64,000 nt of DNA from Bryopsis sp. KO-2023 (taxonomy: Eukaryota; Chlorophyta; Ulvophyceae; Bryopsidales; Bryopsidaceae). The translations under genes were made by a program, and so were the position numbers. Position 1 is the first letter of the stretch. Every line of letters starts with the position of its first letter. The stretch lies in the NCBI GenBank assembly GCA_030272585.1, contig BSYQ01000005.1, positions 6,665,501 to 6,729,500 on the forward strand, in the 5' to 3' direction. Below are positions 1-64,000 of the stretch, piece after piece. The notes beneath the pieces are model-generated. The model had not been told where the DNA came from. It saw only the letters and a list, made by a program, of their open reading frames with translations, and did not search any database.

Positions 1-3000
1 AATAGGGTGTGCTGTGACTGCAAAGAAATAAGCCGCCGTTGGGTACGATGGCCGAGATGCCGCCGTATGTATGGGGCAAGGAACCTAAACACAGCCAATG
101 ATTTGCACTCACAATAATATTTCTCTTTTTCGGGTCGACAACATTTTGTTATTGTTTTTTTCCCTCGACAAAGTACCTTCCTCCCCTTTGTGAGGGATAA
201 GCCTCTGTTTTTTTTCCAGTCAAGCACCTGAACGATGGCAGCACCACCCAAGCTATCCACCGAGAGCGGGGAAGACCAGTAGTCGCTTCCTTGTGGTGCT
301 TGGGCCCTGCTTGCCCTGAGCTGCAGTCTTAATCTTCTTTGCCTAGGAGGCCCCCCCACTTCCATCCAAGGGAATTTCGTGCCCATCGGCTCTCGCATCT
401 TCAACGCCCTCCTTTCCAAGGGGGAATGATGTGCACACCACCCTGTCCGAATTTTGAACTTGACGGGGTCCCCTGTCTGGAGCAAATCTTTGAGACCGCC
501 GACTTCCCCAACTGCTCTGGAGTGGCGCATTGGGGAGGAGGACGCTGGCATGGAGAGGTTTGGATGGGACAGGGATCGAGCTTCTGGTGTTTTCGCTCGG
601 GATGAGCTGGGAGTTTCCTCCAGTTTTGCGTCAATATAAGGAGGGACCCAGCGATTAGGCACTTGATCATCAGGGATTCGAACAGCCTACGCAAAAATGA
701 AAAGTAAAACAAAATATACAGGCACTAGGCTCCAGACATGTACCTGTTTAATATTGAAATCACGTGCTACAGCAACATTTTTTTTTTTCAAAAGACACAT
801 TTCGCAAGACATTATAAATCTCTGTTTTTCCATTGCTTTCCACCGGGTCAAAATATCCATTTGTGCAAATAACTTTCATTAGGAAATTGCTGCAGGTTCA
901 AATAAAACGCACCTCTTCGTCCACGAAATGGTCATCCTCTTGATGCTCCCTGAGAGCCACAGAAATGCCCGTGCAATTGTACACCCACAGCGCACAGCAA
1001 ATCTCAAAAATGTGCCGGCCAGTGAATCCTTCCACAAAGTGCCTTATGCAAACAGGCACATGCCCAGCTGATTCGCGTTCAACTTTCACAATCACTTCGG
1101 CCACTTTGGAATCCTCCGTGGAGTCTGTCAATTCTCCCAGACGCACATCTTTGACCAAGCCCTCGACTTGTGGCAACGATTGGATTTGGGCTTCGTTGTA
1201 GCCCAGTGGGGACAGTGTGATGTGGTCTATGGAGGCTCCCTGCAGAGTGTGACCCTTGATACAACACCTGCAGGTTTCAAAATAAAAAAACTAGACATGA
1301 GTGGTGGCTGAGTCAAAATTCACAGAGGGGACTTGCAGTGTTAAAACATCATTCTGAGCGATCTGTGACAAGGCATCGGACATATAATATTAGTAAAATC
1401 AATAATTAATATTAACAATAATGTAATCTCTTGGCATATGGAATCGACAATCTATTCTTTCGGACAGGAAAATTACAGTCTCAGGAAAATGGGGGGGGGG
1501 AAGAAAACATTATTCATGGGCAAAATAAGGCTTACCTAGGTTCAATTTTCCCCTTCATTCCGGACAATACCCCGCCCAGGCATCTCAAGGTGACATTGGC
1601 TGTTAAGGGCAAAAAGTTATGAACCACCACGGGGGATTCCACGTAAATATCAGCAAACAAGCCCCCAGAATTCTTTTTGGCCCCAAGATTTAACCACATC
1701 GGCTTCAGTCCTCCCGATACGGGGTCACATCTTAAGTGGCTGAATATCTTGGGGGAAATCAGCAGTTTCTTAGTAACTTCTTGGGGTGTCCATGCCTGAC
1801 TCCACCCCCATCGCATAGCCCAAGGATCGTTGGATTCTGGATGTGGTCTCAAACATACCGTTCCTGGAGAAACAAAAAAAACAAATGCATCAAAACGACC
1901 AGCAACGTTTTGAGAGAAAATACTGAAGAGCGTATCTTTCTAAGAAAAATTCGGAAGAAATTCTTTAGACGAAAACAGGGCAATGAGTGAACCTTTGGTT
2001 GCTGTCATCACTGGAAGCCACATAGTGTTCCCGGGTTCAATAAGCTTCACAACAGGGGCTGACCGGTCGTCGTCCTCCCAACATCCAATTTCCAGTTTCA
2101 TCGATGTCTCATTACACACCCTTGCAACAGAGTGCATAGCCACATCAAAGCCACCCAGTTTCCGCTGGGTCACTTCACAGATGACTTCAGCCTTCATCCA
2201 TTTTCTGTCAGAATCGCTGGTTCCTGAATACAAAATATCAGCAATGTCAAACCAAAATAAAATCACAAAAGCAACACTTCCAGAGAGATTTCAGTCTTTC
2301 ACTATATTTTCACTCCCCACTGCGGAGGAACACTCTTCGAAAACAATGGAAATATGTTCAATTGGTTGCTCTTTGATGTGATACCTGGTGTGGACTCAGA
2401 GCACATATCTGGAACCCGAACTAAATGCCGGAAAGCCCCCACTGTGTCCAATGTCACGGGACCGCAAGCACACTCTTGGGCTTCCAGTTTGAAGTAGAGC
2501 CGCATGTGTCGGTGTCTGGAAAAACTGACATGATCATAGGTAGGATCGTGGCCCTCTCCAGAGAAGCCACTGGCAACAACTCCAACTCCGACAGGCATTC
2601 TTTCAGAGCCCTCTGCCACTGTGCCCTGAAAAAAGCAGTTGGAAATAGTTCAGAACAGTCAGGTCAGAACAGTCAGCACCAAATTTGTCCATTTTTCAAT
2701 TGATAATCTTATTGCAGTGCAAAGTTAGGCCTTCCTAGCACTTCAGTCAAGTATACAGAGTCATGGGCAGTAGTTATGCAATATCAAAAGAACAATATTC
2801 TATTCAGTAATATCTGTAGCTATGACCCAGGGTCACTGGGTGTGCTGTGCATACCTTTGTGTCCCCCTCATTAACACTCGGCAACTTTCCATTCCGCTTG
2901 AAACTATCACTGAGTGAATTCACCAGCCATGGAAAGTCCCCACTGCCCGATGTGGTGGTACTCCCACAGCTATCGATTTGAGATTCAGAACATTTGGCCA

Positions 3001-6000
3001 AGGTCACTTCGCTCAAAGACAATTGACGTTTGGCCGATGCCCCTAGTGTCATTCTCTCCGATACAGCCACAGCCCTCAAGGGCATACCATTGGGATCGGC
3101 TGGTTCAGCTCCAACATACATCCCACTCTCTTCAGCCACCGCTGATGTAGCCACACCTTCACGAGTTGTCCAAAAATAGAACGCAGCCCCAGTTTCATTG
3201 TGTAGCCAATGTGTGGTGAAAAACCTGGATTTGTAGGAGCCTGGCTCCCAGAGATCGGGCTTGATTTCGCGTCGATCAAGGGAAAAGTTGGACATGACTT
3301 CAAAAAGCTCGGTCAGGATGCCGACTGTTTGAAGCATTCCCGGAGAGATGGTCAGCTGGAGGGATTGATCAGATATGCATCGAAGCAACGTGTGCGATAG
3401 CAAGGATTGCCTCCCTGACTGCCGAACAGCCCCACTATTGAGCCTTGATTCAGCCGAAATCTGGGCATCCAACACGCATCACGTCAGGATAAACTTTGGG
3501 AAAGAATCACAGAGAAAAAGAAACAATTAAATATGTCCACATGCATGTAGAGCCAGGCAATCAAGATCTTTCCACCACACTACCAAATGTGCAGTGGAGT
3601 CAATTGGCAGTGAAGTGGCCTGTTTTAAATCCTGGATGCCGCTCAGCTATAGCCGATGGCAGCCCTGGATACTGGAGTGAAGAGGCAATGCAAAACCATA
3701 CTTCAGTCTCACCTTCAGCGACCATGGTTCCACAAACACCTCCCATCCCATTTTTTGCCTGTTGTACAGCGATAATTTCGGACAGAACTCGGCCCCCCAT
3801 ACCACCAGATCCGAGCCTCTCTCTCGTTTTGCTTCAAGGCACAAGTTTTCAACGCAAGCATCGACCAACGGGAAATCGGTTTGAGACCTGTCGTCGCTCA
3901 GCATCAGTGAAATGACCCCCAACTGGAATTCAACCTTGCCAAAACCCTCGATCAGACTGGACCGATGCTGAGATGCCCCTCCATAATTGGAAACGATGTT
4001 TAAAAAGGAGCTCTTGTTGGAAGTACTGTCGTCGTGGGGGCTTCCACATTCCCCTCGATCCGGCGGTGCAAGGGCCAACTCTCTTCTCACACGGTCAGCT
4101 ACCAACAGCAAAGGCATGGATCGGTGGTATGAGCACCAAATTTTTACCGAATCGACCGAGAGCTTCAACCCAACCTCATGCAGTGCCCCCTCATCAGATG
4201 ATCGATCCGATTTCATGAATCCAGTCAATTTCATGTGGCCCATCAACAACACTCTGTCGGCAGATTTCTGGATTCGCCAGTGTCTGTCCCCAAGATCGTC
4301 ACAAGCCACCCAGCAGCTGGAAACAGAACATGATCCCAATGACATCGATACTTCCTCAGAAAAACCCACCGAAAAGGCACCACACTCCATCATTACGCAA
4401 GGAAATAACGGAACATTCCCTCGTGTTGATGGTTCTGATTCTCCAATTGATCCAACCATCAAATCCATCCCCGCTGCACACACTTTGATGGAGACGGAAC
4501 TCCCTGGTGACTGCGAGGGGGGAGGAATGTTTCCCACTGGGATTCTTTTACTGAAGTCGTATTGCTTGATGATTTGTGAGGCTTCCAAAATAGTGTGGAA
4601 TGTGGTGGTCCAGGAGCACACATTCACACAAACATCCAGTTTTGGGGCTTCAAAAGACACATCTGGCTCAACTTCTCCTTCCTGGCACATTCCATTCACA
4701 TCCCCACCTCAGAATCTACTGTCCAAAAATAACTTACCACACTCAAAAATTTCCATTAATTTCTTATTTCCGTGATGTCCAGATGTCATGAGACAGAGCC
4801 TTGAAAAGATAGTTTGTTAAGAATTTGTGAGCCTACCAACAAACACAGCTGAAGTGGCTTTATGTTATCGAGCCCCCTAACCTACCAGTTGCTTCGACCA
4901 CCACACCACAAATCTTCCATCATCGATTGATGTTGAAATGCTGGCCAGGATCACCCTGCCGGTGTCCGTTTCGAGTAACTCGCTTGACCCAAAATTATCA
5001 CTCTTCACAGGATTCAGGCTCACGGCCTCTTCCCACAATTCTTCCATCTCAGCATTTGAATTGAAAGAAACTGTCCTGCAAAAAATTCAACTAAAAATTC
5101 AGGGAAAATTCAAAGGAGTGCATCATAATGGCCCAATCAAATTCTTCGATAATACGTCACAGCTCAATTAATGAATTGCTTTATCATGATCTGTTGACAT
5201 AATTTCTCATCTGATGATTGTGTGAGTCTGACATATAAGCCTAGGCTCTGGGTGAGTAGACGGTGCAATATACCTGCTGATTTGGAGAGGGGCCAGTTCC
5301 TCATCTGCAGTGGAAGTTATGCCAGTGGAGTTTGTACCAGTTCGCCGCGCAATGGAAAAATTGCTCCCAGCAGTTTCGAATGATGCCACACTAGATGCCG
5401 ACCCAGAGATTTGGCCTTCAAATTCCCCGGCTTTTACAGGAGCCCACAGCGCCATGGCCAGTCCAGGATTATCAGTCTCATTGGCAATCAAATCAGCTTC
5501 ATCCTCCTTGGTATGCTCCAGAATTCTGCCATCCGGGGACAGGTAATAGTAGAAGCATGAGCTGATGTCCAGTTTGCCCTCCGCTAGAACCAACGATTCC
5601 CAGTGTGCCATCCCGCATCTTTCCAGCCTCGGAATGTCAAGCATTTTTTCATCGTCGATAGGATTCAAGGGCGGTCCCTCAGGCTCAGCCGTCATTTGAC
5701 TTGCTTCTACAGGTGTTCCCACAGAGGATTGGCTACTGCTGGGCGGTTTACCCAACAATATCGACGGATCTCCACAATAAGATGATGTCTGTGGCTCTGG
5801 GGGTCTATTTTCGATGCTACAGTCTGCTTGAAAAGGTGATGCCTCTGAGGATCGACTCAAGTTCTCGCCTCGCCGTCGAAGGTACATCGCTCTATAGCTC
5901 AGCTCCACAGATTTCAATTCCAGTACAGTCGCACACAAACTCGAGGATTGCCCAGCCATTTCAATCATCAATTGAGACATGTGGAATGCCACTGATACAT

Positions 6001-9000
6001 CACGATAAGGAACACACATTTCCACCATAGGCCTCATGCCCCTGTCCCTCCCGTGACCATCATCATGTTGACTGCTGTCAGGATGCACTGGATTTTCTCC
6101 ACGTTTTTGAGCGTGGTCGACTGTGTCTGCTATGAATGACTGGAACTTTTCGAAAGCCTCATTCAATGCACAAGAAACCACTTCCAATCGCTCCAAATCC
6201 ACAGAAACATGAGGAGACTTCACTTCAATTGAATAGGAAATTGAAGCTGGACTCGCGTGCCATTCGAATGGCCATGTTCCATTTGAAAACACTGTCCCAG
6301 TGGATGTCACTTTCACTTCTCCGACCTCCACTAATGGAGCCAACAAACAGCTGTGTGGTCCCCTGGACGTCATAAGGATGGCATCCCTGATGTGCAATTT
6401 GTTGATCTCGATGCTGCTCCATCTTTCGTGGCCGTGTTTGAATCCATCCAGAAAAGCGGCTCGAAATGATAGACTCGAGACTTTCAGAAGGGCACCACAA
6501 TGTCCGCCAGGCACCCCCAGGATCCCAGCCATATGTTGTGCACCTTTGGGGAAAACCGCATGGCAGTTCTTAAGTTTCAAAAGCAAAGTGAACGATTCCA
6601 CATAATCCGGCTCGACAAAACCCCCCAACTCAGCATGGGTTTCTTCACGATCCGCATCCGAAATGTACACCACCTCGGAATGCTTCCGGGCTTTGTCGCG
6701 ACAAGTTTTCTCAGAACTGCCCGGAAAAAACTGAGCCAAAATTCTCGTGATAAATGTGCTACCAAAGCATCCATTCTCCAGAGATATGTCCAGCTTATTA
6801 GCCTTCGACTTTGCCACTCTCTGAAACGAAAATCTGCCTGTTGCATTCGCTGGTGACGAGCTGGGCTTCAAATAGCCTGCCACTTCCCCAGGATAGGCTG
6901 TCCCATCAGCTCCATCCAACAGTCCAGTTACATTGATGTCCCCATTGGGACTGATCCCGACAGACAGAGTGACCTCCCCAATGTTGATGTTTTTGGCCAG
7001 CCTTGGGATCTTAGCTTTTGGCATGATTTTTTTCCCAGTGTAGCCCCCGACATCCTGCAAATTGAAACCTTGCATGGATACCGATATGTTGTCCATGCTG
7101 GACTCTAGTGAAACGCCAATATTGACTGTTTGAGAAACCCCAACGAAGCTGCAGGGCAGGCTTCCACCCACAAAATAATTTCCATCAGCTCTCTCACCGT
7201 CCTCAAACACAAATCGCATTTTTGGAGCTGCCAGCGAAAATTCGATCCCTAATTTCGAGTCTGGGGCTTCGGGCAGCACCATGTCCACATCCAAGCTTCC
7301 GTAACTTAACTTTTTTGGCACCATAGCATTGCACGGATTCCCAGAGCAATCCTTTATTGAACCCATATTAGGCATTTCGGCCAGCTCGTTCTTCACCGTT
7401 CGGATCATTTGGTTTAATGAATCCAACTGAGATCCCGACAAGGTCACCCCGAAGGCACTGCACCGACAATCACACTGGATTGCTGGGGAGGAGCGTTCCC
7501 CTTGCATTCTGTTGATCAGCAGGTTCCCTGTGCTGGAAAGCTTCTCCACCAATACTTCAGATCCCAAAGAATGTCCTGGTTCTTCATCAAGTAGCCTTTG
7601 AAGCATCAATTCAAACCCATGCACCGTCACTGCCCAGCGCCGGTACAACAGCCTCCTTTCCAAATCATCGAAGAGGACGCTTTCCACATTCTCGGAGCCC
7701 ATGCACATGCCCCCATCGGTCTGTAAGGTGTGGCCATGCTCAATTTCCCTCAGTACTTTAACTGAATCCATCGCATCTTCAACAGGGTTCGAAACCAACT
7801 GCAACAGTTCGATTTCAGCGGCAAGGTCCAGCGGATGTCCATTGTCGGCATTGCAGGGGAGATGAATTAGACAAGAATGCAGCTCAATTTCAGTCCTCAA
7901 TGTTGATTGACTGTATGCGACATGCTGGGCTTTTGCCAACATCCGGGCCCGACGTGTGGGCAACAGAGAAATACACCGAGCGATCCAAGCAGAGAGCGTA
8001 GATGTGGGAAAGCCATCGGTCATGGACTCCAGCCTTTTGATGAGCTCTGGCCGCACAGTGATTTTCAATGGGTCCAAGCGTATTCTGAGAAAGGGGTCTT
8101 TTCCTGATTGAGGGCTTCCGCTGCTTGAGTGAAAAGAAACGAATACAGCCGGAAACGATCGACCTCTCTTGCTTCCCGCAGCCTGAAGCGAATAAAACAG
8201 GATTGAATGATCATACTGATTAATCAAATGTTGTTTTGTGAAACAATCTTAGTGTACAAAAATCCAAGACTGCACAAATATTTTTTTTCAGTTTTGTGAG
8301 AAGACAAATAGGTTTTGGCATGAGCGAGGAAAGAGGGCCACAAAGGATCAACCTAAAAGAAGCCATGTTCTTGGATAGCAAGCATTTCACAACCCTGAAA
8401 ATTACCTTAAGCACTCACCAGCTCCCTCCTTGACACTATCGTTTCAGCTGAACCGGATGGAATACACCAATTGTCTACATTCAGGTCTGTCATAGAAACG
8501 CTGCAATGCCAGTTGTCCGTCTCCAGTTCACCCACTGCTTCACAGTCTGACATGTGAATTGAGATCAACGGGGAGGTTTCCTTTGCAGAGCCACACTCAT
8601 CGCGAACTGTAGCTTGCACTCTGTTAACCTGAGATGGAAACCCGTCTAGAAAATCTCTCAAAACGAAAATAAATCGAGAACTACAGGTTGTTCAAACAAG
8701 TTTCTATATCTGCACAAAATCTAAACTTTGTTTAATTCTACTTGAATTCAATAAATTTAGTTTCTTTCTATTTTACTCACTTATTATTTCTGGGGAACAT
8801 ATTTTCAACTAACGAACCTCAATTCTCAATGATGCAAGCAAAGGCGCAGGTTGTGGCTGCCTATTATCCCCAGACTGCATTGGTTGAAGTCCAAGGGCTT
8901 TGTAAAGCTCTGCAATTTCGACTTCAGAAGGAGGTTCAGGAAGACTGATGGCTCCCATCGAAGTCGAAGAGGTGTATCCAAGGAATCCCCACAGCCCAGA

Positions 9001-12000
9001 CATTCCCCACCCCAACCAGCCCCTCACTCGTGATGGCTGGTTAGTGGGATCATCGGGCCCACCTGCAAGATACCGTTCAATTATTTTTGAACCCGATTTT
9101 TCAGTGCAACTCTCCAACCCCCCCGCCCTCCCTGCCAACCACCAAGTACCCATCAAATACTGCAGAATACTGCCTTTAGAAAACACACGTATCACTTTCA
9201 TTCAAATTCCCGTTGTGGCCCCTTAGAATTGTCTCAGTTGTCAACTGTTCATCATGATGCGAACAAGAAACCAACAAGATGCACTGGCATTAAACTCAAA
9301 CAATGGTATAATAATAATAATAATAATGATGATAATGTGAAACCAACCAATGCAGTAAGGTCAAGCTTGCCTTCGGCTTTGTGTTCAATGGCTTCCTCTG
9401 CGATGGACCGAAACAACATCACAACTGGAACAGGCAACTCCGCCTCCAACTCTTGCAGCTCCCTTGCAACACCAACACCCCGCCCCTCCTTTCCAACCGT
9501 TTCCACATGTCTCAGATAGAGGGCCACATATCTCCTCCTCCACTGCTGCCACAACTTCAACCTCGCCAGCGAAAATCCAGGCTGCAAATCGTGCAAGTCT
9601 TGAAAGACGCTCTTGACAGCATATTTCCACATCCGGTCCCACGAAACGCCACCACCATCAGGGTTTACTTGCCTAGGCCATCTCGGCCTCCATTCCTCTG
9701 GCCTGAATTTTCCATACTTCCTCCTCTTGCTCCATATCGCCATGCATTCAGCAAAGTGAGCCATTTGGGTCAGTTGCTGTCGGCTGATTTGAAGCTTGAC
9801 TTCATCCACCTGCCCTCGGACTTCAAACTGAGTGAGCTTCTGAGAGGTGGTCTGAAACATTATCTGGAACTGGCAATCCAGAGGCTCCATGAGGTAATCT
9901 GAATCGATCATCTCGTCCGAGTCACCATCTCGCCAATAGATTGCAACCTCCTTGACGGCCACTGCTTTCATGATCTCACCAACCTGTTGCATCCCCCCGC
10001 AGCCAAAACTTGACGTCAACACAGGCATTCTCGTATGAATACGTACACATGCAAGAATCGTTTCTCAATGCGACCATGTTGATTCAAGTTTATCCTGCGA
10101 TATTCTGGAACTAAAGCTACTAAAGCACCAGCACTTTTTCCATTAGGGTACAATCTCAACACAGAAAATAAGGACTATACATGCGTATGGTCTTCTTTAG
10201 TGTTACTTACTGTGCAGGCCTCTTTGCTTCGGGCCAGTTCAAGGGACTCATCCACAGTCTGCACACTGCCCACCCTCATTCCAAATGAGAAACCCAGAAA
10301 ATGTGGGGACTGAGGGCACTGCAAAATCAGGGAAAATGGTACAGCTCACAAAAACATTCAAGGGCTGTTGGATCAAGGGTACCGGCTTTCTTTTGACAGA
10401 AAGTTCAAGGTGACACTTCCTTGGGAATTGGGAAATTGAGTTTCAATCGACATCGAGAGGAAATAAAAGATGCAGAATTGGAAGACAACACCCAGAAAGA
10501 GAGAGAAAGAGAGAGAGAGAGAGAGTGGGGTCTGACCTCGAACAGGATGTGGACGTCTCGCACATGTAGTTGGACCCTTCGAAGCAAAAGGCTCCACACA
10601 TGAGACATCAGCAGCCATCTGAGGTTCTTCCCATCCCCACCTGAATTGCTTTTCAAAAAGCAAAGTCATTTCTTCATCTCAAACGAATTACTTTTAACAA
10701 CCCAGTCAAACACACACCCTTTGTTATTCTCAACTGGAAAAAGATCTGTGGGGTTGGGGGGGAACAGAACCACAGTACAGAATCAAGTCAAAATCTATCC
10801 ATACACAACTAAATCACAGCGTTAGGCACCTGATGAGGTTTAACCCCTTCAATCCCGAATACTGAAACCTATTTGGCATATGAACTGTGATGATCCAATA
10901 TTTCTTCCTCTCAAAATGGAGTTCTTTTTTTTGTTACGTGATTACCTCTCTCCGCTGCCACCTTCGCCGAGAGCTTTTCCAGCTCAGCAGCTGCAAGCTG
11001 AGCCTGTTTGGCTGCCATGGCCCTACGAGCAGCCGCATCCCCACACCACTGATACAAACACCAACTTTCTAATCAGATCAATGATATGTCTTTTCATCTT
11101 CGTTGAATTCTATTGCAGAAAAATCCCAACAATGCAGATTTGCAAAGATAGGAAGGTATTGTTGCCACTGTGAAAATTAAAAAATGAGCACAAAGATTCT
11201 TGCAAAAAACCATCATATGATGGAATAAAGGCAGAACAAAAGGTACAGAGACTGGTCAATTTTTGGTAGTTTCGCTCCACTTGCTCCACTTTATTTTTAT
11301 GCGCTCAAAGAAAAAAGGAAATCCAGAGAAGTCTCGATTTTTATTTTTTATACCTCGCTCTCTTCCCTGGGCGATGCAGCCAGAGTCACATCCGATAGCT
11401 CCACTACTATCGGACTCGTTCTCAGGGCCCGCCATGGCACCTTCAATGCCAAAAAAATACAGAAAGGGTTCAACAGGACTGTCATACTGGCAGAGCGTTA
11501 AATTAAATATCACATTCACACTTCATTTCCTTTTTGTGTTTTCCAAGACATGAAATGCCTACCTGCAGCTGCAACCGCCCGATGCATCCATAGTGGACTT
11601 TGAATGGAAGGTCCAGGTAATCGAAGGCATCCTTTCGGATAGATGCATTCTCGATCACCACTCCTGTTCAGCACAAGAACATGAGTATGTTGGGGACATT
11701 TTACTTGGGGCCTGACATTGTCATTTCTTTGAATGACGGTGGCATTTTCCAGCAAATGATGAGACAGCCATCGAATGGATGATGACGACGAGATTATTGC
11801 TCGGAATGTGCAGCAGAAAGTGCTGCACACTCTGGAACGAAAAATAAAGGGACGACGTCACGTCTGCGAACGTTCTGCGTGCGCTCGAGCGTCTCGCCTG
11901 ATTGCCCTCGTATGGGTAAGTGTGAAACCGCGGAAAGATATGAGGGGAGTTATGCCATCTTGACCGCACAGTTAGAAAAAACAACCCGAAGGCAGGGAAA

Positions 12001-12372
12001 CGAATTCTACACCCGTTTCGATTAACCAGGTGCATTTTGTCAGCAAGGGAAGCAGACCCACACTGTAACACAGCGCAAAGGCGCTTCATTTTGGTAAATA
12101 CATCAAGCGCGGAGCGGAGAACCACATCTTTCCAAAACCACAAGATAGTAGAAGGGACGCTGCTTCGTTCGACATATAATCCGAAAGGACTGAAAGCATC
12201 GCAGTCGCAGTCTCCCGTGCAGGTCGCAACTTGTGACTCGAAACCACCCAGGTTCGTGGAGCTTGTCAACTTGCTCACCATTCCAAAGACTCACGCGGAG
12301 CTTATCCCTCTGGACGTCAATGAAATGGCCCAGGGAGCTCGCTAATAGATCCGAGACCCAGCTTTCGAACAT
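1..12372 (-). CDS. VPS13: VPS13-like intermembrane lipid-transfer protein, 5' 20 exons (3' end outside window)
   Basis: VPS13 proteins are long rod-like lipid-transfer bridges at membrane contact sites. Exons read on the minus strand: 12279-12372, 11563-11663, 11354-11440, 10946-11048, 10537-10640, 10211-10318, 9371-9983, 8818-9062, 8419-8628, 5274-8182, 4886-5075, 4738-4762, 3713-4707, 2855-3460, 2385-2625, 1993-2223, 1536-1863, 913-1267, 228-686 and 1-17. All phases join, giving about 2,670 codons before the window edge. The start is the ATG at 12372 opening with MFESWVSDLLASSLG, the chorein N-terminus. The GWLGWGMSGLWG tract (exon at 8818-9062) matches the Trp-rich GWW segment of VPS13, and WEVFVEPW (exon at 3713) matches the repeated VPS13 EPW motif. 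Oddities: one 2,909-bp exon, one 25-bp microexon, and a likely GC-AG intron after 9371. The family is secure; small exon borders are inference. Confidence 0.86.
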
Positions 12373-12664
12373 TTCATGCACGCGAGGAGGATGCAACTGG
12401 TTCCTTTCCTGGCAAAACTTCTGGCGCTTGAAGGTTCTGCAATGGTGCCGTACATGTATACGTACGACATACATCCTCGGAGGTACCTTATTTTTGGTTG
12501 TGAAGGACAAACAACTTCCATTTTTAGGTTTCTTTCTGGATATCTGTTTCCTTCTGGGTGTTGTTGGTCGCTGTTTTGCTGATTTGAGGTTCACTGCGCG
12601 CAAGCTTTTACGGTATATCTAAACCTTTATTGACCAGTAGCTACTTTCGGTCGACCGAGACGAG
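12373..12664. promoter_or_regulatory. Shared divergent promoter region VPS13 / CPSF30
   Basis: Only 292 bp separate the start codons of the minus-strand VPS13 gene and the plus-strand CPSF30 gene. Both 5' UTRs and both core promoters must lie here or in the first introns. I see no clear TATA box. The position implies a bidirectional promoter; this is inferred from layout only. Confidence 0.5.
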
Positions 12665-15534
12665 ATGGAGGAAGTCGAACTGCACTTCGATTTCGAAAGA
12701 ACTCTTCAAGCGGGAAGCCCTATCAGGCACAACCGCGGATCCCAACCCGAGGTCAGCACACTGTTTATTTCGAGCTCGTATGTTTATCTGAGGAAGTTCT
12801 GGGTTTGACAGCGGCGTTTATTGCGTTACTGTGCTTTTCCCTGTGCCCATTCCCTCGGTAAAGGGTTCGACGTTGTCTTTTGTTTCCTTTGTTTCTAGGA
12901 GGTGAGGATTGAACCACCCGATCTTCCCGCCACTGTGATTGGCCAGCAGCCTGGAAACTTCAAAAAGAACTACAGACAGGTGCGTCTCATTTTTTGTTTG
13001 GGGGAGGTCTCTTGAGACAAACACCGCCACATGCACTCGGTTTTCCTTTATTCTGTTTTCCCAATACATCCCTTGATTTCTCTAGATGTGTTCTTTCACT
13101 GGAAAAAAATCCTTGGTCTCTCTTTTGCAATTGAAAGTAGCAATTGGTTTTTCATTTCTCATGGATGCAGATTCAGATTGTTATGTTTCTGTTGTAGTGA
13201 ACGAATCAAGTTTCAGAATTGACACTTTCATTTTCCTTTCCATTTTTCGATCCGTTTTTCTCAACAATCAGTTATTTACCTCTTAATATCTTCAGCACTT
13301 GTGCGGAAAATCGGACCGCCAGGGAAAAGGACCCCACAGAAGTGAAATGCAAAATCTGAGGTCAGAATGTTTTCCTTTGTGTTTCTTGCAGACAGTGTGC
13401 ACGTATTGGTTGAAGGGACTGTGCATGAAAGGGGACTCCTGTGGGTTTTTGCATCAACTGGACCCAGCCCGGATGCCAGTCTGCCGAGCTCTCCTCAAAT
13501 ACGGTGTTTGTAAAGAAGCTGATTGTCTATTCAAACATTCGCTGGACGACATCAAAGAATGCAACATGTACAAGCTGGGCTTCTGTATATATGGGCCGCA
13601 GTGCAGGTACAAGCATACCAGGGTTTCAGGTACGATTTACGGGGCAATTTTTTTCAACCTTTTTTTTCTCTTCAATCGTTGCCTGTGTCTAGTTGTTCTT
13701 GTAACGAATTGTAAAGATGTGGTAAGATTATTTAAAGAATCTTGTTGTGTGGCTATGAATAACTGTGAGGGTGAATGTGGGGAAAAGGTATGTAACGAGC
13801 CAGGGCTGGAGAGCATCAGATGTTTGGTAGAAGAATTATTCAAATGTTTAGGATTGGTGGTCTGTGGGGGTTTGGTGGGCAAGGGGTCCATCCATTGTAA
13901 TCAAAATTTTCTTTCTAAATTTGCATCTCATCCATGTATTTGCCGAAGTGCTTTTCCCCTATGCTTATTGATTCAGACACGAAAATTTAGACGGTTAGTT
14001 TGCAGAGGAGAATCTGGAATCCTGGAAATGATGAATTGGTTGTAATGGCGTATTAGTTTATCGGAGAATGCTGGTTTTCTGGTTGTGGCTAGGCCTATGC
14101 GAGTATAACTTATTAATTGAAACTGCCCATTGGATGCAGTTCTGATTCTCGAATGAAAATAATTGTATATTGGACTCTTTGTCTGGTAGAGCTAGAATTT
14201 GTTTCCTCTTGTTTCCTCTTGTTTTTTTGTTTTTAATTAAAGAAAGTTTTCCATCAGCTTCTGGCAATGATATGAATGGAGTGCATGAATGAGAGGTTCA
14301 ATCATGGCAAATAATAATGAGACCCCCAATTCTCCTGAAAAAAAAAGAGAAAAAAGGAAAGAAAGAGCTGAGCGATGCCAAAACAATTATGTTTTATATT
14401 GAGCTTAATGGTGTTCCATATCAGTTGATTAGACTCGAACCTGGATGTCTGCATTGGAGAACCATGCAAACCCAGCAATACCAGGAATAATTACGTATTC
14501 TGAAGGAGAACGAATGACAGTTTTCTTGTACTAGGTTTTTGCATTGAATTTGTTGTGTTGTCAGTGGGATATTTTTTTGGTTGAAACACAGGTCCTCCCC
14601 CTGATCCTGAGTTAATTGAAGCCGCGAAGCCACGGGAGTACAGAAATATCAACATTGTCGTAAATGAAGTCAATCCAAACATAGCTACAGGAGACCTGAA
14701 GCCCAGCAAGCGGGGAAGGTATGCATCTATTTTCCAGCCAGCTTTTGAGCTGCTTCTCTAAAACTGTGCTTGCTAGCTCAATATGAAATAACTCCTCACA
14801 AATATTTTTTCAGAAATTATTTTACATCACAGCACTGGACTGTAGTGAAGGGCATCCTCAATTTGTGATTGATGCTCTTCAATGGGAATGTGCAATCAAA
14901 GTCACTTTTTCTGGGACCTGAGGTATCCGTTGGCATCAGCTATCTTTCCCAGGATTTAACGCCCTCTTGTGTTGGCTTCTCCGCAGCAACAGCATGGACC
15001 AGATCGAAGGAGGTGAATTCGGAAATCGGCAGAGATATTTGTCTCAACCTGATTCTGGAGGCTCCCTAGATGGATCAAGCAACAATTCAATCCCCCCATC
15101 CAATCACCATCCGAGCAGTTCACATGGCGTTCCTCCTCCCCCCAATCCTCCCCCAAATCCTCCGTCCAGACATCGACAGCAAATACCTCCCCCTCCTTAT
15201 GGCTACGGAAATCAGTACCCGTATCGAAATGAGATGCAGTATGGACCTCCTGGCTCTGGTGGGCCAATGCAGGTACATTCTTTTCCATCACTAAAATTGA
15301 GCTATGTTTTTGGTGGTTCTAATTTCAAAATGTTCTGCAGGGCTGAAGCCAACCATGGATATGAGTTCTCTGAATAGATATGTGCATTTTTCTTAAATAG
15401 TATTTCGATGGTTTTCAGTGGAACCTTGTTGAAGTGGCAATACACATATGTCCATATTTTGTGTCTTTTTTTAACAAAAGAAGTGACTGATGTTTTTTTT
15501 TGTTGATATTTGACAGTCATCCATGTATTCCTGA
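12665..15534 (+). CDS. CPSF30: CPSF30-like CCCH zinc-finger mRNA 3'-end processing factor
   Basis: CPSF30 is the CPSF subunit that helps bind the AAUAAA signal during pre-mRNA cleavage and polyadenylation in the nucleus. Exons: 12665-12751, 12899-12979, 13392-13629, 14592-14718, 14987-15272 and a short last exon, probably 15517-15534, ending in TGA. Phases join, giving about 278 aa. The third exon holds three C-x8-C-x5-C-x3-H-type fingers starting VCTYWLKGLC, VCRALLKYGVC and ECNMYKLGFC. The DIKECNMYKLGFC wording and the three-finger layout resemble plant CPSF30 rather than the five-finger animal form. No YTH domain follows; the tail is Gly/Pro/Asn-rich (VPPPPNPPPNPPSRH). The ATG at 12665 is the first after the divergent promoter. 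The last exon is the weakest part: the transcript could instead read on past 15,272 into another exon. Confidence 0.83.
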
Positions 15535-16219
15535 ATGGTAAGCCACTTCCGGGGATCGACACAAATGAATTGGAAATGAAGTGTTGGGCTTGGGTGTTCT
15601 AATTCCACTCTTTTGGGGGTTGAATCTTTGAAAGAATTCTTCGGACCATGAAGCTAGTAAATGCCAATTTGTGGAGGAGACAAAGAGGTGGCTCCTTGAA
15701 TTTGTGAAGATAAGGGATAGGTTTGAGGGTTTTGTTTCCAATCGAGTATTTCTCTTTGTCATCGTGTTTGGGGAGTCGATTGTATGGGATTGTATTTGTG
15801 TGTTTGACTTGGGGTTTTTCGTCTATTGTGCAATTATCAGATATTGCAAGTAGCCATGGGTTTCACAAGGAACATGTAAGAAAGTTGCAAGCTACAGAGC
15901 AGAGAACTCATCAGAACAAGATCATCCCAGCAGGAACAAAAAGCTGGCAATGGCTGGAACAAGTGAAAAGAAATTTAACGTTCGAGGGGTGCTTTTCTGT
16001 CGAGCAGTCTTGGGCTCGGGCTGGAGTCAGGCTTGGCTGTCAATGTGTACAAGAGAGGCCTGGAAAAGGAAAGAAACAGGATCAAAATACATCGCTTTGT
16101 ATCACTGTTTTCCACAATCACCCATCTGCATTATTTATAGAACGCAATCAATGTTGCATCAAGAACAGCTGGCAATGAAACCATGGAATGTTCTATCCTT
16201 GAGGTAGCAAGTGCAACCC

Positions 16220-16954
16220 TTACAGTTCCTGTGTGATCTGACCTCCATTGACCCCCACCTTCTCCGCCTACAGAACACAAATTCACATTGAAACACAGAG
16301 TTGATCTGCAGTATCAACGAGAACGGATATTGTTGATGGCTGATTTCTTTAGAGTGTTGTGCTCTTACCAAAAACCCTCTATTCAAAGGGACCTGGGGCA
16401 GCCTGGTTTCTGGAGAATGAAACACATATCGCTCGGATTCTACTTTGTGATTGTCACAGTCTAATCTAACCTCTTACAGACAAAAAGAATGCAAAAAGGG
16501 AAGCAAAAACTGGGTCACCTGGTAAAAACACTGAGAGGGTTTCCCTGTATCCATTGAATTCCAAGTACTCCCTGATTAATTCGTTAATCACTATGTTCTC
16601 TGGACACGTTCCCTGCTCCTCAAAAGTTCCTGAATTTGCCTGCAAGGAGAAGACCACGCAGTGTTTGAAAAGTTCAGCAAAGACATCTGCTGATCAAGGA
16701 GGTTCAGGAGGTCCATGCGACACGAGCACGATGGAATCGTGGATACCGCACCCCAATTCCCTGGAAAGCCGCAAATATGCGCGCTCGGAGGTGTGCCTTG
16801 ACTTTTTCCATCGTTCCATCCTCTTCCAGCCGTTTGCGAAGGACTGTGCACAGCCGGCATGACGTCTTAGGGAGTAGAAACGTCAAAACAAAGGTTCCAT
16901 GTACGAGTTTACGCGAGAAAACTGACCAGGCTCCAACCGTTCCAGTTGCGCCAT
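16220..16954 (-). CDS. CEP20: FOR20/CEP20 (FOPNL)-like LisH centriolar protein
   Basis: FOR20/CEP20 is a small LisH protein of centriolar satellites and basal bodies needed for cilium formation. Exons on the minus strand: 16913-16954, 16752-16865, 16519-16639, 16369-16409 and 16220-16267 (TAA), all phase-consistent, giving about 121 aa. An N-terminal helix (VLRKRLEEDGTMEKVKAHLRA) aligns with the first helix of FOR20, and NELIREYLEFNGYRETLSVF is the LisH core, nearly identical to the animal protein. PQVPLNRGFL matches the PVVPLDRQFL stretch after LisH. The product is shorter than the human protein (about 174 aa), mainly at the C-terminus. The first intron would be only 47 bp, so the first exon is the least certain. 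Presence of this gene suggests the organism builds flagella at some stage. Confidence 0.8.
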
Positions 16955-17188
16955 CAGATTGATGGAATATTGTCGAGTTCTGGTTCTGCTGGAGGGTGGT
17001 GAGTTCGATGGCAGGACGATGGGATGATGGAATTGGGAATTGGATTCAAGGTAGTCGACGTGTTCTATTGTTCAACTAATTATAGACGTGTCGAGAGCTA
17101 CAAAGCAACAGTGTGCGTGACAAAAAACGAAGCAGAGACGTCCGCGGCCGTCACTGCCGTCACAGGGGTGCAAAAAAAAATGTACTAA

Positions 17189-17442
17189 GAGCATCCCCAC
17201 CGCGGAACTCATCCTCATCTCAACTCGCGCACGTGCGAGCGAATCGAGACTATCGTTACGAATTTACGTGATTTCGAGCTGAGGAAATGAGGCCGGCCTA
17301 ATTTCGAGTTACCGAAATGAGGTCGGCCTCACTTTCTCAGCTCGAAAATCACGTAACTTCGCTGCGAGTTCGTAACGATAGTCGCGAGTCGCTCGCACGT
17401 GGGCGAGTTGAGATGAGGATGAGTTCCGCGGTGGGGATGCTC
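17189..17442. mobile_element. PIF/Harbinger-type MITE (254 bp)
   Basis: A 254-bp palindromic element begins GAGCATCCCCACCGCGG and ends with the inverted copy. It is flanked by TAA at 17186-17188 and 17443-17445. Long inverted arms, no ORF, a 3-bp TWA-type duplication and a GAGCAT terminus are typical of Tourist-like PIF/Harbinger MITEs. The superfamily call rests on TSD length and terminus, without a transposase match. Confidence 0.8.
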
Positions 17443-18015
17443 TAAGGACAATTTGCTGTTCCAGCTCTCTGGTATCCATACTCCAGTAAACCCCACTCAA
17501 ATCCCGGCTGTCTGGGGCAAAAGTGGAGCTACAGTCTTTGTAGATGAGCACTCCATCTTTATCACATGCAGCACCATGAAGAATGCAACCCCCCCCAACA
17601 AAAGAGCTGAAAAGAGCATAGGAATCTACCTTGATGATAACATGTTAATCGCACTGTCTGTGCACTCACACGGTCACAAGAGAACCAAGGTCTTACTAGG
17701 AAAACAATTCGAAAAATATCGTCCACACGGGATAAGGCAACGACCCCACCAAAACCACCCCACCAACTCAAAATCAATAGAAAACAAGACCAGCTCAATT
17801 TTTAAAGAACACCCCAACAACTCCTACCAAAAAAAGCAACCTCCACACGTCAAAATGGAAGGTGGAAGTTCATTTGTTGGGTTTTGTTCCTATCGTCCCT
17901 CATCATGCAACATTCATTCTCTCTTCACAAAATGGAAATGCACCGACCAACCGACCCATTAAAATAAGCAATTCCTTTCCTTCCAAGCGCAAAAGTCATG
18001 GAACACCCATCTGAC

Positions 18016-21000
18016 TCAGTTGTGCTCCTGAGACGGGGCAAACTGAGGTTGGGACCTATTCCATGCTCCACCCCCTCTGCCGCCTCTGAATCCACCACCT
18101 CGGCCACCCCGGCCACCCCCACCTCTAGGAGGGTAGGAGTTCCCGGGACCCCTTCCTCCATAACCACCATCACCATAGTTGCCACCTGATCGGCCCCGAC
18201 CTCTCCCACGTCTATGTGAAAAGCACACACAAAAGACTTGCATATCTAGCCTCAACCAGACAAACTTGGGAAACAACTATTGTTGCTTGAAGGCCAACAT
18301 GATGTAAACTCAGCTGGACCAATCAGATCAACACAGGAGAGTTGATCATGAGTCAAAACTGTCAGTGTTCGCTTCAGACACTTGTATAAAGAGTCCATAC
18401 TACTTACCCTCCTTCCCAAGATCCACCCCTGTAGCCACCTCCACCTCCACCATAGTTGTTGTATCCACCACCCCAACCATGAGATGGTCCTCGTCCATAA
18501 GGAGGCCCTTGGCCACCCATAGGACCTCCACCACCATGCCTTTGGAAACCACCTTGACCACCATCGTACCCTCTTGGCCTTCTGGGGCCTCCAGGACCTC
18601 TTGGTCTAGCCTCCAAGCCAACTTGCTCAGAAGGCTGAGCAGGTGCATGCTTTGGGGCCTCTTGGGGAGGTCCTCTTGGTGGTGGCTTCATGTCCATTGA
18701 CTGGTTGTGTCGACTTTGGGGGGGATGCTGGAGAAGTGAATCCTGAGGGGGTGCTGAGACCATCTCTGGCTCCACAACTACACATTGCATGAAAACTGTG
18801 TAAAACCGACATAGATTGAAGAAGTCCTTACAATTCCTGGAATCACAGTCCTTAATACAAGCAAAAAAAAAGAAAAAAAAGAACGCATTCAGCTGGTGAC
18901 AGCACCACACCTGTCTGGCGCTCAACCTCAGGCACTCGGGGAGGTGGCATTCCACCAACGTTGGCCTCAGCGGGTGGATCTTGAGGAGTAGGTGCTCCAA
19001 ACCCACCACCCTGTTGCCGCCCATATCCACCAGGGGCTGCTGCATTGGTCACCCCGAAAGCCATGGAATTGGGTCCGGGCATCTGGTTGGAAAAGGGTGG
19101 TGGTGGGGATACATGAGGTGGGGCGCTCAACGGCATCTCCAAGCTTGAGAATGGCAAGAAAGACCGAGGTGCAACACCAGTGGCCTCTTGTTGCTGCGGA
19201 GGCTGACTGGGGGCGATAACTGGGTTATAGGGTTCTGGGGCAGCACCAGTTGGCATGTGGGAATCTGGAACATGTCCAACAGCCTGCACACAAGGAGCAT
19301 TCTTAACTACAGATTTCCTCACTGACGGATAAAACACCTCCATTTATTCTACAACATCCACGAAGGAGAAGTGCATGTCACTAAGTCTTACAATTGGATC
19401 CCCTCCCCTTGGCCTTACCACTGTTTCCCGCATAACAGGGGGTGCCTGGACTGCAGGGTCAATTTCTGGAACAGGGTCAGGAGTAGGCTCCTCGACCGGG
19501 GGTGCCACCACCACAGGTTCAGGCGGAGCCTGAGTAGGAGTAATGATTTCCTGTTTGAAGAAATCTGATGCCTTCAATGTGGTAATTATGTTCGTCATCT
19601 CTGCAACTGGAAACAGCAAGAAATACATTGCATGATGCTGTCCATAAAATCAAAACACATTCAATTCTGGGAAAGCTTTTGAATCTTCTTGGACAAAATC
19701 ACAGGGGTGTGTCAACAGGAGGAGGAGCAGAATTCAGTGTGTCGAAAGAAAATCCACAAAATTCTCAGCAACCAACCTGATGTTTCATTGTCCACCAAGG
19801 CATCCGGAGTTCGGACAAAAGCTAATGCCATGTTTTTGCAGCGACTCAGGGCTTCCTAAATCATAAAACGATGAAAATTGAGTTCTGAAATGGAGAAAAA
19901 TAAACCCACAACGGTGCAAGACTTTCCACATCCACCGAACTCGCTGGCAAAGAACCGGGCAAGCAGATTATTCTGTTGTCTTCCGAAAAGTATGCTGGTA
20001 CCTCATGTGTGAAGCCATCCTCCACAGATCTTGTGAAGAGCGATTTTCCAAATGCAGCCAACTTCTCCAAGTCTTGCCTTTCGATTGGCTTGCCCTGTTG
20101 GCGTGATCAAGACATCAGCAATGACCGCAGGCCTTGTGGGTAACTTTTAGTGGGACAGCTGAATAATGGAAATAGAGAAAAAAGAAAAGAGGTGGTGTGA
20201 AACTGACCTCGCTTGACTCTTCCCCACTCAAAAAAGCCTCATAGTCTGCTTCAGTACCACCAACACCGAACACCTGCAACAAACAAATAAGAACAGTTTA
20301 AACCCAGCAAGACATCTACAAATATAACTTCTTTCTAGTGTGAAGTTCAGAAGCACCAATCTGGTTGGATTTTCTAAAACCGGTTGTGAACAACGTTTCG
20401 AATTTGTTGACCGAACAGCGGTTAGCAACCTTTACCTGAGACACATACAACAAGTCCAGAATCTGGCCAGCATCGTCATTGTCGGCTTTCGGTTCGGAAG
20501 AAGAGTCGATGGTGGATGCTTCCTCCTCTTCCTCCTCTTCTTCATCGTCTACCTCGCTTGGTTCGTTCTCCGCTTTCGCATCAGCAAGTGCTTTCTCCAC
20601 CGCTCCATCGATCTCCTTCTTCAAGGCCTTTTCCACCAAGGGCTCAACACGAGACAGTTCCTCCAGAATCGCAGTAACTTGAATCTTGGAAGCCAGAGTT
20701 TTCACCTGACACAACAGCGCAGCCTTAACACAGGAGAAAAAAAAACACCACGACCCTCCCTCAAGGATGACGTCCGAGAAGGCCAGCCCAACTCTGTAAA
20801 ACTCGTTTGGGCGAAGTATGTAAATTGTACAGTCCACCTCCATCAACCACAAGCGAGACTCCATGAAATACTTGACGTTACGCCCTGCCCCTCTACCTGG
20901 TCGTCGTTGATTTCCTTGCCAGAAGCTTGGGCCTCTTCGATAACGGAGATTTTCTGAATCTTTTTCCTGGCAGCCCTGATCCTTCGGTTCAGCACTTGCA

Positions 21001-21100
21001 TCACCGTGTCCGCAGCAGGCTCGTCCTGTGCATCTTTTCCAGGGGCAATTGGGCCCGAGGTTGGCTTTTGCTTGGTTGCGGCGGCCTTCTTCTTGACCAT
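18016..21100 (-). CDS. Caprin-like RNA-granule protein with RGG tail
   Basis: Caprins are cytoplasmic RNA-binding proteins of stress granules and translational control. Exons on the minus strand: 20897-21100, 20436-20705, 20208-20273, 20002-20094, 19777-19855, 19419-19606, 18911-19283, 18408-18777 and 18016-18211, all phases joining, about 612 aa. The N-terminus is Lys/Ala-rich, then a helix VMQVLNRRIRAARKKIQKI resembles the Caprin HR1 coiled coil (KILGV-type start, closing at a conserved N-x-DQ). Exons 2 to 4 follow the Caprin dimerisation region (LDLLYV..., then RQDLEKLAAFGKSLF). An acidic run of Glu sits in exon 2. The second half is Pro/Gln/Gly-rich and ends in dense RGG/GGRGG repeats from 18016 to 18777. 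It is divergent from the neighbouring CS-domain gene across about 600 bp. The Caprin assignment is by motif order, not by search. Confidence 0.72.
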
Positions 21101-21698
21101 CGTGCTCTCTCTTCCGGAGCGGTGTTCCTCCAACCAGAGGTACGAAAAGTACGCGAATTCTCTTGCCGATAGAACGTCCAAGCAGACCGTGTGCGAGCGT
21201 GCTGTTGTGTTTCGTGCACCTTCCCGAACCGAAACTGCGCCAAGAAGCGGAAGGAGGCGATAAGTACGTCTATGACGTCCATGACTCATCCACGTCAGCA
21301 CATAGAACTCGCTCCTTTGCTTTCCCTTGATTTTCCCTCTGCGGCAACGAGACGAACCACACCAGAAATCGCTGCTGGATTTAACGAACGAGCCAGGGGT
21401 GACGAGAGAGTTCCAACGAACGAAACTCTTGAGGTATGCAGGGTTGCAGAACTGCCGCGGCGACGCGAAGTGGATTCTGGGGAAGAGGGTTCCCTGGTCG
21501 GACATCTCAGCGTGTGTGCCGCCGTCGGGACTCGAAGGCTGTCCAGTCCCTTCTGAAACCTGTAAGGGTCCCTAACATTCTTTTCGGAACGGACCAACAC
21601 TTCCTATAGGGTGGCACCTCTCCCTGAGTGTTCATATGCAGCGTTATCTGTTGCTTTAGGAATTCCTGAAAACTTCACTGCTGAATTTTTGGATCTGA
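21101..21698. promoter_or_regulatory. Divergent intergenic region, Caprin-like / CS-domain genes
   Basis: About 600 bp between two genes transcribed outward. It is GC-richer than its surroundings and has a GT donor-like site at 21562 (CCTGTAAGG), so it probably contains a 5' exon of the CS-domain gene as well as both promoters. No TATA element is obvious. Confidence 0.4.
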
Positions 21699-24182
21699 AA
21701 GAGAGAATGAGTGGCTGATACCAGGTTACTGTTTAGCTCAGTCAGATTCGTCGAAGGCATCATGGTGGCAAAATCCAGAAGAGGTTTACATCAGGCTGCG
21801 CGTTGACGATTCCATCAGGGGAAAGGACATCGATTTCGAACTGCACCCTACAAGACTGAGGTTGTCTGCCAGGGAAGAAACTTTGCTGGAGGGCTACTAT
21901 GATGATGCTGGAGAAGTCGACATCGATGGTAGGTGCATGTACTCAAAGAATTGAATTGGATGCAAGGGAGATCCACATAAGAACAACAAAAGAAAATAAA
22001 GTTTTCTTCCAGGAGTGGTGTGCTCAACCTGGTATTTCAAATAGAGAAAAGAATATGCAGGGAGATAGACAAACTCAAAATAGCATTGTGAATCTGTCAA
22101 CATCAAAGATTGGTTTCCTTGGTGACGAGTTTCAGTCTCTCTGTTTTGGTGGTTCTGAACATATTTTTGTTTCGGCTGGCTTGTTAGGGAGTTTTTGGGA
22201 GATCGAGGAGGAGGATGGGGAAAAATCTGTCTTGATAACATTGTTAAAGCAAACCATGGGGCATATGAGCTTTGAGGACTTGTTTGAGATGGATCGTGTC
22301 AACACAACGTTCACAAATTGGGTAGGATCACAGTTTTTTCAATGGTTTCATGAGCAGGTGCCCCGCCCTAATGGGCAAAAAAAGATAAGAAGATTGCTGA
22401 ACCAGAAGTAATTAATTAGATCGAGAGTAAATCACATAGTTATTTCCCCACAACTAAAAATGGAGTAATGAAATTGGTTGAACTTTTTGAGCTCAAATTA
22501 TTGTCCAAAAATTATATATATTTTTTTTATGACATCAAGACTAAAGCCCTGGTATGCAAATGAGTAATGTGGACCCAGCAACAAGTGGTTTTCAATTGTT
22601 CTTTAAATTGTCAGTTTTCCAGAGAAAACGTACAGCATTTACAGAGAAGATTTGGTACCCTTTTCACTACAATTTTAGTTCTTTGATCATTCCAGGGTTT
22701 GTTTCGTAGGTATACATGGATTATGTACTCAAGGGCAAAGATGACGAAGGATTGGAAACATCCAGGATGTTGGGTAGAGTGTTTTACGGATTATATGGGT
22801 CAGCAATGCCTGCAAGTACGAAAAGGTTTTGCCAGCTTTGCACCGGGGAGATGGGGGAGCATTCCTCTGGTATGTAGGCACAAAGATAAGAATCAGCATA
22901 AAAAATATTAATTGGGTATTGTGTTGGACCAACAACAGCTAACAGGAACGAGTGATTACAGGGGTATGGAATGGAGATAAATTATTTATTTTTCTATTGG
23001 ATATTTATTATTGATCCTGCGTATATCAAAATCTCCAAGCCCTGTTTTTGTGGAATGATTTCAACTTGAATTGATGTTGTACACTCTGAATCAAAGAAGA
23101 CCACTGAGCAGTAAAATAGTCACACTCAGTTGATGCTTTGTTCTGTGGACAGTGATAGTGGACATGAGTGTGATTTCAGCAGTTGGTAGAAAGATGACTT
23201 CTTGCTTCAGAAGAAAAAGTTTCTTCAGCAATGAGTTTCTTAAAATTAATTTCTGAATCCAGAAAATGTTATGTGATTTTCAGGTGAATTGTACTGGTAC
23301 AGGGGCACTCGTCTTCACACAATCATTCCTGGTGATAGAATTGAAGGAGGCGATATTCTGTCTGGTGATGGCTCTGGTAGACTCTTTGAGGATATACCGA
23401 AAGGCTTCAAGGTTTGTAAATAACCAATTGCTGCCGTTTTGACAAAAGAAAAAATTCTGCTCTTGTTGATTGCTGAGAATTTAATGATTTTTGTCTTTTT
23501 TTATGTCACTTGCGTTTGAAGCTCAAGGTGTTGGTGTTGGTTGTGGAACTGAAGGGGTCTTTGTTGTAGAAACTGGAGGATGATGTGAACAAGATTAAAT
23601 TCACAAAGAAAGGGATGCTAGGAATGAAGGATTCACTGTTTTGTGTCGGCTGGGAGCCCAACCCAGATTCGAAGGTAAAGAAATGTGACCTTGAAAGAAA
23701 GAAAAAATCTCAGTGCGTTAATATGGAACCCCGCCAAGGTGAACTAATTGTTTTTTGATAAGAGGGCAGAATGATTGTGATATGTTCAGTGAGTATCATG
23801 ATATTGAATCTTATTCTCTAGTTGGACGAGATATATATATATTCTTTGCTGATTTTTTTTCCTCTTCCAGGTTGCCGTGATAGGCCGAGTGTTTGACGAC
23901 CCCAGCATGTCAATCTTGGGTCAAATCTGCGAAATTGCTGGGTCCCAGACTGGGGATCCGAGCAGGGAAATCATGATATCTGATTGTGGTGTGATTGAAG
24001 AGGAGAATCTTGAGACCATGGTTGCCGAGGAAAGGCAGCGGCGAATTTTGGCCCCTGTAGACGAGGACACTCGGGATATTGACATGCAGGATGATATTGT
24101 TGGCAAAATGGATGAGTTCTCAGGGAGTTTTGGTTCGTCGCCACAAACAGGTGGCTTCAAACCCATCGATTTTGGAGAATAG
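21699..24182 (+). CDS. CS-domain (p23/NudC-like) protein, 5' end unresolved
   Basis: CS domains are Hsp90 co-chaperone-like beta sandwiches found in p23, SGT1 and NudC proteins. Supported exons: about 21702-21928, 23284-23411, 23570-23674 and 23871-24182 (TAG), phases joining, at least 250 aa. The first visible exon reads ENEWLIPGYCLAQ and then SWWQNPEEVYIRLRVDD, where W-x-Q-x-x-x-x-V is the usual CS opening. GELYWYRGTRLH in the next exon fits the middle CS strands. The C-terminal exon (about 103 aa, acidic, ends FGE) matches no family I know. The upstream coding exon and start codon lie somewhere in 21,100-21,700 and I could not fix them. The intron at 21929-23283 is long (1,355 bp) and holds spurious ORFs. 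Confidence 0.6.
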
Positions 24183-25213
24183 ATTATAAGGTTACCCCAT
24201 TGTTGATAAGGAGAATTGCACGTTTGATTTCACATGAGGTGCCCAAGGTTGCCTCTTTGAAGGGAAATATAGTCCTTAGCTTAGATAACTTCTGTTTGAT
24301 TTTCTGATCAAACAGTTTTATTGATCATCTTCTTTTTTTACCCGAACCTGAAAACGATGAAGCACAGAGCACCCCTGAAACTGGTAATCCACAGAAATCT
24401 GTGCTCTTGGCTTTGTCTTTTGAGCAAATCTGTGTTTCTTGTCTTTTTTTGTGACCAGTCTGTTATGATTTGCAACACTGGAGGTGGTGGATGAATAGGA
24501 ATATATATAAGAAAATCTCTTTAGATCAACACTCGGGGTATGATTTTTTCATTGATATATATATATTTCTAATATTGTTTTTTCCAGATCCAGAAGGCCT
24601 TGGATAACCTGTAAATCTCTTACTTTGTATGGTTCATAACTGTTTTTGAATCAAGAGGCTTTTTGAAAATACAATTAAAATACACATTCGTTTTTTTACA
24701 TTTTCTATGATATGAAACAATTATATGCCGAATTGATCAACGTTGGTGTCAAGATAATTTTTCACTGTTGTGTTGTACTGCTCTGTCCACATATGTTATA
24801 GTTTGGGCCTGGAGGAACGATTTGTATCCTGAAATTGAGCATGATAAGCTTGGATAATTAAGAGGACGAGCAAAAACAGATATTGGTCCGTTATTTTGCA
24901 AGAATATTTTCTTTTTGGGCGACGCTTGCACTTCGTCGATGAGTCCCCAAGAGGAATCGTCCCCAGAATCGTCGCCAGCCACTCGAATCGCTAAAAAAAG
25001 ACTCGTCGTGTGTGACACAGGCTCAGAGTGCGACTCATGAAATCGGAATATTATGACATAGAATCTAATTCTGGTTGAGTTTGAAAGTGCCAGGTTAACC
25101 AACTCTTGGAGCCCGAACCCCTCAACCTCTCTACCCACACCAAACCCAACCCAGGTAGGCTTTTGAACAGAGCAAACTATGAAGGGATATAGAATGCAGC
25201 CTGCGCCACGAGT
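24183..25213. other. Intergenic, downstream of the CS-domain gene
   Basis: AT-rich spacer with short TA microsatellites near 24,500-24,570. I see no convincing exon on either strand. Confidence 0.4.
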
Positions 25214-25311
25214 CGCGCGGGAAACGGTGGAGAAACAAGGCAGGTCCGAAAATCCCTATAATTTCCACATGAATTTTCGGACCTAGCTCGTTTCTCGAAC
25301 ATTTTCCGCGC
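25214..25311. repeat. Foldback repeat, copy 1 (CGCGCGG...CCGCGCG)
   Basis: Inverted arms begin near CGCGCGGGAAACGGTGGAG and close at TTTTCCGCGCG. The inner arms pair through GGTCCGAAAAT / ATTTTCGGACC. Same terminus as the repeat at 25,686. Confidence 0.65.
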
Positions 25312-25685
25312 GAAAAAGTTCCCCCCCACGGAAAACGGTTCTCCACCCACACTACTCGTGGTTTGCGGCGTTTGTGGGGGGTTTGGAGGGGTGCAGACGT
25401 CTTCTACACTGATTTCTTTTTTTTTGGCTTTTTAAATCTCGGAATATGTTTTTCGTTTCGATAGTTATCCTTGTTTTTTTACTTTATTCAGTTTAAGTTG
25501 TTTTTTCGCCGAGGACGAGTCTTTTCGCACGTGTTTTGTGCGCCTGGCGGAGTGTAGATTAGTTCTACACTAACATTTGTTTTTCTTCCAGTTTCGTCGA
25601 GCAAAAGCTTTTAGATTCGATTTTTTTTGCTTGTTTCGTTATATGTTGGGGTTGGGGTTGTGTTTCCACGCACAGGGAGCCCTTT

Positions 25686-25784
25686 CGCGCGGAAAACGGT
25701 GGAGGAACGGGCGAGATCCGCCCATTTCTGTGGGATCTACAGAAATAGGCGGATCTCGCCCGTTTCTTCACCGTTTTCCGCGTG
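25686..25784. repeat. Foldback repeat, copy 2
   Basis: A near-perfect hairpin of about 99 bp. Arms read CGCGCGGAAAACGGTGGAGG and, inverted, CACCGTTTTCCGCGTG, with an inner stem GGGCGAGATCCGCC / GGCGGATCTCGCCC. It shares its terminal 20 bp with the copy at 25,214, so this is a dispersed MITE-like family. Confidence 0.7.
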
Positions 25785-26108
25785 ACTTGGTTTCGTCTGC
25801 GCGTTTTGACGTGGGAAACCCCCTAGCGTTGTCGCTTTTGGGTTTGGGGGCCGGAGACTCGCTTGGGGGGGGGGTCGAATTTGATGTAGATTTGTAGGGG
25901 ATTAGTATGTATATATATAACGTGGTTACATATATAAAACACGCGGATGTTAGCGATAGACGTCCGCTTTAGTTTTAAAGTTAAAGTGGTTTAAACTTAC
26001 CGAAAGGAAAAAAGGCGAGCATGGTCGTGATAACCACCGAGTAGGTGTTTGTTCCTCTAAAAAAAAGGGAATTCTAAGAAAGAACTTCGAAAGAGAAGAA
26101 GGAAAGTT

Positions 26109-26150
26109 TTCCGATTCGTGGGAGTCGAACCCACGAGGTGCCCCTATCGG
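26109..26150 (-). other. tRNA-like 3' half (T-arm and stem)
   Basis: On the minus strand the T-arm GTGGG-TTCGACT-CCCAC is perfect and is enclosed by a short stem CCGAT/ATCGG. No D arm or anticodon arm can be drawn upstream, so this is a tRNA-derived fragment or SINE box B rather than a working tRNA. Confidence 0.35.
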
Positions 26151-26509
26151 TCTTTTCTTGAAATGTGTTTTGTTTGGTGTTTTTTATAGGTGTATCCATC
26201 GTGGACAGCAGGTGCATGAATACCTCACTCTTTTGCGGGGACGTTGGGTCGTCTCCGACGAGTCGTTAAAAATAGACGGGAGAGAGAGAACGCAAAAACG
26301 GTTCAACGTGGACGGAGACAAAAAAAAGGCTTAACATTACATTTAGGCCTTTCTTTGTCTCCGTCCACAAAATGAAGTGAGGGGGTGCCGAAGGGAGGGG
26401 GGGCTCGTGCCTTTTACTTGGGAAGGAGTGGCTCGAATCTTTTGGCCGAGGAACCCTGAATGGGTGTACGCCGTGGCGGCCCCGTGGATCGAAAGCCTTT
26501 GGGAGGAGG

Positions 26510-26940
26510 GTGGATTCGAGGCCCTCGCCCCCCCCGAGGAGGGAGAGGAGCCCGAGGAGGGAGAGGAGGGAGAGGAGGGAGACACTACGAGAACAACCAG
26601 GCTATACGATACGTTTTTTGTATCGTATACGGTACACTCTGTATCGCACGCGACGTGAATTGTATCGTACGATACAAAACGTACCGTATAAACTGGGTCA
26701 ACCGCACGTTTTTACGATACGTTTTGTGTATGGTATGATAGCTCAAACGCAGCGTACGATGTTTGGGAGAAACATCGTATAGTGGTCGAACTATAGCGTA
26801 CGATGTTGTGAGGGAAACATCGTAGAGTGGTTCAAACTTAGCGTACGATATTTCGAGGGAAGCGCGTCGATATCGCGATATCACTGTTCGATATGGCAGT
26901 GGATCGTGTCGTACACTGTTCACATGGAGATACGATGAGA
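26510..26940. repeat. GAGGRG simple repeat joined to CGTACG-palindrome repeat
   Basis: A purine-rich GGAGGGAGAGG tract is followed at 26,587 by CTACGAGAACAACCAGGCTA and a series of ATCGTACGAT-type palindromes to about 26,940. The same junction sequence occurs inverted at 59,455-59,485, again touching a GAGG tract. Confidence 0.55.
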
Positions 26941-26964
26941 GCAACAATGATAATTCAATGATAT

Positions 26965-26982
26965 CCAGGACTCGAACCTGGT
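26965..26982 (-). other. tRNA-like T-arm fragment
   Basis: The minus strand reads CCAGG-TTCGAGT-CCTGG, a perfect T-arm with box B. I cannot fold a complete tRNA around it. Confidence 0.3.
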
Positions 26983-27383
26983 TGGACTGCCACCTGGCAT
27001 ACCATCTATACAGTTTGCACTTTCAAATACTCTGTGCAACTCGCACAATGAAAGATGCACTGGCCCTGCATTTGCCTAAATCTAGCTGAGAAGTGCTTGT
27101 GCCTCCTCTTCAATTTTGATTGCTAGCTTTTTACATGCAGCCAGCATTATCACTCCCATTTTTGGAAGTTGTCATGGCACATATGGCTCTTGCTCTCCTC
27201 CAGTCCACTTCCTTAAAAGGAAACAGGGCAGGGTCTGGCAAATAGTCAATACCATCCAATAGATTCAGGTTGTCCACACCACCAGGAACTTCTTAGACCC
27301 CAGGCTGCATTCCCCTCCAAACCACCACCTAACTACAAAGGAAGCTCTAATAGAGGAAACAAGGTCATTTGGAAATAAAATCT

Positions 27384-28080
27384 TTATATCGACAGAAACA
27401 TCGATAAGATTCCAGCACCACCACCTACTTCACCATTTTCAGTCTCATAGGGGGAACAGAAAATCTCTAGTTTGAGCCCCCCCCTCCAAACTGACACCGA
27501 CAAATGTCTGATTAACTCTTGCAGCAGCCTCGCCACACCACCCAGCAAACCAGTGTCTCCACCATGGCAAGGATCCTGATGTTCTGGAATGCCAATTACT
27601 GGAAACAAAGAAAGGAAAATACAGTTGAACGGGTACATAAAAAGCATATGAAAACCCACCTGGTTTTTGTTCCATTGTATCAAGCACACCCCTTTTTTCT
27701 CCCCACTCGTTTTTTGCAGGAGTCTGTGATTCCCTTGTCTTCCCTCTTATCCCAACTCCTTCGCCCATACACACACAAAAAAAAAAACAAGAGTGCTCCA
27801 CATTCCTTGTGTCAGGGGGCTTGGGCACAGTAGGCACTGGCAGATCAGACTTAAAGTTGTCAGAAATAACTGGATCAACAAAGGACTCGACTTCATTTGT
27901 GCCAAACGAATGAAAACAATACAAGAAAAACGCTGAAGCGCACCTGCTGCAAGCACTGCAACATCGTCATCCTTCCTGGGAGGACCACCACCAATTTCAC
28001 AAAATGCAACACTTTCTGTAGCGCCGGTTACCTGTTTTCTCTTCAACCCCTCTGTAGCACCCGAATGAGCCACATCCATA
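27384..28080 (-). CDS. Unrecognised spliced gene, 3' exons
   Basis: Three minus-strand segments join in phase: about 27944-28060 (reads KRKQVTGATESVAFCEIGGG), about 27,790-27869 (VISDNFKSDLPVPTVPKPPD) and 27384-27598 (ends GILSMFLSI then TAA). Acceptor tracts TTTCCAG and GATCCAG precede the last two. The donor between the second and third is weak. I recognise no domain. It may be the 3' part of the gene whose exons lie at 30.2-30.8 kb on the same strand, but I could not connect them. Confidence 0.35.
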
Positions 28081-29142
28081 TTCTGCCCACCCTATTATGC
28101 CTCGCATTTTCGATCTCCGGGTGGAATTTCCTCTCGGCCTCCAGGCTTTTGTTGTTGACCCACTGAGGTATCTTTCAAATCTGATAGCAGACCAGGGGGT
28201 GTTTCATTATCCCTATTAACAGCGGGGTTCTCTTCATCCCCATCCCAGCATATCTTGATACTGGAGCAAGCATCACAGCTAATGCAACAGCATGTATGCC
28301 GTTTTTCGGTGCAAATGGATGGTGTTCAACTGACTCTTAGATCGAATGTCAAACCCCGAAAACGGTTATCTGTTCTAAAGTTAGCAAAACCTTTTTGTCA
28401 CTCTGCAGAATGCACACACATATCAAAAGGGCGTTAAAGGCACACAAAGCACACCAATGCTCATAAGAATAAACGAATACACAAGGGGAAAGGGGGAATT
28501 TTAGAGAAAACTATCCCTAAAAAATCAATACACTTGTCAACCGTCACAACCCCAAGACTACACCAAAGGGCCCTGGAGACAAAACAATTATCACATTTTA
28601 AAGCACAGCAACCATCGCCAACCCTGACCTGGGACCTGAGATTCCGCAGTGTCGTATGAAACAAACCCAGCAAAGCAACCCCAATCAGTGCCGGGAAAAT
28701 CGTACAGGAGCGGCTCAATCCGGGAAAGACAGGGTACGGACGGGACCCTCGCGTCCCCTAGCCATAACTCACGCGGTCGCGTTTCGGCTCAAGGGACGTT
28801 TTTTTACTTCCCAATGTCAAACTTACAGAAAGAAAAACGGAGCCCCCATACCTGGAGAGGTGGTATTGCACAGCGAGGGTGGGCGAACTTGGACAAGGAC
28901 TCCCATTTTCCCTCTGCTGCCGCGGGCCCGGCATTCGCAATTCACTTTTTCGCTCGCCGAAACCAGTCTCAACAGCTCGATAGCAGCGGCAAGGAAAATG
29001 CTGCGATAAAATTTCGGCGCAGACATGTAACGATAAAGAATATAACATCAATCATTTCACTCTGTCATCACATCCACCACCACACCAATCTTGTTTCCTC
29101 CATGAGACGAGTGAGTGTGGGGGAGACTGGGACGTGCGACAC

Positions 29143-29199
29143 GAAAAGCGGTGGAGTTGGTCCACGATACTCAGAGGGTTCGACTCCCTCGCGCTTTCC
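29143..29199 (+). other. Truncated tRNA-like fold
   Basis: The outer stem AAAGCG/CGCTTT encloses a hairpin GTGGA-GTTGG-TCCAC and a perfect T-arm GAGGG-TTCGACT-CCCTC. One arm of a normal cloverleaf is missing. It could be a tRNA-derived SINE head. Confidence 0.35.
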
Positions 29200-29383
29200 T
29201 ACCTTTTCAGCACCCGGTTCCAAAAGACAGAGGTGTGGACGATACGAATAGGTTGGGGATACCGCAGTGGGGTCTTTACCGCACTGTGGGTGACAATTAC
29301 AAGAGGCGCGGTATCCCCCACTGAAAGAAGAAGGTAAAGAAGGCAACGGCTTTGCGGCTTGGACACCTTCTGCGTGCGATGTT

Positions 29384-29440
29384 TTTATCGTACGATACAG
29401 AATCAGCCGAAAACAAAGGAATTTGTATCGTACGATAAGA
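29384..29440. repeat. TATCGTACGATA hairpin repeat
   Basis: Two copies of TATCGTACGATA sit inverted around a short spacer. The same layout, with similar spacer sequence, recurs at 59,395-59,443. A GGGAGCGGTGG / CCACCGCTCC inverted repeat flanks both copies. Confidence 0.55.
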
Positions 29441-30243
29441 TATTTGTATTCCACCAACCGCCTGTTCCCGCGATTCATATCGACTCTACATGCTCACTCG
29501 GGAGCGGTGGCTGACGCGACTGCCACCGCTCCTGCGGAGCGGTCGCATCAGTCTGGTCGACCGCTCCCGAGGGACCGTGACCTGTGATATCCCCCCCCCC
29601 GATCAGACTGCGTGACGCGTGCCGCCGTTACCGTCATCCGCTCCGACAAGGCCCCGCCCCCCCCCCCCACAACCCCCCAAACCCGCATCGTTCGCCCCGT
29701 CGGAATCAGAGCGCGCGCGTTCGTTCGGTTCAAGGTCGCGGGTCGGCGAGGGCGTGCCGACGTGCCGAGCGGCTCGTCTCTGTGGTTGGCGCGAGGTAGG
29801 TGGTCTTTTGCCCACAGGTGGTGGCGAGGGGGTGGAGAGTGTGTTTTTTTTTTAGAAGTGCAGGAAAAATAAACTCAGTTTTCCCTTGAGGAATTATTCG
29901 AAAGATAGAAAGAGAAAAAAGAGGGGTGGGGGTGGGTAGTTTGAATAAAAAGAGCTGAATTATTTATTTTACAATTCACAAGGTAAATGAATGTTATGTT
30001 TTTTCTAGAAAGAAATAGGGATTCCAGGCACATGTTTCTGTTGCCACTGACCCCAGCGCCAGGGGGGTCAGCATTAGAATAGTTGTGACTGCTGTGTTCT
30101 GGGGTTTCAGTTGAGGACCATCCCTTGTCTGGTTGAACAGTCCCAAGCAAGGCTTAGAGCTTTCCCTCAACCGCCATGTGAAGCAAGTAATATGAAGAAA
30201 GAGAAAAAAAAGGGATAGGGGTGGGTAGTTGGAAAAAAAAGGG

Positions 30244-30770
30244 TTAACGTATCTTTGTTCCCGACGGTTGGGACTGCTGGGAACTGTCTTGCTTTTCTTG
30301 TCTGTGGGTGGGTGTACAACCACGCAAAGAAGCATTTCTGAACTCACTTTTGCGCACTTTCGCCCACCGAGGTTCATTTGCTTGTTCTGACAGCTCCCAA
30401 CATCTTTCAACGCGCACCGTAAGCAGCAGTGCAAATGGAGTAGTGGAACTGAGCAGCTGTGGATGGTGCACGAGAAAACGAATAGCTCGTGAAACTGCTT
30501 TGAATGCACTAGCAGGCTCGTTCACAAAATCAGGAAAACAGTTCCACCTCTGCCATCGCCTTACTCAGCAAGTGGTGTCAGTTGGTTCTGACACCGTGAA
30601 GCATGCTGAGAAAATCTTTGAGAGGGAGGCCATCAGTTTTTGATCTTTTGAACTGCCCAATGCATGATGGACGCGATTCGATGGGCAATGCCGACAGCAT
30701 GGCAAAGAGACCCCAATGTGGTGAGTCCATAACGCCCGCACCACCATTGCCTGTAAGGAAGGAACCCACA
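30244..30770 (-). CDS. Unrecognised spliced gene, two internal exons
   Basis: Two minus-strand exons are phase-compatible. About 30596-30753 follows a CCTTACAG acceptor and reads AMVVRALWTHHIGVSLPCC in one frame. About 30352-30568 follows GATGGCAG, contains SAFKAVSRAIRFLVHHPQLL, and ends at a good GTGAGT donor. The second looks like a real helical protein segment but matches no family I know. Start and stop are not located. ORFs from 30,870 to 31,226 on the same strand may or may not belong. Confidence 0.35.
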
Positions 30771-32349
30771 CCTTTTTGTTTGTGGTCGATTTCGGATAGG
30801 GACACCTTGACAGCGGGGAGGCTTGTTTTCTCCCATCCACCCATCTTGTGTATGTTTGCAGTTCTTTTCTTCTTGGGAGTGAACTAGTCCACATTTTATT
30901 TTTCCTCTTTCAAAGAGCCCCTCGTAGACTTCATTCATTGTTTGCTTCATAGTGTGTTTTCTGAACGCAGAACTATCAACAGTTTTTCCAACCCCTGTGG
31001 AGTGATGACACCAGCCTGAAGACTTTTTATCCTCCTCCAATCTCCCAGCCCATATCCATTGTACTGTGTTGGATTCTTTTTCCATAGTTGTATTTTGCGT
31101 TGATTCGATGTTTCTGTCTGGTTGCGTTTTCCCATGGCGATTGGGGCGGGCGTGGAGTTGGAGAAGGTCGATGGGAAAGGGAAAAGCAACGGAACTGTTA
31201 ATGAAAAGCGTAACATTACCTGCCAAGATCAGTGTTGTTGGTTCATCAGGGTAGTGTTGAAACCAGAGGGTAAGATTTTAAAAGAATATCAAATTGGGTA
31301 TTCCTGGCAATTGGCAACAGGAAATGGGAGGGGGAGGAAGGACAGCAGGGCCGCAGAAAATCAAATCCAGACAGTCGAAATTCAAAAAATGGTTGTGTTT
31401 GGAACGAAGGGGATTGCTTGGCGAGCGGGCGGGGGTGGAGACAGAATTGGGTTGTGGGAGGAGCTTTTGTTTGTTTTGCGGCAGGGTGGGGGAAAGATTT
31501 TCAAAATGGAAGAAAATGTAGAGCTGGAGTTCTTGAAAAAGAACTACAGGATATCTGTGTTGCTCTTGTGGAGAAGAAAAGGGCGAAAGTCTAGAGGAAG
31601 GGGGCAAAAAAAAATCGATTTGTATTTGTCTGCAAGAAAAACAGCACAAGGGGGGGGGGGGGGGGGGAGAAATAGTGGCAGGTTCACCTACACTTTGCCA
31701 GATGGTTGTTTCCCAAGGAAAAGAAGTTCAGGAAGTTTAGGGGAGGGAAGGGTGGGTGCAATTGACGAAAGGGAGAAAGAAAATGACGAGCAAGAACAGA
31801 GTGTAATGCTTGGATGCTTCATTGCTTACAGCCCCATTTTTTTTGGGCTTTTCTGGCTTGAGGGGCGGGAGGGGGGAAGTTGTGAGGGGATGGTGCATGT
31901 TTTTCCCTGTCACTCCCCTCTCTCTCAACTCCTATTTAAATGTTTTGAAATGTGTCCTGCGCCATGCAGTCGCCTGCCTTATTCTTCCCCCCACCCCCAC
32001 CCCTTTTTTTGTTGAAAAGAATAAAAAGTTGTTTCATTCATTTCTAACGAGCAAGGAAAATTTGGACCACCACGAAGAATGAGCGTGCGCAGAAATTTAA
32101 CAAAAGCTGCAAAAAAAACAGCCTAGTAACTCCGAGAAAAAACAAAGAGCTCACTGCAAAAATCAGAGAGTGCTTTCAGTTGCTGCTCAGAAAACCAGTG
32201 CTGCACTAGTTCGATCGATGTGAAACCGACTCTGTTCCGAATGATGTGACTTTGGTGGATGGTTTAAGTCGCTATCTGAGGCAGGCAACGAGAAAACAGA
32301 CAGCGTCGTGGTGACCGCGGTTGTGTTCTTGACGGCAGTTGTTTCTGCG

Positions 32350-35300
32350 ATGGAAGGAAACGATGACGGTGAGGTGTTACCAGTCCAAGGTCAGGCGCAA
32401 GACGCGAGGGAAGGAAACGATGGCGGTGAGGTGTTACCGGTCCAAGGTCGGGTGGAAAAGGCGAGGGGCGAGAAATGGCTGGAAGGTTTTTCTACCCGCC
32501 TCCCAAGTAAAATAAACTGGAATGGTTACATCCCTTTCGCCTTCAACCCCGCGAAGCCAAGTTTTTTAAGCAGGTGGTTACTTTCAAAAGGAACAAAAAA
32601 TCAAGCGATTTTTTATAAATCAAGAAAAATCAGTTGTTTAGTGGAGGATGAACAGTTCAATTGCAAAAGTCGCAATATATACATACATATTTTTCTTTTT
32701 TCTTTTATTTTTATTTTTATCTTTTGTTTTTTCAGGGTATTTGCAACTTTTGCAACTGAAGATTGGCAGTTGTTATTGCCCTTTAATGGGATTAATCTTC
32801 CTCAATCTGTGAGCCCCGCCAAACAACAGAAAATTATAGATTTCGTGAAAAACATGGTCCGGGCAACGTTAACGAGGGGTGCTCAAGATCGCCACGATAC
32901 GGGCGGAGCAAATAAAGATTATTGGCCTCGCCAATACGAATTCTTGGTAAGTTAAAGTAATAGGATCTAAATATCTATCTGTATATTTACAGAAATATAA
33001 ATTGGTATAACTGGTGATCTACGGAAACGAAAATTTTCCAGCCCTAAAGTGATTTTACAGAAATAAAGCAATTCAATACCTTGGTATTGGATGCAAGTTT
33101 ATCGAAAAATTGATTGATATTTGATGTGCTTCTTCTCGTGAGTGATGAGATGAGGTGACATCAATATCTGATGTGCTTTAATGGTGAGATGACATATCAG
33201 GAAACAAAAATTCTGTGGTTTTTTCTGCTACAATTTATCAAAAGGCTTTGTGGCAGTTTTTCAATTCTCTCTGCATCTCAAGGTGATTAAATAGTTCTGG
33301 CAGTTCTGTAATTTTTCCTGGGACTGCATCTCATGTGATTGAATGTTTCTGGCAGTTCTGTAATTATTCTGGGACAGTCTATTAAGGGGCTTAAACTACT
33401 TTTTAAGCCCCTTGATACACTGTCCCAGAAAATGATCTTGTTTTTCCAGTTATCTTTAGCTTTCTTTTGTTTTCCAAATAAGAAAAAGTAGGAAGTCATT
33501 GGGTGATCAATCAATGAGCCGTGCAGTGATTTTCTGTAAAGATTTTTTGTGCTTGTTCGATCACAATACATTGCATGCCAGCAGGAACATATGCACATAA
33601 CATTGCAGACTGCCATAAACCACCATAATGAAAAAATATCCAGCCTGCCTGATTGGGGCTGTTCACAAGCAGCCCAAGGGATTGAAGGCTGTTAAAAAAC
33701 AAACTATACTCTTTTTAATTGATCATTTCCTTCCTTTCATCTCCATATATCTGAGAAATGAATGTGGAGTCCAGAATTTTGTGAAGGAGCGGCCTCATTT
33801 GCATTGTGGCTTGAAAGAAGTTGGGAATTTGCTGGGGTATGAAATGGATCCCAAACAAAAAGCTCAGGAGTTAGGTGTTTGGGAGGGACCTCATTTTTTG
33901 GTCACGGAGAAAGCGGTTTTGGAATTTTTCAAGTTCAAACAGTTCACAGTTGCCGAGGAAGCCAAGCAACAGGGGGTAATAATCAGGCCCACTATTGGAG
34001 ATGAAAATAAGAGAGCAAAAGTGGATCTACGCAAACTGAAGGTAGTTTTCAATATTTATTATTTTGTTACATCTTACTAGGCTTAAAAGCTCTGGAATCT
34101 TTTACCTTAGTTTCAGTGTGTGGAACTCATATAAGATGTAGCTTACCTATGAATTGTGAACACCACCCATGTTTGCTTTATGTTCTAAGAAATGAACTTT
34201 TGAAGCCTACTGATTTCTGCAGGATACCTTATCTTCTCATGTCCCGACAAAGGCGAGGACTACGCGTCGAACGAAAGAAAAACCTGTCATGGTGAGATGT
34301 ACAGAAAATACAATTTTAATGCACTAACATTGATTAAACTATAAACTCAAATTTGACCATCTTATAATTTTTTTTTTGTGAAATTCTTGTTCTCAGAATT
34401 GAACACATAAGATTGGTTGCATGTGGGCTGCAAAAATTTTACAGTTTTTTTCTTTTTTTTTTTTCTGGGGGGGGGAAATACTCTTGCGGTCTTGTTTACC
34501 TCTAGGACAGAAAAAAACGATGTTAAACTCCGATGGGAACATGTTTTTCTTCATTTTTATCGCCACCATAAATCCTATCCCCACTTTCACACGCTACATA
34601 CCTGAAACCTTTGCAAGCATTGTAGATTGTGTGCCAAAGAGTCCCTACAAAGAGAAAAGAAAATACACTTACTTTAATTTGATTTGGTTCTAGTTGGGAG
34701 AGTCAACGATTAAGAGCTACAGATCGGCTTTAACACAACTGGAACGATTTCAACATGGCATCTTCGAAATTCAGAATCACTTGACCCCGTACAAAGATCG
34801 GGTCGAACTGAAGGCCACTTTGGAGGTCTTAATGGCAGAAGCGAAAGCTGCGAAAAGCGAGTGAGTTACTTTGTTGTTTTTCTTTGTTGCCACTTCGTTA
34901 TTGAATGTGTTTTTCACTAAACTATAGCAGCACTTAAAAAAGTCTTTAATGTCTTTCAGAAACGCTGTCGACAAAAGCTGGGGCACAATTTCAACCTACC
35001 CAACAGTTGCGCAGGTCTGGATGTTTCTGGACTATTTGGTTGGTATGGGTGCAAGCACAAAAAGCAACGATATGGATGCCCACACAGGGCTCACATGCAT
35101 GTAAGAAAGATTCAGATTAGGTGATTTTATTGTTATGTTTCAACCTGATCACCATGCTGAAGATAATGAACACACCTTTTGAAGGTCAGTATTTCATGAG
35201 GCACTCATGGCTTTGGAGAGAGGCGACAACACCTTCAGAATAGCCTATTCCGACAAACAGGTGCTCGAAATATCCGATTTTTCTCCATGTCCTGGAACTA

Positions 35301-38300
35301 TCAAGATGCAAGTGTTCGTCACGATTGCCAACCGAGGAAAAGGAAACCGGGTACGAAAAACTCGTTAACAGTGGCTTGGCGCTCCAGGCCGATTGCCATG
35401 GAACAAATGTGACATCCAGAAATAGAAGCAAAAATTCGACGATTTTGTAGTTCATACTTTTCTTTGTTGCATTTATTCTGTTCAACCATTCGTACCTTCG
35501 TTTGATCGTTTGCGTATGAAATTTGTAAGTGGTTTGGCTGATAAGCCGATGGTCGGGCTGATACAACGGTGGGTCAAGTGACACTTTTTCCCACAGAAAT
35601 TCTAGCAGGTCAGGAAACTATTGTCTGAATCAGTTGTGTTTACAGAATTTCAACAAGGATTACTATCCCAAGGTGCCAAACACGAACCCCTTAAGGTGTG
35701 GGGTAGTATGGGATGCGTGCCTCCTAGCTTTCAGGCATGACGTCATGGGGGTGCAACCTCCTGATTTTTTCAGCACAACTCTTGACGGAGTTTCTTCCTC
35801 GAAGTTTCGACGACCTTGGTAGGAGGGAAAAAAAAAAAAAAAAATAGAAAAAAAAAGAAAACTTCTAAAAATAAATGAATAGATGTTTTCTATTTCTTTT
35901 TTTTTTCTTTCTTTCCTTTTTTCCTTTTTTTTTCTGACCTTTATGTTTATATTTTAGGTATGATGATTGTTTTTATGCGCAACTCAACCATCGCCGGAAG
36001 AATAACAACGTCGGGAAAAAAAAACCCGATGATGATATTACCCTCGCGGATCGTCTTGCTAATATGCAGAAAATGAAACAAAGCACCTTATTACGAGACG
36101 CCGTTCAATATGTAAGTGAAAACGCCTTCTAAAGCAGAAAATTTTCAGGAGAAACCGATAGGGAGTCATTAAGACTCGTGAAAATTTCTGTTGTTTTTGT
36201 ATATATTAAAAGGATGACTCCTCACATGTTTGAAAAAATAACTTTTCTGGAGTTTTTTATCAATTTAAATATTTTTTGGGGAAACAGCGATGCCTAGATT
36301 GTACAAATGCTTTTCATCACATGAAGTTTTTCTTTGCATCAAGGAAGAAGAAGCTGATTGCAACAGTAATCTCACTGAGCCGTATCTTTTATCCTCCCTG
36401 GAACGTATCTTCAGCCAGGCGCTGGGTGCAGTTGGCATAACATCCACCCTGCATGTGCTGCACTTGATGCGTGAATACGGAACATTCATGCTCACGCTTG
36501 CAAAGTCGGTAATTGTGAAACTTGTTTTTCTTTAAAGTGTTCTACTATTTCTTGCATTTTCATGAAATGTGTTGGTGAAGGCTGGAAGCCACTCCCAGCT
36601 CACACACTGTGCAAATGAGCAAACCTACCTCAAAATCAACAGATTTTACTTGTTTAAGAGCTTCCCACCATTTTTGCAGTGTGGACAGAGTACAACTCCT
36701 TGAGCTTGGTCACTGGGGAGATGACAAGGATGGTGGCAGGTCCAATATGAGCGCCTCGTACAAACATTTACCCAATCCAAACGTGATGGCAAAGGTTGCA
36801 GGATTTTCTGATTATGATTCTTATCGTCCATATTGGGCATCTTTATCACCACCATCATGTTTGGTGGACTTGGTTCTTCCATATTTCAGGAAATCTTTGC
36901 AGGAATTAAAAGAGGTGCGCTCAAAATATATGTTGGAGTGTAATTGTATCAAAGAACTTGTTTCGAAATAACCCAAACAGACCACACTGTTGGGCCAGAG
37001 CTGAACCATTCTCCTCAGCTGGCATGAAAGTTTTTTTTCGAGTTCAGTTCAATCCATTCATGAAGAAGCAGTCAGGGTTTGGGGGTTGAGAGCAACGTGT
37101 GCTGAGTTTTTTTGATGGGATAAAGAGATCTATGGCTTGCTACTGTTGGCCCTCTTTTGCTGTGGGTTACAAGTTTTGATTGATCGAGTGTTGCGGAGTA
37201 TGGTCGCACTTGCAAAACCTTGCAGTGCACCACCAGATGTCTGACAATTGATGCCTATACTTGCAGCCATATTCAAACCTTTACAAGACATTGATGTGCG
37301 AATCATTTTATCTATCACCAATAAAATTGACGATGTGATTGGCAGCTCACAGCTACTGCAAGCCTTATTGATGCCAAGGGAAGTGAAGAAATCCAAGATG
37401 GTGTTCGTCATTTGTGGGACGGTCAAGCTGTACAAACTTGCACATACATTTGTGAAGCATCAATCAAGATGATTCAAGCTGCACCATATATTGCTGTAAG
37501 TTCTCTCCTCATTTCAATAAAACTTTGGACGATTTCCTGTTCCAAAAACCAAGTCATAGGACAGCACTCCAAAACAAAAGATATCCACTGTGGCTATCTG
37601 GCCAATCAATTTTCGAAAAGGATCTGAAGTGAATCTAAACAGGAATTCTGAATCACTCGGAGGAAAGTTGAGTAATATTCGAAACCCACTTTTGTTGTGA
37701 TTGGTGATAAACTAACTGATTTTTTGTTTTTCTTGTAGGAGCGTTACCCCAACCATGCCTTGGTTAAGAAACACCCTTTGTTTCTTCATTCTACTTTCAA
37801 AGTGTGGTCAGCAATGGTTTTTGAGTACCATCGTCTCGTGGAGGCAGTTGAGCTGAAGACACCACATGTCTTCTCCACGATTACAGGATTGGGCTTCAAG
37901 GTGACACGCTTCTTTGACGTGCTGTGGAAGAATCCATGCAATTTTTTAGCATCTTCGAGAAGAGATCTTAAAACAATTTTGATAAATTTCATAATGAACC
38001 CCCTTTTTTTTTTAGGCTCCATCATCATCAGAAAAATTCCCCACACGCGCAAGCCAATGTTTTTTTATCGCTACTGAGCTTTGTGGGACCTACAGTGTAG
38101 CCTCTTTTGAACCCCCCTTTTTTTTTTTTTAGGCTCCATCATCATCAGAAAAATTCCCCACACGCGCAAGCCAATGTTTTTTTATCGCCACTGAGCTTTG
38201 TGGGACCTACAGTGTAGCCTCTTTTGAACCCCCCCCCTTTTTTTTTTTTAGGCTCCATCATCATCAGAAAAATTCCCCACACGCGCAAGCCAATGTTTTT

Positions 38301-40014
38301 TTATCGCCACTGAGCTTTGTGGGACCTACAGTGTAGCCTCTTTTGAACCCCCCCCCTTTTTTTTTTTTAGGCTCCATCATCATCAGAAAAATTCCCCACA
38401 CGCGCAAGCCAATGTTTTTTTATCGCCACTGAGCTTTGTGGGACCTACAGTGTAGCCTCTTTTGAACCCCCCCCCTTTTTTTTTTTTAGGCTCCATCATC
38501 ATCAGAAAAATTCCCCACACGCGCAAGCCAATGTTTTTTTATCGCCACTGAGCTTTGTGGGACCTACAGTGTAGCCTCTTTTGAACCCCCCCCCTTTTTT
38601 TTTTTTTTAGGCTCCATCATCATCAGAAAAAACTGTTCATGTATTTGTAGGTTGACATTTCCCAAGGAGGAGTCAGGGTGACGATTGGAGGAAAGCGAGC
38701 AACGGGCGAGTGCCCAAGTGAGTTTCTTCACCTAGCAACGAGTGTTCAGAGGAGAGGGCAGGAGATTCTCACGGGTGAAGTTAGTGCTTGTGGGCAACCA
38801 TCTTCGGGAAGTGACGTCACTTATGAAGGCCTGCAAAGGACAATCCTCAACGGGTTTGAAAATATAAAAAAATTGATACAAACATCGGCCAATGTATCCT
38901 TACCTCGTGGGCTGACTGCAGCAATGTCACCGTTGAACGGGGCTATTCCAGCACCTGTGATGTTTGATCGTCGCAAACGAGCTCGGTCTCCTGTGTCCAG
39001 TAAACCCCGTGTGACAACTCCCATTGATAAAGCACCCAGGCCTTTAGTGGTTGCGTTCCCCAATTTGGATGCGGTATGTGGGAAGCCCTTTGCTATCGAT
39101 GCCTTGTGGCAGATTTGGATGGAAGGATGGCAATGTGCCGGCACATCACACGGACCCTTCAAAGAAATGGTAAGAAAAATGGTCTCAAATTTTCAGTTCA
39201 CCATACCATAGTGTACATTAAACTTTCAGAGTTGTGTAAATAAATACGAACATATTTAATTTTGCAACAAGTTGTGGAAAGTAAAAAAAAAAGGAAAGTA
39301 AAGTAAAGCACAAGCTGTATGAACCCCCAAACACGACTTTCTCGTGATTGTATAAGGTTTGGGATACGATCCAATGCAGCATGAAGAACAACCTACTGCA
39401 TTTATTTATTCCTGAAAGTTAACTCCAAAAACTGTGATATTTGCTATTAAATGTATCAGCAACTAAGACAAGTCTCACACCATCAACAGCTCAAGACGAA
39501 GGGACAACGGCGCCTCTATAAGGAACGAGCTTCTGAAGAGAAGGGAAAGAGGATTCGGTGAGGCACTCCCAGAAAGTTGTCACCTGTGATATCGTAAGAG
39601 AGCAAACTACCTTCTAAATTTCCCCTTGCCGTTTCTTTGAAGATATATAGCAACAACGATCGAGCTGGTCGCCATGGAAATTGCTGCCTCTCCCGACCCT
39701 GCTGCATACGTCACAGAAATTCCAAGGAGTATTAGACTATGGAATGAGTATCTTAGTGCTTCGAACATCAAGTCTACGAAGCAATTGGGTACCATAATCA
39801 TGGATGAACTCAGAAGAGAGGGATTGACACATCCAGGGAAAGCTCTTCAAAGCTCGGGTAATATGATCAATTATATTCATTGCAAATAGTGTACTTCATT
39901 CAAGTAGTACTTGGAAAATGAGGTTGTGCTTGTATCATTTATGCAGGTCAATTGTGGACCAACGAAAAATACAGGAGTGCAACCTTGCTCTGGAAACGTT
40001 TTCATAGGGGGTAG
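32350..40014 (+). CDS. Crypton/NDC10-type tyrosine recombinase, 17 exons, apparently intact
   Basis: Exons: 32350-32573, 32736-32946, 33775-34041, 34223-34291, 34694-34860, 34960-35100, 35185-35350, 35646-35818, 35958-36111, 36344-36504, 36680-36914, 37346-37495, 37739-37900, 38651-39169, 39490-39557, 39643-39857 and 39947-40014 (TAG), about 1,049 aa with no frame break. The centre follows the NDC10 domain II/Crypton layout: ALERGDN (Arg about 372), ANRGKGNRN (Lys about 412), PLRCGVVWDACLLAF then PPDF and RRPWYDDCF, HLMR (H-x-x-R, 564-567), ELGHWGDD (His about 589), SASYKHLP (Tyr about 605) and VAGF. These supply R-K-HxxR-H-Y of tyrosine recombinases, which cut and rejoin DNA through a Tyr link. 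The C-terminus (ALWQIWMEGW, then QRRLYKER) could be a GCR1_C-like DNA-binding part. Exon 1 has an 18-aa tandem duplication (GEVLPVQG twice). The exon 10 donor (GTCGGT) is weak. The many introns suggest a host gene rather than a naked transposon. Confidence 0.66.
33369..33430. repeat. Hairpin repeat in intron 2 of the recombinase gene
   Basis: Arms TCTGGGACAGT...AAGGGGCTTAAA and TTTAAGCCCCTT...ACTGTCCCAGA pair almost perfectly over about 28 bp around a 6-nt loop. A degenerate copy of the outer segment lies just upstream near 33,297. MITE-like. Confidence 0.55.
37996..38625 (+). repeat. Tandem array of 117-bp units, each with a splice-acceptor-like start
   Basis: Five full units and a sixth partial unit of about 117 bp, more than 95 percent alike by eye. 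Each has a C-run, a T-run, TAG, then GCTCCATCATCATCAGAAAA. The array lies in intron 13 of the recombinase gene, directly before exon 14 (38651). Confidence 0.85.
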
Positions 40015-40419
40015 GTGAATATTAAGATGATGGGGAGGGAAGGTTCGGAAGGGCAGGTGTTCAAGCTAGGATAAGAATCTTGGATGAAAGCAGGGATAGG
40101 CGGAGGGATTCCAAGAACATGATAGTTCATTGCGGGTCGGTTTAAATATTTTTGTGGACTTGATCATGTTTCAAAGCTTTCCAAGTAAATTCAAAGAAGG
40201 CGTTCTTGTGTTGATCGTGACGAACCCAGCCCAAAGGGCGTTGTGCGGGGAACGCAAGGGGAACATGAGCGTCTGCTGAAACTTCGTGTTTCCTTATTTT
40301 TTAGGGGGAGGGGGGTGGCAAAGAGGGTCTGAAATCCTGGGTAGTCCTCTGATTCATTGTTTCTGTTGCTGTCTTTTTTTATTACTGTTGTTGGTGTTCC
40401 TGTTATTGTTTTTGTTGTA

Positions 40420-43010
40420 TAAGTGGAGAAATTCCCTTTGGGAAATTCACTCCTGGAAAATCAAGGATTGCCTATAAGTCCTACCCCAAAGAGAGTTTTC
40501 TTTCGAAACTTGAATGATGTGTTTGTCAAAATACAAAATCTCAGCTTTTCAAAAATTAGACCAAACAAATGTATATGCAGGCTGCCACGACGGATTCCAC
40601 TTCGGTGGGGAAATTCACTCTAGGAATATGAAGGATTGCCTATAAGTCCCACCCCAGGGGGAGTTTTATTTCGAAACTTGAATGATGTGTTTGTCAAAAT
40701 ACAAAATCTCAGTGTTTCAAAAATTAAACCAAACAAATGTATATGTGGGCAGCCACGACGGATTCCACTTTGGTGGGGAAATTCAATGTGGGAAAATCAG
40801 GTTTTTTCTTGGATTGTCTATAAGTCCTATCCCAGGGGGACTTTTTTTTCGAAACATGAATGATGTGTTTGGCATATTCCAAAGTCTCAGTGTTCCAAAA
40901 ATCAAACCAAACAAATGTATATGTGAGCTACCACGACGGATTCCAGTTTGGTGGGGAAATCCACTCTGGGAAAATCAGAGATTGCCTATAAGTCCTACCC
41001 CAGGGAGAGTTTTCTTTCGAAACTTGGATGATGTGTTTAGCAAAATACAAAGTGTCAGTGGTCCAAAAATTGGACTAAACAAATGTATATGTGGGCTGCC
41101 ACGTCGGATTTTACTTTGGTGGGGAAATTCACAAAAGGAAAATCAGGTCTTTTTTTGGATTGCCTATAAGTCCTACCACAGGGAGAGTTTTCTTCCGAAA
41201 CTTGGATGATGTGTTTAGCAAAATACAAAGTGAAACGAGGCTACTTTTTTCAAGGTCCCCTCGCCCTCCTAGAGGAGGACGAGTGCCTTCCTCAAGCGTC
41301 TCGTTAGATAGAACTTCCTTACACGAATAAAGTTATAAAGAAGATACAACGACCTTTTCCTTCCACACTCTTATACCCTAGCGTCACAGCGCATCAAACC
41401 CTTGTTCCTGTCGACGTGTCACTATTCACTAGGAATTCACACATCTCCTTGCCACCTCAACTGTGAACGTGCCCCTATTCCACGAGAACTCAGTGAGTTC
41501 AACTCACACGTCCAATTGACAACTCGACTTTGATGGCTGCCACATCATCATCCATCAAACTCCATCGAGCTTGGTTGTAGTCGTGACTCCAAGGGTGTCG
41601 CACTACTGCACCTCTGCACCTCTACACCTCTGCACCTCTGCACCTCTGCACTGCTGCACCTCTGCACTGCTGCACGCTGCACTGCTGCACGCTGCACTGC
41701 TGCACGCTGCATCCACCGCTGCACGCTGCACTCCTACACGCCGTACTCTCGCACGATGCTCCTACACGTTGCACTCTTGCAACCTTCTCTTTTTCAGCTG
41801 CAGGAAGCATGGCAACTACTCTTGTAGTTCCAGCTCGAGTGCTGCGATAACCAACCGTTACACAAAGTGTCAGTGGTCCAAAAATTGGACTAAACAAATG
41901 TATATGTGGGCTGCCACGTCGGATTTTACTTTGGTGGGGAAATTCACTATAGGAAAATCAGGTCTTTTTTTGGATTGCCTATAAGTCCTACCCCAGGGAG
42001 AGTTTTCTTTCGAAACTTGGATGATGTGTTTAGCAAAATACAAAGTGTCAGTGGTCCAAACATTGGACTAAACAAATGTATATGTGGGCTGCCACGTCGG
42101 ATTTTACTTTGGTGGGGAAATTCACTATAGGAAAATCAGGTTTTTTTTTGGATTGCTTATAAGTCCTACCCCAGGGAGATTTTTACTTCGAAACTTGAAT
42201 GATGTGTTTGGCATATTCCAAAGTCTCAGTGTTCCAAAAATCAAACCAAACAAATGTATATGTGAGCTGCCACGACGGATTCTAGTTTGGTGGGGAAATC
42301 CACTGTGGGAAAATCAGAGATTGCCTATAAGTCCCACCCCAGGGGGAGTTTTCTCACCAAACTTGAATGATGTGTTTGCCGAAATACAAAGTCTCCGTGT
42401 TTCAAAAATTAGACCAAACAAATGTATATGTGAGCTGCCACGACGAATTGCAGTTCGGTGGGGAAATCCACTCTAGGAAAATCAGAGATTGCCTATAAGT
42501 CCCATCCCAGGGAGATTTTTCTTTCGAAACTTGAATGATGTGTTTGGCATATTTCAAAGTCTCAGTGTTCCAAAAATTAGACTAAACAAATGTATATGTG
42601 AGCTGCCACGACGAATTGCAGTTTCATGGGGAAATCCACTCTGGGAAAATCAGAGATTGCCTATAAGTCCCATCCCAGGGGGATTTTTCTTTCGAAACTT
42701 GAGTGATGTGTTTGTCAAAATACAAAATCGCAGTGTTTCGAAAATTAGATCAAACAAATGTATATGTGGGCTGCCACGTCGAATTCCACTTTGGTGGGGA
42801 AATTCACTCTAGGGAAATCAAGGATTGCCTATAAGAGGGGGAGTTTTCTTTCGAAAGTTGAATGATGTGTTTGGCACATTCTAAAGTCTGAGTGTTCCAA
42901 AAATTAGATCAAACAAATGTATATGTGGGCTGCCACGTTGGATTTCAGTTTGGTGGGGAAATTCACTCTAGGAAAATTAAGGATTGCCCATAAGTCCCAT
43001 AATGGACTTA
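40420..43010 (+). repeat. Satellite array, about 170-bp units
   Basis: At least eleven diverged units of about 165-183 bp. Each contains GATTGCCTATAAGTCC, a CGAAACTTGAATGATGTG stretch, ACAAATGTATATGTG and a TGGTGGGGAAATTCACT end. Unit starts fall near 40422, 40605, 40773, 40955, 41121, 41935, 42113, 42290, 42460, 42628, 42797 and 42957. ORFs here read the same repeated peptide and are by-products of the array. It is interrupted at 41231-41862 by a solo LTR. Confidence 0.85.
41231..41862. mobile_element. Solo LTR (632 bp) inside the satellite array
   Basis: Starts TGAAAC and ends GTTACA, flanked by CAAAG at 41226-41230 and 41863-41867. TG...CA ends plus a 5-bp duplication fit a solo LTR left by recombination. 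An AATAAA-type signal lies at about 41,327 if read plus. It contains a CTGCACCTCTGCACC-type simple repeat at 41,610-41,720. No coding sequence. Confidence 0.75.
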
Positions 43011-45004
43011 TGGCCATTTTTTGGAAGAATGGCTGTAGCGTGGTTTCTTTCTAGCGCTTTCGAGATATCAAGGACGAGGTTGAAGTTGTGAGACGCGAGC
43101 GGAAGGAGTTTCTAGGCCACATCGAACGTTGTCCAGGGGTTTGGACTTTGCAGGCGTCGTCCGGGCTTGACAGGGGGCGGATCGAGTGCGACTGTGACGT
43201 GCCAAGACGCCGTCCGCAGCGCGACTTCCAAAGCCTATGCTCGCTCGTTTCGCGCGGACTCTCCCGACCGTTTTTTCTTTTTCGAGGACGCTCGACGCTC
43301 GACCCTCGCGGCTCCTGTTTTCAGCGCTTCGGGTCCGTCTGGCTTTCACCAAGCCACGTCCATCGCGCCGTCCGGAGAACGCGGCTAGAACGCTCGACCT
43401 CCCTTCCCTCAGAGCCACGGGACGCCAGAAACGGCGGAATCGGTCTGAGGGCGACGGGTGTGTGTCAGACGTGAAGCGTCGTACAACATTAGGCCGATAA
43501 CTCCCCTCGCATTATCGACCGCCCTGCAGGGGTTATCACCCCCTTGTTACCCCTTGTTTCTGGAGGAAAAAAGAGGGGTGCTCATACCATAGCTCTGTTC
43601 CGTGCAAGTGGATCATCCCACTTGATGGGCGGTTCGCACATTTTCGGAGATACAGAAACGCCTTCGCTTGAGTCAGATATCAATTTTGCCGTTTCAGATT
43701 CACCATTCTCTATGTCAGCCATGATGCTTTCATCGTTTCATCCACAGGGTACGTTCACATTCAAAATCTACTCATTTTGATCGCTGAAGTACATTTTTTT
43801 TTCGGTGCCGTGTTGGTATACAAGAGCTGGAGCTTTGCCTTTCGCCCACAACCTCTCCACGGAAAAAACTCGATGATGGGGCTTATCAACTTCACATTTC
43901 TACACCACCAAGAAAAACAATGCTGACACAAATTTCATCGATCGCTCATTTTCCTCAATAAAATCAACCACCCATGGGTGAAAGGCAGTTCATTCAAAAA
44001 CAGTAAAATTGAGATGAAACCAATTTTAGGATTCGCACACTGTGCTATCAAATAGGAAGCAAAGTTAAATGGGGAAATGCAATTTCTTAACACTGTTGGC
44101 CTGTGTCAGTAGATTTCAACTGACTTCAACAGCATTTGCCCCACGTAGGGCACAGAGGAGAGTCGAAAGGAAGCAGTTCCCTTGCTGCTTGAAAATTTTC
44201 GACTTTCAAAATGTCGCTCGGCGACCGGGAGAGGGTCAGTTTTCAGCCGGCCTGTAGACCACGACAGCCTAACTAGAAATCACCAATTACCTGTTTTCTT
44301 TTTTGTAAGAGAAATATCAATTGCTCTTTGACCAAAATGGCAAGAGGTTTCATCAACCTGGATCATGTCTACCTCTTGATTATTGGACTTGTTTTCATTG
44401 CTTGCTTTAAATTTCGTTTTGAATCCATCCCTGTACATGAAATGATCATATTTTGCTACTGGGAAAACAAAAGGCGTGAGTGCAGGAGTTCGCTCTCCAC
44501 AGAGGGGGAAAAAGTAGTTTTTCCAGGTTGGAAAAGACAAATTCTCTTAGCTAGAATTGGGGTATTGAAACGTGTCCCGTCCGCAATCTCCGCATGCTCG
44601 GCTACTTTCACAAAGAAAAATGCAGCAAGAATCAGAATTAGAAAGGAAAAAAAAATAGAAGTGCCAGGAGCAATATCAGCCGCATATTACTTTCTTCTTT
44701 TGAGAAAGAAAAAAACTGCGAGTCCCCTGGATGCATGAAAAATAGATATATTAAAAACAAAATTCAAATCAAACAAATAAATAAAGTCTTAAAAACCTGC
44801 AGGAAGTGAAATACAGTGATACTTCCTACAGTTTTTTGATCGATGCACTGAACTTCGAACCAAGCTCATTGGTTTCCATACCGTTCAGCAGTTGACTGCT
44901 CGGGGAATGGCTGCAATGGACCTCACAATTCGCCTACAATACAATTGCCATGATACCAAATGAGTAAATTGTTGAACCTCCCTGGAAAAATCATCACCTG
45001 TTTC
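43011..45004. other. Intergenic region without a recognised gene
   Basis: A GC-rich block at 43,070-43,470 contains overlapping ORFs on both strands, the longest about 128 codons, none with a recognisable domain. It could be a decayed element. The rest, including a 136-codon ORF at 44,328, shows no supporting splice or domain evidence. Confidence 0.35.
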
Positions 45005-45094
45005 CATAGGCGCAACCAGGGGGGTCTGGGGGGGCCTGGCCCCCCTAAAAAATTTTCTGGCCCACCCTCCCCCGAAATCCTGGTTGCGTCTATG
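45005..45094. mobile_element. 90-bp MITE with hAT-like 8-bp target duplication
   Basis: Terminal inverted repeats CATAGGCGCAACCAGG and CCTGGTTGCGTCTATG. Flanks are CCTGTTTC (44997-45004) and CCTGTTGC (45095-45102), an 8-bp duplication with one mismatch. The interior is a G-run/C-run palindrome. Confidence 0.65.
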
Positions 45095-46163
45095 CCTGTT
45101 GCCGATTCATCCGCTCCACAAAATTATAAACTAATGAATACACCATTCAGTCATCCAAGACCTGGATTGTGTAGAGTTGTGGGTATGCTACCCCAGCTCT
45201 GCATTCTGATTTTGTGCGTTGTCGACTGCAACTTTCATCTTGAGGCTTTTGTCTTGTTTCAACAGAGCGTCATTATCTCACCCCAGGGTCATGTTCAGTG
45301 GTTCTGCCTCTCCATTTCGTCCCCCAATGTGAACGCTCAGCTCCAAAACGCATTGTGAGACCGACTCTACACCATATACAGATTCCATAGAAAAGGGTTG
45401 CTAAAACTAATGGAAAATCGATTCCCAATGATCCCCACCAGCTCAGCCCACTGGCCTTATAAAAATCCGCCAAGCTAGGACGCCTATCCCGATCGCCAGT
45501 TCGGCTCCGTCCCCCGCATCGCTAGCCCCCCTCACAGGTTGATAACGACTCTACACCACACCTTGGTCAAAAGTTTCAGATTCCAATCCAGACTGCGGTA
45601 GTTTTTGCTTAAAATTTCAGGCAACACTTCGAGGACAAGGACCTGCTGGGAATCCCCCCACGCTGCTTCTGTGAAGATCCAGCGAAACCTCGTTGCGCTG
45701 GCCGTTATGGGGGGAGTCAGCCACTGTAACATTGGCGCCACCCAAAATTTAAACGCCAAAGGAAAAAGGACAAAACATTTTGATCACCCCCTCGTTCGAA
45801 CGAATTCGTTCTTCTTTTATGTAACTCCTCCTCCACCTCCTGGTCCGTATAAAAAGGGTGGGATAAGAGCTGGTAGAACACACAAAGAACACCGAAGTTA
45901 CGGCCGGATATCTTTCATACACAATTCCTCATTTAAAAACAAGTACTGGTCAACATGCAGTCCAATTTCCCCTAACCATATCCATGCCGAAATACCGAAT
46001 CAAACAGATCATGTTTCCCCACTACTCTTCTCCATAATCATAATCATAATCATAATTACAACCCACAGCAAAAGAGAGCCATCACCCTCTATGATGCTGG
46101 AACAAAGACAAAAAGGAAAGAAAAGAAAAAGAAAAACAAAAAAAACAAAAACAAAACAAAAAC

Positions 46164-46312
46164 CTTAGGATTGTAAACCTGCTGAACGTATTGAAGCCAT
46201 TTTGCTGATAACTAAAGCTAATTTGCCCGATGGCACCCTACTAAAAAGATCCTTGGGATTAGCCCATCGAAAAACATCTGAATGCAAAGAACGAAAGGAA
46301 GAATAAAAAGGA
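46164..46312 (-). mobile_element. LINE tail, 3' piece split off by the chromovirus
   Basis: Minus-strand sequence continues the LINE ORF2 interrupted at 56,986. After the CATTC target site the C-terminal wording resumes (VPSGKLALVISKMASIRSAG) and stops at TAA 46164-46166, but one base is missing after the junction, so the frame is broken there. Beyond the stop the sense strand is T-rich. Confidence 0.6.
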
Positions 46313-46317
46313 CATTC
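46313..46317 (+). other. Target-site duplication CATTC (left)
   Basis: CATTC directly precedes the 5' LTR and is repeated at 56986-56990 after the 3' LTR. Confidence 0.9.
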
Positions 46318-46420
46318 TGATAGTAGTAACTCGGGTTTGGGGTGTTATGTAGTACAATTGGGAGTACGACAGGGTTTATAGGGCAGGGGGCCCTCCTGTA
46401 AAAATTAATCTTCCCAGTGA

Positions 46421-46455
<35 letters not shown>

Positions 46456-46489
46456 TGCTTGTGTCTCGGGGTCCTAGACCCCCTTATCA
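46318..46489 (+). repeat. 5' LTR (172 bp)
   Basis: TGATA...TATCA ends. Contains a (CT)n(GT)n tract near 46,420-46,458. Matches 56814-56985 along its length. Confidence 0.92.
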
Positions 46490-46491
46490 TT

Positions 46492-46503
46492 TGGTTTCGG
46501 AGC
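46492..46503 (+). promoter_or_regulatory. Primer-binding site, initiator-Met tRNA type
   Basis: TGGTTTCGGAGC begins 3 bp after the LTR and matches the common TGGTATCAGAGC initiator-Met complement at 10 of 12 positions. Confidence 0.6.
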
Positions 46504-47174
46504 AAGGCGAGGCCAGGCGCACCCCACAGGAGAACTCGCGAACCCCCCCCCAAAGATCTGACCTTAGGGATTACTAAATCCCACAGATCTGGAACTCTGT
46601 GTTCCAGGGGTCGCGAGGAGAGCTATCCTTCGAACGACGTGCTCGCGTCGTCGTTCGAAAACGTCAGGCGAAGTCGCAAAAGAATCGGAGTCCAGTGAAC
46701 GAATTTCTGGAAACCTACAGATCTGTAGATCTAAAGGAAAACAAGGCGAAAGCACGACAACAGTGCAAGGAGAGCAACGATCGGCGTAAACCCGAAACGC
46801 GCAGGCGAACAACTGAAAGTGCGAACCGGCGAAGGAAAGAACGTCGTCCGGAACGACCAACTTCCGTCGACTGACGCTTCTGCCAGTAACACGAAAAACA
46901 GTCGTTCTGGCAGGTGACTCATTGTCACTCTTTCCAGCGCGCAATCGGTTACCGCACCGCCTGAGTCACGACTGGTTCTACAGTTAGTCGTAGACTGAAT
47001 CACCGGCCAAGGTACTAACCTAGTCGGCTGACAGAACGCGAACGGGAAAGTAACACCCGACGTTGTCAAGTGTAAAACTCCTATCTATTTCTGACCTAGT
47101 AAGGTTCAAGAAAAGATAGCGACTAGGATTGCAACCAGAACTGAAACAAGTTCGCATCCAAGGCACCAGAAAGT

Positions 47175-50072
47175 TTGGAAACTTTCCGGACACACTCCTA
47201 TTACGTCAAAATTCCAGGAAATTCAAACAAAAACATGTCCGGCCAGACGCCGCCACAGCTACCACCTATTCCACCTCCTGAGGAGGAAGAGGTGGTGGAT
47301 AACCAACTAATTCCCGTGGTTTATCCAGATGTGGTGCACCCACCAGCGCAGCAAATACATGATTTGCAGTGGGACAGACATGTACCCGACCAGGTTGAGG
47401 AACCGGACGAAGACTTAGACTCGGAACAAGAGTCGGAAGAGTCCGGGGACGAGGAGTATGATGAGGATATGGAGGACGTCCCGACAATAGAAGTCACCAA
47501 CATCCTTCACCATGAACATCAGCACATAAACGTCCACCAGCAGGAGGTGCACGTTCATGGTGTGGACGAGGGACAACTTAGGGACACAGCTGAGCATGTG
47601 TATGCCGCTGTCTCCTCGAATGTGCAAGAGGTCGCACAAAACCTGGAAGGACAAGTTCACGAGCAGGTTCAGCGTGCAGAGTCGACCTTAAAAGGCGACC
47701 TGAAAGAGGAATATGAGCAGTTCGTGCTCTATGTCAGGAAGGAGGCCCAGAAGCTGGTCAATCAAAATACTGAGTCTATAGAAAGACAACAGAAATTGTT
47801 AGACCACCAGCACAAATTGCTGGAACAGAATATAAGGTCCACAGAGCGGATCGACAGGAATCTGTTGGGTAAATACGATAACGAGGCTATTCTGCAAGAG
47901 CGACTCGATCGACTGCAGGAATCAGCCCGTACCCAAGCTGAAGCTGTTGATCAGACCAATGCGCTCAGGGAGAAACAAATTCTGTCTCTGCAAGCCTCTC
48001 TGACAAAAGTTGCTGAAGGTATGCGCCTACAGCAGACAACGCTGGATAACCTAGCTCGGACTACTGATGAGTCTCGGTGCGAGCAAGTCGACCACCAAGG
48101 CCAGCTAGACACACTCTCAAGCTTGGTAAGCCAGAGCCTAAAAGTGTTGCGGGACTTACACCAAGCCGAAGAACAACGCAAACAAAGAAGGGCGGAACGA
48201 GGCAGTGTGAGTTCTGATGACACTGCAGGAGGACACAGGTCGATGCAACTGATGGAGAAATTTCTATCAGACGCGACAGAGAAACAGCAGACTTTGGAAA
48301 GTAATCTCTCCAAGTATGTTGATTCGAAGTTCAAAGAAACACTGAGTGCGTGGAAAAAACGGGAGAAAGTTCGAGTCCCGGCTCAGGACCCAGTTGTAGT
48401 GGGTATGATGGGAGCAGGAACTGGCACGGTCACTTTGCCGGCCACGACAGCTGCAGCCACAAGCGTTCCTTTTGTGTCATCCACTCCTCTTACCAGTATC
48501 CCATTTCCGGTACCACCTGTTCCGGATCTGAGTACTTTTACTGGTCTAACCACGTTAGGAGGATTGGGTGGTCGCAGCCCATCGACAACTGTCGCAGACT
48601 CCGTGGGTGGAGGTTCTCCATCTTCCTGGGGTTTATTTACATCCCCAAGAACACGGACGGCATGGAGTCTTGCGCCGCCACAAACTATGGCAATGGGCGC
48701 ACCATTCGGCCAAGCGGGTCAACTTGGCACAGCCAGACCCATACTTAGTGTCCCTGTAACGAGTGTGTTACCACCAACGACATCCATGTTAACACAACCA
48801 CTGACGACAGTTCCGCTGTCTGTCTTCTATCCAATCCCGGCTCTTAACACCCAACCTGGTATGCAACCAGGAAACCAACCAGGCACCCAACCAAGTTTGG
48901 GACAATCCGTAAACCAATACGGAGCACCTTCCGCGAGTAACCCGTATTACGGGTGGGGTTCTTATCCCTCAACTCCATCAAGCCAGCCACAGGGTGGAAA
49001 TCGATCTGGTGGTGGTGGAGGGGGACCCGGAGGTGGACCTGGGGGTGGAGGCGGAGGCGGAGGAGGACCACCTGGAAGTGGAGGGGGATCTTTCCTTTCC
49101 GGACCAGGTGGAGGTGGGGGTGGTGGATGGCCGTACCACCCAGGTGGAGGTGGAGGTGGCGGAGGTGGAGGTGGGGGTCCTCCAGACCCTAACCAAGGCT
49201 TTGCTGCTCCGCAAGATCGCCACGGACGGATTCCGTCATCCGTTCGTATTCCTTTCCCAAAGGCCTTCTCAGGTGATGGTCAGCGATGGATCAGAGATTG
49301 GCAACTAGAAATGACGGTCTATTGCCAGACTTTGGACATCGATGAGAGCGTATGGTTCAGGCTCTTCCGCAGTAACCTGACTGGAGCTGCTGCTCAGTGG
49401 CGAAACGTCCAGGATCTGCGTACAAGGGAAGGAAAAAGACATCCAATTACAAATTGGATTGAGTTTGTTGAGGAACTGGTCCAAGCATTTGAACCCACCA
49501 GAATGTCTGATGTAGCCAGGCGCTCCTTACGGAACCTGAAACAGACTGGGTCAGTGCATCAGTACATTGTTGCTTTCCGAGAACAAGTGCTGAGGATTCC
49601 CAACATGACAGATGAAGAACAATACTTCTTCTTCGTGGACGGATTAAAGTTCCATATCAAACAACAAACTGTGGCTCAAGTGCCGCACGGCATTGAGTTG
49701 GCGATCCAGACGGCGGCTCGTCTTGATGCTATTGCCTCATCCGGAGGAGGAAACTTTCGTGGCCGCGGACGGTGGCGCGGAGGTAAAGGCCGAGGCCAAA
49801 ATAAAAAGCAAAACCAACCCCAAACTGATAAGGCAAACCAGATGGGTGGCCAACAGCAACCTCAGCCAGACCAGGCACAAAACATTGGCCAAGGTCGAGG
49901 TCGGGGAAGGGGTGGTGGCCGAGGTCGCGGACGAGGTGGTGGCAGGAATCAAGGACGTGGAGGTGGAGGCGTAAATCCTAAATGCTATATGTGTGGAAAA
50001 ACTGGACATATTCAAAGTAAGTGTCCAGAGGGCGAAAAGTTCAAGAAATGGTTAAACGAAAAAGCCGGATGA
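47175..50072 (+). CDS. gag: Chromovirus Gag polyprotein
   Basis: A 965-codon ORF, long for a Ty3/gypsy Gag. Residues about 1-110 are Pro- and acidic-rich, about 120-400 are a long helical/coiled-coil region, about 430-600 are Ser/Thr/Pro/Gln-rich, and about 606-670 are a poly-Gly tract. The retrotransposon gag (capsid) domain lies at about 705-840 (RWIRDWQLEM, LTGAAAQWR). An RGG-rich nucleic-acid-binding stretch follows, then one CCHC zinc knuckle, CYMCGKTGHIQSKC, at about 937-950. Gag packages the element RNA in the particle. The coiled coil and RGG tract are extra to the usual capsid-knuckle plan. An in-frame ATG also occurs at 47235 (MSGQTPPQ), so the true start may be 60 bp downstream. 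Confidence 0.9.
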   Translation: METFRTHSYYVKIPGNSNKNMSGQTPPQLPPIPPPEEEEVVDNQLIPVVYPDVVHPPAQQIHDLQWDRHVPDQVEEPDEDLDSEQESEESGDEEYDEDMEDVPTIEVTNILHHEHQHINVHQQEVHVHGVDEGQLRDTAEHVYAAVSSNVQEVAQNLEGQVHEQVQRAESTLKGDLKEEYEQFVLYVRKEAQKLVNQNTESIERQQKLLDHQHKLLEQNIRSTERIDRNLLGKYDNEAILQERLDRLQESARTQAEAVDQTNALREKQILSLQASLTKVAEGMRLQQTTLDNLARTTDESRCEQVDHQGQLDTLSSLVSQSLKVLRDLHQAEEQRKQRRAERGSVSSDDTAGGHRSMQLMEKFLSDATEKQQTLESNLSKYVDSKFKETLSAWKKREKVRVPAQDPVVVGMMGAGTGTVTLPATTAAATSVPFVSSTPLTSIPFPVPPVPDLSTFTGLTTLGGLGGRSPSTTVADSVGGGSPSSWGLFTSPRTRTAWSLAPPQTMAMGAPFGQAGQLGTARPILSVPVTSVLPPTTSMLTQPLTTVPLSVFYPIPALNTQPGMQPGNQPGTQPSLGQSVNQYGAPSASNPYYGWGSYPSTPSSQPQGGNRSGGGGGGPGGGPGGGGGGGGGPPGSGGGSFLSGPGGGGGGGWPYHPGGGGGGGGGGGGPPDPNQGFAAPQDRHGRIPSSVRIPFPKAFSGDGQRWIRDWQLEMTVYCQTLDIDESVWFRLFRSNLTGAAAQWRNVQDLRTREGKRHPITNWIEFVEELVQAFEPTRMSDVARRSLRNLKQTGSVHQYIVAFREQVLRIPNMTDEEQYFFFVDGLKFHIKQQTVAQVPHGIELAIQTAARLDAIASSGGGNFRGRGRWRGGKGRGQNKKQNQPQTDKANQMGGQQQPQPDQAQNIGQGRGRGRGGGRGRGRGGGRNQGRGGGGVNPKCYMCGKTGHIQSKCPEGEKFKKWLNEKAG

Positions 50073-53000
50073 ACAGAGCCCAGACTCGTTCGGCGAAACG
50101 CAGAAGGGCACGCCGTCACAGATATAAGCAGCGCCAGAAACTTCTTCGAAAAGAAAGGTTAGCTCGAAATGCAGAAGTGAATAAAAGAGCACAAGGGGAA
50201 ATAGAAAAGAATGCTACCCAAGGTGCAGAGGGATCGATTATGAGTGCTAAGTTGGAAACGCGATCCAGTAAGTGCAGCACGCTTACTAGGACAAGTTCAG
50301 AATCAAGTTCGGAACCTGTCGACTCTGTTCATGGAGACCTTGGTAGTCCTGAAGGAACTGAGAATTCGGTATCGTTCCCACCTCAAGGAACGAAACGAAG
50401 TCCGGAAGGAAGGGAACCCGCAAGGGAATCAAATAAGCCTGCCACTCGTTCACCACCAACTGACGAGTCAGCAGCCCCTGTTCAGGGAACAGGTAGAGGA
50501 CAAAAAGTGGATGAAGGTCAGTATTCACCTTCTGAGCGTATGTTACCACTAGGAGGTCCTAACCATTTGAAATTTATGGGATATGAGATCCGAGCCAGAT
50601 TAGGAGGAGTACCGATCTCCGCCTATGTTGATTGTGGTGCAACGGAGAACTACATTACCAAGAAACTAGTCACGAGACTGAAACTCGAAACAACCGAGTG
50701 CAAAAAGGGAGTCACTTTGGCGGACGGAACCCTATGTTCACTTGATCGGCGATGCGAAGACTTGCAGCTCAGGATGGGTACTTATACCACAACCCTTTCC
50801 GCAGACGTCTTCCCAAACCTTTCATATGACATGATACTAGGGCTTCCTTGGTTGATGCAGACCAATCCCAAACTGGACTTTGCAACAGGCACGCTCAAAG
50901 TTCCAGTGGGTGCTGGATGGACAACTGTTCCTATGAAGGAACGACCATCAGATTACTTACAGCACCTAGCACCGGCTATTGATACAGTCTCAGCGAAGAA
51001 GTTATTCTCGCTCGTGAAGAACAGTCCAGAAGTTGATCAGGCATACCTTGTGGTTGTGCGACCAACCACCCCGGAAGATATGGCACATCTCATGCAGTAT
51101 CCATATCCGGGAATTCCAGAAGAGCGTTTGAACGCTACTGAAACCACACCAGCTTATCTCCAGCCGGATGTGGAAAAGGTAATGCATTCGGGTCTCGACC
51201 CAAGGATCAAGGCTGTCCTCACAAGGTTCAAGGATGTGTTCCCGAAAGACTTACCACCCGGCGTTCCTCCAGTCAGAAAAGGCCACGAATTTAAGGTGGA
51301 CCTGGAGGACGAACAAATGACCCCAATCCACCGTCCCTTGTACAAACTCTCTCCAGCCGAGCTGGACGAAGTTAGGACACAGGTGGATTACCTCCTCGAC
51401 CAAAGGAAGATCCGACCCTCCGAGAGTCCCTGGGGCGCACCCATACTCTTTGTTCCCAAGAAAGACGGAGGGTTGAGAATGTGTGTGGATTACCGTTGGA
51501 TAAACAAATTCACGGTAAAGAATAGGTATCCACTCCCTCTTCCTGAGGAGTTAATGGACCGTCTCGCCAGAGCGAAGATCTATACGAAGATCGACCTCCG
51601 CTCAGGCTACTGGCAGTTCCCCGTTCGACCCAAGGATACTCCCAAGACGGCATTCCGGACGAGATACGGACATTTCGAATTTCTCGTGTGTCCGTTCGGA
51701 ATGACCAACTGCCCAGCCCAGTTCCAGACCATGGTTCAGGATTTGCTGGGGGAGTTCCTTGACGAGTTTGTAGTGGTGTTTATCGACGACATCCTGGTCT
51801 TTTCCAACTCGGTGGAAGAGCACGTCGAGCACCTAAAACTGGTCTTTGAACGGTTGCGGAAACATAAGTTGTACGCAAAAGCCAGTAAGTGCGAAGTAGG
51901 GGTAGCAGAGACGGACTACCTGGGGTATCATTTGTCGGAAAAAGGCCTTCAACCGATGCAGGATAAGGTTAAGGCTATTCAACAATGGAAGGAGTTAACT
52001 TCGGTCACTGATGTGCGAAGTTTCCTGGGAATGGTATCTTACTATCGTAAGTTCATTCCTGAGTTCGCTAGGATTGCGAGTCCCTTGACAGATCTAACCA
52101 AGAAGGATACTGTCTGGGAATGGGGGCTGAACCAACGCAATGCCTATAACGAACTTAAGGATCGGATTAGCCGCGCACCGATCTTACTCCTTCCTGATCC
52201 GGCTAAGGAGTACACCGTAATAACGGATGCATCTGGAACTGCATATGGAGCGGTTCTTACCCAGGATCATGGGAAAGGTTTGCAACCAATTGCATACCTT
52301 TCCAGACGATTAAAACCAGCTGAAACGCGATACTCCGCATATGAGCGGGAGCTGGGGGCAATAGCATATGCTTTAGCCCAGTGGCGACACTACCTTGAGG
52401 GATGCGATGGGGGTGTGAAGGTGTTGACGGACCACAAACCGATCACCCACTTCATGAACCAGAGCACGTTGTCGCGGACCCAAACCCGGTGGTTAAACTC
52501 AGGGTTTTTCCAATCCATAGGTCCAAAAATCGTCTATATCCAGGGGAAAGCCAATGTCTTGGCTGATGCGTTATCCCGGAGCCTTCCTGGTCCGCCAGAC
52601 CAGCTCAATAACCTCTCCACTTGGGAAGTGGCAGAGAAGGAGGCATGGAAAGAGGCTTTGAGAAGTGATGAACAACTCAAGCCTATCTTTGAAAGGATGG
52701 AACGAGGGGTTTCTCCGCAATACAAGCTGGACGACGGGTTCTTGTATTATACCAAGACAGACCCAGGTCCTAGTTTGCTTGTGGTCCCTGCTTCTTTCCA
52801 GAAACGGATTCTGGAAGAGCATCACGACGTTCCCAGTGCCGGTCATGTTGGAGCAGACCGCATGACCGAAGTACTTACCCGCAGTTACTGGTGGAAAGGC
52901 GTTGGGTTAGCCGTAAAGGCATACGTGAAAACGTGCCCAACTTGTCAACTAAACAAATCGGACTTGCAAAGACAGAAAGGTCTTTTGCAGCCGTTGCCTA

Positions 53001-54139
53001 TCCCAGACCAGAAATGGGAACAGATCACGACGGACTTGGTTACCGACCTACCGTCTTCCCATGGCTTCACAGCAATCGCTGTCTTTGTAGACCGATTGAC
53101 GAAGTATGCGAGGTTCGTACCCTGTAACAAAACTATCACGGCGCCAGAATACGCAAAGCTGTTCGTGGAGAACATATACAAACACTACGGGCTGCCTAAA
53201 ATCATAGTTTCGGATCGGGATCCAAGGTTCACAAGTTTGTTCTGGACCTCCCTTTTCAAACTTTTAGGTACTCAGCTCCGGATGAGCACAGCATACCATC
53301 CTCAAACGGATGGGCAGTCGGAAGTCACCATCCGGGTGCTGGAGGATTTCCTGCGTCCGTATGTGGAACGGTACCCAGACCGTTGGGTGGATTATTTGCC
53401 GACCGCGGAATTTGCCGCAAATAATTCACGGAACGTCTCCACAGGCTATGCGCCAGCCCATCTTCTGTATGGCCAGAACATGGGGCAGATAGTTGTTGCC
53501 AGGAAGGGAGTTCGGACGGGCGATGAATCGGAAATGGCGGCTGAGATGGTACGTCGAATGGACGACCAAATGCGAAACGCTAAGGCGAAATACGCAGAGG
53601 CACAGAACCGCATGTGCACCTCAGCAAACAAACGTCGAAGGAAAGTGGAGTTTCAGGTTGGCGATGAAGTGCTGGTACAAAGCAAGTATATTCCCCTTGC
53701 TTCACTTCAGAAAATCCCACCGAAAATCCGCCGACGATTTGTTGGACCTTTCCGGGTGGCTAGCCGAATTGGGGCTGTCGCCTACCGTCTTGACCTTCCC
53801 GACCACTGGAAAATCCACCCAACTTTCCATGTGTCGAAACTGAAGGCTTACTCTCGGCTTGATGACGATCAGCGAGAGATAGACGCTCCAGAGGGGGAGC
53901 TAGTGGATGGAACCATCGAATTCGAGGTCGAGCGCATCCTCAGAGATCGGGGCACTACTCGCAAGGAGTACCTGATCCTTTGGAAGGGCTACGATTTGAT
54001 GGAATCCACCTGGGAGCCAGAAAGCCACCTGGCCAATGCCCAGGACTTGCTTAAGGAGTACTTAGCCAACAAACCGGAGAATAAACAAGTGACCCAGTCT
54101 AAGAAAAAGACTAGGGCCCAACGCAGAACTCGAACCTAA
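50021..54139 (+). CDS. pol: Chromovirus Pol polyprotein (PR-RT-RH-IN-chromodomain)
   Basis: Frame -1 to gag, overlapping it by 52 bp. Residues counted from the ATG at 50021: aspartic protease at about 195-290 (YVDCGATENY, ILGLPWL), RT with FVVVFIDDILVFS at about 585, RNase H from TDASGTAYGA at about 734, integrase zinc domain HHDVPSAGH...CPTCQ at about 933-975, DDE core with TDLVTDL, VSDRDPRF and TDGQSEV at about 1003-1120, and chromodomain (EFEVERILRD, LILWKGYD, STWEPESHL) at about 1295-1350. The chromodomain guides integration to modified chromatin. Translation probably comes by ribosomal frameshift from gag, so the ATG need not be used. The protease active site reads Asp-Cys-Gly where Asp-Ser/Thr-Gly is usual. 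No stop or frame break. Confidence 0.95.
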   Translation: MSRGRKVQEMVKRKSRMNRAQTRSAKRRRARRHRYKQRQKLLRKERLARNAEVNKRAQGEIEKNATQGAEGSIMSAKLETRSSKCSTLTRTSSESSSEPVDSVHGDLGSPEGTENSVSFPPQGTKRSPEGREPARESNKPATRSPPTDESAAPVQGTGRGQKVDEGQYSPSERMLPLGGPNHLKFMGYEIRARLGGVPISAYVDCGATENYITKKLVTRLKLETTECKKGVTLADGTLCSLDRRCEDLQLRMGTYTTTLSADVFPNLSYDMILGLPWLMQTNPKLDFATGTLKVPVGAGWTTVPMKERPSDYLQHLAPAIDTVSAKKLFSLVKNSPEVDQAYLVVVRPTTPEDMAHLMQYPYPGIPEERLNATETTPAYLQPDVEKVMHSGLDPRIKAVLTRFKDVFPKDLPPGVPPVRKGHEFKVDLEDEQMTPIHRPLYKLSPAELDEVRTQVDYLLDQRKIRPSESPWGAPILFVPKKDGGLRMCVDYRWINKFTVKNRYPLPLPEELMDRLARAKIYTKIDLRSGYWQFPVRPKDTPKTAFRTRYGHFEFLVCPFGMTNCPAQFQTMVQDLLGEFLDEFVVVFIDDILVFSNSVEEHVEHLKLVFERLRKHKLYAKASKCEVGVAETDYLGYHLSEKGLQPMQDKVKAIQQWKELTSVTDVRSFLGMVSYYRKFIPEFARIASPLTDLTKKDTVWEWGLNQRNAYNELKDRISRAPILLLPDPAKEYTVITDASGTAYGAVLTQDHGKGLQPIAYLSRRLKPAETRYSAYERELGAIAYALAQWRHYLEGCDGGVKVLTDHKPITHFMNQSTLSRTQTRWLNSGFFQSIGPKIVYIQGKANVLADALSRSLPGPPDQLNNLSTWEVAEKEAWKEALRSDEQLKPIFERMERGVSPQYKLDDGFLYYTKTDPGPSLLVVPASFQKRILEEHHDVPSAGHVGADRMTEVLTRSYWWKGVGLAVKAYVKTCPTCQLNKSDLQRQKGLLQPLPIPDQKWEQITTDLVTDLPSSHGFTAIAVFVDRLTKYARFVPCNKTITAPEYAKLFVENIYKHYGLPKIIVSDRDPRFTSLFWTSLFKLLGTQLRMSTAYHPQTDGQSEVTIRVLEDFLRPYVERYPDRWVDYLPTAEFAANNSRNVSTGYAPAHLLYGQNMGQIVVARKGVRTGDESEMAAEMVRRMDDQMRNAKAKYAEAQNRMCTSANKRRRKVEFQVGDEVLVQSKYIPLASLQKIPPKIRRRFVGPFRVASRIGAVAYRLDLPDHWKIHPTFHVSKLKAYSRLDDDQREIDAPEGELVDGTIEFEVERILRDRGTTRKEYLILWKGYDLMESTWEPESHLANAQDLLKEYLANKPENKQVTQSKKKTRAQRRTRT
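50051..50057 (+). promoter_or_regulatory. Candidate -1 frameshift heptamer GTTAAAC
   Basis: In the gag frame the bases read G TTA AAC, the phase needed for -1 slippage, inside the 52-bp gag/pol overlap and 15 bp before the gag stop codon. GTTAAAC is a known, if less common, slippery heptamer. No downstream pseudoknot was modelled. Confidence 0.45.
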
Positions 54140-54768
54140 ACAGGGATCATTACCACTCTGTTCACGCTCGACTTAATACTATCCTTCCAGCTGGGGGAAA
54201 AATATTAAGCCGAGAAAGTCGATTTGGAATGCTATCCAGATGGGATACCAAAAAGACTTAGGAAAAGAGCACCAAGTAGAACTCCCGGAAAAGCCGAGGG
54301 AAAGTTTCCATCTTTTCCTAGGGAAAGTTTCCATCTTTTCCGGCGAACGGGTTGCTATCTTTTCCCGTGACAGAACTGTAGACGGTTCGCAGGACGGGCT
54401 AAGGGTCAGTTTTCTTTCCGGGGAGGTTTACCTAACGCACAACTCACACGCTCATAGCGACTGACAACAGGTGATGGGGACATTGGATCAAGTGATGGGT
54501 TAATGTCCGACCTGGAGGTCACGTGATTGCGCCGCAGGTGGAACTGAGTTGACATAAGCAAGTTAGGGTAAAATCAAATAGGCACGAACCCGTGTGGTGA
54601 CGGCGACCTCCATAGAGTGTCACGTTACCGAGGTACGTTAGCTAATACGCCTAGCGTATCTTAAAGCGGACTTGCGATCATTTTGTCCTGGTTATTCTCG
54701 GCGCGCATACAGAAAAGTCGGAGACTAGTCGGAGAACAAAGCGCAGCCAACACAAAAAAAAAAAGAGA
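54140..54768 (+). other. Chromovirus spacer between pol and third ORF
   Basis: Non-coding 629 bp. It contains a direct repeat, GGGAAAGTTTCCATCTTTTCC, at about 54,298-54,341 and an ATTAAGCCGAGAAAGTC region. It may hold a splice acceptor or internal promoter for the third ORF; nothing definite is seen. Confidence 0.35.
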
Positions 54769-56529
54769 ATGCCAAAGCACAGCCCGATCATGTGGCGCAG
54801 TGGTGATAAGGCGGTTGAGGGAAAGGAGTCAAGTGGAAAACAACTGGGTGGCAGCGGAAAAACGAAAGGCAGTGGCGGCGAGAAAGGCGGAAAAGGAAAA
54901 AGTGGAACTCTCGCCGACGCTTGCCCACCCAGAGGGGAACCCAAACCACTTATCACACCACCTCCTAAGGCGAAAATCATGAAAACTCTCCCAGCTCCTT
55001 CGGTGCTTTCGAAACTTCGGAACTTCGAAACATCGTTGCTGAAAGGCACCTCAAAGATCGTGATCCGCCCACCGACAGAGTTGCCGGAAAAACTGCCGGA
55101 AAAACCTAGTTCCAGAACAGGAAAAACACTCGACCGGGACGCCGACCCAGCTACTCTCCAAGCTAGGTGTCAACGGTTACAAGACGATGTGTTGGAACTC
55201 CGTGCAGAACGCGACGCACAACGCGCGCGGGCGGATCAGGCAGAGAAGCACTTGAAAAAGTTCGAGGGTGCAGCTCACCGCCTCTGCAATCAAGTTAACC
55301 AACTTGAACACGATCTAAAAATCGCTCAACAAGCGAGGGGAACAGCCGAACAGGAGCTGAGGCAGCTTCAAAAGGAACTCGACACTGCGAACCAGACGCA
55401 GAAAAAGCTGCAGTCGCAGTTGACGAAACAGCAGCCGCACCTGACGTCCACAGACGAAAGGTCGGCCTGGCAAACGGCTGTGTACTCATCTGAGGCACAG
55501 TCCGGGTTAATGAGCCGGTTGCTACACAGTGTTCCCGCACGTCTTGGGGACTACGTGGAAAACCTTTGTCGGGCGACGATGGACGACATCATCGAACAGG
55601 GTGCTGGAGCTGCTGCTGCGATCAGAGACGGAGAGGAGCCTGTCTACTACGGCAAAGGGAACGTTCCGGTTAACCACCGGCTAGCCGGGTATGACTATAC
55701 GCAGGTGGACAAAACACTCGAGAGAATCAGAAATCGTGCACCGGGGCACTTCGAGGTTCCCGACGTTGCAGACGATATGCTCTCAGAGCCACAACCCAGG
55801 AGAATCCGCGACCTGACCGGGGGACAGACCGGGGGAAAGACCGACGAAAAGTCGGCGCCCAAGAAAAGGAAGGAGAGAGAGGAAGAGGAAGCGCTCGCCG
55901 ACATGTCCAAGAGGTTCAAGGACAGGCGTGGGGAAAAGCCACCGATCTGCTTGTGGTGCTATTCGCCGCCGGCGCTGGCGGATAGCTACGTGATCACCAC
56001 ATGCACGAGCCACACGGTGTGCCGAACCCACTGGAACCTCATGATTATCCTCGTGCGCTTATACGGGGTGTGGCAGGAACAGCGAATCGACCCGCCACAG
56101 GTTCAGCTGAAGGACCTACATTTGGACATGCGGGAGCCAGACTTCCAGCCACTCCTTCAGGCTCCACCCACGACCCAGACTCTCACTGAGTGCTATCAGT
56201 GCTTGAGAAGGGACATGGGCTTTCCGAAAGGCCTTGCCCTGAAGCGCTTGGGTCCGTTGGTGAAAAAGTGGGCGGAGGAGTATGAGAAGCAGGAAAAAGA
56301 GAGAACACCCGAACCAGAAACAAAAGGAGAACAGGACCCAGAACGGGACGAAGGAAAAAGTCCTTCCGTGTCCAGCAGGAGTCCATCCTCGGAGCCCTCG
56401 TCTTTGGGACCTCTTCCTCCACCTTTGGATGAGGATTTCCCTCCTTTGGATGTGGATGAGGACGAGCCTCCGATCGACTTGGTGGCAGAGCCAGTCGATG
56501 CACCAGCTGAACAACCAGCTGGCGGCTGA
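54769..56529 (+). CDS. Third ORF of the chromovirus, unknown function
   Basis: A 586-codon ORF between pol and the 3' LTR, same strand. Residues 1-110 are Lys/Gly/Pro-rich. About 128-221 form a strong coiled coil (ERDAQRARADQAEKHLKKF). About 389-422 hold a Cys/His cluster, ICLWC...TTCTSHTVCRTHW, spaced like a zinc-binding RING or B-box-type finger. The C-terminus is acidic and Pro/Ser-rich. I see no signal peptide, no membrane span and no fusion peptide, so it is not envelope-like. It is uninterrupted and lies inside a young element, so it is probably selected. How it would be expressed (spliced RNA, internal promoter) is unknown. Confidence 0.72.
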   Translation: MPKHSPIMWRSGDKAVEGKESSGKQLGGSGKTKGSGGEKGGKGKSGTLADACPPRGEPKPLITPPPKAKIMKTLPAPSVLSKLRNFETSLLKGTSKIVIRPPTELPEKLPEKPSSRTGKTLDRDADPATLQARCQRLQDDVLELRAERDAQRARADQAEKHLKKFEGAAHRLCNQVNQLEHDLKIAQQARGTAEQELRQLQKELDTANQTQKKLQSQLTKQQPHLTSTDERSAWQTAVYSSEAQSGLMSRLLHSVPARLGDYVENLCRATMDDIIEQGAGAAAAIRDGEEPVYYGKGNVPVNHRLAGYDYTQVDKTLERIRNRAPGHFEVPDVADDMLSEPQPRRIRDLTGGQTGGKTDEKSAPKKRKEREEEEALADMSKRFKDRRGEKPPICLWCYSPPALADSYVITTCTSHTVCRTHWNLMIILVRLYGVWQEQRIDPPQVQLKDLHLDMREPDFQPLLQAPPTTQTLTECYQCLRRDMGFPKGLALKRLGPLVKKWAEEYEKQEKERTPEPETKGEQDPERDEGKSPSVSSRSPSSEPSSLGPLPPPLDEDFPPLDVDEDEPPIDLVAEPVDAPAEQPAGG

Positions 56530-56796
56530 GATGGGATCTGGAGTGACAACGAAAAGCAGACCAAGCCGGAGACCACGCTACCGTCCAAGCCAGAGACCAA
56601 GCCTCAAGACAGAACGGGGTTTTTCTGTGGGGTTGAGCATGGGTTTGGTTTGGGATTTTTCATCGGTTTGTTTGGGGTTTAGTTTGACGTTTAGTTGGGG
56701 TTTTTGTTGTGGGTTTGTTTGGGGTTTCTTTTTCTTCTAGTTCGCCCTTTTTCTTTCTTTCTTTCCAGGGTTGTGACGGGTGTGGACACCCTCTCG

Positions 56797-56807
56797 TGGG
56801 GGGGGGG
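56797..56807 (+). promoter_or_regulatory. Polypurine tract
   Basis: A G-run ending 6 bp before the 3' LTR, the expected primer site for plus-strand DNA synthesis. Confidence 0.65.
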
Positions 56808-56813
56808 ACAAAT

Positions 56814-56916
56814 TGATAGTAGTAACTCGGGTTTGGGGTGTTATGTAGTACAATTGGGAGTACGACAGGGTTTATAGGGCAGGGGGCCCTCCTGTAAAAA
56901 TTAATCTTCCCAGTGA

Positions 56917-56951
<35 letters not shown>

Positions 56952-56985
56952 TGCTTGTGTCTCGGGGTCCTAGACCCCCTTATCA
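56814..56985 (+). repeat. 3' LTR (172 bp)
   Basis: Same length and, by eye, same sequence as the 5' LTR. Followed by CATTC at 56986-56990. Confidence 0.92.
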
Positions 56986-57650
56986 CATTCAAAAAGAAAA
57001 TGCCGTTCATCTTCCACCGCGGATCGACACAACCGACAAATCCTGTTTTCCCTTGGTACACCATTATATCGTCCCACTTCCACTTCCAAGAAATGAATAC
57101 CACAACGAAAACGAGTAAAGAAAACCCGAAGAGAAGTTGGTTTTAAAGTTGTCAAATACCGTTCAAATCTGAGGGAAAACTTAATATGCCGATACCAAGA
57201 TATAACTCGAGATGCAGATGAACCGAAAACATGTTCAGCATGCATAGCTTTATAACGACGCTGAAATTCCGAAATGTCCACCAAAGTCGTAGAAGAAAAT
57301 ATCTTCTCCGGCCAAAACCGTCTGAAAAAACCCAAAATACGCCCAAACCAAGAAGATCGAGATGCGTGATATTGATCAAAACCCCAACAAAACAATCTTC
57401 CATGCAATCGATCAACTGATAACCCAACCAACTTGTTCCAATATCGGCACAATTGCGACCAAAGTGCTAATTCTAATGGATAACACCCTAATTCCCCGTA
57501 CAGAACCTCCTTTGGCGTATATCGAGGCAAACGGAGGATACTTCTCATAAACTGGAGATGAATTGCTTCCAACAAACGCCACTGAGAAACTGTTAGGAAT
57601 GGACCCCAAATAGGAAACCCATATCCTATACTACTCTTCTCCGAACACAC
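56986..57650 (-). mobile_element. 5'-truncated LINE ORF2 fragment
   Basis: The minus-strand frame from 57650 reads the C-terminal part of a non-LTR retrotransposon ORF2: a thumb region with WRLLEAIHLQFMRSILRLPR, then the zinc cluster CRLCRSAVEDERHFLFEC (C-x2-C-x8-H-x4-C). The RT catalytic core is absent, and a stop lies just upstream, so the copy is 5'-truncated as LINEs usually are. The chromovirus inserted right after the last Cys codon. Confidence 0.75.
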
Positions 57651-57891
57651 GCTTCCCTAATTCGCATTCAACAGTGTTGATTCAACACATTCTTAAAGCT
57701 CATTCCTTATTTCATTGTAACGTCCCCAGTTCAAATCTATCCCTTCCTTTCTGGTAATCACACTGAAATTTCTGCAGTCCGGAAATCAGAAAGCTCTCTT
57801 TCCATTGGAATTATCTTCCAGCTCGTAAAATCATCGGCTTTTGTCACTTTTCCTTGGTCTTTGTGGCCTATAGACAGTGATAAAGTCGATA

Positions 57892-58596
57892 ATGGCAGAA
57901 GACAGACTTCGTGTGATGCTTGAAACGTGCGACATGGAGTCGACGACAGGTAGGGAAAAGTTGTAAACTTGTTTTTTTTTTACGTTTCCACACATAACAA
58001 CAAATCATGTTTGGATTGGTGTTGCAGAATCGATGCTTCGAGATTCATTGCTCCAAGAGTTTGGAACGGTGGATGCAGAAATGGTTCGGGTCCAGGTAAG
58101 AAATGAAAGTGTGCGAATCAGATCAATTCAAAGAGTATTCAAATACATATCCAAATAACGTTTTCACAAAAACAGTTCCTGTGGCTTCCAGGTTCTTAAA
58201 CACTTGAACAAACTTATGGATATCGAAGAAGCTAAGGCAGCACAAGGATCTTCAAGAGTTGAACAACCCCGACCAAATGTATCCTCGGGGGCACAAGACC
58301 CCCGACCCACAATCCAAGTGGAATCAAGTGTCAACGTTTGCAAGAGAGGAGAAAACCTGAAAGTCCCTTTAAGAATCTCTCCCGAGTTGGATGCCTTTCT
58401 TGGAGGAGAACTTCAATCCATCACAAGAGGGAGTCTGACAAAATTCTTTTGGGGATACTTCAAAAAAAACAATCTTCTTCTGAAGGAGGACCGTCGAATA
58501 GTTGTTTGTGATGAAAAGCTCCGATTTCTTCTCAAGGTAGAGAGATTCAATGCATTTGGCGTGATGAAGCTGTTGAAAAAGCATGTGATCGGGTAA
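57892..58596 (+). CDS. DEK_C plus SWIB/MDM2 domain chromatin protein
   Basis: Exons 57892-57949, 58028-58095 and 58192-58596 (TAA) join in phase, about 176 aa. The first two exons plus LKHLNKLMDIEEAK form a DEK_C-like helical domain (LRDSLLQEFGTVDAEMVRVQ). A Ser/Pro/Gln linker follows. The last 75 residues are a SWIB domain: ISPELDAFLGGE, FFWGYFKKNNL, VVCDEKLRFLL and FNAFGVMKLLKKHVIG. SWIB domains occur in SWI/SNF subunits and in small plant and yeast nuclear or organellar proteins; the DEK_C-SWIB pair resembles yeast Tri1/Uaf30. The start is the first ATG in exon 1. It lies between a LINE fragment and the decayed recombinase copy, yet is itself intact. Confidence 0.85.
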
Positions 58597-59394
58597 AGTC
58601 GGTCAGCAATTAGTTTGTGAGAATTTGACAATTTAAGTTTAAGGGTGTTGTGGCCATGTTGGATACAGTTCTGGTTGAGAAATTGGGAGGGTTCTAGAAG
58701 GTGATTTTGTCTGAATATGTGGGAGAGTGTGAAGGTAACGCGCGATGCTGTTGTGGATGAAATAATGATCGTTGTCACGATGCGCACGCATATATTTTTT
58801 TACGCAAGCACGGGTGGAAGACAGTCTGTAGCAGAGTGAACTGTTCCCCTCAAAATATGATCAAAAGAAAGCAAAGCGAAAAAAGAAACCAAAGATGCCT
58901 TCCTCTGAAAGCTACAAACAGAGACGCACTAGAAATAAAACGCGCGAGAACACTGTGGTAAAACCCTCGGGCAGAAAAACCTGTTGAAGAAAAGTCCGCA
59001 CACCAAAACAAGTGCAATATGCCGGTATGGAGTGAGGAAGAAAACCCTCCACACCCTCCAGAGGAGGATGCCCTCCAGAGGAGGATGGAATCGCGGACCG
59101 CGGCCGTGGAAGCCGAGACGAGATTTTTCTTTTTGCTGAAGAGATCGCGACCCCCACGCGCCCCACGCGCCCTTATTCGACGCGTGCGTCGTGCGCTGCG
59201 TCGTGCGCTGGACGTCGAAACCCCCGCAGGCTGCCCCCACACGAACAGGAAACGCCTGAAATTCGAGTCTCTTCAGCGGCGTTTCCAAATGATTAAGAGT
59301 GATGCGATCAGCGCATCACGTGATGAGGGGAGCGGTGGGGGCACCGCTCCCGCAGGGAAATAGCGTACCATACAACCGCCGCTGGTTCTTGTTA

Positions 59395-59443
59395 TCGTAC
59401 GATACAAATTCAGCTGAAATCTGGAATTTGTATCGTACGATAG
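59395..59443. repeat. TATCGTACGATACAAATTC hairpin repeat
   Basis: TATCGTACGATACAAATTC and its exact inverse are separated by 12 bases. Related to the copy at 29,384. The flank at 59,455-59,480 is the inverse of 26,587-26,614. Confidence 0.65.
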
Positions 59444-59482
59444 AATATTTTATATCGTATAGCCAGGCTGTTCTCGTAGTGA

Positions 59483-59552
59483 GAGGAGGGTGAGGAGGGT
59501 GAGGAGGGTGAGGAGGGTGAGGAGGGTGAGGAGGGTGAGGAGGGTGAGGAGG
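59483..59552. repeat. GTGAGGAGG minisatellite
   Basis: About eight 9-bp GTGAGGAGG units in tandem. Confidence 0.8.
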
Positions 59553-60862
59553 GAGGGGAGAGAGGAGTGGGCGAGGTTCCCCCACGATCGAGCGATCCCA
59601 CGGAGGCAGGGCTTCGATCGGACGATCCCACCGATGCGGGGGGGCCTTCGGAGCCGGTGGAGGAGGTATCCGACACCCCTACGATCAAGATTAGAGGTGA
59701 ATACTCTTCCTCCCTTTGCCGTCTCTTCGTTCTCCTCCTTGTTTTCCTAAATGTTATATCGTATTCGATGTTTTTTTTAGAGTGGGGACAGACGATAAAG
59801 AGGTTTCAAAGAAAGACGACGAAGTCGAAGACAGTCCAAGTGAAACGGCACCGGGACCAGCACCAACGTGAGAAGTGTTTTCCTTCGTTTGTATCCTCCT
59901 TTTCCTCGGTATCGAGAGAGCGTTTTTCCTTCGTTCCTATCCTTCCTTTCCCTCGATTTCCTTGCTATCTATGACCGTGCTCTTTTGTGTTTCTCGTAGT
60001 GCGCGAGGTAAAAGATAAGGCCCGCCGTCTTCGTGCGGAGGCCGAGGAGTCGGACACGGAGATGGACGAGGGGGAGAGGGTGGAGGGGATCGAGGACGAT
60101 ATCCATCTCTTACAGATGGATATCGAGGGTGGGGGAGCCCCCGAGGAGTCCGTGGATGAGGGCTCCTCGGAGGGGGGAGAGGCATTCGAGGAGGACGACG
60201 TAGAGCTCCATGTCTCCACCGAGGATTGCCTCGACTCCTCCACCAAAGAGAAGCCCGTGGGTGACCGGCCCCGAACCCTCGTGGGCCCTAAGTTCCTTGC
60301 GACACTTAGGAAGTTTGCGGACGCCTTCGACAAGAGGGAAGACAAGCGAGCGGACGAGCTCGTCGCGGTCTTTTTCGCGATGTTCGGGGTCCCCGGGGTC
60401 CTCTTCGACGGCTCCCCCACCCGCCGCACTCGATTGCGCACCAAAATCGAGATCTTTCTCTTGAGAGAAAGAAACATGCGTGACTATTACTCACGCATAA
60501 ATACTTTTTTGGTGCGTTCGGTTCTCTCGTTCGTCTCCCTCTCTTAATTCCCTTCTTGTTTTCCACGTATCGAACCTTGTTTTGCTTCCGTAGGTTTGGG
60601 CGGACCTCGAGCGACGGGTCGTGCGGCGGGACGGCACCCTCCCGGCCTTCTTCAAGATCGTGTCGGGGGTGGCGAAGAAGGCGGGAAGACGGAAGAGGGC
60701 CGAGGAGGGGGAGGACGTGCGGTTGGAAGTTTGTGACGAGGTGTGGGTGGATCGAGAGGCGGGGAAAGGTTTGACCTACGCCGACACTACTCGATGGTTT
60801 GCTGCTCTCACCCTTCTCCAAAAGGTGAGTTTGTGTGTTTCCCCTCGTTCGGTATCGAAAAC

Positions 60863-61326
60863 CAGAGATAGGACTTGGGCCGATTTTTTGGTCCGGCTCC
60901 GGTCCGGTCCGGTTACGGTCGGGTTACGGTCACCGTACTACGGCCGTAATTCCGTACCGTAACCGGAGTAATATGCTGTTTTTACGGTACGGAACAGGTA
61001 CGGTATAGCTACGGCAGGCCCTAAATCATCGTGAAGTAGTGTGGTTCAGTGCTAAAGCGTTAGGCTGCAGTCTGTAGGGTCGCAGGTTCGAATCCCCCTG
61101 GGTTCCTTTGGAATCGCGGGACCCCGCGGGGGTCACTTTCTACGGTTTACGGTTGGTACGGCCGTTACGGTCATTACGGTCCGGTACGGAGCGGTACGGA
61201 GCGGTACGGAGCTACGGTTACGGCCGTAAAAGTACGATTTTCCGACGAAAATTGTACTCCGGTTACGGTCCGGTTACGGCGTTACGGTACGGTTACGGTG
61301 ACCGTAACCGTAAAGTCCTATCACTG
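60863..61326. mobile_element. Non-autonomous hAT-type element (464 bp) carrying a tRNA-like insert
   Basis: Ends CAGAGATAGGACTT and, inverted, CAGTGATAGGACTT. 8-bp duplication TCGAAAAC at 60855-60862 and 61327-61334. CAG ends and 8-bp duplication are hAT traits. The interior is built of GGTTACGGTCCGGTACGG-like repeats around a tRNA-like core. It lies in an intron of the decayed recombinase gene. Confidence 0.78.
61031..61105 (+). other. tRNA-Cys-like sequence (tRNA-derived, probably not functional)
   Basis: Has a box A-like GTGGTTCAGTGCTAAAGC, an anticodon region GGCTGCAGTC (anticodon GCA, Cys) and a box B GGTTCGAATCC. The anticodon stem is mismatched and the acceptor stem does not close, so it is a tRNA-derived relic or SINE head. 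Confidence 0.5.
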
Positions 61327-62124
61327 TCGAAAACGAATATATGGACGGGTCACACGAGCGGTTGTTTTTCGTTTTTTCGGCTAGGTGCAAGATGGTTTGA
61401 TCCAAAAGGAACCTAGCCCTTCCCTCGCCGAGAACGAGGGCGTGAAGGATCTCAAGAAGGCGAAGAGGGATGGGGACTCGTTCTTGCGGGAGCAAACGTT
61501 CCTCGATCGCCAAAGACACGTCCCCTTCGTGGCGGGCGTCTTCGACATGAAGCTCAAATCCCGCCAAGGGAACTATTACCTCCACCGGGAGACGAGGAAC
61601 ACGGTGGCCTCCGTGTTGACGAGTCTCCGAAACCGAGCAAGCTCGCTCGTGAACGCGTCGAGCTCGTCCCGGTTCAGGGACTCGCAATCTTGGGAGGTTG
61701 CGGACTTGTAGCTCCTAACCTACGACCGCGACCTCCCAAAAATGGGACCCCAACCTTTGGACGCGCTCTACATCATTCAAAGGAAGCACAAGTCCCGGCA
61801 AGTGAGTTGAAGCTTCCCTTTTCCTCTCTCATTCCCCTCTCTCGATTCGCTCTTTCGTTTCTTTCCCTTCCCTCTCTCGTGTCTCTCTCTCTCGGCTCGA
61901 TCTCACCGAGCTCGTGTTACGTAGGATGTCGGTGCAGAGGATTGGTGCGTGTTGCCGAGGGAGCGCCTCATCCTCCAATGTGGGCAACAAGGGTTGGCCC
62001 TCTACATGGTCGGCCGCACGGAGATCGGGAACGAGCCCTTTTGGGCCCTCGATGCTCCAAAAGCCGACTGGTACGGCACCAAGATCTTCACCTCGACCAC
62101 CAACCCCCAAACCGCTGTCACCGC

Positions 62125-63173
62125 CAGACCTGGGCGCCGACCCGTTGGACCGGACCGGCAACCACTTTCTGGACCGGATTTGACCTTTCTTAGACAGGTC
62201 AAATCCGGTCTGGAAAGGTCAACTCCGGTCCAAGAAAGGTCAAATCCGGTCTAGTAAAGGCCACCTTTTCTAGACCGGATTTGACCTTTCTAGACCGGAT
62301 TTGACCTTTCCAGACAGGTTGTCGCCTGTCTAGTACGGTCATACTCGTGTGACCTGTTTTAGACCGGTGTGACCCTGTTTTAGACCGATGTGACGCCCAA
62401 TGTGACCTGTTTTAGACCGACTCCAAGTCGGTCTGGACAGGTGGGCCGCCTGTCCAGACCGACCTGGCACCTGTCTAGAACAGGTCACACAATTAAGCAC
62501 TTTTTAATGTGTTAACCGACTGAGAACTGATTCAATTGATTAAAGAACGAAGTATTATTTATTATTTGCATTTTTAATGCATGAATGACGTGAGCCAAGC
62601 CCACCAGCCACCGTCTAGAGGGAGTCGTCCGACTCCCTCTAGTCGGTGGCTGGTGGGCTTGGCTCACGTCATTCATGCATTAAAAATGCAAATAATAAAT
62701 AATACTTCGTTCTTTAATCAATTGAATCAGTTCTCAGTCGATTGATACACAATTAGCACGTTAAAAGTGCTTAATTGTGCGACCTGTTCTAGACAGGCTC
62801 CAGGTCGGTCTGGACAGGCAGCCCACCTGTCCAGACCGACCTGGAGCCGGTCTAAAACAGGAGAACAACCCTGTCAAGACAGGGTCGTTCCGGTTTTAGA
62901 CAGGTCACATCGCCGGTCTGATAAAGGCGAGATGTGGGTGTGACCTGTCTAAAAACGGAAAATCTGTCAGAAAACCGGTCCAGATTTCTGCAGATTTCCG
63001 AGGTTGACTGGACCGGAGTGGACAGGACCGGACAGGTCACAACCTGTCCGGTCTTGCAAGGACCGGCGTTTTTTCGCTGGACCGGACAGGACCGGACAGG
63101 TCAGCCGGTCCATGGACAGGTTGGACCGGACCGGACCGGTTTTTCGCTGCCGGTCCGGTCGGGCCCAGGTCTG
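62125..63173. mobile_element. hAT-type foldback element (1,049 bp)
   Basis: Ends CAGACCTGGGC and GCCCAGGTCTG. 8-bp duplication GTCACCGC at 62117-62124 and 63174-63181. The body is almost wholly palindromic, with repeats of ACCGGATTTGACC and CCGGTCTGGACAGG type and a large central palindrome. No ORF for a transposase. It splits an exon of the decayed recombinase gene. Confidence 0.85.
62515..62745. repeat. Large central palindrome of the hAT-type element
   Basis: Arms of about 105 bp (ATTTGCATTTTTAATGCATG...CCACCAGCCACCG and the inverse) meet at about 62,630 around TCTAGAGGGAGTCG/CGACTCCCTCTAG. Nearly perfect by eye. Confidence 0.85.
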
Positions 63174-63545
63174 GTCACCGCTCAGTCGATGTACCGGGAC
63201 AAGCTCCGGATGATGCTCGCCACCGGCACCAGCGTGATGCACGTCCTTCACTCGGACCGGCATTACGGAGCGATTTGGGCGAGGTGCGGCGGGTTTCCCC
63301 TTCTCGTTTTGAGCGTTTCCCTCGTCGGCTTCTCGCCCTTTCCTATCTAACTTTGTGTTTGTCTCGTTACTCGAAGGATTCTTTCGGTGGACGCGGACTC
63401 GGTGAGGCAACTGGGATTTTGGAACGGCGCATCCAACATGTCGGGCACGGTGTATGGGAAAACCTTCATGCCCGACTCCTTGGCCTCCCACTCCGGCTTT
63501 GAGTCGGCCGCTTCCTTCGACACGGCCGTGTTTCGATGGCCACTT

Positions 63546-64000
63546 ATTACCTGGGTTGTTAAATGCGCAAGTTTGCTCGCGTAAATGCGCGTAAATGCGC
63601 GAAGTGGGGTCATGTTTGTGAATGCGTGTAAATGCGCGCAGTTCTTGTGGTTCCAACGGATTTTTTTGATCCCGATTCCGTTGAGAAACGAGTAAGATAC
63701 GCCTATTTTTCTTCGTTGCACTAGAATGGTTACCTTGCGCTCGTTTCTCAACAGAATCGGGCTCGACAAAGCAAAAGCAAAAGTTTTTTTCTTTCTTGTT
63801 CTATAGATATATTTTATTATACATACCTTAAAATGTCAATGCATGTGTGTTTCAACTTTTCATTTTGTGTTACTCTGTAAGCCTTTCTTTTACGATACAA
63901 AATCTTCAGTTACAAGGATAACGATTCACTTTGATCATACCCTGCATGTAATCAACACCGAAGTCAAAAGTTTCTTGAAGAAAAAAGGAACACAACGATA
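63546..64000. other. Right-edge repeats
   Basis: GTAAATGCGC short repeats at 63,560-63,640, then an inverted repeat CCGATTCCGTTGAGAAACGAG (about 63,670) / CTCGTTTCTCAACAGAATCGG (about 63,738). Nothing gene-like follows to the edge. Confidence 0.5.

Follow-up and report, generated by a model that had tools for sequence, protein, structure and literature searches.

The locus examined here raises the question of whether a gene encoding a catalytically complete, Crypton-like tyrosine recombinase is part of a mobile element or has been taken over by its host. It lies in the window, a stretch of 64,000 nucleotides from contig BSYQ01000005.1 of Bryopsis sp. KO-2023, a plastid-bearing organism, which agrees with the algal host that the earlier note had considered possible. 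The gene was modelled with 17 exons on the plus strand (32350-40014), comprising a coding sequence of 3,180 nt and a protein of 1,059 amino acids with the sole stop codon at the end (Table 1). The intact 17-exon gene read from the DNA letters was thus recovered as a single open frame over 16 introns; its multi-exon open structure stood, and its length, previously given as about 1,049 codons, was corrected. All 16 introns were bordered by GT-AG, which was itself the selection criterion in picking introns by eye, and an unusual donor was present at the end of exon 10 (CAAA followed by gtcggt). A small codon model, for which exons 5-13 served as the training set, placed the modelled frame on top in six of the eight held-out exons, failing in exons 4 and 17; the score of exon 15 was negative although highest in the modelled frame, and that of exon 17 was negative in frame. 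Exons 1-4 and 14-17 were essentially without homology support.

Table 1. Features of the recombinase gene and its surroundings (window coordinates).
Feature	Position	Strand	Remark
Upstream neighbour	30484..32026	+	CAP-Gly-like remnant; 3' portion shares homology with C7:3291017-3295590
57-nt direct repeat pair at exon 1	32347-32460		
Exon 1	32350..32573	+	start ATG; open frame only, without homology support
Exon 2	32736..32946	+	frame favoured by held-out codon model
Exon 3	33775..34041	+	weak acceptor tggagtccag; frame favoured by held-out codon model
Exon 4	34223..34291	+	frame not favoured by codon model
Exon 5	34694..34860	+	homologous part begins
Exon 6	34960..35100	+	within profile match
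Exon 7	35185..35350	+	catalytic R372 (35219), K412 (35339)
Exon 8	35646..35818	+	both flanking introns coincide with C3 element gene introns
Exon 9	35958..36111	+	mostly insert relative to relatives
Exon 10	36344..36504	+	catalytic H564 (36461), R567 (36470); donor gtcggt
Exon 11	36680..36914	+	catalytic H589-W590 (36711-36716), nucleophile Y605 (36759)
Exon 12	37346..37495	+	within profile match
Exon 13	37739..37900	+	contains profile match end (residue 736)
Tandem repeats of ~119 bp in intron 13	37995..38634	+	ends approximate
Exon 14	38651..39169	+	
Exon 14 repeat part	39039-39176		four whole or partial recurrences on C2 and C22, 90-95%
Exon 15	39460..39557	+	codon score negative, yet highest in frame
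Exon 16	39643..39857	+	
Exon 16 repeat part	39737-39918		recurs whole or partial at three places on C2, 86-93%
Exon 17	39947..40014	+	stop TAG; frame not favoured by codon model
168/178-bp satellite array, downstream	40440..42997	+	also on other contigs

The encoded protein contained the motifs ERGD (R372), GKGN (K412), HLMR (H564/R567), LGHW (H589/W590), and SASY (Y605). These residues fell in columns common to its relatives and correspond, in order, to the catalytic set of tyrosine recombinases, so that the complete R-K-HxxR-H-Y set claimed earlier held up. Pfam NDC10_II (PF16787), proposed at that time as a check, did match the whole protein (16.6 bits, E 0.0044), but below the curated cut-off of 26.3 bits; a core trimmed by hand of a 30-residue insert reached 21.0 bits (E 2e-4; model positions 39-317 of 317), also below the cut-off. 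A profile built from five relatives (P0001-P0004 and the C3 gene described below, the window protein being left out) matched from the final residue of exon 4 (257) into exon 13 with 42.9 bits (E 2.3e-12), the best of 2,000 shuffles reaching 5.6 bits, which bore out the assignment to the Crypton/NDC10 class. Further, the Smith-Waterman score against a related gene was 137, compared with 67 for the highest of 1,000 shuffles. Taken singly, P0004 and P0005, the latter an NDC10_II protein that lacks the H-R segment in the alignment, showed no match to the window protein beyond shuffles (62 and 32 of 300, respectively, reached the score).

The window locus was absent from the listings of exon-by-exon genome searches with NDC10_II and GCR1_C. 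In the protein collection, no homologue at E <= 0.001 was found with the window protein as a query (7,995 candidates scored) or with A1, a two-row alignment led by it (7,996 scored); the C3 protein alone retrieved five homologues. Among solved structures, there was no sensible match to the window protein and none to A1. NCBIfam and phage records gave no match, no match in viral contigs was confirmed, and Rfam found nothing in the window. The predicted structure of P0001 had a pLDDT of 41.9 and was discarded. For GCR1_C, the other profile proposed in the earlier note, the window protein had no Pfam match at E <= 10, and the score of its C-terminus against the GCR1_C part of the C3 gene was reached by 77 of 500 shuffles. 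The sequence is best read as coding for a Crypton-like tyrosine recombinase that is a divergent member of the NDC10_II/Crypton superfamily, keeps the full catalytic set, and is predicted to be active.

NDC10_II matches were detected at ten places in the genome besides the window gene. One 12.4-kb element (C3/C4) was found in two sharply bounded copies on different contigs (12,464 and 12,440 bp), whose flanks are unrelated. Over 12,393 aligned bases the copies differ by 18 mismatches, and the alignment has 118 gap columns. Each copy had CCG at its start and its end; the ends shared CCG only, and terminal inverted repeats were not observed. The recombinase of this element matched NDC10_II (3.5e-45) and GCR1_C (1.1e-11), and the element contained a GCR1_C frame (4.2e-12), a second GCR1_C frame below the cut-off (5.1e-4), and stretches resembling sequence elsewhere in the genome at 89-95%. 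In layout (NDC10_II and GCR1_C) it corresponds to CryptonF, and it has likely been mobile recently. In a weak match to Cre (whole-sequence E 0.61-0.91), the C3 gene's counterparts of H, R, W, and Y aligned with those of Cre, and its core weakly matched Cre and CBF3 A among solved structures. A candidate rearrangement of a second element was noted at C2:8501000-8530000.

Introns 7, 8, and 10 of the window gene were located at the same residue and in the same phase as introns of the C3 gene, accounting for three of the five introns modelled there. Because of this coincidence, the joins at these introns, including that at the odd exon 10 donor, are independently supported. A reading of the gene as something other than a recombinase, with chance motif look-alikes in stitched frames, could appeal to the shortness of the motifs, the Pfam score below the cut-off, and introns picked by eye, but it is contradicted by the shuffle controls and the coinciding introns, and the coverage of the NDC10_II model also speaks against it; we regard it as scarcely credible.

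The same introns bear on domestication, which the earlier note had read from the 17 exons and the missing terminal repeats. Neither argument survived. Since the likely mobile C3 relative has coinciding introns, the number of exons is no pointer to domestication, and the inference was rejected; the introns common to recombinase genes of this algal branch are probably ancestral. As for the repeats, inverted repeats are absent from recombinase transposons of this type (PMC3627910). Cryptons have short direct repeats of 4-6 bp (PMC3212892), which cannot be located for the window gene because there is no second copy.

In a DNA search, the gene was its own sole full-length match, the other 38 matches listed being partial; the multiple dispersed copies that mark a Crypton element were thus not seen for it. 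Between window positions 20,000 and 60,000, allowing <=4 substitutions, the left-end pattern of the C3 type was absent and the right-end pattern occurred four times, none convincingly, and no element ends were found for the gene. A single BLAST query for a C48 peptidase near the gene, against window frames of at least 30 aa, gave a best E of 0.58. The final 190 bp of the upstream neighbour's homology were detected only at E 0.002 and 0.028; this homology fades at ~32026, and the 5' boundary of the gene may lie there.

Fragments of the gene's exons sit with abrupt edges in other repeat families, suggesting that pieces have been copied about. Together with the negative codon scores of exons 15 and 17, this would suit a relic, an old element copy, unexpressed and functionless, whose frame is still open by chance. 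Against it stand the retention of every catalytic position and 1,059 open codons at a composition in which stops are expected by chance at ~5.5% of codons; exon 14 alone would be open with p ~1.4e-4, although the frames had been chosen post hoc. A relic is quite improbable.

A domesticated host gene, serving in DNA rearrangement, for which its catalytic set is intact, or in sequence-specific DNA binding like Ndc10 at yeast centromeres, is a possibility of some weight, if a doubtful one. The single full-length copy, the frame intact over 17 exons, and the unseen element ends are in its favour, as is a related locus on C12 (L018) whose frame looks broken by eye. Retained catalytic residues are compatible with domestication, in that the ATF7IP locus of birds carries a Crypton recombinase frame that is intact and strongly conserved (PMC3212892). 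However, the DUF3504 genes described in the same source are without most of the catalytic tetrad, whereas the window gene keeps the full set, and the intron number lends no evidence.

On balance, we lean towards the window gene being a recombinase of an intron-bearing lineage that includes CryptonF-like, probably mobile elements, and a lone, old or low-copy member of an element lineage rather than a host gene, although its intact single copy could fit a host gene equally. Following general tyrosine recombinase chemistry, protomers would bind paired sites at the element ends and the target; Y605, assisted by R372, K412, H564, R567, and H589/W590, would attack the DNA backbone and become joined to it through a 3'-phosphotyrosyl bond; and by two rounds of strand exchange the DNA would be excised or inserted as a circle, with no duplication of the target site. 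A bolder proposal, which we consider unlikely, is that algae host a deep, intron-rich CryptonF-like branch moving in units of 12 kb or more, which carry recombinase genes with introns and picked-up host sequence, and that the window gene is an independent offshoot of this branch, still catalytically intact and serving as a single-copy host gene for programmed DNA rearrangement.

Cryptons are the source of yeast Ndc10 and of several vertebrate regulators. In an algal branch with introns common to its recombinase genes, exon number is unusable for recognising such domestication, and the near-identical C3/C4 pair permits direct tests of excision, circle formation, and target choice.

The C3/C4 element itself resembles the window gene in its homologous, intron-bearing recombinase with three exact intron positions in common, but the two are 26% identical in the alignment, and the element exists in two nearly identical copies whose ends are defined, whereas the window gene is single and its ends were not found. 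The captain of Starship elements is a DUF3435 recombinase, a class different from that of the C3/C4 element, which is also far smaller and whose cargo is putative. Like the fungal Starships (PMC12134995), C3/C4 is a large element with a tyrosine recombinase, and it includes the stretches that resemble other places. With CryptonF of fungi and oomycetes (Kojima and Jurka, 2011; PMC3212892), the window gene shares an NDC10_II-type recombinase with the same order of catalytic residues, and relatives in this genome also have GCR1_C; it differs in its 16 introns, its one full-length copy, the ends and GCR1_C not being found, and its plastid-bearing algal host. Table 1 of PMC3212892 gives fungi, animals, oomycetes, and one diatom as hosts, and a Chlamydomonas element is named in the legend of its tree; searches of open-access papers listed none of the CryptonF kind for green algae. 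As in some oomycete Cryptons (PMC3212892), a C48 peptidase adjoins one relative in this genome. Cbf2/Ndc10 was reported to lack the catalytic site (PMC3212892, as "data not shown"), which the window protein keeps. Yeast Ndc10 (CBF3 subunit A) shares the NDC10_II domain, and the part after the tyrosine, PP..L followed by HPLF, aligns within the family.

On sequence comparison, the candidate gene in the window is a Crypton-like, NDC10_II-type recombinase gene. A Pfam search of its protein returned NDC10_II as the single family, so the profile match expected in the earlier note was obtained (E 0.0044), while its score of 16.6 bits fell below the curated cut-off of 26.3. A core trimmed of a 30-residue insert, which we removed ourselves, matched model positions 39-317 of 317 and was still sub-cut-off (E 2e-4, 21.0 bits). 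When the NDC10_II gene of a likely 12.4-kb element on contigs C3 and C4 of the same genome (hereafter the C3 gene) was used as the query, five proteins with precomputed NDC10_II (P0001-P0005) were retrieved, three of which also had GCR1_C. A profile of P0001-P0004 and the C3 gene, from which P0005 and the window gene were excluded, scored 42.9 bits against the window protein (E 2.3e-12; residues 257-458 and 545-736, with a third stretch scoring below zero), compared with a top score of 5.6 bits among 2,000 shuffles, and upheld the tyrosine recombinase of the Crypton/NDC10 class proposed earlier. Pairwise scores were 137 for the C3 gene (shuffle maximum 67, n = 1,000), and 136, 127 and 71 for P0002, P0003 and P0001 (maxima 64, 64 and 62, n = 300 each); those of P0004 and P0005 were not beyond shuffles, being reached by 62 and 32 of 300, respectively. 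The CryptonF label was withheld from the window gene because GCR1_C was not demonstrated in its protein and the gene is single-copy.

The proposed R-K-HxxR-H-Y catalytic set was recovered in order (R372, K412, H564, R567, H589-W590, Y605), and in alignments these residues shared columns with their counterparts in the C3 gene and P0001-P0003, the H589 column containing R or K in P0001-P0003. The H..R..W..Y segment of the C3 gene was placed opposite that of Cre, a weak match alone (E 0.61-0.91). We infer that the window protein would have recombinase activity. The kept residues do not settle whether the gene is an element or a host gene, because an intact, conserved Crypton frame is described in birds in PMC3212892.

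The gene model joined 17 exons into one open frame of 1,059 aa, in agreement with the intact multi-exon gene noted before. All 16 introns were GT-AG, having been picked by us to be so, and exon 10 was in phase only with the odd donor CAAA|gtcggt. Homology was confined to exons 5-13, and exons 1-4 and 14-17 were modelled from open frames. When exons 5-13 were used to train a small codon model, the modelled frame was top-scoring in six of these eight held-out exons (exceptions, exons 4 and 17), yet the score of exon 15 was negative. Intron 7 contained a dispersed repeat of SINE-like length, which recurred over a similar span at about eleven or more other places (70-74%).

The earlier note had read the 17 exons as a sign of domestication. 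Three of the five introns in the modelled part of the C3 gene coincided in exact residue and phase with introns 7 and 8 (alignment with phases) and 10 (local alignment) of the window gene, the last supporting the odd exon 10 donor. A fourth was 2 nt off intron 12 and the fifth fell beyond the aligned part; introns 9 and 11 had no C3 gene counterpart in the aligned region. This suggests that introns are a property of the recombinase lineage, and the number of exons accordingly does not speak for domestication.

A DNA search with the window gene gave one full-length match, itself, the other 38 listed being partial. Pieces of exons 14 and 16 were found at four (90-95%; C2, C22) and three (86-93%; C2) places, respectively, inside other repeat families and with abrupt edges, and would be like gene fragments captured as DNA. 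The copied pieces (L029-L032, L034-L036) extended into intron sequence. On the upstream side, a remnant resembling CAP-Gly (sub-cut-off, E 1.2e-4) was homologous to a C7 locus, the homology fading at ~32026, and no likeness to the window gene was found in the 1.5 kb examined on the C7 side. Downstream lay a satellite, split by an LTR-like insertion of ~630 bp with at least 31 copies (93-96%, often ~8.5 kb apart), and then a Ty3-type retrotransposon, whose first 0.8 kb was 97-100% identical at the 39 other places listed (best 40 of 598 candidates). One BLAST query found no C48-like frame in the window. A 2.9-kb repeat had at least three more full copies (97-98%; C7, C13, C4) and partial ones, and a frame resembling the VPS13 N terminus (sub-cut-off, E 6.6e-12) is perhaps part of a large minus-strand VPS13 gene.

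Coordinates of features in the window and of related loci in the same genome
Feature	Location	Detail
VPS13-like frame	window 9252-10061 (-)	
2.9-kb repeat	window 26583-29482	
Recombinase gene	window 32350-40014 (+)	
Intron 7 repeat	window 35375-35575	
Exon 14 piece	window 39039-39176	
Exon 16 piece	window 39737-39918	
Satellite	window 40440 onward	168/178 bp
LTR-like insertion	window 41231-41862	
Ty3-type retrotransposon with chromodomain	window 46315 onward	gag 47145-50072, pol 50021-54139
12.4-kb element, copy 1	C3:6592513-6604976 (L048:6514 to L019:8977)	12,464 bp
12.4-kb element, copy 2	C4:4760758-4773197	12,440 bp
Sequences like element's left half	C1:6564116-6565456; C8:3415077-3417923	89-95%
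Second NDC10_II family	C2:8501000-8529999 (L024, L025)	compared with L023 (C4)
Peptidase_C48 frame	L022:2477-3022 (-), C15	2.5e-15

The host is an alga, as the earlier note had allowed, since the genome held 107 light-harvesting family matches and two Photo_RC matches (91,672-bp contig). The NDC10_II family search gave 13 matches at ten places in this genome and none in 14 control genomes; the window locus was absent from the ten because the search reads exon by exon. GCR1_C matched at five places. Among the titles and abstract openings listed for open-access papers, no report of a CryptonF from a green alga appeared. In the second NDC10_II family, 7.5 kb was repeated at 100% identity in copies 19 kb apart, one of which breaks off into the element's far end in opposite orientation.

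The C3/C4 stretch is likely a CryptonF-like element. Its spliced protein matched NDC10_II (3.5e-45) and GCR1_C (1.1e-11), with a sub-cut-off Phage_integrase match (0.0035). The two copies differed by 18 mismatches in 12,393 aligned bases (0.145%) and 11 gap runs of 118 columns in total, and their flanks were unrelated. Neither had a terminal inverted repeat, and both started and ended with CCG. Transposition was favoured over a recent segmental duplication of the pair because a recombinase lies inside and the end triplet is shared. No third full copy was among the matches listed (second search, best 40 of 131 candidates). The left half, with a sub-cut-off EF-hand frame, contained stretches that are possibly picked-up host sequence.

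According to Kojima and Jurka (PMC3212892), Cryptons have terminal direct repeats of 4-6 bp and a proposed circular intermediate; the three-base end repeat of the C3/C4 element is shorter. At L022, a locus with NDC10_II (1.5e-6) and sub-cut-off GCR1_C (1.1e-3), an Ulp1-like Peptidase_C48 frame lay downstream on the same strand, a pairing like that of some oomycete Cryptons.
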